33,828 nt of DNA, taken from assembly GCA_040755795.1 (NCBI GenBank), contig JBFLXS010000009.1, positions 1 through 33,828 of the forward strand, given 5' to 3'. Below, piece by piece: positions 1 to 33,828 of this stretch. Each line of letters starts with the position of its first letter. Positions within the stretch are counted from its first letter, which is position 1. This DNA is from a bacterium (GTDB lineage Bacteria; UBA9089; CG2-30-40-21; SBAY01). The notes under the pieces were generated by a model that saw only the letters and a program-made list of their open reading frames with translations, had not been told where the DNA came from and searched no databases. Made by a program: the position numbers and the translations under genes.

Positions 1-226
1 TAATCGGTAATTTGAGATAGCAGGCTACTGCTTGCTCTTTACCGATAACCTGATAACCGATAACTGATAACCGATAACCTGAGTTGATAGTAACAGGAAA
101 TCACAAAATATGCCTCTCTAAAGTATAAATACCGTTTGGCTGATCTCATGACGAAACTATTTAATCAGTTACCACTTACCAGTTACCAATTACCAATTAC
201 CAGTTACCAATTAGAGGAGTGAAGTT
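1..226. repeat. Tandem GATAACC / TTACCA short repeats before the first gene
   Basis: No gene is visible here. Positions 40-90 are short tandem units of the GATAACC(T) type. Positions 160-214 are about five units of the TTACCA(A/G) type ending directly at the ribosome-binding site of the next gene. A segment at about 101-140 (AAATCACA, then TATGCC, then AGTATAAATAC) resembles the segment at about 2182-2220 upstream of tumA, so the two upstream regions share an origin. Confidence 0.6.
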
Positions 227-526
227 ATGATACCTTCGGTAAGCGAATTTCTTGAAGAAGTTACTAAATCTCCAATTAGAACTGAGTTAGTTAATTTCTT
301 TTATGAAAATCAATTTGCTATGGATACAGCAAAAAATTTAGCCCGCTGGATAAATAAAGATTTATCGGAAGTGGAAAATGATTTAGAAAAATTAGTGAAA
401 TTAAAGGTTGTAGAAAAAATAGGTGAAGGGAAATCTGCAATTTACTCTTATACCCAAAATTTAGAGACAATTAACATCCTTGATAAATTTATCAGGATTA
501 TGCGTGGAGAAGAAAAATATGGCTAA
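227..526 (+). CDS. Winged-helix DNA-binding protein (small regulator)
   Basis: A 99-residue protein whose helical pattern looks like a single winged-helix domain: LARWINKDLSEVENDLEKLVKL fits the helix-turn-helix with recognition helix, and VVEKIGEGKSAIYSY fits the wing. Such proteins normally bind DNA as dimers. A good ribosome-binding site (GAGGAG) lies 6-11 bases before the ATG. Its stop overlaps the next start in ATGGCTAA, so it is translationally coupled to the histidyl-tRNA synthetase gene. I cannot name its target; autoregulation of this two-gene operon is only an inference. Confidence 0.6.
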   Translation: MIPSVSEFLEEVTKSPIRTELVNFFYENQFAMDTAKNLARWINKDLSEVENDLEKLVKLKVVEKIGEGKSAIYSYTQNLETINILDKFIRIMRGEEKYG

Positions 527-1865
527 AGAATCTGCGGTTCAACGAGTAAGGGGAACATTCGATTTATGCTATGAAGAATATTATCAATACGAGGAAATTC
601 GAAATAAAATTAAGGCTTTTTTTGAATCCTTTGGTTATAGTTGTATTGAGGTCCCAATTGTAGAATATACAGACCTACATCTAAAAAAGTCAGGACAGGA
701 GATTATCTCCAAAATGTACACCTTTAAAGACTACGGCAATCGAAGTGTTTGTCTGCGACCTGAAATAACTGCTTCAGTTGTTCGAGCCTTTATTAATAAC
801 TTACAAAATAATCCATTACCAGTAAAACTTTACTATATCGGTCCTGCCTTTAGATACGATACTCCACAGTTGGGTAGATACCGCCAATTTACTCATGCGG
901 GCATAGAATTAATTGGAAGTAAAACTCCAATTTCAGATACAGAGGTTATCGCTATCGCTTTTCTGGGATTACAACTTCTTGGACTTGAAAGTTACCGTCT
1001 CGTCATTGGACACATTGGCTTTCTCTCCGAATTATTGGAGAAGTTAAAACTAAATGTGAAAATAAAAACATTTCTTATCGAGGCAATGGAAGAAGTTAGT
1101 AAAGGTAAAAGATTTGATGAAATCCTTAAGGGATTAAAAATAAAAAGCCAGAAGAAACAAACAGAGAAGGCATTAGAGTTCATTCAAGAATTAAGGCAGA
1201 TTAAAGGCAAACCAGAAAATATTTTTACTCGAATAGAAACATTAGTGGCTGAATATGAACTTAATCCAAAACCTTTAGAGGAATTAAAAAGCATTATTAA
1301 AAATCTTGAGTATTTCAAAGATTTAAACTGGAACAAAATAACAATTGACCTTGGTTTTGGCAGAGGGCTACAATATTACACCGGGATGATTTTTGAGGTA
1401 TATTGTGATGCACTCGGTGCGGAAAATCAAATATGTGGTGGTGGTAGGTATGATGAATTAATTGGAACATTGGGCGGACAAAAAGATATTCCGTCAATTG
1501 GATTTGCCTACGGCGTAGAGCGAGTAAAATTAGCCCTTGAAAAAGAAGATAAACTCTCTAAAGACGCCAGAAGACCTCAAATTTTTATTATTCCGATTGG
1601 CAAGGTAAATGATTATGCCTTAGAAATCGCTCAGAAACTACGCCAATTAAAATTAAGGGTAGAAATAGATGTGATGGAGCGGAAGGTCAGTCGCAACCTT
1701 GAATATGCTGACCTCTCAAAAATACCTTTTGCCGTAATCGTTGGTGAAGATGAAAAGGCAAATTCTACATTTAAACTAAGAAATATGCAAACAAAACAAG
1801 AACAGACTATCTTATTTGACCAAATCAGCAAAGTGGCGGATTTACTGGAAGATAGAAGTGTGTAA
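519..1865 (+). CDS. hisS: Histidyl-tRNA synthetase (class II)
   Basis: Charges tRNA-His with histidine in the cytoplasm. The 448-residue protein has the class II catalytic core: N-terminal VRGTFDL, motif 2 FRYDTPQLGRYRQF, the histidine-specific loop RGLQYYTGMIFE, and the ATP-binding stretch GGGRYDELI followed by PSIGFAYGVERV. The C-terminal part (PQIFIIPIG through VGEDEKANSTF) is an anticodon-binding domain. HisZ, the ATP phosphoribosyltransferase regulator, usually lacks that domain, so HisS is favoured. The loop reads RGLQYYTG where RGLDYY is usual. An in-frame ATG at 480 exists, but the ATG at 519 has GGAGAAG upstream and overlaps the previous stop, so I chose 519. Confidence 0.82.
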   Translation: MAKESAVQRVRGTFDLCYEEYYQYEEIRNKIKAFFESFGYSCIEVPIVEYTDLHLKKSGQEIISKMYTFKDYGNRSVCLRPEITASVVRAFINNLQNNPLPVKLYYIGPAFRYDTPQLGRYRQFTHAGIELIGSKTPISDTEVIAIAFLGLQLLGLESYRLVIGHIGFLSELLEKLKLNVKIKTFLIEAMEEVSKGKRFDEILKGLKIKSQKKQTEKALEFIQELRQIKGKPENIFTRIETLVAEYELNPKPLEELKSIIKNLEYFKDLNWNKITIDLGFGRGLQYYTGMIFEVYCDALGAENQICGGGRYDELIGTLGGQKDIPSIGFAYGVERVKLALEKEDKLSKDARRPQIFIIPIGKVNDYALEIAQKLRQLKLRVEIDVMERKVSRNLEYADLSKIPFAVIVGEDEKANSTFKLRNMQTKQEQTILFDQISKVADLLEDRSV

Positions 1866-1895
1866 GAAAATATTACAACCTTTTGTTGAATTAGA

Positions 1896-2177
1896 GTAAC
1901 TATTCAGCCACTGATTGACACGGATTAACACGGATGAAATAGAAGGGCAAGGGGCAAGGGATAAGAAGAGACACAGGTTAGAGGCGGATGTCCCCCGCTG
2001 GCGAGGGATTAAGAGAGTGGATGTCCCCTTCTGGAGGGGGTAAGGGGGAGGAATCTTCCTTCAAGAAAGAAGCAACAACCCCCTTAACCCCCTTTATTAA
2101 GGGGGAATAGTTTGTTATCGAGAAACTATTTTTATTTTCTGTGTTTCATCTGTGTTCATCTGTGGCTGAATAGTTAC
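1896..2177. mobile_element. Fold-back element, family A (no target duplication seen)
   Basis: Perfect 16-bp terminal inverted repeats, GTAACTATTCAGCCAC at 1896-1911 and its complement at 2162-2177. The arms carry further imperfect inverted repeats (ACGGATTAACACGG against CTGTGTTCATCTGTGG). The interior holds G-rich segments and a hairpin CCCCCTTAA…TTAAGGGGG near 2079-2107 that could terminate transcription from hisS. The flanks (GAATTAGA and CAAAAATC) do not match, so this copy is old or rearranged. It fills most of the gap between hisS and tumA. Confidence 0.7.
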
Positions 2178-2304
2178 CAAAAATCACAGATTATGCCCTT
2201 ATTGAGTATAAATACAGTTCTGGATACTGATGACGGGTTAAATGATATGTAATTACCATTTACCAATCACCAGTTACCCAAATTATACGAAGAGGTAAAA
2301 AGCT

Positions 2305-2607
2305 ATGACTAAATTGGTTATCGAATCAGATGAACTACCATATACATCGCTATTGATTAAAACTGCAATTGTAGATGAGTTAAAGACAATATCATGGGCT
2401 ATAGAAATGACTATAAGGAGATTAAAGGAATTTGAGCAGAAGTATAAAAAGACATCTGTTGAATTTTATCAGCAATTTCAGAAAGGGATAACAGGCGACA
2501 GCGAAGAAGTGATGGAATGGGCTGGCGAATATGAAACATTACTCAGATTACAACAAAACTTCAGTCGATTAAAGGAAATAGAAATTGGAGATAGAAGATT
2601 ATTTTAA
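2305..2607 (+). CDS. tumA: Antitoxin of a TumA/TumE-type toxin-antitoxin pair
   Basis: A 100-residue, largely helical and charged protein immediately upstream of, and overlapping, a recognisable TumE-family toxin gene. Its size, its order before the toxin and its 23-base overlap with it are those expected of the TumA partner. I assign it mainly by this context, because I see no diagnostic motif. The ribosome-binding site is GAAGAGG at about 2289-2295. Confidence 0.6.
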   Translation: MTKLVIESDELPYTSLLIKTAIVDELKTISWAIEMTIRRLKEFEQKYKKTSVEFYQQFQKGITGDSEEVMEWAGEYETLLRLQQNFSRLKEIEIGDRRLF

Positions 2608-2992
2608 CCATGTTGAAAAAATAATCAATAATTGTCCAGTGGTGCAAAATATTCAAGTTTTTAAACAAACAAAAACAGAAGTAAGTGGGGTAATGAAAAT
2701 AAGACTATATTTTATAGATGGTTCAGAGCTACACTCGATGGAATTTATAGAGATAAAAGAAGAACCAGAAAAATATAAATATCGGTATCATTACCAAAAA
2801 GATAATAAAATAATTTTTAGATACGATGATGCTCCACATCATCATGAATTAATTAACTTCCCTCACCATAAACATATTGGCGAAGAGGATAAAATAGAAC
2901 CAGTTTCTAAAGAACCAACCTTATCTTCTATATTAAAAGAGATAGAGGAGAAGATATATAACTTAAAAAAAATAGAACTTCACGAAATTTAA
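2585..2992 (+). CDS. tumE: TumE-family toxin (DUF6516)
   Basis: A 135-residue protein with the hallmarks of the TumE/DUF6516 family: IEDYFN near the start, YRYHYQKDNKIIFRYDDAP, and the histidine cluster HHHELINFPHHKHIG. These histidines are the likely functional centre. The best start is TTG at 2585, with AAAGGAAA about ten bases upstream; it places IEDYFN right after the initiator as in relatives. A TTG start overlapping the antitoxin gene suggests low, coupled translation. The last codons contain TTCACGAAATT, a motif also found at 11740 and at the 3' end of the VanZ-like gene. Confidence 0.78.
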   Translation: MEIEDYFNHVEKIINNCPVVQNIQVFKQTKTEVSGVMKIRLYFIDGSELHSMEFIEIKEEPEKYKYRYHYQKDNKIIFRYDDAPHHHELINFPHHKHIGEEDKIEPVSKEPTLSSILKEIEEKIYNLKKIELHEI

Positions 2993-3031
2993 GGAATGTG
3001 CTAATTTCCCATTAGAAAAGGAGGTTTTACA

Positions 3032-4303
3032 ATGAAAATTTATAAGAATAGTTTCCTTGCGTTAATATTATTATTTCTGGTTGGAACAGCATCAGCCACT
3101 ATTCCCAAAAATGTCCAGATAACTAATGTTACTGATAACCAATTTATTATCTCATGGATTACGGATGTCAATGAAATTGGATATATTATGTGGGGGACAA
3201 ATACGGGTTCATTAAGTGAAAGGGCATTGGATATTCGAGATACGGGAACTCCAACAATCCAGGATGATACCCATTATGTAAAAGTGATGAGCAATTCAAC
3301 AATAACTATTGGAGCGACAACTACTTATTACTACCAAATTGTCTCAGGCACACAAACCTCTGGTGTGGGTTCTGTTACCACAGGTGTTGAGAAGACATCT
3401 GAAACAAAGCCTGGGGTATATGGTTATGTATATAAATGGGGACCTAATCCAGCCACAGGGACTATTGTTTATCTTATGCTTCAAGATGCTGATGGAACTT
3501 CTACTTTGGGCACTTCTGCCCTTTACTCAGAATTAATCCTTTCACCAGACGGTGGATGGGTTGCCTTGCCGGCTAATTTTAGAATTCCTGACTTAAGTGA
3601 CTTTTTCGATTACTCGGATAATGATAACCTCTGGATATACACTGAAGGGGCAAATGATGGCACAGCAACTTTGACCTTAAAAATAGGGAGCTCAAGTCCG
3701 ACTCCGGATATTATCATTCCTCCTGATACCATACCACCAGGCACGCCAACAGTAATAGACGATGGTATTTATTCTACCCGACTTTATGCTACCTGGCAGG
3801 CACAAGACGGACAATCAGGAATTATCGAATATATGATTGCTATTGGCACAACTCAAGGAGGAACAGATACACTTGATTGGAAATCGGTTGGAACTGAAAC
3901 TGAATTTATAGGAATGGGCACACAAGGTCTCACTTATTATTTTAGTGTGAAGGCAAAAGATAGAGCTGGATGGTGGAGTCCTATTGGTTATAGTAATGGA
4001 GTAACAATTGTGGGACCATCTCCTCATCTTCCTGCTAAAATCCCTGTTTATCCTAATCCATTTATACCCAGTAAGCATAATTCCATTACCTTTGGTGGAA
4101 TAAATGAAGGTAGATTGACAAAAGAGGTTACCATTAAAATATTTACGATTGCCGGGGAATTGGTTGATAAGATTGAACGCACTGACTGTAATGGCCAGAT
4201 TCAGTGGACACTTTCGCATAATTTAGCCTCTGGAATTTATATCTACTTAATCACCAACCCTCAAGGAGAACAGGCAAAAGGTAAATTAGGAATAATCAGA
4301 TAA
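3032..4303 (+). CDS. Secreted fibronectin-III-like protein with T9SS-type sorting domain
   Basis: A 423-residue exported protein. Residues 1-22 form a signal peptide ending in TASA. Residues 23-110 look like a fibronectin III / purple-acid-phosphatase N-terminal domain (FIISWITDVNEIGYIMWG). A second FnIII-like domain (about 240-330) starts after a proline-rich linker. The last ~80 residues (YPNPF, VTIKIFTIAGELVDKI, ASGIYIYLI) match the FlgD-like/Por-secretion C-terminal domain. No catalytic motif is visible, so a binding or structural role at the cell surface is an inference. It has a strong ribosome-binding site (AAAGGAGG) and lies 27 bases before the metalloprotease gene, probably in one operon. 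Confidence 0.75.
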   Translation: MKIYKNSFLALILLFLVGTASATIPKNVQITNVTDNQFIISWITDVNEIGYIMWGTNTGSLSERALDIRDTGTPTIQDDTHYVKVMSNSTITIGATTTYYYQIVSGTQTSGVGSVTTGVEKTSETKPGVYGYVYKWGPNPATGTIVYLMLQDADGTSTLGTSALYSELILSPDGGWVALPANFRIPDLSDFFDYSDNDNLWIYTEGANDGTATLTLKIGSSSPTPDIIIPPDTIPPGTPTVIDDGIYSTRLYATWQAQDGQSGIIEYMIAIGTTQGGTDTLDWKSVGTETEFIGMGTQGLTYYFSVKAKDRAGWWSPIGYSNGVTIVGPSPHLPAKIPVYPNPFIPSKHNSITFGGINEGRLTKEVTIKIFTIAGELVDKIERTDCNGQIQWTLSHNLASGIYIYLITNPQGEQAKGKLGIIR

Positions 4304-4330
4304 AATTTCAAGGAGTGGTAAGGAGGTTAA

Positions 4331-5938
4331 ATGAAGTCTTTTAAACTATGGATTTTAGTAGTGATAATTTGTATGAATTTATGCGGTATAAATATAGAGA
4401 TTTCCGGTGGTGAAGTGTTTTTATGCCCGCCGCATCCTGATTTATTGGAAAAATTGAAAAAAGAAGGAAGGCTTGAAGAGATAAGTAGACTTCTTGTTAA
4501 AAAACCTCAGTACATTGATAGACCTTTACCTATAACAACGGCGGTAATAGGAACAAAAAGTGCTGTTGTGCTTCTCATTCAATTTCCAGATAAAGCTGCT
4601 ACTACTTCATCATCACATTTTTCTGATTTACTTTTATCTAAAGGAAGTTATTCTACTGGTAGTATGCGAGATTACTATTGTGAATCCTCTTATGGTAAAT
4701 TAGATATTGAGGGTGGAATAAGTAATTGGTATACTGCAAATAACAATTATAATAATTATATTCCGGAGGGTAAATGGGCAGAATTAATAAAAGAAACAAT
4801 AGAAAAAGCTAACCCTGATGTTAATTTTGCCCAATATGATAAAAATAATGATGGAATTGTGGATATTCTGATTGTTGTTCATGCTGGTAGTGGAGGTGAA
4901 GAAGGAGGAAACGATATTTGGTCACATATGAGTAAATTGGTTCCGCCTGTTGTAGTTGATAATAAATATATTACTGCTTATGCTATGTGTCCTGAAAATG
5001 GTAAAATTGGTGTATTCTCTCATGAAGTAGGACATCTGTTAGGACTACCTGATTTATATGATACAGACAAAAACTCTGAAGGAATAGGAAAGTGGAGTCT
5101 TATGAGCTCTGGTAATTGGTTAGGTAGTCCGTATGGAGTATCTCCTGCACATCCTGATGCCTGGTGTAAAATTCAGTTAGGGTGGGTAACACCTACTACG
5201 GTAACTACAAATATGGATAATGTCCAAATTCCACAGATAGAGACAAATCCTACTATTTATAAACTCTGGAAAAGTGGTCAGCCAGGTAAAGAATATTTCT
5301 TAGTAGAAAATCGACAAAAAGTAGGCTTTGACAGTTATCTTCCAGGTAGTGGATTACTTATCTACCATGTAGATGAAAAGATAAAAGATTATTATCTTGA
5401 TTCAAATGAATGGAATAAACATCAATGGTATCCGGGACTAAATCCTTTACCTTATAACCACTATTTAGTGGCAGTTGAACAGGCAGATGGAAAGTGGGAT
5501 CTTGAGAAAAATATAAATAGAGGGGATTCAGGTGATATTTATTATAGTAATAGGCTATTTTATAACTATTCTACACCTAATAGTAAAGATTACTATGATA
5601 ACTTAACCTATGTAGCCGTAACTAATATCAGTAATTCTCAATCTACTATGATAGCTGACCTATGGATAAATGCTACCTTTACACCAACTACTAGGAGGAT
5701 AATTGTCTATCCTAATCCCTTTTATTCAAAAGACAAACAAATTACCTTTGCTCATCTACCAGATAACTCAATCATTAAAATCTTTACCATTGCAGGTGAA
5801 TTGATAACGACAATTAGGGGTGATAATGTTGGTGAGGCAAAATGGCAACCTGTTGATATTGCCAGTGGTATTTATCTTTATTTGATTGAGAGTGAAGGAA
5901 AGGTTATAGAGAAAGGTAAAGTGGGTGTTTTACGATAA
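4331..5938 (+). CDS. Secreted M6-type metalloprotease with T9SS-type sorting domain
   Basis: A 535-residue secreted zinc protease of the M6 (immune inhibitor A-like) type. It starts with a hydrophobic signal segment. The catalytic motif is H231-E232-x-x-H235-x-x-G238-x-x-D241, followed by YD, with a WSLMSSGNW Met-turn-like segment after it. The N-terminal SSYGKLDIEGGISNWY stretch is also typical of M6 proteins. The C-terminal ~80 residues (YPNPF, IIKIFTIAGELITTI, ASGIYLYLI) repeat the sorting domain of the neighbouring gene. Ribosome-binding site AAGGAGG. The stop codon lies inside the target duplication GATAATTG of the fold-back element that follows. Confidence 0.88.
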   Translation: MKSFKLWILVVIICMNLCGINIEISGGEVFLCPPHPDLLEKLKKEGRLEEISRLLVKKPQYIDRPLPITTAVIGTKSAVVLLIQFPDKAATTSSSHFSDLLLSKGSYSTGSMRDYYCESSYGKLDIEGGISNWYTANNNYNNYIPEGKWAELIKETIEKANPDVNFAQYDKNNDGIVDILIVVHAGSGGEEGGNDIWSHMSKLVPPVVVDNKYITAYAMCPENGKIGVFSHEVGHLLGLPDLYDTDKNSEGIGKWSLMSSGNWLGSPYGVSPAHPDAWCKIQLGWVTPTTVTTNMDNVQIPQIETNPTIYKLWKSGQPGKEYFLVENRQKVGFDSYLPGSGLLIYHVDEKIKDYYLDSNEWNKHQWYPGLNPLPYNHYLVAVEQADGKWDLEKNINRGDSGDIYYSNRLFYNYSTPNSKDYYDNLTYVAVTNISNSQSTMIADLWINATFTPTTRRIIVYPNPFYSKDKQITFAHLPDNSIIKIFTIAGELITTIRGDNVGEAKWQPVDIASGIYLYLIESEGKVIEKGKVGVLR

Positions 5939-5941
5939 TTG

Positions 5942-6295
5942 GTAACCGTTCAGCCACAGAGGCACAGAGTTCACAGAGGATTAGAGAAATTAGCCACAAA
6001 TGGACACGAATTATAGCACTTATTAATCGAAATTTAACATAGATATGGCTATGAAATTCCAAATCACAAATTCCACAAATTCCATTTAGTGAATTAGTGA
6101 ATTAAGCGAATTAGCGAATTAGTAAAATCTAATCTCTAATTCACTAATCTCTAATTCGCTTTTTGGTATGTGGAATTTGGTGCTTGGGATTTGGGATTTT
6201 TCCCTTATCCACTCTGAGTAAAATTTTGACTAATAACTGCTCTATATTCCCTCTGTGTTCTCTGTGACTCTGTGGCTATATCCCTGAACGGTTAC
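5942..6295. mobile_element. Fold-back element, family A, 8-bp target duplication
   Basis: Terminal inverted repeats GTAACCGTTCAG (5942) and CTGAACGGTTAC (ending 6295), flanked by a perfect 8-bp direct repeat GATAATTG at 5934-5941 and 6296-6303. The outer arms (CAGAGGCACAGAG, and CTCTGTGACTCTGTGG on the other side) match those of the copies at 14921, 19657 and 33702. The centre (about 6016-6240) is replaced by a nested family C element. The left duplication contains the TAA stop of the metalloprotease gene. Confidence 0.88.
6016..6240. mobile_element. Nested family C inverted-repeat element
   Basis: Begins GCACTTATTAATCGAAATTT and ends AATTTTGACTAATAACTGC; the ends are imperfect inverted repeats of each other. 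A shorter copy with the same ends is at 24544-24639. The interior holds internal fold-backs built from GAATTAGTGAATTAG and CTAATTCACTAATC. It sits inside the family A element at 5942-6295, at the position where sister copies carry a REP hairpin pair or other sequence. Confidence 0.6.
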
Positions 6296-6330
6296 GATAA
6301 TTGTAGTGTAAATAAGGGAAAAAGGGAAAA

Positions 6331-6699
6331 ATGGAAAAGGAAGAAATAGATAAATACAGAGAAAGTTTCCTCTCAAGATTAAAACAACAACAACTCTCTA
6401 ATAAAAAAAGACAGACTCAAGCTCTATTTGACCTTGAAAAAATTAAAAAATACCTGATAGAAGAAGTTGGAGTAAAGGAAATATATTTATTTGGCTCAAT
6501 TATTAGTGATACCTTTAATCAAACATCAGATATAGACCTGGCAGTAAGCGGTGTCAAAGATGAAGATTTCCTTAAAGTATATTCTAAACTTGATGACTTT
6601 ACTTCTTTTAATATTGAACTAATCGATTTAGATGAAAAAGATGATTTCTTAAGACAACAGATTAGAAAAAGGGGTAAAAAGATATATGAAAGAGGGTAA
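6331..6699 (+). CDS. Minimal nucleotidyltransferase, MntA-like antitoxin (module 1)
   Basis: A 122-residue nucleotidyltransferase-fold protein with the motif G55-S56, then D67-x-D69 (GSx10DxD). In characterised MntA/HepT pairs this enzyme neutralises the HEPN ribonuclease HepT by adding AMP to a tyrosine of the toxin. The N-terminal ~35 residues are a charged helix (KQQQLSNKKRQTQ). Its stop overlaps the following HEPN toxin gene by 14 bases, the standard arrangement. The start follows the purine run AAGGGAAAAAGGG. Confidence 0.75.
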   Translation: MEKEEIDKYRESFLSRLKQQQLSNKKRQTQALFDLEKIKKYLIEEVGVKEIYLFGSIISDTFNQTSDIDLAVSGVKDEDFLKVYSKLDDFTSFNIELIDLDEKDDFLRQQIRKRGKKIYERG

Positions 6700-7168
6700 G
6701 GAACAAATCAATACATTAATTGCACAGATAGATAATGATTTATTGGCGATGAAAAATATTGAGGATAAGATTGAAGAACTATACTCCACAATGGATAAAG
6801 ATAATATCAAAGATAAAGATAACGCCGCACTTGGCTACTACTTACACAACCTCTATAATGCGGTAGAATCGATTCTGAAGAGATTATCTATTTTTTTTGA
6901 GAATTCCATACAGGGTGATACATGGCATACAGATTTACTTAAACGAATGGCCCTGGAAATACCAGAAGTAAGACCAACAGTAATATCTAATAAAACCTAT
7001 GTTATGTTGAATGAACTTAGGAAATTTAGACATATATTTTGCCATGCCTATGATTATGAATTACGATTCAAAAGAATGGATGAATTGTGGAAAGAGTATT
7101 TGGAAAACAAAGATTATTTTTTGAAAGATATGAATAGGATTAATCAAGTGCTTAAGGATATGAGGTAA
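6686..7168 (+). CDS. HepT-like HEPN ribonuclease toxin (module 1)
   Basis: A 160-residue all-helical HEPN protein. LRKFRHIFCHAYDYEL gives R115-x4-H120-x-Y122, which fits the HEPN catalytic motif Rx4-6H and the RX4HXY form whose tyrosine is AMPylated by MntA. HEPN toxins of this kind cleave RNA as dimers. It overlaps the upstream nucleotidyltransferase by 14 bases and lies only 3 bases before a second one, so it is sandwiched between two possible antitoxins. Confidence 0.75.
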   Translation: MKEGKEQINTLIAQIDNDLLAMKNIEDKIEELYSTMDKDNIKDKDNAALGYYLHNLYNAVESILKRLSIFFENSIQGDTWHTDLLKRMALEIPEVRPTVISNKTYVMLNELRKFRHIFCHAYDYELRFKRMDELWKEYLENKDYFLKDMNRINQVLKDMR

Positions 7169-7171
7169 GAG

Positions 7172-7561
7172 ATGGATAAAAGTAAAATAGAGGAACTGCG
7201 TCGATATTTTGAAAAGAGAAATGATGTTTGTCTGGCGTTTTTATTTGGCTCGCAGGCTAAATCTGTGTTTTGCCAGGAATCAGATGTTGACCTGGCGGTA
7301 TATTTAAATGATACTTCTATGGAAACCCAAATTTGGTTAGATGTAGAACGAATAGTAAAAAAAGAGGTGGATTTAATCATCCTTAATCGGGCTAAACCTA
7401 TTATTAGCTGGGAGGCAATTAGAGGCATCCCACTCATAATAAAAGATGACCGGCTTTATTTAAACTTTCTCTTAGAAGTTTCATGGGAGGCACAAGATTT
7501 AATAGAATTTAACATTGATGCCTGGAAAATGAAGGAAGAGGTGAAGGCATGTCATCTATAA
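7172..7561 (+). CDS. Minimal nucleotidyltransferase, MntA-like antitoxin (module 2, orphaned)
   Basis: A 129-residue protein with G26-S27, D38-x-D40 (FLFGSQAK, then SDVDLAVYL), the active site of minimal nucleotidyltransferases. It differs clearly from the enzyme of module 1. Its last 13 bases overlap an ATG (7549) that would start a second hepT gene, but that gene is broken by an inserted element. This antitoxin therefore has no intact cognate toxin next to it, unless it acts on the upstream HepT. Confidence 0.75.
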   Translation: MDKSKIEELRRYFEKRNDVCLAFLFGSQAKSVFCQESDVDLAVYLNDTSMETQIWLDVERIVKKEVDLIILNRAKPIISWEAIRGIPLIIKDDRLYLNFLLEVSWEAQDLIEFNIDAWKMKEEVKACHL

Positions 7562-7868
7562 AAAAAATCGTAACCGTTCAGGTAATCCTTTACCGCAAAG
7601 ACGCAGAGAAACAGAGAAGAAAATATCTTTTTTTCGCGTTTTTCGGTGTTTAAAAAGGCTTAAAAACAGTTAGTCGAAAGTCCGTATTAAAAGATTAATA
7701 AACAACGAAAACCCCGAAATGCACAAAAAAAGGGAATTTCTGTCTCTGGTGAATAGATTTTAATTTTTTCTCTGCGTCTCTGTGTCTCTGCGGTGAACGG
7801 TTACAAAAAATCTTATATTGAAAGGTTAGTAAAAATCTTCGACTTTATGAAGAAAATCAAGGTTAAGT
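7549..7868 (+). pseudogene. Remnant of a second hepT toxin gene, interrupted by an element
   Basis: ATG at 7549 overlaps the end of the module-2 nucleotidyltransferase and reads MSSIKKI before running into the family A element at 7570. After the element the sequence can be read KSYIERLVKIFDFMKKIKV (7807 on), which is HepT-like in composition, until recN begins. With the element and one target copy removed the two parts are one base out of frame in a poly-A run. Only about 25 codons remain, so most of the toxin gene is also deleted. The HepT identity rests on position and overlap. Confidence 0.4.
7570..7804. mobile_element. Fold-back element, family A, 8-bp target duplication
   Basis: Termini GTAACCGTTCAGG and GGTGAACGGTTAC, with perfect 8-bp direct repeats AAAAAATC at 7562-7569 and 7805-7812. 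The interior (CGCAAAGACGCAGAGAAACAG on the left, CTCTGCGTCTCTGTG on the right) is a fold-back. A closely related copy lies inverted at 17857-18088. It interrupts the second hepT remnant and fills the gap before recN. Confidence 0.85.
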
Positions 7869-9599
7869 ATGCTTTCTCGATTACATATCAAAGATTTTGT
7901 CTTAATTGATGATTTAGAAATAGAGTTTTCTCCTGGACTTAATATCTTTACTGGTGAAACAGGGGCAGGTAAAACCATTATTATTGACGCCATTAATGCC
8001 GTTTTAGGTGAGCGGGTAAAAACTGACTACATTCGGACTGGAAGTGAAAAAAGTGTCATTTCTGCCTTATTTGAAATCAAAGAGAACTCCGGGATAAGAA
8101 ATCTCTTAGAAACCTACGGTATCCCATTATCAGACCAAAATCTCCTTCTTGAACGGGAAATTTTATCCTCTGGAAAACACTTGTGCCGAATTAACGGTAA
8201 ATTAGTTACTCTAAATGTGTTAGCCCAGCTCGGAGAAAATTTAGTTGATATTCATGGCCAACACCAACATCAATCTTTACTTAATCAAAATACCCAATTA
8301 AACCTGTTGGATGAATACGGTGAATTTAATGAATTAAGCAGAGAGGTTAACCAGATTTATAGACAATTCACGGCACTAATTGACCGATTAAATACACTTT
8401 CTTTTGAGAACCAGGAAAGAATCAGGCAACTTGATTTGTTAAAATTTGAGCATGAAGAAATCGAGCAGGCAAACCTTATCCCGGGGGAGGATGAAGAATT
8501 AGAACAGGAGGTAAAAATCCTGCGAAATGCAGAGAAACTTCATATCCTGGCACAAGAAGCCTATCACCTCCTTTATGGCACTGAGGCAATCAATGCCAAC
8601 TTCTATCAGGTCCAAAAGAAGTTATCCGAAATAACCGAACTCGACCCATCATTAAAAGAACCCTTGCAGATGGCTCAAAATCTCTACTACCAATTAGAAG
8701 AACTAACCAGACAGGTAGATAATTATACTCAAAAGATTAAATTTGACCCGGCTAAATTAGAAGAGATTGAATCAAGATTAGATTTGATGAGTAAATTAAA
8801 ACGAAAATATGGGGGGACAATTTCAGCCATCCTTGAATACAAGGAGAAAATAACTACCCAGATAAATTCAATTACCTATAATGAAGAAGAGATTGACAAT
8901 CTCAAGAAACAACTTGCGGAAATAACCGTTTTATTAGAGGCAAAGATAAATGAGTTATCGCAAAAAAGAAAAGAAGTAGCCCATAAATTAGCCAATGAGA
9001 TAATTCTGGAATTATCTGATTTAGGGATGAAAAAGGCACAATTTGAAGTGAAGATAGAGGCAAAACAGCAAAGCGATAGTTTGATTAAACTTGATGGTAT
9101 GCCTGTTAAGGTAACTTCAACGGGTGCAGACCTCATCGAATTTTTAATCTCTCCTAATGTTGGTGAGGCATTAAAACCATTAGCCGATATTGCTTCAGGT
9201 GGAGAGATTTCACGGGTGATGTTAGCCATAAAAACTATTTTAGCCCAGGTAGATGAAATTCCAACACTTATCTTTGATGAGATAGATACCGGGATTGGGG
9301 GAACAATTGGGCAGAAAGTCGGGGCAAAGTTAAAACACATAAGTCATAGTCGGCAGGTAATTTGCATTACACACTTACCTCAAATCGCCGCTTATGCCCA
9401 AATTCATCTCTATGTTGAAAAAAAGATTGTAGGAAGTAAAACACAGACTTATGTTCGCAAATTGGATAAAACCGACCGGCTGAACGAATTAGCCCTTCTT
9501 TTAGACGGACACGAAATCTCACCCATATCATTAAAACATGCTGAAGAACTATTAGAGAAGGTAGCAAGTAGGGAGATTGGAGGGAATTTTAGATTGTAA
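7869..9599 (+). CDS. recN: DNA repair ATPase RecN
   Basis: SMC-like ATPase that acts in recombinational repair of double-strand breaks. Of 576 residues, the N-terminal ATPase half has Walker A G29-ETGAGK-T36, a coiled-coil middle spans about 150-380, and the C-terminal half has the signature SGGEISRVMLA and Walker B LIF-D470-E471-IDTGIGG. Length is normal. The gene end is altered: a family A element supplies the TAA in its GTAAC terminus. Removing the element restores three more codons (F-W-R), with a TAA overlapping the GGAGG ribosome-binding site of proS, so recN and proS once adjoined. Confidence 0.93.
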   Translation: MLSRLHIKDFVLIDDLEIEFSPGLNIFTGETGAGKTIIIDAINAVLGERVKTDYIRTGSEKSVISALFEIKENSGIRNLLETYGIPLSDQNLLLEREILSSGKHLCRINGKLVTLNVLAQLGENLVDIHGQHQHQSLLNQNTQLNLLDEYGEFNELSREVNQIYRQFTALIDRLNTLSFENQERIRQLDLLKFEHEEIEQANLIPGEDEELEQEVKILRNAEKLHILAQEAYHLLYGTEAINANFYQVQKKLSEITELDPSLKEPLQMAQNLYYQLEELTRQVDNYTQKIKFDPAKLEEIESRLDLMSKLKRKYGGTISAILEYKEKITTQINSITYNEEEIDNLKKQLAEITVLLEAKINELSQKRKEVAHKLANEIILELSDLGMKKAQFEVKIEAKQQSDSLIKLDGMPVKVTSTGADLIEFLISPNVGEALKPLADIASGGEISRVMLAIKTILAQVDEIPTLIFDEIDTGIGGTIGQKVGAKLKHISHSRQVICITHLPQIAAYAQIHLYVEKKIVGSKTQTYVRKLDKTDRLNELALLLDGHEISPISLKHAEELLEKVASREIGGNFRL

Positions 9600-9742
9600 C
9601 ATTTTAGCCATCTGAAGTGAAATTCAGGTAATCAGTTATCGGTCATCAGGTTATCGGTAAAGGGAAAAGATCAATTGGTTGTTACCGATTACCGATTACC
9701 TGATTACCGATTACCTTACACTTCATTTGGGTAAATAGTTAC
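9596..9742. mobile_element. Short fold-back element, family A, 8-bp target duplication
   Basis: Begins GTAAC at 9596 and ends GTTAC at 9742, with perfect 8-bp direct repeats TTTAGATT at 9588-9595 and 9743-9750. The arms are an imperfect inverted repeat (CTGAAGTGAAATTCAGGTAAT against ATTACCTTACACTTCATTTG), and the centre is tandem CGATTACC units. The left end provides the recN stop codon; the right duplication runs into the proS ribosome-binding site. Confidence 0.85.
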
Positions 9743-9774
9743 TTTAGATTTTAGATTTTGGAGGTAACAAATCA

Positions 9775-11484
9775 ATGCGTATATCAAAATTGTTTCTAAA
9801 TACACTTTTTCAAGACCCACAGGATGCTGAGATTATCAGCCATAAATTGATGTTACGAGCCGGGTTAATAAGAAAATTGGCGGCAGGCATTTATTCTTAT
9901 TTACCTTTAGGTCTTAAAGTGCTAAATAAGATAATTAATATTGTGCGTGAAGAAATGAACAGGATTGGTGCCCAAGAAGTGCTTTTACCCACACTTCATC
10001 CGGCTTCTCTCTGGGAAGAAACAGGTCGATGGGCGGCGTATGGAGATGATATGTTTAAACTAACAGACCGTAAAAAAAGCCCATTTGGACTTGGACCGAC
10101 CCATGAAGAGATAATTACGGATTTGGTTCGTCGGGAGGTAAAATCATATCGCCAACTACCTCTTTCTCTTTATCAGATTCAAACTAAATTTCGAGACGAA
10201 CCAAGACCAAGATTTGGAATGATACGCGGTCGGGAATTTTTAATGAAAGATGCCTACTCTTTTCATCCGGATGACAAATCCGCAGAAGAAATATATCAGG
10301 ATTTTTATAATGCCTACGCTAAAATATTTACCCGCTGTGGGTTAAAATTTCAAATAGTTGAGGCAGAATCAGGACTTATTGGAGGTTCTTTCTCACATGA
10401 ATTTATGGCTTTTTCACCTGCAGGTGAAGAAAGAATGGTATGTTGCGATAAGTGTGGTTATGCGGCTAATCTTGAAAAGGCAGAGTGTGGAAGAAATCAG
10501 AAGTCAGAAGTCAGAAGTCAGAAGTTAGAAGAATTAAAATTAATTGATACCCCGGAGATGAAAACGGTGGAAGAGGTAAGTAGTTTTCTGAAAGTTAGCC
10601 CGGCTCAATTGGTTAAAACCTTGATTTATAAGGCAGACGATAAGGTCATTGGAGTCCTTATCCCCGGGGATGAGGAAGCCAATGAGAGTAAATTAAGAAG
10701 TGCTCTTGGGGTTAAAGAATTAGTATTGGCTGACCCAGAGACCATTGAAAGGGTAACAAAAGCACCAGTAGGATTTGCCGGACCTGTTGGTCTGGAAGAT
10801 ACGCCACTCATTGCGGATTATTCCATCCAGACAAAGATAAATTTTGTCGTTGGTGGAAATAAAAAAGATGCCCATTACATAAATGCTAATTTTGAGCGTG
10901 ATTTTAAGATAGATAAATTTGAAGATATTAAGATTGCTCAAGATAATGACCCCTGTGGAAGGTGTGGTAGCGGTCATCTAAAGATAAGTTATGGGATTGA
11001 ATTGGGACATACATTTAAGTTAGGCACTAAATATTCTGAGGCAATGGGTGCGGTCTTTTTAGATGAAAAAGGACAGGAAAAAACGATGATTATGGGCTGT
11101 TATGGGATTGGGGTAAGTCGAATGATCGCCGCTTACATTGAACAAAACAATGATGAAAGAGGAATTATCTGGCAACCAAATATCGCTCCTTATGAGGTTT
11201 TAATCCTGCCAATTAATGTTAGAGACTCCGAACAAATAAATTTAGCCATAAAAATATATAATTTACTGCTTAACGAGAACATAGAAGTATTGTTAGATGA
11301 CCGTGATGAGCGACCTGGGAGAAAATTTACTGACGCAGATTTAATTGGTATTCCTATTCAAGTTATCATTGGTGCCAAAACAAAATCTTCAGGTGAGGTT
11401 GAACTCTGTTTAAGAAAAACAAAGGAAAAGATTTTTGTCTCCCTTGAAAATCTGGTTCAAAAAATAAAAGCACAGCAATTCTAA
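9775..11484 (+). CDS. proS: Prolyl-tRNA synthetase, bacterial type with editing domain
   Basis: Charges tRNA-Pro. The 569 residues have the bacterial ProRS order: class II core (GLGPTHEEIITDLVRREV, then FRDEPRPRFGMIRGREFLMKDAYSF), the inserted YbaK-like editing domain (about 255-385), core motif 3 (MGCYGIGVSRM) and a C-terminal anticodon-binding domain (NIAPYEVLILPI to VIIGAK). At residues 241-252, between core and editing domain, a run of TCAGAAG heptamers (10497-10530) is translated in frame. The last residues (QQF) and the stop come from the family B element that follows; without it the end would read AKVC. Ribosome-binding site GGAGG at 9761-9765. Confidence 0.93.
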   Translation: MRISKLFLNTLFQDPQDAEIISHKLMLRAGLIRKLAAGIYSYLPLGLKVLNKIINIVREEMNRIGAQEVLLPTLHPASLWEETGRWAAYGDDMFKLTDRKKSPFGLGPTHEEIITDLVRREVKSYRQLPLSLYQIQTKFRDEPRPRFGMIRGREFLMKDAYSFHPDDKSAEEIYQDFYNAYAKIFTRCGLKFQIVEAESGLIGGSFSHEFMAFSPAGEERMVCCDKCGYAANLEKAECGRNQKSEVRSQKLEELKLIDTPEMKTVEEVSSFLKVSPAQLVKTLIYKADDKVIGVLIPGDEEANESKLRSALGVKELVLADPETIERVTKAPVGFAGPVGLEDTPLIADYSIQTKINFVVGGNKKDAHYINANFERDFKIDKFEDIKIAQDNDPCGRCGSGHLKISYGIELGHTFKLGTKYSEAMGAVFLDEKGQEKTMIMGCYGIGVSRMIAAYIEQNNDERGIIWQPNIAPYEVLILPINVRDSEQINLAIKIYNLLLNENIEVLLDDRDERPGRKFTDADLIGIPIQVIIGAKTKSSGEVELCLRKTKEKIFVSLENLVQKIKAQQF

Positions 11485-11680
11485 TTATGAAAATGTGTAA
11501 GCAAGGAGAATTGGAGAATAGGGAGAAAGAGGAGAAAATATAACCACTAATAGGACACGAATAAGCACGAAACAGAGGATTATTAGGATTATTCGTGACT
11601 AATTTTAATCACCTTCTCCATTTCTCCATTTTTTCCCTTTCCCCTTTTTTACACAATTTCTGTCATAATGAGAATTGCTG
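11473..11680. mobile_element. Fold-back element, family B, 9-bp target duplication
   Basis: Termini CAGCAATTCTAATTATGA and TCATAATGAGAATTGCTG, flanked by perfect 9-bp direct repeats ATAAAAGCA at 11464-11472 and 11681-11689. The arms are purine-rich (GGAGAATTGGAGAATAGGG) opposite pyrimidine-rich (TTTCTCCATTTCTCC). The second copy, in opposite orientation, is at 20177-20385. The left end encodes the final residues and stop of proS. Confidence 0.85.
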
Positions 11681-11697
11681 ATAAAAGCAAAAGTTTG

Positions 11698-11727
11698 TTG
11701 ACAAACCTGTCCTTAAAATGCTATAAT
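11698..11727 (+). promoter_or_regulatory. Sigma-70-type promoter of kdsA
   Basis: TTGACA at 11698-11703 and TATAAT at 11722-11727 are separated by 18 bases, a full-consensus pair. It lies just downstream of the family B element and 90 bases before the kdsA start. The leader carries the repeat at 11740-11800. Confidence 0.7.
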
Positions 11728-11739
11728 TCAATATAGAAT

Positions 11740-11800
11740 TTCACGAAATTAAAAACAAGTAAATGGTAACTAATTACCATTCACCAATTACCATTTACCA
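11740..11800. repeat. Short fold-back repeat upstream of kdsA
   Basis: TTCACGAAATTAAAA followed by a fold-back of the GTAAATGGTAA…TTACCATTTAC type. A near-identical copy is at 18678-18740, upstream of the barrel gene. Both end at the ribosome-binding region of the next gene, so the structure would form in the 5' leader. Confidence 0.6.
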
Positions 11801-11817
11801 AATTAAAAGGGGATTAA

Positions 11818-12636
11818 ATGAAAAAGTTAAAAATAATTGCCGGTAACTGTATCCTGGAAAATCTTGATACTTCGGTAAAGACGATTGAGGCATTAATAGA
11901 TTTCTCAAAAGAATACGATTTTGAAATTATCTACAAAAGTTCGTTTAAAAAAGATAATCGCTCAAGTTATAATTATTATACAGGTCCTGATTTAGAAGAA
12001 AGTATCAAGATATTTAAATATTTAAAAGAAAAATATGGAGTAAGTTTAATCACCGATTTTCATAATCTTTATGAGATTGACAGCGAAATAGTCGATGTAG
12101 TGGATATTCTTCAGATACCTGCTTATCTTTGTATGCAAACCGAGCTTGTTTTAAAAATCGCCAGTGTGGGCAAACCAGTTAATATCAAAAAAGGACAATT
12201 TCTCCATCCTGAAGATGTAGGTAAAATTGTGAAAAAAATTGAAAGCACTGGCAACAATAAAATTATGATTACTGAGAGAGGAACTTGCTTTGGTTATAGA
12301 GACCTTGTAGTTGACCCGAGGTCTTTTTTTATACTCAAATCTTTTGGTTATCCTGTGTTTTTTGATGCGGGTCATTCAATCCGAAAATATGGTGTGCCAT
12401 CCGCTGACCTTGAGAAAGGTGGAGCAAAAGAATATGTTAATACCCTGGCCTGTGCCGCTATTGCTTGTAAAATCGATGGAATATTCGTTGAGGTCCACCC
12501 TCAACCTGAAATAGCCCAATGCGATGCGGCCACTCAGCTTTCATTTAAAGAGTTTGAAAATTTGGTCAAAGATATTATACCTATCTGGAAGGCGGTTAAA
12601 TCACGAAGTCTCTCGGATAAAAAATTCCCCTCTTGA
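11818..12636 (+). CDS. kdsA: 3-deoxy-8-phosphooctulonate (Kdo-8-P) synthase
   Basis: Condenses phosphoenolpyruvate with arabinose 5-phosphate to Kdo 8-phosphate, for the inner core of lipopolysaccharide. The 272 residues show the family motifs KSSFKKDNRSS, DILQIPAYLCMQTEL, KKGQFLHPEDV, ERGTCFGYRDLVVD, FFDAGHS and VEVHPQPE. Cys11 (IIAGNC) stands where metal-dependent KdsA enzymes have the metal-binding cysteine. The final residues (SLSDKKFPS) lie in a repeat that recurs near 15260, and the TGA is inside the hairpin CCCCTCTTGAGAGGGG, so the gene end has been remodelled. AAAAGGGG lies 4-11 bases upstream of the ATG. Confidence 0.88.
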   Translation: MKKLKIIAGNCILENLDTSVKTIEALIDFSKEYDFEIIYKSSFKKDNRSSYNYYTGPDLEESIKIFKYLKEKYGVSLITDFHNLYEIDSEIVDVVDILQIPAYLCMQTELVLKIASVGKPVNIKKGQFLHPEDVGKIVKKIESTGNNKIMITERGTCFGYRDLVVDPRSFFILKSFGYPVFFDAGHSIRKYGVPSADLEKGGAKEYVNTLACAAIACKIDGIFVEVHPQPEIAQCDAATQLSFKEFENLVKDIIPIWKAVKSRSLSDKKFPS

Positions 12637-12694
12637 GAGGGGTTAGGGGGGTGTTTTTCTCTGCGAACTCTTTTGTGTCTGCGATGAACAGTTA
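12604..12694. repeat. Left direct repeat flanking the ATPase/protease cassette
   Basis: GAAGTCTCTCGGATAAAAAA, then the hairpin CCCCTCTTGAGAGGGG, then GGTGTTTTTCTCTGCG and a terminal GATGAACAGTTAC. The same series, with an extra segment inserted, is at 15258-15546. The last bases are a family A right end. The hairpin overlaps the kdsA stop and could act as terminator. Confidence 0.65.
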
Positions 12695-12739
12695 CTTATG
12701 TCTGAATTGAAGAAGTCCTTCAAAATTTTCTTGCTTTTT

Positions 12740-12769
12740 TTGACAAAGGATGTTATAATTAAATAGTAT
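12740..12769 (+). promoter_or_regulatory. Possible promoter of the ATPase/protease pair
   Basis: TTGACA at 12740-12745, then TAGTAT at 12764-12769 with 18-base spacing. A better -10 match, TATAAT at 12754-12759, is too close to the TTGACA to pair with it. The ribosome-binding site AAGGAAG and the ATG at 12787 follow. Confidence 0.4.
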
Positions 12770-12786
12770 ATAAAAGGAAGGTTAGT

Positions 12787-14007
12787 ATGATAACAAAAAT
12801 AAATGTTGAGGGATTTAAACTTCATGCAAAAACTTCTATAAACGCTAAACCAATAACTATATTCATAGGTCCAAATAATAGTGGTAAATCAAGCTTGATA
12901 CAGGCTGTTCAATCACTTTGTCAAACAACAAATTCTAATATTTTTATCCCACACATACGGAGATTACCCGAAAAATCAGCTTACTTATATCCATGTAATA
13001 CCTATAAAATTGACCCTGGCAGGTTTGAAGATGTCCTTAAAAAAGGGAGTGAATATATTTGTATAGCATTAGCAGGCAAGACTTCTGGGAGGGTACTTAG
13101 TGAAAAAAATAAGATAATGGAGGTAGAATTTGAAGTTAAAATAAAAGATAATTATCTCTTATCTCATAAGGGACGAGTAAAAGATTACTACTGGTGGGAC
13201 TATAATATAGGAAATTCACAGGCACAAAATGTTTGCAAGGGAGTTCATCCAACAGGAAACTTTCAATTGGTGGATAAACTTAAGTGTGATAATGATAATT
13301 TCCCTATGAATTTATTAGAATCGTGTTACTTCATATATCCAATAAGAGGTTTTGAAGAGGCAGGTTATTTACTTCCTGAAGAACCTTCCCAAAGGTATTC
13401 TACACTTGAGAATATAACATTAAATGATAGAGTTGTAACTTTAATCGCCGCATTTGCCTATAATGCAGATTTACGAAAAGAAGTAGCTCAAAAACTCAGT
13501 CAGATTATGGGTTATGGAATAGACATTGACATTCAGTGGATAGGAAGTAATCGGGTTAAGATTTTGTTAAAAGAACCAGTAAATACACCTATAGTAAATG
13601 AAGGGTCAGGATTTCAACAAATGATATTTATCGTTTTACCACTTATTCTTATACCTGATAATTCCACAGTCTTTATTCAAGAGCCTGAGGTTCATCTACA
13701 TCCAAAGGCCCAGGTAGAGATAGGAAGATTACTTATTAAATTTGTTGAAAATAAAAATAGCCAATTATTTATTGAAACGCATAGTGAACATATCTTACAC
13801 GCATTTCTATATGCCATTGCTACACAACAAATATCAAAAGATGACTTAGCGATATATTATTTTGAGAATAAGGAATGGAGTGCAAAAGTAACTGCGCTTG
13901 AGATTGATGAATTAGGCAGGGTAAAGGATGGTTTTCCAGGATTCTTTGAGCAAAGTTTAGAAGAATTAACTGAGTTTTTAGATGCTATTAAGAGAAGGGA
14001 AAAATAA
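12787..14007 (+). CDS. AAA-type ATPase, ABC/OLD-like
   Basis: A 406-residue P-loop ATPase of the RecF/OLD/AAA_21 kind. Walker A is G28-PNNSGK-S35. The C-terminal half has a signature-like SGFQQM, Walker B FIQ-E299-P-E301 followed by HLHP, and the H-loop IETHSEH (H332). It resembles the DUF3696-like ATPases that often occur in phage-defence or toxin pairs. It has no TOPRIM nuclease part. Three bases separate it from the next gene, so the two are an operon. The pair interrupts the kds gene series and is flanked by direct repeats, suggesting acquisition as a unit. Confidence 0.75.
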   Translation: MITKINVEGFKLHAKTSINAKPITIFIGPNNSGKSSLIQAVQSLCQTTNSNIFIPHIRRLPEKSAYLYPCNTYKIDPGRFEDVLKKGSEYICIALAGKTSGRVLSEKNKIMEVEFEVKIKDNYLLSHKGRVKDYYWWDYNIGNSQAQNVCKGVHPTGNFQLVDKLKCDNDNFPMNLLESCYFIYPIRGFEEAGYLLPEEPSQRYSTLENITLNDRVVTLIAAFAYNADLRKEVAQKLSQIMGYGIDIDIQWIGSNRVKILLKEPVNTPIVNEGSGFQQMIFIVLPLILIPDNSTVFIQEPEVHLHPKAQVEIGRLLIKFVENKNSQLFIETHSEHILHAFLYAIATQQISKDDLAIYYFENKEWSAKVTALEIDELGRVKDGFPGFFEQSLEELTEFLDAIKRREK

Positions 14008-14010
14008 CCG

Positions 14011-14919
14011 ATGAAGAAAAGATTCCCTATTCCTCCAAAAATAATTAAGTATTATAAACTAATACAGACTATACCATATTTATACCAGTTAGGAATAAAT
14101 CCTGAGTATAGTTTTAGGAGAGAGGATTTAGAATTTATTGAGAAACTAAAAAAAGTGAAGGGGATAACTATTTTTAAGCCTATACGGTTTAAAAGTGGGT
14201 TTGTAGGGCAAAATTTAACATTGGAAGAGTATTCATCACTTGGGATAGATAAAAAAATGTATCTTGAATCCACCCTTCTGGAAAATAATATGGACTGGCT
14301 CAACCAGAAATTTCAGGAATTGGATTCTGCATGGATAACAGTAGTCAATGGAGAAATAGTAACATACTCTCCTGACCTCAGTGAATATCCACAGGAAACT
14401 GATATATTAAAAATTTGCAAGGAGAAAGGAAAATTCCCCTTTATCTTTGTAAATAATGAACTTCTGGCAATTGAAGAAAGTTCATCCCGATGGTCAAAAA
14501 CTAACCAACAAGATGATTACTATCCAACAATAAATATACAACTGAATTCATCAAACTTAACCTCGAAATTTATTGCAGACTTTGATACCGGAACTACTGA
14601 AATATTTGTGGATATGGACAGATTGATAACAAAAGGATTAATTAAAAAACCCTCTTCGTTCGAAGTCATCAAGAGATCTACCCATTTAGGCAAAGAATAC
14701 TGGTATTATATAAAACCTCTGCGTATCGGTATAGTGCCAGAAAAAGGTAAAATTAAGAAAGATGAAAATTTTCCTGTGTTCTGTATTTGTAATTGGAATG
14801 AGGGGCCTTTTGTCTCTATAAATCCAAACCGTAGTGCTTTAGTAGGAAGGAAAATATTTTTGAAGATAGGGGCATCGGTTATACTCCACTTTACTAATCG
14901 AAAAACAGAGATCTATTAA
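14011..14919 (+). CDS. Retropepsin-like (DTG) protein paired with the ATPase
   Basis: A 302-residue protein. Residues ~100-150 (SAWITVVNGEIVTYSPDL, then GKFPFIFVNNE) resemble the small DUF5678-type domain. Residues ~175-302 look like a retropepsin-type aspartic protease fold: a strand, then D192-T193-G194 (FIADFDTGTTEIFVD), and near the end SALVGRKIFLKIGASVILHF, which fits the 'LLGR…L' strand of such folds. The assignment comes from reading motifs only. No signal peptide or membrane segment is present, so it acts in the cytoplasm. It probably works with the ATPase, which could present or sense a substrate. Confidence 0.5.
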   Translation: MKKRFPIPPKIIKYYKLIQTIPYLYQLGINPEYSFRREDLEFIEKLKKVKGITIFKPIRFKSGFVGQNLTLEEYSSLGIDKKMYLESTLLENNMDWLNQKFQELDSAWITVVNGEIVTYSPDLSEYPQETDILKICKEKGKFPFIFVNNELLAIEESSSRWSKTNQQDDYYPTINIQLNSSNLTSKFIADFDTGTTEIFVDMDRLITKGLIKKPSSFEVIKRSTHLGKEYWYYIKPLRIGIVPEKGKIKKDENFPVFCICNWNEGPFVSINPNRSALVGRKIFLKIGASVILHFTNRKTEIY

Positions 14920-14920
14920 A

Positions 14921-15164
14921 GTAACCGTTCAGGGATATAGCCACAGAGTCACAGAGAACACAGAGGGAATATATAACTACGAATGAACACGAATAATAAA
15001 AAGATTTGTAGTGCGAGGCTTTAACCTCGCTTCTGGCAAGCAGGAAAGCGAACCTAAAGGTTCGCACTACATTTATCGAATGTCAGAGAGGTTAATTCGT
15101 GTCCTTATGTGGCTAATTTCTCTAATTCTCTGTGAACTCTGTGCCTCTGTGGCTGAACGGTTAC
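14921..15164. mobile_element. Fold-back element, family A, with embedded REP pair
   Basis: Starts GTAACCGTTCAGGGATATAG and ends CTGTGGCTGAACGGTTAC. The arms are ACAGAGTCACAGAGAACACAG against CTCTGTGAACTCTGTGCCTC. The centre holds the REP hairpin pair at 15007-15071. It is the inverted counterpart of the copy at 19657-19896 and matches the copy starting at 33702. The flanks (CTATTAAA, AGATTATT) are not identical. It begins one base after the stop of the DTG protein gene. Confidence 0.75.
15007..15071. repeat. REP pair (REPIN-like) with GTAG heads
   Basis: TGTAGTGCGAGGCTTTAACC begins one hairpin, and the inverted partner ends GGTTCGCACTACA. Each half has the GTAG head followed by a hairpin (GCGAGG…CCTCGC; GCGAACC…GGTTCGC), the layout recognised by REP-associated tyrosine transposases. 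Other copies are at 19748-19812 and 33788 to the window end. Confidence 0.7.
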
Positions 15165-15236
15165 AGATTATTGATGCAGACATTGAAATAGTTATGACCT
15201 GCTTGCCGAATGTTCAGCAGGCAAGCCAGATTTGTG

Positions 15237-15546
15237 GTAACTGTTCAGGCTATAATACATCCGAAGAAGTCTCTCTGATAAAAAATTCCCCACCTGTGCG
15301 ATTAGACTAATTCATCGCAGAGACGCAAAGGAAAAATAAATGTAAAATGTAAAATAGGAAATGAGAAATGGGAAATTTTAGTACTTCGCCAGACTCATTA
15401 TCTTTCAGTTATACATTTTCATTGGACATTTCTCATTGGACATTATCCATTTTACATTTAACCGCACAGGTGGAAAACTCCCCTCTTAAGAGGGGTTAGG
15501 GGTGTGTTTTTCTCTGCATCTCTGTGTCTGTGTGGTGAACAGTTAC
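15237..15546. repeat. Family A-like repeat; right direct repeat of the ATPase/protease cassette
   Basis: Begins GTAACTGTTCAGG and ends GGTGAACAGTTAC. It contains GAAGTCTCTCTGATAAAAAA and the perfect palindrome CCCCTCTTAAGAGGGG, both matching the kdsA end region at 12604-12694, plus an inserted fold-back (15284 to about 15478, ACCTGTGCG…CGCACAGGT). No target duplication is visible. From 15547 to 15624 only GAATCCCCGAACTCCG-type repeats and a GATAACTGATTAC unit precede the next ribosome-binding site. Confidence 0.6.
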
Positions 15547-15624
15547 GAATCCCCGAACTCCGAACCCCGAGAATTTACCTGATGACCGATAACTGATTAC
15601 TAAATATAAATGGAGGAAGATAAA

Positions 15625-16653
15625 ATGAAACTATATATTGATTCAGCAAATATTAATGCCATTGAGAAATATTCTAAAATGAAGATTTTCTCAGGCGTAA
15701 CGACAACCCCTACTTTTTTCAGAAGAGAGGGAATAACGGATATACCAGGTGAGATAAAAAAAATCTCTAAGATAATTCCTGGTGAGATTCATATTGAAGC
15801 GATGGGAAACACGGCTGAGGAAATTATAGAAAGTGCTATGGCTAATATGGAAATGGGGCCCAATGTGATTTCAAAAATTCCTCTGCATCATGAGAGTATA
15901 AAAGCAGTTGAATACCTATCAGAAAAAGGAATTAAAACAAATGTTCACTTACTCTTTTCATTAAATCAGGCAATCCTGGCGGCATTAGCTGGAGCAACAT
16001 ATGTTTGTCCTCTTGTCGGAAGAATATATGATATTGGTTACGATGGTTTAAAGGTGATTGAGGAGATAATTATTGGTTTTAAGAAATACCCGGAAATAAA
16101 ATCAAAGGTAATGGTTTCAAGTGTCCGAACACCAGAACATGTCCGTCAGGCGTTTTTAATTGGGGCTGATTGCATTACTATACCGCCTTTTGCCATAGAG
16201 CAAATGTTTCAACATCCCCTGACTAAATCAGGTATTGACAAATTCGAAGAAGATATTATGTTAACCCGGTATGTCAGAGATTTACTCCATTTAGGAGAAG
16301 ATTTACCCGTTGTGACTGAAGAAACTTATATGAAAGATGCAATCGTTGAAATGACGAAGAAAAAACTCGGTATTGTTCTGGTTATAGACAAGGAAGGGAA
16401 ATTGATAGGATGTATTACTGATGGTGACCTACGCCGAGCAATTCAAAAATTTCCAAATCTCTATGATTATCGTGCAGGAGAATGTATGACCGGAGAACCA
16501 AAAACAATATCAAAAGATGCTTTTGTTCATGAGGCTTTATCTATGATGGAAAAATCGAGTATTACTCAATTAATTACAGTTACAGAAAATCAGGAACCAT
16601 TTGGAATAATTCACATCCATGACATCCTTAAATACAAAGGATTAAATACTTAA
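15625..16653 (+). CDS. Transaldolase-family enzyme fused to a CBS-domain pair
   Basis: A 342-residue fusion. Residues 1-218 are a TalC/fructose-6-phosphate-aldolase-type barrel: D6 (LYID), GVTTTP, the Schiff-base lysine K84 (ISKIP), NVHLLFSLNQA, PLVGRI and a final MFQHPLTKSGIDKFEED. Residues ~230-342 are two CBS motifs, the first with ITDGDLRR as in arabinose-5-phosphate isomerase KdsD. The barrel has T28 where the family has Asn (TTNP), and NVH where TalB has NLT, so substrate preference may differ. It sits 11 bases before kdsC and downstream of kdsA, where KdsD would be expected. An ATG at 15610 is in frame, but GGAGG at 15612-15616 makes 15625 the likely start. Confidence 0.8.
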   Translation: MKLYIDSANINAIEKYSKMKIFSGVTTTPTFFRREGITDIPGEIKKISKIIPGEIHIEAMGNTAEEIIESAMANMEMGPNVISKIPLHHESIKAVEYLSEKGIKTNVHLLFSLNQAILAALAGATYVCPLVGRIYDIGYDGLKVIEEIIIGFKKYPEIKSKVMVSSVRTPEHVRQAFLIGADCITIPPFAIEQMFQHPLTKSGIDKFEEDIMLTRYVRDLLHLGEDLPVVTEETYMKDAIVEMTKKKLGIVLVIDKEGKLIGCITDGDLRRAIQKFPNLYDYRAGECMTGEPKTISKDAFVHEALSMMEKSSITQLITVTENQEPFGIIHIHDILKYKGLNT

Positions 16654-16664
16654 AGGATAATTAG

Positions 16665-17243
16665 ATGGAAGAAAAAACCAAAGATATAAAATTAATACTT
16701 ATGGATGTCGATGGTGTTTTAACCGATGGACGAATAATACTTGGGGAAAAGGAGGAGTTAAAATTTTTTGACATCAAAGATGGAATGGGCATAACTTTAG
16801 CTAAAAAAGCAGGATTAAAAGTAGGCGTAATTACAGGCAGAACAAGCAAAGCAGTTGAAAAAAGAGGGAAAGAGCTAAAGATGGATTATGTCATCCAGGA
16901 AAAAATCAATAAGTTAGAAGCAGTTGAAGAAATCCTGAAAAAAGAAAAATTAGACTATAAAAATATTGCTTACATTGGAGATGATATAATCGACATTTCC
17001 TTATTCAGAAAAGTTGGGTTCTCAGCAACCGTTAATGATGCACCCGAATATATTAAATCAGAAGTGAGTTATGTTGCCAATAAAAATGGTGGAAGAGGAG
17101 CAGTTAGAGAAATCATTGAGTATATCTTAAAAAATCAAGGAGTTTTACAATTAACTATTGATAAGATTATAGAGGCGTGGAGTAATGATGACTGTAACTA
17201 TTCACCATTCACAATTCACAATTTCTTCCCTAAATTTCCTTAA
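16665..17243 (+). CDS. kdsC: Kdo-8-phosphate phosphatase, HAD family
   Basis: Removes phosphate from Kdo 8-phosphate. HAD motifs are D14-V-D16-GVLTDG, T57-G-R59, K83 (EKINKLEAV) and GDD (D106-D107); small C0-type HAD without a cap, forming tetramers in relatives. The genuine protein ends at ...AWSNDD, about 172 residues. The last 20 codons (CNYSPFTIHNFF…) are read from the family A element inserted inside the stop codon; excision restores GAT GAC TAA. The gene follows the transaldolase-CBS gene by 11 bases and shares its operon. Confidence 0.88.
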   Translation: MEEKTKDIKLILMDVDGVLTDGRIILGEKEELKFFDIKDGMGITLAKKAGLKVGVITGRTSKAVEKRGKELKMDYVIQEKINKLEAVEEILKKEKLDYKNIAYIGDDIIDISLFRKVGFSATVNDAPEYIKSEVSYVANKNGGRGAVREIIEYILKNQGVLQLTIDKIIEAWSNDDCNYSPFTIHNFFPKFP

Positions 17244-17415
17244 TAATGGTGAATGGTGAATTGTCAATTGTGAATTGTGAATTATCACTCTTCACGGTGT
17301 CAAGCAAACCTGGCCCAAGAGTTCGATGCACCGCTATAGCGCATCCAATGACTCTATTCGATAATTCATCAAATTTCACTTCGTGCTCTCCGTACCCTTC
17401 GTGGTGAATAATTAC
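17194..17415. mobile_element. Fold-back element, family A, in the kdsC stop codon
   Basis: Termini GTAACTATTCACC and GGTGAATAATTAC; perfect 8-bp target duplication TGATGACT at 17186-17193 and 17416-17423. The arms hold repeated CCATTCACAATTCACAATT and its complement. Removing the element and one duplication joins GATGACT to AAGG, giving the original kdsC stop TAA. Confidence 0.85.
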
Positions 17416-17603
17416 TGATGACTAAGGTTGTTTTGCTTTGTAACGGAACTTCCCCCTAAAAATTGTCCAAAGAATAATTTATACTGGACATTGCCATTAA
17501 CTGAGCTATTTAGGGACGGTTTATTTTCATTGTTTTCTCTGTGATTTCTTCTGGAAATTAGAAATTGGAAATTTCTTCACTTCTTTCCCCAATTTCTAAT
17601 TTC
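17416..17603. other. Intergenic, no gene; minor inverted repeats
   Basis: No coding sequence is seen. GGAACTTCCCCCTAAA (about 17446) is roughly complementary to TTTAGGGACGGTTTATTTTC (about 17509), and GAAATTAGAAATTGG is complementary to CCAATTTCTAATTTC just before 17604. Both resemble remains of small hairpin elements. Confidence 0.4.
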
Positions 17604-17840
17604 GTAACCGTTCAGGCTATATATCAAAAGTGTAAGAAAGGGGATAAGGAGATAAGAAGGATATGGAGATAAGATAATAGAAATAGATTGAAATTTATAG
17701 AAATAGGTAGAAATTGATTGTGGAAAACAACAAATTTCCATAAATTTCTATTAGTTTCTATTAATTTCAATTTTTTTAATAATATCCCCTTATCTCCTTT
17801 ATCTCCATATCTCCTTTTCTTACACCACCTGAACGCTTAC
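17604..17840. mobile_element. Family A element with nested purine-rich fold-back
   Basis: Begins GTAACCGTTCAGG and ends CCTGAACGCTTAC. Inside (about 17631-17826) is a second fold-back, TGTAAGAAAGGGGATAAGG… with its complement CTCCTTTTCTTACA. The flanks CTAATTTC and CGGAATGT do not match. It lies next to the element at 17857. Confidence 0.6.
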
Positions 17841-17856
17841 CGGAATGTGGATAAGT

Positions 17857-18088
17857 GTAACCGTTCACTGCAGAGACGCAGAGAAAAAATTAAAATCTAT
17901 TTATCAGAGACAGAAATTTCCTTTTTTTGTGTGCATTTCGGGTCTTTCGTTATTTATTAATTTTTTAATACGGACTTTTGACTAACTGTTTTTAAGCCTT
18001 TTTAAACAGCGAAAAACGCGAAAAAAAGATATTTTCCTCTCTGTTTCTCTGCGTCTTCTCTGCGGTAAAGGATTACCTGAACGGTTAC
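17857..18088. mobile_element. Fold-back element, family A, 8-bp target duplication
   Basis: GTAACCGTTCACTGCAGAG at the left and TACCTGAACGGTTAC at the right, with perfect 8-bp direct repeats GGATAAGT at 17849-17856 and 18089-18096. It is the inverted sister of the element at 7570-7804 (shared interiors GCAGAGACGCAGAG and AAACAGCGAAAAACGCG). It inserted beside the older copy at 17604-17840. Confidence 0.85.
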
Positions 18089-18164
18089 GGATAAGTTTTG
18101 TCAAACTTCTCATTGACATTTAAGCTAAAAGAAAAAAGATTCGATTGACTTGTTTATCTATGGG

Positions 18165-18305
18165 GTAACTATTCAGCAAGGGAGAATATCGGCTCTTCAT
18201 AAGTGTTCACTTTTAATTTTTAAATCCACTAAAAACGGTTCACTTTTAATTCTTAAATAACATTCAGAAAAAAATCTTGACTTAAATAAAATTATCTGGT
18301 ATGAT
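18165..18305 (+). promoter_or_regulatory. VanZ-like gene promoter with upstream direct repeats
   Basis: TTGACT at 18277-18282 and TATGAT at 18300-18305 with 17-base spacing form a good sigma-70 promoter. Upstream, GTTCACTTTTAATT(T/C)TTAAA occurs twice (18205-18224 and 18238-18257), 33 bp apart or about three helix turns, so it may bind a regulator. A solo family A left end, GTAACTATTCAGC, is at 18165. The predicted transcript start is only a few bases before the ATG at 18316. Confidence 0.55.
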
Positions 18306-18315
18306 ATAAACCATA

Positions 18316-18690
18316 ATGAGTATATCAAGGCGGTATTGGTTTTTGGCAGGGATTTATATGGGTTTGATTTTTATTCAATCATCAATTCCAGGGGATAAAT
18401 TGCCACCACTACCAATTTCAGATAAACTTTCACATCTGATTGAGTTTGGAATATTGAGCTGGCTTATTGGCAAGGCATCAAGAACTTCAAACAAAAAATT
18501 CTTGATTAAACAAGCGGCAATATTCTCAATCATTATCACGATATTGTATGGCTTAAGTGATGAACTACATCAATCTTTTATTTCCTTACGCGAGCCAGAG
18601 GTTTATGATGTTATCTATGATGGAACTGGAGGTATTTTGGCTCAAGGGATATTTTTGATAAAAAGACCAAATAGGGCTTCACGAAATTAA
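18316..18690 (+). CDS. VanZ-like membrane protein
   Basis: A 124-residue integral membrane protein with about four hydrophobic segments. SDKLSHLIEFGILSWL, then YGLSDELHQSF and DVIYDGTGGILAQG match the VanZ-like family (SDK…H, DE.HQ, D…D..G). The reaction is unknown; VanZ itself gives low-level teicoplanin resistance. No ribosome-binding site precedes the ATG and the promoter is very close, so the mRNA may be leaderless. The last residues (ASRN) and the stop come from TTCACGAAATTAA, the start of a repeat shared with 11740-11800. Confidence 0.75.
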   Translation: MSISRRYWFLAGIYMGLIFIQSSIPGDKLPPLPISDKLSHLIEFGILSWLIGKASRTSNKKFLIKQAAIFSIIITILYGLSDELHQSFISLREPEVYDVIYDGTGGILAQGIFLIKRPNRASRN

Positions 18691-18740
18691 AAGCAAGTAA
18701 TTGGTAACTAATTACCATTCACCAGTTACCATTTACCAAA
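18678..18740. repeat. Short fold-back repeat between VanZ-like and barrel genes
   Basis: TTCACGAAATTAAAAGCAAG followed by GTAATTGGTAACTAATTACC and CAGTTACCATTTACC. Near-identical to 11740-11800. It overlaps the VanZ-like gene's stop and ends just before the next ribosome-binding site. Confidence 0.6.
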
Positions 18741-18757
18741 AGAAAGGATGTGGAATA

Positions 18758-19657
18758 ATGAACAAAAAATGTTTTCTTGTGGTTTTTCTATTGATTTCAG
18801 GTATACTTTCCCAATCTTTAGCCAATCCCATTCTTGGAGAATATTCCGCTGTTTTAGAACCGGGGAAATATGAATTAAAGAAAAATTTGCTCTGGCTGGT
18901 AAGTGACGAAGTGTGGAATAATGAGGGAGAAAGGCAGGATTACGAGGCCGGGGAAGAGGTTAAAGAAGGATTTGAAGCAAGGGAATTTGAAATTCAATTA
19001 GAACTTTATCGAGGGATAGTAGAAAATTTAGAATTAGGTCTGGTTTTCCCTTTTTTGTTTTTAAATAAAACCCCTTATTTAGGTGCTCAAGAAAAATCTG
19101 GTCAGGGTAGAGGAGACCTCGAATTAAAAGCAAAATATAATCTTATTTCAGGTAAAATTGACCTACCATCTATTTCCGGGTTATTAATCATAAAACTTCC
19201 TACCGGCAAAGAGGCAAAAAAAGGCTCAACTGACTTACCAACTTCATCCGGAGGAACAGATTTGACTTTTATGGGAATATTGACCAAAAATTTAGAGCCT
19301 TTTACCACACACTTAAATCTCGCTTATACGCTCACTGGCAAAGGCAAAAATGAAGAAGGAATTGAGATTAACCCCGGCAATGTATTCACCTACGATGTAA
19401 CTTTAGACTATCCAGCGGGAAAGAGAACAACCATTGTTACTGAACTAATAGGTGAATTTAAAAGCGAAGACAGAAATAGCCAGAAAAAGAAAATTAACGC
19501 ATCCAAATCTTCGTTAATGACGCTTTTATTAGGTCTTCAATACGAAACTGTTGAACTGCATAATACTACCCTACAAGCGGCAATTGCTTACCGTGTTACT
19601 GGTAAAAATAAAAAAACTGGAATAACACCTATTTTAGGTTTTATTCGTGAGTTTTAG
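18758..19657 (+). CDS. Outer-membrane beta-barrel protein (phenol MetA-degradation/transporter type)
   Basis: About 299 residues. A signal peptide (residues 1-22, ending SLA before NP) is followed by alternating amphipathic strands: LELGLVFPF, GQGRGDLELKAKYNL, LLIIKLPTGKEA, GTDLTFMGILTK, HLNLAYTLTGKG, TTIVTELIGEF, and a C-terminal strand ending in Phe. This matches the MetA-pathway phenol-degradation/outer-membrane transporter family. The cargo is unknown. I prefer ATG 18758 (AGAAAGGA upstream, signal peptide immediately following) to the longer frame from 18701, which reads a repeat. The TAG stop uses a G from the family A element; without it the stop is TAA. Confidence 0.65.
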   Translation: MNKKCFLVVFLLISGILSQSLANPILGEYSAVLEPGKYELKKNLLWLVSDEVWNNEGERQDYEAGEEVKEGFEAREFEIQLELYRGIVENLELGLVFPFLFLNKTPYLGAQEKSGQGRGDLELKAKYNLISGKIDLPSISGLLIIKLPTGKEAKKGSTDLPTSSGGTDLTFMGILTKNLEPFTTHLNLAYTLTGKGKNEEGIEINPGNVFTYDVTLDYPAGKRTTIVTELIGEFKSEDRNSQKKKINASKSSLMTLLLGLQYETVELHNTTLQAAIAYRVTGKNKKTGITPILGFIREF

Positions 19658-19896
19658 TAAGCGTTCAGCCACAGAGGCACAGAGTTCACAGAGAATTAAG
19701 GAAATTAGCCACAAATGCACACGAATTAACCTCTGACATCCCATAAATGTAGTGCGAACCTTTGGGTTCGCCTTTTGGCTTGCCAGAAGCGAGGCTAAAG
19801 CCTCGCACTACAAATCTTTTTGTATTTGTGTTCATTCCGGGTTATATATTTCCTCTGTGTTCTCTGTGACTCTGTGGCTATATCTTGAACGGTTAC
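19657..19896. mobile_element. Fold-back element, family A, between convergent stops
   Basis: Termini GTAAGCGTTCAGCC and CTTGAACGGTTAC; perfect 8-bp duplication GAGTTTTA at 19649-19656 and 19897-19904. It is the inverted sister of the copy at 14921 and carries the same REP pair (19748-19812) at the same place. The left duplication holds the end of the barrel gene, and the right one contains the rpmB stop (TTA on this strand). Confidence 0.88.
19748..19812. repeat. REP pair (REPIN-like) inside the element
   Basis: TGTAGTGCGAACCTTTGGG on the left and AAAGCCTCGCACTACA on the right. Two GTAG-headed hairpins face each other, joined by CTTTTGGCTTGCCAG. It is the reverse complement of the pair at 15007-15071 with minor changes. 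Confidence 0.7.
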
Positions 19897-19901
19897 GAGT
19901 T

Positions 19902-20099
19902 TTAAGCAGTTTGTAAAGATGGTTGTTTTTTAGTCCGCAGACAAGTCGTGCAAAGATAGACATGTTTTGCTGTTTTATTTATCATTATTTTAGTCCTGTG
20001 AAGATTTGGTAACCATCTTCGCTTCGTTTTGCGATTTGAATGGCTAACATTATAACCAACTTGAGGACCTTTACCGCAGATGTAACATACCTTAGCCAT
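19902..20099 (-). CDS. rpmB: 50S ribosomal protein L28
   Basis: A 65-residue protein of the large ribosomal subunit. [21 protein letters not shown] and [11 protein letters not shown] are the L28 signature, and the pairs C5/C8 and CTTC near residues 54-57 form the zinc-binding version. I start at 20099 because AGGAGG precedes it on the minus strand; longer frames upstream are not L28. It converges with the barrel gene, and their stops once shared the sequence TTAA before the family A element separated them. Confidence 0.93.
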
Positions 20100-20176
20100 A
20101 TTGAATTTTACCTCCTGAACAAATTTTATATATAATAACATAAAATTTATATTCTTGCAAGTATTTTTTTGTAATG

Positions 20177-20385
20177 CAGTAATTCTCATTATGACAGAAA
20201 TTGTGTAAAAAAGGGGAAAGGGAGAAAATGGAGAAAGGGAGAAAATGATTAAAATTAGTCACGAATAGACCGAATTAATCCTATGTTTCGTGCTTATTCG
20301 TGTCCTATTAGTGGTTATATTTTCTCCTCTTTCTCCCTATTCTCCAATTCTCCTTGCTTACACATTTTCATAATTAGAATTGCTG
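20177..20385. mobile_element. Fold-back element, family B, 9-bp target duplication
   Basis: Termini CAGTAATTCTCATTATGA and CATAATTAGAATTGCTG, flanked by perfect 9-bp direct repeats TTTGTAATG at 20168-20176 and 20386-20394. It is the reverse complement of the copy at 11473-11680. It lies upstream of rpmB and of cas6, which point away from it. Confidence 0.85.
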
Positions 20386-20476
20386 TTTGTAATGGGTGCG
20401 TGTAAAATTTAAGGGAAAACGATAAAATGAACCGTTCCATTATTCCCTACAAAGTAAAGATAAAGGGGAAAAAGGT

Positions 20477-21469
20477 ATGTATATACACACTGCATCAGTT
20501 ATGCTCAATCTAAAGGCATTAGAGCCAATCATCCTCCCTTCTTACAAAGGTTCTACCTTAAGGGGAGGATTTGGGACTGCCTTTAAGCGAGTAGTTTGTG
20601 CCATAAAGGATAAGGAATGTCCAGACTGCCTGCTGAAAGACAAATGCGTTTACTCCTACATCTTTGAAACCCCACCTCCACAAGATACCAAAATTATGCG
20701 TAAATATACCTCTGCACCTCACCCATTTGTTATTGAACCGCCTCCAGAAAAACGGATGGGTTATAAACCTGGCGATGAGATAAACTTTTCCCTTATCCTC
20801 ATCGGCAAGGCAATAGACTACCTTCCCTATTTTGTCTATACCTTTCAAGAGCTGGGGAAGATAGGTATAGGCAAAGACAGAGGCAAGTTTGAGTTGCAAG
20901 AGGTTAGCTGTAACGGAGAGACAATCTATGATTCTCGGAATAAAACGCTTAAATCCATTACTCCTTCGACCTTATCGGTAGTCTTTGACGATACTCATAC
21001 TGACCCATTTATCCTTGAAACCTTAACCTTGAATTTTCTCACCCCTACCCGTATCCTTTATGACAACCATCTTACGATTGAGCTTGATTTCGAGATTCTG
21101 CTCAGGCAGCTTTTGCGCCGTATCTCTCTCCTTTATTACTTTCATTGTAATGGTGACCCATCTGCATGGGATTTCAGAAGAATAATTTACAAATCCAAAC
21201 AGATAGAGACAATAAAACGGATGTTAGACTGGTATGACTGGGAGCGATACTCTGCCCGGCAGGAAACAAGGATGAAGCTGGGTGGTTTTGTAGGTGAGAT
21301 AACCTTTAAAGGTGTTATTGAACCATTCATTCCTTTAATCAAAGCAGGTGAGGTATTGCATATTGGCAAAGGCACCAGCTTTGGACTGGGGAAATATAAG
21401 ATAGAAGGCGTAGAGCACGGAGTAAGAAAAAAGGGTAACTATTCAGCCTGTAGGAAAGTAGGAGAGTAG
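20477..21469 (+). CDS. cas6: CRISPR pre-crRNA endoribonuclease Cas6
   Basis: Cuts the CRISPR precursor transcript within repeats to give crRNAs. A 330-residue RAMP protein: N-terminal LRGGFGTAFKR, a cysteine-rich ECPDCLLKDKC segment, central FQELGKIGIGKDRGKFELQEV, and the C-terminal glycine-rich loop HIGKGTSFGLGKYKI of the Cas6 C-terminal domain. The final residues (GNYSACRKVGE) come from a family A element; excision gives the original end GVRKKV. AAAGGGGAAAAAGG precedes the ATG. The gene lies 3.9 kb upstream of cas10, separated by inserted modules. Confidence 0.85.
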   Translation: MYIHTASVMLNLKALEPIILPSYKGSTLRGGFGTAFKRVVCAIKDKECPDCLLKDKCVYSYIFETPPPQDTKIMRKYTSAPHPFVIEPPPEKRMGYKPGDEINFSLILIGKAIDYLPYFVYTFQELGKIGIGKDRGKFELQEVSCNGETIYDSRNKTLKSITPSTLSVVFDDTHTDPFILETLTLNFLTPTRILYDNHLTIELDFEILLRQLLRRISLLYYFHCNGDPSAWDFRRIIYKSKQIETIKRMLDWYDWERYSARQETRMKLGGFVGEITFKGVIEPFIPLIKAGEVLHIGKGTSFGLGKYKIEGVEHGVRKKGNYSACRKVGE

Positions 21470-21829
21470 GAAAGTAGGAAAGGGAAGACATTGTCCCCAG
21501 AAGAGGAATACCGTGCACATCCTTTATCCCTTTCCTACTTACCTACTACCTACTTGCCTACTATTTCCATTGCTCTGTCTTCCGGAGGTTAATGTTCGTT
21601 CCCCCAAATAACTGCCCCATTACGAACTAAGGTATTATCTAATTCTATCTAAAGATCTTAATTATCTGCCAGATTTTCAATCCATTTGGGATATATCTGA
21701 AGAAGTGAGTAGGTTTAATCAAATCAATTAAGAGTAAAATAGTATGAAGTATTTTACTCTCTTCCTACTTCCTACTTCCTACTTTCCTACTTTCCTACTT
21801 CCTACTTGCTTGGTATGCTGAATAGTTAC
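21435..21829. mobile_element. Fold-back element, family A, at the 3' end of cas6
   Basis: Termini GTAACTATTCAGCC and GCTGAATAGTTAC; perfect 8-bp duplication AAAAAAGG at 21427-21434 and 21830-21837. The arms are repeated GGAAAGTAGGAAAGTAGG and complementary CCTACTTTCCTACTTTCC. It inserted 2 bases before the original cas6 stop and fills the stretch up to the next promoter. Confidence 0.88.
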
Positions 21830-21880
21830 AAAAAAGGTATAATTTGTTTCAACTCCTTGCTTTTTGCTTTAAACTTTTTA

Positions 21881-21910
21881 TTGACATAATTGTGGTATAA
21901 GTGTTAAAAT
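21881..21910 (+). promoter_or_regulatory. Promoter of the RelBE-like pair
   Basis: TTGACA at 21881-21886 and TAAAAT at 21905-21910, spacing 18; a TATAAT at 21911-21916 is too far from it. AATGGAGGTG and the ATG at 21936 follow. This promoter is independent of cas6. Confidence 0.5.
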
Positions 21911-21935
21911 TATAATTTAATGGAGGTGAAAGATT

Positions 21936-22175
21936 ATGTTAACCCAAAATCCAAGAATTAATGTTGTCATGGAAAAACGACTTTATCAGACCATCGAACA
22001 ACTGGCTAAAAGGGATGGGGTTTCTTTGTCTTTAAAGACGCGTGACCTGGTCAAAGAAGCTTTAGAAATAGAAGAAGACATTGCTCTTTCAATCTTTGCT
22101 GGAGAGCGAGAACGAACCTTTGAAAAAGCAAATGCCCTTAAGCATAGTGAGGTATGGAGTGAATCAGCGTTTTGA
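21936..22175 (+). CDS. RelB/ribbon-helix-helix-type antitoxin
   Basis: A 79-residue protein. The N-terminal RINVVMEKRLYQTIEQLAKRDG has the strand-helix pattern of ribbon-helix-helix antitoxins, which bind their own promoter as dimers. The C-terminal charged helix (ERERTFEKANALKHSE) would wrap the toxin. It has a strong ribosome-binding site (GGAGGTG) and overlaps the toxin gene by 17 bases. Confidence 0.72.
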   Translation: MLTQNPRINVVMEKRLYQTIEQLAKRDGVSLSLKTRDLVKEALEIEEDIALSIFAGERERTFEKANALKHSEVWSESAF

Positions 22176-22440
22176 GATTAAATACCATCAGGATGTAAAA
22201 ACGGTTGATATACCACTACTTGATGCGAGGTTAAAGATGCGCATTAAAGAGGTTATCGAGACCCGTTTAACCACAGCCCCACACCACTATGGCAAACCCT
22301 TAAGGAAAACTCTGAAAGGATATTGGAAAATAAGGGTTGGTGATTATAGAGTGGTCTATAAAATGATGGAAAATGAAGTCTGGATATTAGGAATCATTCA
22401 CCGCAAAGATGTCTACAAAAAGATAGAGAGAAGGGGCTGA
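22159..22440 (+). CDS. RelE/ParE-family toxin
   Basis: A 93-residue protein with the RelE-superfamily core: KYHQDVKTVDIPLL, PHHYGKPLRKTLKGYWKIRVGDYRVVYK, and WILGIIHRKDVYKKIERR. In the RelE branch such toxins cut mRNA in the ribosome; in the ParE branch they poison gyrase. WKIRVGDYRVVY and the conserved C-terminal arginines favour RelE. I choose GTG at 22159, which overlaps the antitoxin end; the longer frame from 22081 lies wholly inside the antitoxin gene. The pair lies between cas6 and a cas6 relic. Confidence 0.8.
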   Translation: MNQRFEIKYHQDVKTVDIPLLDARLKMRIKEVIETRLTTAPHHYGKPLRKTLKGYWKIRVGDYRVVYKMMENEVWILGIIHRKDVYKKIERRG

Positions 22441-22451
22441 GTTATCAAGCC

Positions 22452-22526
22452 ATGCAAGGGCTACACATTGGCAAAGGCACCAGCTTTGGACTGGGGAAAT
22501 ATAAAGTAGTATCAATAACCTACTGA
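22452..22526 (+). pseudogene. Relic of a second cas6 3' end
   Basis: Reads MQGLHIGKGTSFGLGKYKVV and a few more residues to a stop. HIGKGTSFGLGKYK is identical to the glycine-rich loop of the intact Cas6, and the DNA is nearly identical to 21358-21405 (ATTGGCAAAGGCACCAGC, then TTTGGACTGGGGAAATATAA). It is the tail of a duplicated or recombined cas6. A 3' repeat region (22560-22693) with hairpins (GTGTCTGGTAGTCTATGT against ACATAGACACCCAGACAC) and a family A right end, CCTGAACGGTTAC, follows. Confidence 0.6.
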
Positions 22527-22923
22527 CAAAGCTATCCTGAAATTTCCACCTTGAATTTTTTCTTGATCGTATAGGAAAGTATAACATACCACGAATTTCA
22601 CGAATTGGACGAATAAAAATGTATCTAAGTGTCTGGTAGTCTATGTAACCCAAACACATAGACACCCAGACACCAGACCACCTGAACGGTTACATTATTC
22701 TAATAATTATCCTGAAATCGGCAAGTATCTGAGTAAAAAGGGGAGAGGGGGGTGAAAAAGAAGGCTATTTTGACAAATTTGGGAGAGAATTAAGGAGAAG
22801 ATGAAGGGAATTAGATAACGGATAGAAAAGAGATAGGATTAAGATGGGAGTGAGTCATAATTTGGGCACAATACGAGTGTGTCTAAAGTTCTTTGAAAAG
22901 TGAATATGGTCAAATTGCTGTAG

Positions 22924-24270
22924 TTAACATCGAACCGGGGTAAAGCCATTAGCTACAAAATAGAAGAAGGCATCAAGATTTGTTTTGATTATCTGAATGA
23001 TAGACTCAAGAAGTTTATTGGCGGCGAGTTTAATTCGATGGAATCTACCCTTGCCGAGGATATTGCCAGGGATATTGATGATTTGTCTGCGGATGGTTTT
23101 AATCTCACAGTTTTTCTTATCCTCAGGCAACAAAGCCTGTCTATACCAATTCATCAGGTTGTAGGCGATAACTTTAATGAACATAAATGCCTGATTGCGA
23201 ATTTTGAGATGTTGAGATGCTTCTTCTACAGCAAAACCATCTTTGAGTTCATCTATTTTGTTCTCGACATTAGCCCTATCATCATAGAAGTTCATAATCT
23301 CAGCTGGGTCACCTTCCATATTGGTGACGACAGCTTCATAACGATAGAAATCCTTATAGTCGAGGAGGAGTTGGGATGTATCTTTATCTATTTTCACTCT
23401 ACGGATGACAAATCTTCTGGGTTTTTTCCAGGTTTTAAGCAGGAATTCTTTACTGGTAATACTGGTGTATTCGTCAATTTCTTTCCAGTCTTTTTCAGGG
23501 ATGGAGATGATTAATTTTCTAAGATTTTCTCTTAGAGGAGCTTTACAGACATATTCTAAATATAACTCTTCAAACTTGATGAGGTTATCTTCATCAAAGA
23601 AGCCTTTATCTAATCTAAGTTTTGTGGCTACATAATTGGGAGGTAACAGGTCGAGGCAAGTTTGAAAGAAAGGAAGGAAATCACCATTACTATGAACCTT
23701 GCCTGAGTAAAGATTAAAATGGAGCAATTCATTAGATGAACCAATAAAACAGACCTTAACTTTAAAGGAAGGTCGACCATGATAACGAGGATTATAACCA
23801 ACTTCGCCACCTTCTTGATGACCATGAAGGGTGACAACTGAATCATCAAAATCCAGGGTGACATGGGTATGACCTGACCACTTTGATTTAAGGTGGTTTA
23901 ACTTTTTATTGATATTGATAAGTTCCTGGATATGCGTTTGTTGAAAGGCAGAGAGAAGATTACGAAAGACCTTTTCTGATGGGAAAGATGAGATTTGTTT
24001 AAGGTCAAGATAACCAGGGTCAAATCGTAAAGTTTCTGTATGTTCAAAACGGGATAATCCCAGACAGCAACAATCAATCAGATGTTCTAATGTTTGAGGT
24101 GCAGAATAAAGGCTGTTAATGGGTTTAGAAAGGGTGAAGTTGTTTTTAATGATACCTGTTAGATCAATAGCTTGTTTAAAGGTTTCTATAGTATGGAAGT
24201 TACCAAACTGGGTGACGGTATCATTACCGAATTCAACCTGGAGATTAACAGGTCTGATTTTGCGAACCAA
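22924..24270 (-). CDS. IS1380-family transposase
   Basis: DDE transposase. D140/D142 (LDFDDS), D221 (RLDKGFF) and E336 (DDRANVENKIDELKDGF) are the probable catalytic triad; the last stretch is typical of IS1380. From the TTG at 24270 it has 448 residues. The same frame stays open 31 codons upstream, to an ATT at 24363, and that stretch (PQIDTRPRKERRPEIIAL) looks like genuine protein. AAGGAGA lies just before it, but there is no ATG, GTG or TTG there, only ATT or ACG. The true start may therefore be a near-cognate codon at 24363-24357. No frameshift is seen and the gene may be active. Confidence 0.85.
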   Translation of the reverse strand: MVRKIRPVNLQVEFGNDTVTQFGNFHTIETFKQAIDLTGIIKNNFTLSKPINSLYSAPQTLEHLIDCCCLGLSRFEHTETLRFDPGYLDLKQISSFPSEKVFRNLLSAFQQTHIQELININKKLNHLKSKWSGHTHVTLDFDDSVVTLHGHQEGGEVGYNPRYHGRPSFKVKVCFIGSSNELLHFNLYSGKVHSNGDFLPFFQTCLDLLPPNYVATKLRLDKGFFDEDNLIKFEELYLEYVCKAPLRENLRKLIISIPEKDWKEIDEYTSITSKEFLLKTWKKPRRFVIRRVKIDKDTSQLLLDYKDFYRYEAVVTNMEGDPAEIMNFYDDRANVENKIDELKDGFAVEEASQHLKIRNQAFMFIKVIAYNLMNWYRQALLPEDKKNCEIKTIRRQIINIPGNILGKGRFHRIKLAANKLLESIIQIIKTNLDAFFYFVANGFTPVRC

Positions 24271-24361
24271 TTTTCGTTTTCTTTTCTCCAGAGCGATAAT
24301 TTCTGGTCGTCGTTCTTTACGAGGACGGGTATCTATTTGAGGGGTTAAAGAAGTAATCGTA

Positions 24362-24439
24362 ATTGGTCTCCTTTTTATGTTAACTTTAGTAATATGAATT
24401 ACTTACATAAAGTATAGCATAGGAGGAGACCAATGTCAA
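24362..24439 (-). promoter_or_regulatory. Transposase promoter and ribosome-site-hiding inverted repeat
   Basis: On the minus strand, TTGACA (24439-24434) and TATACT (24416-24411) are 17 bases apart. ATTGGTCTCCT (24362-24372) and AGGAGACCAAT (24424-24434) are perfect 11-bp inverted repeats. One arm covers the transposase ribosome-binding site; the other lies upstream of the transcript start. Only read-through RNA from outside would contain both arms and fold the ribosome site away. Confidence 0.6.
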
Positions 24440-24543
24440 GTATTTTTGTTAAAAAATTTGCAGATTTTTTAATGAGTTAAGTATTTATATATCAAGTGGT
24501 TAAAGGTATAGAGAAAAGGTCACTTGCCGATTTAAGGATTATA

Positions 24544-24639
24544 GCACCTATTAATCGAAATTTGACATAGAATTCTCTAATCCTCTAATTCGCTAATCTC
24601 TAATTCACTATACTATGTAAAGTTTTGACTAATAACTGC
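24544..24639. mobile_element. Family C inverted-repeat element
   Basis: Begins GCACCTATTAATCGAAATTT and ends AGTTTTGACTAATAACTGC; the ends are imperfect inverted repeats, flanked by TATA on both sides. A longer copy is at 6016-6240. The IS1380-family element inserted at its left edge. Confidence 0.55.
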
Positions 24640-24685
24640 TATAGTATTCATTCGTAAAATTCGTTTAATTCGTGGTAACTTTTTC

Positions 24686-24714
24686 TTGACATTCTTAATG
24701 GTAAATAGTATATT
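24686..24714 (+). promoter_or_regulatory. Promoter upstream of the broken nucleotidyltransferase gene
   Basis: TTGACA at 24686-24691 and TATATT at 24709-24714 with 17-base spacing, about 30 bases before the ATG at 24745. AGGTAGAG serves as a ribosome-binding site. Confidence 0.5.
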
Positions 24715-24744
24715 AAAGAGTATCTAAAAGCCTGAGGTAGAGTT

Positions 24745-25057
24745 ATGAATAACGGGTTAAAAGAGAGTGAGATAGAGAAAATTATCGAAGCCTTAAAGAG
24801 ATTTCCTCAGATTGAACAAGCGATTATATTTGGTTCACGCGCCAAAGGAAGCCATAAAAAAGGCTCTGATATTGATTTGGCGATAAAAGGCAAGGACATT
24901 ACCGAAGAAACTCGCAATCATCTATAGTTTTATGCTTAACGAAGAAACCCCCTTACCATATTTTTTTGATGTGGTTCATTACGAAAGCATAAATAACCCT
25001 GATTTGATTGAACATATCAACCGTATGGGAAAAATTATTTATAAAGGGGCAGAGTAA
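24745..25057 (+). pseudogene. Frameshifted minimal nucleotidyltransferase
   Basis: The first frame reads AIIFGSRAKGS and GSDIDLAIKG (GSx10DxD) and stops at 24927. A +1 frame then continues SFMLNEETPLPYFFDVVHYE to IIYKGAE, the usual C-terminal half of this family. A single-base shift near 24920-24926 splits the gene. The second part's TAA is supplied by the GTAAC end of a family A fragment at 25054. No HEPN partner is adjacent. Confidence 0.7.
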
Positions 25058-25331
25058 CTATTCAGCCACTGATTAACACGGATTAGCAGGGATAAATACA
25101 GAGGTCAGAAGATAGAAGGCAGAGGACAGATGAGAAAGGGGGAAACGGAGAAAGGGAGAAATCGGTCTAATCTCCGGTAAAATCTTGCGGATATTTTCAG
25201 GGGAAGTTTCACGCCAAGCACGCAAAGAACGCAAAAGGAAATAAGGCAAAAAATTACCTTTGCGTCCTTTGCGTGAAAAAATTAAAAATCTGTAAAATCT
25301 GCGAAATCTGCGGATATTTTGAGGTAAAAAG
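25054..25331. repeat. Family A left end and fold-back repeats before cas10
   Basis: GTAACTATTCAGCCACTGAT at 25054 matches the element at 1896, but no right end is found before cas10. The rest is short repeats (GGTCAGAAGATAGAAGGCAG) and a fold-back, CGCAAAGAACGCAAAAGG with TTTGCGTCCTTTGCGTG (about 25215-25280). No gene is seen. The cas operon promoter must lie here or upstream but is not obvious. Confidence 0.5.
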
Positions 25332-27923
25332 ATGAAAGATAATAATCAAGAATATCAAACCGTAATCTTAGCCGCACTTTTGCATGATATTGGGAAGTTT
25401 ATTCAACGGCAGAGTAATATTATCGCAATTAGTCAGAGTCATACTAAATTTTCTAAAGATTTCTTTTCTGAAGAAGAAGATTTTCATGCACTTTGGCTAA
25501 GGGATGATATTGATTTAGAATTGATAGAAAAGATAGTTTGGAATCACCATAATGCTATAATTGAAGAAACAAGAAGGAAAGGAGATTTTAAAAATAAACG
25601 AGAGGAAGCCCTCTGTCAATTGGTTAGTGACGCAGATACTTTCTCTGCGGGCGAAAGACATAGTGAAACTTTAAAAGATAAACAAGAAAGTGAAGAAAAA
25701 AGAGTGTATTTTACTAAGAGACCATTAGACCCTATCTTTAGCCAGGTAGAACTGTTCTGCAACCCTTCATCAAGCGTATCTCCCTATAAAATTGGAAAAT
25801 TAGAGCCAAAAGGTGCTTTTCCTGATGGACCAAAACAGATACAAGAGGGTGAGATATTAGAGCACTACAAGAATCACTTTATCCCTGAGTTAAAGGAGAT
25901 AACTGCTGATAACTTTGATGGATTCTATAATTCATTACTCTCTCTTTTAGAAAAGTATACCTGGTGTCTTCCCAGTGATACTACAAAAGATATAGCCGAT
26001 ATATCTCTTTACGACCATCTTAAAACTACCAGTGCTATTGCTGCCTGCCTTTACCGATTTCATGAGCAAGATATTGAAAGCTACCTTGACTCTTCCAAAG
26101 CTCAATACAAGTTTAGATTGATTGGTGGAGACTTATCAGGAATTCAAGATTATATCTTTAAGATTACTGAGAAGGGCAGAGGAGGGGTAGCGAAAAGACT
26201 CAGAAGCCGCTCATTCTATTTATCCGTCTTGTTAGAGGTTACTATTCAAAAAATCCTTCATCATTTAAAACTTCCTTACAGTTGTAATCTAATTTCAGCG
26301 GGGGGGCGTTTTGTCCTCCTTGCTCCAGAAAATATCAGTGATAAGATGATGAAAGACCTCCAGAAAGAAATTTCAACCTGGTTATTTGAAAAGTTCTTTG
26401 GCCAAATAACGATTAATCTAAATTGGGAAGTAATAATTACAGGTTATAGTCTCAAAATAGGAAAATTCCATCGCTATCTGAATAGAGTTTATGAGAATTT
26501 AGAGCTAAAGAAACAACGAAAGAATTCAGAGATTTTGTTTGATGGGAAATGGCTTGAGAGAAAGTTTGTAAGAGAAAGCCAATATGAACGTTACAGCCAG
26601 AAGGAAGGAGGAGCAAAAGATTGCCAGATTTGCCATTGCTTTCCTGCAAGCAAAAAAGATAATGATGGACCAGAGATATGTTCTCAGTGTGCCCTGGACA
26701 AGAAGATTGGAGAGATGCTCCCTAAAACAGAGTATATAGCTTTGGGGAAGGCAAGGCCTGATGAATTTCAAAGAAATGAAGCCGACCTAATCTTCTTTAA
26801 TAACGGAAAAGAAGGGGAGGAAGTCTATTTCTTGAAATTAATCAAACAACACTGTACTCAATTGCCACAAGTAAATGACCATTATTATCTTCTTTACCGT
26901 CTTTATGATGTTCTGGAAAAGAAGATAGAACCTACTGACCTTGGAATTATGAATAAATTCTTTGCTAACTATGTGCCTCTTTACAAAGACTTGGATGAGG
27001 AAGAAAAAGAACTTATCGATGAGGATCAGGAAACAAAGCCTGGCAGCATTCTTACCTTTGGAACCTTAGCCAATCTATCTCAACGGAAGAATCGGGATGG
27101 AGATTGGCAAGGAGAAAGACGAATAGGTCTTTTGAAGGCAGATGTAGATCGTTTAGGAGTAATCTTTAATCTTGGTTTAGGAAAAGATGTTACAGTCTCA
27201 AGATATTTAACGATGAGCAGGATGATTGACCTCTTTTTTGCCGGCTGGGTTGAAAGAACCATCTCTACAGAATTTAGGGAACTCTACACTGTATTTTCTG
27301 GTGGGGACGACCTCTTTCTGGTAGGTCCCTGGGAGGAAATAATTAAGTTTTCTCAAAGATTATACAAAGAATTCCGCTCTTTTACCTGCCAGAATGACAA
27401 TATTACCCTTTCTGCAGGCATTGCTGTTCTTAAACCTAAACTGCCAATTGCCAGAGGCGCCATATTGGTAAATGAATTGCTTAAGGACGCTAAGGCAAGC
27501 AACGGAAGGTTTTTAATTGGTGAGGTATCTGAAGATGAAGGAAGAGACCAACTCACACTTTTTGGAACTACTCTGAAGTGGAATGAAATGGAAGAGACCC
27601 TTCCTTTTAAGGACTTGCTCATTGATGAATTGAAGAGAAAAGATTCCCCATTTAAGGTAGCATTTCTTCACCGTCTATTAAAATATCACCGGATGTATCT
27701 GAATGTTCAGAAGGGGGTGGTTGAAGATTTACTTTATCGCTCTCATCTGGCTTATGATATAGGAAGGAATATCAAGAGAAAAGAAAAAGATAGCAAGAAA
27801 GTTCAAGAGGAATTGATGAAATGGTTAGAACCCCTTTATTCAAATGATGATGGGGTTAAGAACAAATTGATGAAGAATATGAAAGTCCCTGTATTCTGGG
27901 CAATTTATAAAAATAGGAGGTAA
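25332..27923 (+). CDS. cas10: Cas10/Csm1, large subunit of the type III-A complex
   Basis: Signature subunit of the Csm surveillance complex, 863 residues. The N-terminal HD nuclease domain has LLH18-D19-IGKF and the later histidines WNHHN, and would cut single-stranded DNA. GDLSGIQDYIFK (about 264) opens the first palm domain. Cysteines C431, C434, C450 and C453 form a zinc site. The second palm has the intact cyclase motif G657-G658-D659-D660, so cyclic oligoadenylate synthesis is expected on target binding. FDGFYNSLLSLLEKYTWCLPSDT is typical of Csm1. GAGG precedes the ATG. It leads a five-gene operon with gaps or overlaps of a few bases. Confidence 0.93.
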   Translation: MKDNNQEYQTVILAALLHDIGKFIQRQSNIIAISQSHTKFSKDFFSEEEDFHALWLRDDIDLELIEKIVWNHHNAIIEETRRKGDFKNKREEALCQLVSDADTFSAGERHSETLKDKQESEEKRVYFTKRPLDPIFSQVELFCNPSSSVSPYKIGKLEPKGAFPDGPKQIQEGEILEHYKNHFIPELKEITADNFDGFYNSLLSLLEKYTWCLPSDTTKDIADISLYDHLKTTSAIAACLYRFHEQDIESYLDSSKAQYKFRLIGGDLSGIQDYIFKITEKGRGGVAKRLRSRSFYLSVLLEVTIQKILHHLKLPYSCNLISAGGRFVLLAPENISDKMMKDLQKEISTWLFEKFFGQITINLNWEVIITGYSLKIGKFHRYLNRVYENLELKKQRKNSEILFDGKWLERKFVRESQYERYSQKEGGAKDCQICHCFPASKKDNDGPEICSQCALDKKIGEMLPKTEYIALGKARPDEFQRNEADLIFFNNGKEGEEVYFLKLIKQHCTQLPQVNDHYYLLYRLYDVLEKKIEPTDLGIMNKFFANYVPLYKDLDEEEKELIDEDQETKPGSILTFGTLANLSQRKNRDGDWQGERRIGLLKADVDRLGVIFNLGLGKDVTVSRYLTMSRMIDLFFAGWVERTISTEFRELYTVFSGGDDLFLVGPWEEIIKFSQRLYKEFRSFTCQNDNITLSAGIAVLKPKLPIARGAILVNELLKDAKASNGRFLIGEVSEDEGRDQLTLFGTTLKWNEMEETLPFKDLLIDELKRKDSPFKVAFLHRLLKYHRMYLNVQKGVVEDLLYRSHLAYDIGRNIKRKEKDSKKVQEELMKWLEPLYSNDDGVKNKLMKNMKVPVFWAIYKNRR

Positions 27924-27928
27924 TTAGA

Positions 27929-28336
27929 ATGGAGACAAATTATGATAGCTTTTTTTATGAAGAAAAGAGCGGTCAAGCGGTCATTCGTGAGGAACTATTG
28001 ACCAATAGGGCTCAAGATTGGGCTAAGAGCTTTTTAAAAGCTCGTCCACCACTTCACTCTGCCCAACTGAGGAGGTTTTATCATGATGTTAAGTCATTAG
28101 AGGCAAAGGTTACTACAGAGGATGAGTTTACCAAATATAGACCTTTGGTCAAGATGCTAAAATCAAAGGTAGCCTATGCCTGCCCGAAAACTTATAGTGG
28201 ACGAAAAGTACCCTGGGAATTCAGAGAGTTTATTGAAAAATGTGTTGACGAAATCAATTCACTCCAGGATTTTAAATCTTTTACCCTGGTATTTGAGGCA
28301 GTAGTAGGATATTTCTTTGGTGAAGGAGGTAGGTAA
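27929..28336 (+). CDS. csm2: Csm2, small subunit
   Basis: A 135-residue helical protein forming the inner filament of the Csm complex, beside the target RNA. AQDWAKSFLKARPPLHSAQLRRFYHDV and the C-terminal FKSFTLVFEAVVGYFFGEGG are typical of Csm2. AGGAGG lies just upstream, at the end of cas10. One base separates it from csm3. Confidence 0.85.
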   Translation: METNYDSFFYEEKSGQAVIREELLTNRAQDWAKSFLKARPPLHSAQLRRFYHDVKSLEAKVTTEDEFTKYRPLVKMLKSKVAYACPKTYSGRKVPWEFREFIEKCVDEINSLQDFKSFTLVFEAVVGYFFGEGGR

Positions 28337-28337
28337 G

Positions 28338-29093
28338 ATGTCAGAAGAAATTAAATTGCAACTTAAAGGATGCAAGGTGATAAATGGAACTATCACCTGC
28401 AAAACCGGGCTTCACATTGGGGGAACAGCCGAGACTATTGAGATTGGAGGTATGGACAACCCTATTATTAAACACCCAATTACTCAATTGCCTTACATCC
28501 CTGGTTCTTCTATCAAAGGTAAGATGCGAAGTCTATTAGAATGGAAGTTAGATAACTTCCAACGCAATGGAGATGTGCATCAATATGATGACCGTAAATG
28601 TTTAAGAGAAAAATGTCCTATCTGCCGTATCTTTGGCACATCCTCTGATAAGGCACAAATTGGCCCCAGTCGGCTCATTGTTCGTGATGCCTTTCTTACA
28701 GAAAATTCACAGAAAAAACTTGAGGAGTTGAAAAAGCAGAAAGGATTGATGTATGCTGAAGAAAAGACAGAGAATACCATAAATCGCCTCAGTGCCAGAG
28801 CCAATCCCAGAACACAGGAAAGGGTGCCGGCTGATATTGTCTTTGAGTTTGAGATGATTTATCGGCTGTTTGAACTCAATAATGATAGAGGCAAAGTTGA
28901 TGAAGAGCTCTTTAGGTATGTAGAAGAAGGGATAAGGTTAATACAAACAGATGCCCTTGGAGGCTCTGGAAGTCGGGGCTATGGTAAGGTTGAATTTGAA
29001 TATGAGGTTAAAGATTGCCCCCTTGAAACTAAGTCTGAAGAGGTAAAAGCAAATGACAAACTACAAAACTTACAAAGTGACCCTAAAGATTAA
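28338..29093 (+). CDS. csm3: Csm3, backbone RAMP subunit with target-RNA cleavage residue
   Basis: Forms the repeated backbone and cuts the bound target RNA. 251 residues from the ATG at 28338, which has GAAGGAGG upstream; a longer frame from 28317 lacks that support. Motifs: GLHIGG (24-29), GG-M-D40-NP, where the aspartate matches the catalytic residue of Csm3 (D33 in characterised homologues), PYIPGSSIKGKMRSLLE, and near the C-terminus the glycine loop DALGGSGSRGYGKVEFE. CLREKCPICRIFG may bind zinc. Its 3' end overlaps csm4 by 41 bases. Confidence 0.92.
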   Translation: MSEEIKLQLKGCKVINGTITCKTGLHIGGTAETIEIGGMDNPIIKHPITQLPYIPGSSIKGKMRSLLEWKLDNFQRNGDVHQYDDRKCLREKCPICRIFGTSSDKAQIGPSRLIVRDAFLTENSQKKLEELKKQKGLMYAEEKTENTINRLSARANPRTQERVPADIVFEFEMIYRLFELNNDRGKVDEELFRYVEEGIRLIQTDALGGSGSRGYGKVEFEYEVKDCPLETKSEEVKANDKLQNLQSDPKD

Positions 29094-30099
29094 ATCTTCA
29101 GTTATTACCCCTTTTCAGGCTGATACCATCTTTGGCACTTTATGCTGGGGAATTAGATTCCTTGAGAAAGAAGAAGAACTGAAGAAATTCATTGATGCCT
29201 CTTTAGGAGAATATCCGCCCCTTATCATTTCTGATGGTTTCCCTGAAGGCTATCTGATAAAACCTGTTTTAGAACCATTAAAATCTAAAGAGTCTGAAGA
29301 ATTAGCCAGAGATTGTTACGGTAAGGAAAAAAGAGGACTGATAAAAGGGATAATGAAATTAAAAGAGCTAAATAGAATAGACTTTATCTCCAAAGATTAT
29401 CTCTTAAACCACATTGACCCTTTATCTTGCATCCAGATGGGAAGGGATTTTTTAACCGGTGGATTCAAAGAGCCTGAAATTGAAAGCCAGACAAATCTGC
29501 ATAATACCTTTAACCGACTTATAGCAAGGGTAAGAGAAGGTGGACTATTTTCTGAAACAGAAACCTATTATTCTTTAGCATCCAGAATTAATTTTTATAT
29601 CAAATTGAATGAAACCGTGTTTCCATTAAGTCGGCTTGAAAATCTACTAAAAGGATATTTAGAAATCAGTGGTTACGGAGCAGATAAATCAGTTGGCAAA
29701 GGACAGATAGAATTTATGGCGATTGAAGATTCAGATTTATCTTGTGCCAAACAACCTAATGCTTTCATTTCTTTATCATCCTTTGTTCCTGATTCTGATG
29801 ACCCAGCAAATGGCTTTTACATCCCTTTAATCAAATATGGAAAGTTAGGTGAGCATTATGCCAGCTCTAAGATTAATAAACTTGATCGGAATAATCGAAT
29901 AATTGGATTGCATCCATTTAAGAAACCACTCTATATGTTTAAAGCAGGTTCTGTATTTTTTCTGGATGGAAAGCCATTGAAAGAGTATTATGGACAGATA
30001 ATTAAAAATGTCCATTGGGATACTGAAATTATCCATTATGGCTTGGCTTTTCCATTAGGAGTGAAAATTGAAGAAACCATGGAAGGTGAAGTATGCTAA
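29053..30099 (+). CDS. csm4: Csm4, crRNA 5'-end-binding RAMP subunit
   Basis: A 348-residue RAMP protein that caps the complex at the crRNA 5' tag and contacts Cas10. TPFQADTIFGTLCWGIRFL is the typical N-terminal Csm4 segment; ISGYGADKSVGKGQIEF is the glycine-rich loop, and YGLAFPLGVKIE closes the protein. It starts inside csm3 and overlaps csm5 by 7 bases (ATGCTAA), so translation is coupled. Confidence 0.88.
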   Translation: MTNYKTYKVTLKIKSSVITPFQADTIFGTLCWGIRFLEKEEELKKFIDASLGEYPPLIISDGFPEGYLIKPVLEPLKSKESEELARDCYGKEKRGLIKGIMKLKELNRIDFISKDYLLNHIDPLSCIQMGRDFLTGGFKEPEIESQTNLHNTFNRLIARVREGGLFSETETYYSLASRINFYIKLNETVFPLSRLENLLKGYLEISGYGADKSVGKGQIEFMAIEDSDLSCAKQPNAFISLSSFVPDSDDPANGFYIPLIKYGKLGEHYASSKINKLDRNNRIIGLHPFKKPLYMFKAGSVFFLDGKPLKEYYGQIIKNVHWDTEIIHYGLAFPLGVKIEETMEGEVC

Positions 30100-31136
30100 C
30101 TTATAAATTTCAGGTTGAAATTCTTACCCCAATTCATATTGGCAGTAAAGATGAGATTGAGTCTTATGAGTATGTAATCAAAAATGGCAAATTGTTCAAA
30201 ATCAATCTGGCTGATTTTCTCTATCAATTATCACCTGCTGAGCAAGAAGAGTTTGATAAATTCCTTTCAAGTAACATTGTCCAATTAAGGCAGTTTATCA
30301 GAAATAGAGCAGGCTTTGATAAGTTTGCTGAATTTAGTATTGATGTTTCAAAAACAGTTGCATCTATCTATGAAACTAAATTGCAAGATGTTCATAACCA
30401 GCTTATTGTTGCCCCTTTTATCAGGGAGCTTTCACATCCATTCATTCCTGGCAGTTCTCTTAAAGGGGCAATTAGAACAGCGGTTATCTTTGAACTCTTT
30501 CAAGGCAAAGTTGATGAAAAAATGAAGCCAGATATTTTTGAAGCTGAAGTATTAAAGAGTGAGCGAGGATTCTTTGATGAAAAAGCACAACGATTTGTTA
30601 CCCGAGGTCTGGATGGAGGGAAAGACCCTTTTCGGGCAATCAAGATTACTGATGCCAGATTGCCAGAAAATAGTACTTATGTTGAAAGAGTAGAAACCTT
30701 CTCTAAAAAAACAGCAAAACCTCTTGACATTCAGCTTTTTAAAGAAGTTACCTATTCCTCTCTTCAAAATAAACCTATAATCTTCCTTGCTGAATTCCGT
30801 TTTGATGACCAGCTTATTAATCGGAACAAAGAGATTAAATTAAAATCTATTGATAATGATTTTATCATCAAGGCTTGTAACAACTTTACTCGCCAGATTA
30901 TCAAGCACGAATTAGAATATTTTAAAGACCCCCCGACTAATAAGATTTACTCTCATTTACAAGAAGAATCCCGTAATCTCAATAAAGATACCTTTTTACT
31001 CAGGATTGGCTGGGGAAGTGGTTTTTCCTCAATGACTGTAAATCTAAAACAGGAAAGACCAAAGTCTATTCAAACCAGAAAGTTGATAGATGGATACTTA
31101 CCCCTTGGTTGGATAAAGGTTACAGTAAAAGAATAA
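30093..31136 (+). CDS. csm5: Csm5, crRNA 3'-end RAMP subunit
   Basis: A 347-residue RAMP protein needed for crRNA maturation at the 3' side of the complex. TPIHIGSKDEIESYEYVIKNG, HPFIPGSSLKGAIRTAVIFE and the C-terminal GWGSGFSSMTV are the Csm5 pattern. It is the last gene of the operon. No csm6, other CARF effector, or cas1 follows within the window. The first CRISPR repeat begins 28 bases after its stop. Confidence 0.9.
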   Translation: MLTYKFQVEILTPIHIGSKDEIESYEYVIKNGKLFKINLADFLYQLSPAEQEEFDKFLSSNIVQLRQFIRNRAGFDKFAEFSIDVSKTVASIYETKLQDVHNQLIVAPFIRELSHPFIPGSSLKGAIRTAVIFELFQGKVDEKMKPDIFEAEVLKSERGFFDEKAQRFVTRGLDGGKDPFRAIKITDARLPENSTYVERVETFSKKTAKPLDIQLFKEVTYSSLQNKPIIFLAEFRFDDQLINRNKEIKLKSIDNDFIIKACNNFTRQIIKHELEYFKDPPTNKIYSHLQEESRNLNKDTFLLRIGWGSGFSSMTVNLKQERPKSIQTRKLIDGYLPLGWIKVTVKE

Positions 31137-31164
31137 GGTTGATTATATCTTTGCTCTTTGAAAA

Positions 31165-31353
31165 GTGAATAAGACCTGATGAATAAGGGATTGTGACCTC
31201 GCAATGACGATTTCTCAATAAGGCAAAATTTACGTGCGAATCTAAGACCTGATGAATAAGGGATTGCGACGGTGAATTTCACCCAGCCGTCCTTCGCAGG
31301 GTTGGGATAAATAAAAGTGCGAATAATAGACCTAATGAATAAGGGATTGCGAC
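31165..31353 (+). CRISPR. CRISPR segment 1: three repeats, two spacers
   Basis: The consensus repeat is 37 nt: GTGCGAATAATAGACC, TGATGAATAAG, GGATTGCGAC. Repeats are at 31165-31197 (degenerate 5' end, one change near the 3' end), 31234-31270 and 31317-31353. Spacers are 36 nt (31198-31233) and 46 nt (31271-31316). After the third repeat come CCCGCTGATGGCGGAG and GTTGAAAGTGAAAG repeats instead of a spacer. Adjacent Cas10-Csm genes suggest this is the type III-A array. Confidence 0.85.
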
Positions 31354-31414
31354 CGCCCGCTGATGGCGGAGTTGAAAGTGAAAGTTAAAAGTGAAAGTAA
31401 GGCCTCTAAACAAT

Positions 31415-31441
31415 GTAGGATGGGTTCGTAACCCACCCTAC
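31415..31441. repeat. GTAG-headed hairpin
   Basis: GTAGGATGGGTT, a short loop, and AACCCACCCTAC form a near-perfect hairpin of the REP type, immediately upstream of the cas2 fragment. It may mark the breakpoint that removed the 5' half of cas2. Confidence 0.5.
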
Positions 31442-31457
31442 TCCCTTGTTAGATAAG

Positions 31458-31598
31458 ATGGGAAAAAGGATAAGGAAACTAATAAAAGAAGAGGAAGATA
31501 GCGTGCGAATATATGAGATGTGTGCTAACTGTGAGAAGAAGATTAAAATAATTGGGCTGGGAAGGGTAACAGAAGATAAGGAAGTCTATATTGTCTAA
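31458..31598 (+). pseudogene. cas2: C-terminal fragment of cas2
   Basis: 46 codons. EEDSVRIYEMCANCEKKI and IIGLGRV, then EVYIV match the C-terminal half of Cas2 (the 'EDSVRIY…C..C…' and 'iGlG' region). The N-terminal catalytic half is missing, and hairpin repeats lie directly upstream. Cas2 partners Cas1 in spacer capture; no cas1 is seen in this window. The AT-rich 200 bases after the stop lead into a repeat, as expected of a cas2-leader-array order. Confidence 0.72.
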
Positions 31599-31716
31599 CA
31601 AGTTAAGTAGAGTTTGAAAAAATGTCTAAAAATAGGGTAGGTTAGTATTAGTGTTGTAACTTATTGATAGACAGAGAGAAAGGAATATTTTTAGCCGTCA
31701 AAAGGAGGTGAAACTA

Positions 31717-31824
31717 ATGCGTATTAAAGAAGGAATTAGGGAGGTTAGTATTTTTAACCTTGCCGAGCCACTATGTGCAAGGGGTTTTGCCCCCTGCTGT
31801 GCGAATAATAGACCTGATGAATAA
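31717..31824 (+). other. Short open frame with strong ribosome site, running into a CRISPR repeat
   Basis: AAAGGAGGTGAAAC precedes an ATG, and the frame reads MRIKEGIREVSIFNLAEP and on, to stop in the repeat at 31799. The good ribosome site suggests the start of a former gene. The part from about 31743 is a leader-like sequence repeated at 33243, so only the first ~9 codons may be original. I do not recognise it. Confidence 0.25.
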
Positions 31825-31835
31825 GGGATTGCGAC
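31741..31835 (+). CRISPR. CRISPR segment 2: leader-like sequence and one repeat
   Basis: A full 37-nt repeat is at 31799-31835. The preceding ~58 bases (TTAGTATTTTTAACCTTGCC, then GTGCAAGGGGTTTTGCCCC) recur almost unchanged before the repeat at 33300 and contain a GGGG-TTTTG-CCCC hairpin next to the repeat. This fits a leader. The repeat is followed by GGCCCGCCTGATGGCGGAG and GAAAGT-type repeats. Confidence 0.7.
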
Positions 31836-31969
31836 GGCCCGCCTGATGGCGGAGTTGAAAGTCGAAAGTTGAAAGTGAAAGGGAGGAAAGAGAAAGTCAA
31901 AAGTTGAAAGTGAAAGGGAGAAAGTGAAAGTCGAAAGTTGAAAGTGAAAGGGAGGAAAGGAAAGAACGA
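31836..31969. repeat. GTTGAAAGTGAAAG repeat block (left flank of four-helix gene)
   Basis: A GC-rich hairpin (CCCGCCTGATGGCGG) then repeated GTTGAAAGT, GAAAGGGAGG and GTCGAAAGT units. The complement (CTTTCTACTTTCAACTTTCA) follows the gene at 32336-32358. Similar blocks start at the same base after the repeats ending at 31353 and 32475. Confidence 0.6.
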
Positions 31970-32326
31970 ATGAAAGATTTTAGAGAGCTTAAAGTATGGC
32001 AAATGGGAATGACATTGTTTGAGATGGTTGTAAAGGATGTAGAATTATTTCCAAAAACTGAGGCAGGAAGAATTATTGCCAATCAAATCCTAAGGAGTGT
32101 TTCATCTATAACTGCCAATATTGCTGAAGGATATGGGAGAAGAAAAGGCAAAGAGTTTGAACACTATCTTTACATTGCCAGAGGCTCAACAAATGAAACA
32201 ATTGACTGGTATGAGAAAATAAAAAGATTAGGTTATATTGATAGCGTGAGCTTTGAAAAAAGAGAACAAATGTGTCAAGAAATACGAGCCATGTTGAGTA
32301 AAATGATAGACACATTAGATAGATAA
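31970..32326 (+). CDS. Four-helix-bundle protein (23S rRNA intervening-sequence type)
   Basis: 118 residues: FRELKVWQMGMTLFEMVV, then QILRSVSSITANIAEGYGRR, EFEHYLYIARGSTNETIDW and a last helix. This is the S23/four-helix-bundle family first found in intervening sequences of 23S rRNA genes and related to the Avd protein of diversity-generating retroelements. Function is unknown; relatives bind nucleic acid. It lies inside the CRISPR region, between the repeats at 31799 and 32375, and is flanked by inverted GAAAGT-type repeats, so it probably arrived as a unit. GGAGGAAAGGAAAG precedes the ATG. Confidence 0.85.
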   Translation: MKDFRELKVWQMGMTLFEMVVKDVELFPKTEAGRIIANQILRSVSSITANIAEGYGRRKGKEFEHYLYIARGSTNETIDWYEKIKRLGYIDSVSFEKREQMCQEIRAMLSKMIDTLDR

Positions 32327-32372
32327 TCCTTTTTCACTTTCTACTTTCAACTTTCACTCCAGCGAAGCTGGG

Positions 32373-32475
32373 CTGACCTGATGAATAAGGGATTGCGACG
32401 TTTGAGTGCTCGTCCCCCATCTAATTACGAATGTAGCCGTGCAAATAATAGACCTGATGAATAAGGGATTGCGAC
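32373..32475 (+). CRISPR. CRISPR segment 3: a truncated and a full repeat
   Basis: A repeat lacking its first ~10 bases ends at 32399 (GACCTGATGAATAAGG…GCGAC). A 39-nt spacer (32400-32438) and a full repeat at 32439-32475 follow. The truncated one follows CCAGCGAAGCTGGGC, a hairpin at the right edge of the four-helix-bundle unit. After 32475 come GGCCCGCCGATGGCGGAG and GAAAGT blocks again. Confidence 0.82.
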
Positions 32476-32595
32476 GGCCCGCCGATGGCGGAGTTGAAAG
32501 TGAAAGTTGAAAGTGAAAGGGAGGAAAGACGAAGAAAGCGGGACTCGGGACTCGGGGAAAAAGAAGGAATGTAGTCTTTAGGCTGAAGGAAGGAA

Positions 32596-32617
32596 TGTAG
32601 TGAGGGTCTTTAGACCC
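32596..32617. repeat. REP hairpin left of the transposase
   Basis: TGTAGTGA then GGGTCTTTAGACCC, a GTAG-headed hairpin. The inverted partner is at 33187-33208. An extra TGTAGTCTTTAGGC copy lies at about 32569. Confidence 0.6.
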
Positions 32618-32648
32618 GTCTTTAGTCTTTTACAGGAGATAAAAAATT

Positions 32649-33113
32649 GTGTCAGCACCAAGATTAGAAAATTTTGATTATATTGGTTATGCTGCTTATT
32701 CAATCACAATATGTTGTAATTTTAAACATAACTATTTTGAATCAGATAAAACAGTCCATGAATGTATAAATATATTAAAAGAGATTGCAGAAAAATATCA
32801 ATTCAAGATTTATTTATATACATTTATGCCCGACCATTTGCACTTATGTGTTATTGGTGATTCTGAAAATGCAAATTTACAAAAGATGATTAAGATATTT
32901 AAACAGAAATGTGGATTCTGGTTTAAAAAAGAATATAATAAACAGTTGTTTCAACAAGGATACTATGACCATATTATTAGGAAAGAAGAAGGGATTGAAA
33001 ATGTAATGAAATATATTGCCAATAATCCAGTAAGAAAAGAACTATGTAAAAATTTTGAAGATTATAGATTTACAGGTTCATTTGAGTTTGATGTAAATAA
33101 AATATTTATGTAG
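32649..33113 (+). CDS. REP-associated tyrosine transposase (Y1, IS200-like)
   Basis: 154 residues from a GTG start (AGGAGA upstream). PRLENFDYIGYAAYSITICCN opens the fold; the HUH motif is MPD-HLHL. QGYYDHIIRKEEG and NVMKYIANNPVRKEL carry candidate catalytic tyrosines as in RAYT proteins. These single-strand DNA enzymes move REP sequences that start with GTAG. The gene is bounded by GTAG-headed hairpins, and its TAG stop is part of one (TATGTAGTGAGC). It is the only Y1 enzyme in the window, so it may mobilise the REP pairs at 15007, 19748 and 33788. Confidence 0.85.
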   Translation: MSAPRLENFDYIGYAAYSITICCNFKHNYFESDKTVHECINILKEIAEKYQFKIYLYTFMPDHLHLCVIGDSENANLQKMIKIFKQKCGFWFKKEYNKQLFQQGYYDHIIRKEEGIENVMKYIANNPVRKELCKNFEDYRFTGSFEFDVNKIFM

Positions 33114-33240
33114 TGAGCATCTTTAGATGCGTTTTCAGTTATTTATGTAGTGAGATGCGTTTTCAGTTTAGATGCGTTTCTAAAACGGGTCTAAAGACCC
33201 TCACTACATTTTAAAAAGAGCCTCACTACATTTTAATAGG
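33107..33240. repeat. REP hairpins right of the transposase
   Basis: TGTAGTGAGCATCTTTAGATG, repeated TAGATGCGTTT units, then ACGGGTCTAAAGACCCTCAC (33187-33200 hairpin, CACTACA head). The last copy is the inverted partner of the one at 32596. Confidence 0.6.
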
Positions 33241-33560
33241 TTAGGTTAGTATTTTTAGCCTTGCCAAACCGCTATGTGCAAGGGGTTTTGCCCCCTGCTG
33301 TGCGAATAATAGACCTGATGAATAAGGGATTGCGACGCCGCAGCATGGTCATAGACATCAAGATAACCTTCAGGGTGCGAATAATAGACCTGATGAATAA
33401 GGGATTGCGACAAGGAAAGCGGGACTCGGGACCCGGGACTCGGGGTTCGGGAGGAAAGGAAGGGAAATTGAATCGTTTGATTCAAAGTCTCAAAAAACAT
33501 TAATTTCTCTTCCCGTGCCCCGTGTCCCGAACTTAACGACTTGATGAATAAGGGATTGGT
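33241..33560 (+). CRISPR. CRISPR segment 4: leader copy, two full repeats and a degenerate one
   Basis: Leader-like TTAGTATTTTTAGCCTTGCC with GTGCAAGGGGTTTTGCCCC precedes the repeat at 33300-33336. A 38-nt spacer (33337-33374) and a repeat at 33375-33411 follow. Then a fold-back block interrupts (GGGACTCGGGACCCGGG on the left, CCGTGCCCCGTGTCCCG on the right), and a degenerate repeat (CGACTTGATGAATAAGG, GATTGG) sits at 33537-33560. Confidence 0.82.
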
Positions 33561-33828
33561 TTTTTAGAGGGCAGAGGCAAGGAGCAATCTGACCTATTAC
33601 CGAATTAGGTAATCCCTCAGTTATTGATGGAAGAAAGGCATAAAGATTAAATTTCTCGCAAAGGCGCAAAGAACGCAAAGTAGTCAGAAATTCCAAATTT
33701 CGTAACCGTTCAGGGATATAGCCACAGAGTCACAGAGAACACAGAGGGAATATATAACCACGAATGAACACGAATAATAAAAAGATTTGTAGTGCGAGGC
33801 TTTAGCCTCGCTTCTGGCAAGCAGGAAA
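33561..33828. mobile_element. Family A element, truncated by the window end
   Basis: No gene is seen from 33561 to the end. GTAACCGTTCAGGGATATAG starts at 33702 and matches the element at 14921 nearly base for base, including the GTAG-headed REP from 33788 (GTAGTGCGAGGCTTTAGCC). The right end lies outside the window. Upstream is a short CGCAAAGGCGCAAAGAACGC repeat. Confidence 0.7.

Follow-up and report, generated by a model that had tools for sequence, protein, structure and literature searches.

The stretch of DNA analysed here (the window, 33,828 nucleotides at its full length) carries a kdsA gene, an open reading frame in which an aldolase-type barrel is fused to a pair of CBS domains, and a gene for a kdsC-type phosphatase, with the following features.

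11818..12636, forward strand: kdsA, a member of the clade that accompanies the fusion (KDNRSS, CMQ, R189/Y191), from NCBIfam, alignment and tree.
12604..15592, no strand assigned: segment that the congener G001 lacks between kdsA and its fusion gene, thus an insertion into the module and not part of it, from comparison with G001.
15625..16653, forward strand: fusion of a TAL_FSA barrel and a CBS pair, 342 aa, candidate aldose 5-phosphate synthase, from Pfam, NCBIfam, AlphaFold and Foldseek.
15625..16254, forward strand: barrel domain, residues 1-210, from the alignment of 85 fusions with 26 ordinary FSA/TalC proteins.
15874..15876, forward strand: codon of the Schiff-base lysine Lys84, which aligns with Lys85 of E. 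coli FsaA and is present in 85/85 fusions.
16270..16632, forward strand: KdsD-type CBS pair (residues 216-336, with ITDGDLRR), from Pfam, NCBIfam and PDB match.
16665..17243, forward strand: kdsC-type phosphatase, from TIGR01670 (164 bits vs. a cut-off of 107).

The kdsC gene begins 11 bases past the stop codon of the fusion, and kdsA lies about 3 kb from the fusion because an ATPase gene pair has been inserted between them, the same distance being about 0.4 kb in the congener G001. The inserted segment contains an AAA_15 ATPase gene (12787-14007; E 1e-51 with the PADLOC model NsnB) and, at 14011-14919, an unknown gene, the two being perhaps a defence pair; dispersed repeats, cacagagaacacagag-like and atgtaaaatgtaaaa-like, are found between genes at 14920-15600. 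Further along the window, at 20477-31136, Cas6 (Pfam) occurs together with ORFs resembling a type III CRISPR effector set, including an 863-aa GGDD-bearing protein at 25332-27923 with RAMP-like proteins following it. Of the Kdo module, kdsA, kdsC and kdsB are present, the first two in the window and kdsB elsewhere in the genome (G000:C160:5678-6370).

The ORF of the fusion is open over 15610-16653, the common start of its homologs being at 15625. Pfam matched TAL_FSA to residues 3-208 (E 5.7e-42) and found two CBS copies after the barrel (E 2.1e-20), and in NCBIfam residues 216-336 resembled the C-terminus of KdsD (PRK10892, E 1.3e-23). The SIS catalytic domain is absent from the protein, as the match to TIGR00393 covers profile positions 155-268 only and the barrel is of the TAL_FSA family. 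The AlphaFold model consists of a barrel and a CBS pair (pLDDT 89), the barrel being similar to TalC-type transaldolases in Foldseek (TMt about 0.9), and the fusion scores below the curated TIGR00875 cut-off (212.8 vs. 245.95 bits). The solved structures nearest to the CBS pair of the window all come from arabinose 5-phosphate isomerases (4o9k, 3k2v and 3fna), the top PDB match (E 4e-22) being 4o9k, which was reportedly solved with CMP-Kdo. While the barrels of the fusions form a single clade (support 100/100), the window pair groups with KdsD in the CBS tree, apart from the other fusions, a placement for which the one-clade alternative is not rejected (AU p 0.108); the pair may thus have been gained once, gained independently or exchanged. 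In pairwise identity, the window CBS pair stands mostly at 44-50% to the CBS pairs of KdsD but at 28-39% to those of other fusions, a hint of an independent fusion or of domain exchange. An earlier note on this DNA had described a TalC/FSA-like barrel with the Schiff-base Lys84, joined to a KdsD-type CBS pair and lying between kdsA and kdsC, 11 bases from the latter. The coordinates agree, with the gap of about 3 kb to kdsA as a refinement; the TAL_FSA match and the alignment of Lys84 bear out the barrel, as the PRK10892 match and the best PDB match, 4o9k, do the CBS pair.

Kdo is near-universal in the LPS of Gram-negative bacteria, and its precursor arabinose 5-phosphate is known to be made by a SIS isomerase (KdsD, GutQ or KpsF). 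When the window genome (completeness 100%) was searched by family models, neither it nor the congener G001 gave any match to TIGR00393 over the cut-off, the matches below it being to the CBS part of the fusion, to other stand-alone CBS proteins and, weakly, to GlmS. The PF01380 matches in the window genome are restricted to GlmS and one GmhA (L003, TIGR00441 over cut-off), neither of which is an arabinose 5-phosphate isomerase. A SIS_2 gene on contig C135 was likewise discarded as a KdsD candidate, being divergent and unlike KdsD; in that locus (L035, 335-2187), a second, unfused FSA-like protein comes after this isomerase and a GmhB-like HAD, and the group looks like a separate sugar-phosphate cluster. 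The sister genus has a full KdsD (TIGR00393 over cut-off) in a different neighbourhood and no fusion, and within the phylum the fusion is confined to the genus of the window among 19 genomes.

Beyond this phylum, a scan of GTDB species genomes yielded at least 80 full-length fusions, about 37-42% identical to that of the window, and the locus counts given here come from the 80 listed. Their hosts are mostly Bacteroidota, in addition to Scalindua (Planctomycetota), deltaproteobacterial MAGs (Myxococcota in the taxonomy used) and a gemmatimonadote MAG (Gemmatimonadota); a separate phylum has the fusion in G048, G111 and G112. In 62/80 listed loci kdsA adjoins the fusion on the same strand, upstream in 60, the gap having a median of 64 bases and staying within 100 bases in 40; in the other 18/80 no kdsA turned up next to the fusion, a point against the reading favoured below. 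Downstream of the fusion, relatives often have a KdsC-like HAD gene and kdsB, and profile comparison relates the HAD that follows the fusion to KdsC (probability 98.6). In Bacteroidota (L080 7119-7826, L047 7071-7781 and relatives), this HAD is about 235 aa long with a DWDGVFN motif; at E 0.01, Pfam has no model that matches proteins of this kind, and their likeness to KdsC is distant; possibly they represent an unnamed phosphatase family.

KdsD is absent from 47/50 public fusion genomes and, once the genus of the window and the G048 group are included, from 52/55; put differently, it is present in 3/55 fusion genomes vs. 211/297 of the Bacteroidota sampled (p about 6e-21 in a Fisher test that ignores kinship). 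Among genomes of the phylum to which G048 belongs, three (G048, G111 and G112) carry only the fusion and a fourth only KdsD. Incomplete MAGs could explain some of these absences but hardly 52/55. The fusion genomes that keep KdsD, namely Chryseolinea serpens, Sphingobacteriales 44-61 and one deltaproteobacterial MAG, each have a standard kdsA in addition to the kdsA that adjoins the fusion. The replacement of KdsD by the fusion is thus well supported genetically, and the fusion probably supplies the substrate of KdsA in place of KdsD. Such a replacement had been suggested as possible in the earlier note, where an ordinary kdsD elsewhere in the genome, together with no association of the fusion with kds genes in relatives, was named beforehand as a refutation: the family models found no KdsD in this genome and the linkage to kdsA extends across phyla. 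A quite different explanation, that the fusion is an ordinary CBS-controlled transaldolase or fructose 6-phosphate aldolase which lies near kdsA by chance, with arabinose 5-phosphate coming from an unknown enzyme, can draw on the TalC-like fold and on about 38-45% identity to many ordinary members of the family. Yet it has to face the linkage to kdsA across phyla, the mutual exclusion of fusion and KdsD, CBS domains that are nearest to those of KdsD, and the grouping of the fusions in a single clade whose unusual active site does not vary, and it appears improbable.

This active site was compared in 85 fusions aligned against 26 ordinary FSA/TalC proteins. Asp6, Glu58, Lys84, Asn106, Arg133, Ser166 and Arg168 are kept in 85/85 fusions, whereas five positions are changed in all of them: T28 replaces N, H108 replaces T, C128 replaces A/S, L130 replaces Y/F and S165 replaces A (in family numbering, Asn28, Thr109, Ala/Ser129, Tyr/Phe131 and Ala165 replaced by Thr, His, Cys, Leu and Ser); Thr28 for Asn and NVH for NLT, both picked out earlier from the window alone, are therefore invariant features of the fusions. 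Asn28, Thr109 and Tyr131 (or Phe), which in FSA/TalC belong to the donor pocket and hold the catalytic water, are thereby missing from 85/85 fusions. In E. coli FsaA, the phosphate of glyceraldehyde 3-phosphate is bound by Arg134 and Lys168, while the donor pocket and proton relay involve Asp6, Asn28, Gln59, Thr109, Ala129 and Tyr131 (PMC13259622). By alignment, R133 and R168 of the fusion correspond to Arg134/Lys168, and the changed positions coincide with the donor pocket. Because the phosphate-binding positions are kept and those of the donor pocket replaced, the change probably concerns the donor or the proton relay and leaves the phosphorylated acceptor as it was. Since both Tyr131 of FSA and the Thr of transaldolase (in NxT) are replaced, ordinary aldol turnover is not to be assumed. 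The loss of these catalytic Tyr/Phe and Thr positions would also be expected of a barrel that is no longer an aldolase, the fusion then being a regulator or scaffold of KdsA that senses the end product via its CBS pair; this seems very improbable, as 85/85 fusions retain Lys84, Asp6, Glu58, Asn106, Ser166 and the arginines of the phosphate site, and the loss of KdsD would be left unexplained.

In the partner KdsA, with residues numbered as in Aquifex via the alignment, Ala47 is replaced by Asp, Phe103 by Tyr and Arg106 by Met, and the L7 loop has Arg189 and Tyr191, in 69/69 proteins from fusion loci, whereas standard KdsA have Ala47 and Arg106 in 22/22 and Phe103 in 20/22; Asn48, Arg49, Lys41, Lys46, Lys124 and Arg154 are kept in the fusion-associated kind. 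The KdsA of the window is accordingly not of the standard kind, with D in the KANRS motif and M in place of Arg106. In the KdsA tree, a branch with support 100/99 splits the fusion-associated and standard kinds across phyla, every KdsA adjoining a fusion falls in one clade, and the window KdsA groups with the fusion kind, that of its own family being standard; kdsA and the fusion therefore act as one evolutionary unit. A docking study of Neisseria KdsA put Asn57, Arg58, Pro110, Phe112 and Leu113 on the side of arabinose 5-phosphate (PMC6650799). In the alignment, the positions changed in the clade are among these residues or next to them and, the partner being altered at A47, F103 and R106 on this side, its aldose may differ. 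Structures of an Aquifex variant with Gly at 106 are in the PDB (1t8x and relatives). In this R106G mutant, closure of the L7 loop is reportedly impaired and the Km for arabinose 5-phosphate raised, so that the changes in the clade may signal either rewiring of the loop or a different aldose. The earlier note had itself offered a route to a related octulosonate as an alternative, and the altered site of the partner KdsA leaves room for it.

The altered aldose site leads to another explanation, in which the fusion makes a different aldose phosphate (a stereoisomer or one of another chain length) that this KdsA clade condenses with PEP to a non-Kdo 3-deoxy-ulosonate of LPS, often 8-aminated. The changes around the aldose site in 69/69 KdsA of the clade, as against A47 and R106 kept in 22/22 standard ones, the rebuilt donor pocket of the aldolase and the three genomes with both systems and both KdsA types, as two products would predict, speak for it. 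On the other hand, Asn48, Arg49, Lys41, Lys46, Lys124 and Arg154 of KdsA are kept, the joint change of R106, A47 and the L7 loop could reflect another mode of loop closure on an unchanged substrate and, KdsD being lost, hosts with the fusion only would have no Kdo at all. KdnA and KdnB, which were defined on Kdo, also share the operon in many hosts. All in all, this alternative is rather doubtful, and it is likewise only tentatively that the fusion and its private KdsA could be considered as a separate pathway to a non-Kdo 3-deoxy-ulosonate, built from a different aldose phosphate, which would replace Kdo in LPS both in many Bacteroidota and in other, scattered phyla.

Regarding this operon, KdnA- and KdnB-type genes precede kdsA and the fusion in 34 of the listed fusion loci, the proteins of C. 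serpens matching KdnA (5k8b, E 3e-137) and KdnB (5k8c, E 3e-129) of Shewanella. KdnB is found in 41/50 public fusion genomes vs. 2/54 KdsD-bearing Bacteroidota (Fisher p about 1e-17). In Bacteroidota, the gene order KdnA-KdnB-kdsA-fusion-HAD-kdsB is encountered among loci L046-L125, and these operons suggest that 8-amino-Kdo is common in this phylum. The fusion also occurs without KdnB in the genus of the window, in the G048 group and in Scalindua, and KdnB was not found in the window genome, so that 8-amination is a frequent partner of the fusion and not a defining one. That the fusion is confined to 8-amino-Kdo synthesis is ruled out by 9/50 public fusion genomes, the genus of the window and the G048 group, all without KdnB.

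The reading we favour, with a fair though far from complete degree of confidence, is that the fusion makes arabinose 5-phosphate by aldol chemistry, replacing KdsD, for its own KdsA clade. It would be a class I (Schiff-base) aldolase acting as the source of an aldose 5-phosphate, most likely D-arabinose 5-phosphate, for the adjoining KdsA. Lys84 would carry the enamine of glycolaldehyde, to which glyceraldehyde 3-phosphate, held by Arg133 and Arg168, would be joined to give arabinose 5-phosphate; the kept acceptor site and the new donor site fit such a donor and product, and on these comparisons arabinose 5-phosphate is a plausible product rather than a related aldose phosphate. We know of no steady supply of free glycolaldehyde in these organisms, which counts against this aldolase reading. 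The glycolaldehyde unit could enter free, or a retro-aldol step at this site could cut it from ribose 5-phosphate. With re-addition after the cleavage, the enzyme would then work as a ribose/arabinose 5-phosphate 2-epimerase and would not depend on free glycolaldehyde. E. coli FsaA does form arabinose 5-phosphate from glycolaldehyde and glyceraldehyde 3-phosphate, in vitro and in engineered cells (PMC6298115, PMC9947464), and TalB F178Y makes both arabinose and ribose 5-phosphate (PMC9947464); one enamine can therefore yield both epimers, which makes the route by retro-aldol cleavage and re-addition possible. Isomerisation via a Schiff base at C2 of ribulose 5-phosphate was set aside on chemical grounds, as no free C2 hydroxyl would result. 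The KdsD-type CBS pair probably senses CMP-Kdo or an analogue and would shut off the first committed step. Domain structure, KdsD loss, kdsA linkage, the private KdsA clade, the kept acceptor-phosphate residues and the rebuilt donor pocket can be read from the sequences themselves; the substrate, product and feedback ligand we infer.

In Bacteroidota and other phyla, a non-homologous aldolase with CBS domains of the KdsD kind and its own KdsA clade thus appears to take over the KdsD step, which suggests a second natural way into an essential surface-sugar pathway in scattered bacteria of several phyla. If true, this would be a natural arabinose 5-phosphate aldolase, such enzymes having been used, to our knowledge, in synthetic pathways only so far; it would account for bacteria that have kdsA but not KdsD and would link the change of enzyme at this step with 8-amino-Kdo operons, and inhibitors aimed at KdsD would miss the organisms bearing the fusion. 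No description of a transaldolase-CBS protein in Kdo synthesis was found in the open-access literature.

Among known systems, KdsD/GutQ/KpsF (TIGR00393) share with the fusion the C-terminal CBS pair (4o9k, 3k2v, 3fna) and the place in the pathway before KdsA, but their catalytic domain is a SIS isomerase instead of a TIM-barrel Schiff-base aldolase. The TalC/FSA family (TIGR00875, PF00923) has the same fold, Schiff-base Lys, Asp6, Glu/Gln59 and acceptor-phosphate Arg residues, from which the fusions depart by N28T, T109H, A/S129C, Y/F131L and A165S in all of them and by the added CBS pair. As for KdsA (TIGR01362), the fusion-associated proteins retain the metal-type Cys, the NRS of KANRS and the PEP-side residues, but form a separate clade with KDNRSS, M106 and R189/Y191, that of the window scoring 289 bits, below the TIGR01362 cut-off of 314 and above that of PRK05198. 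The 8-amino-Kdo pathway of Shewanella (KdnA 5k8b, KdnB 5k8c) has orthologs in the fusion operon of many Bacteroidota, whereas the genus of the window, the G048 group and Scalindua have the fusion without KdnB. Finally, the synthetic routes based on E. coli FsaA (PMC9947464, PMC6298115) use the same aldol addition of glycolaldehyde to glyceraldehyde 3-phosphate to reach arabinose 5-phosphate, but they are engineered, whereas the enzyme proposed here for Kdo synthesis would be natural, kdsA-linked and CBS-fused.
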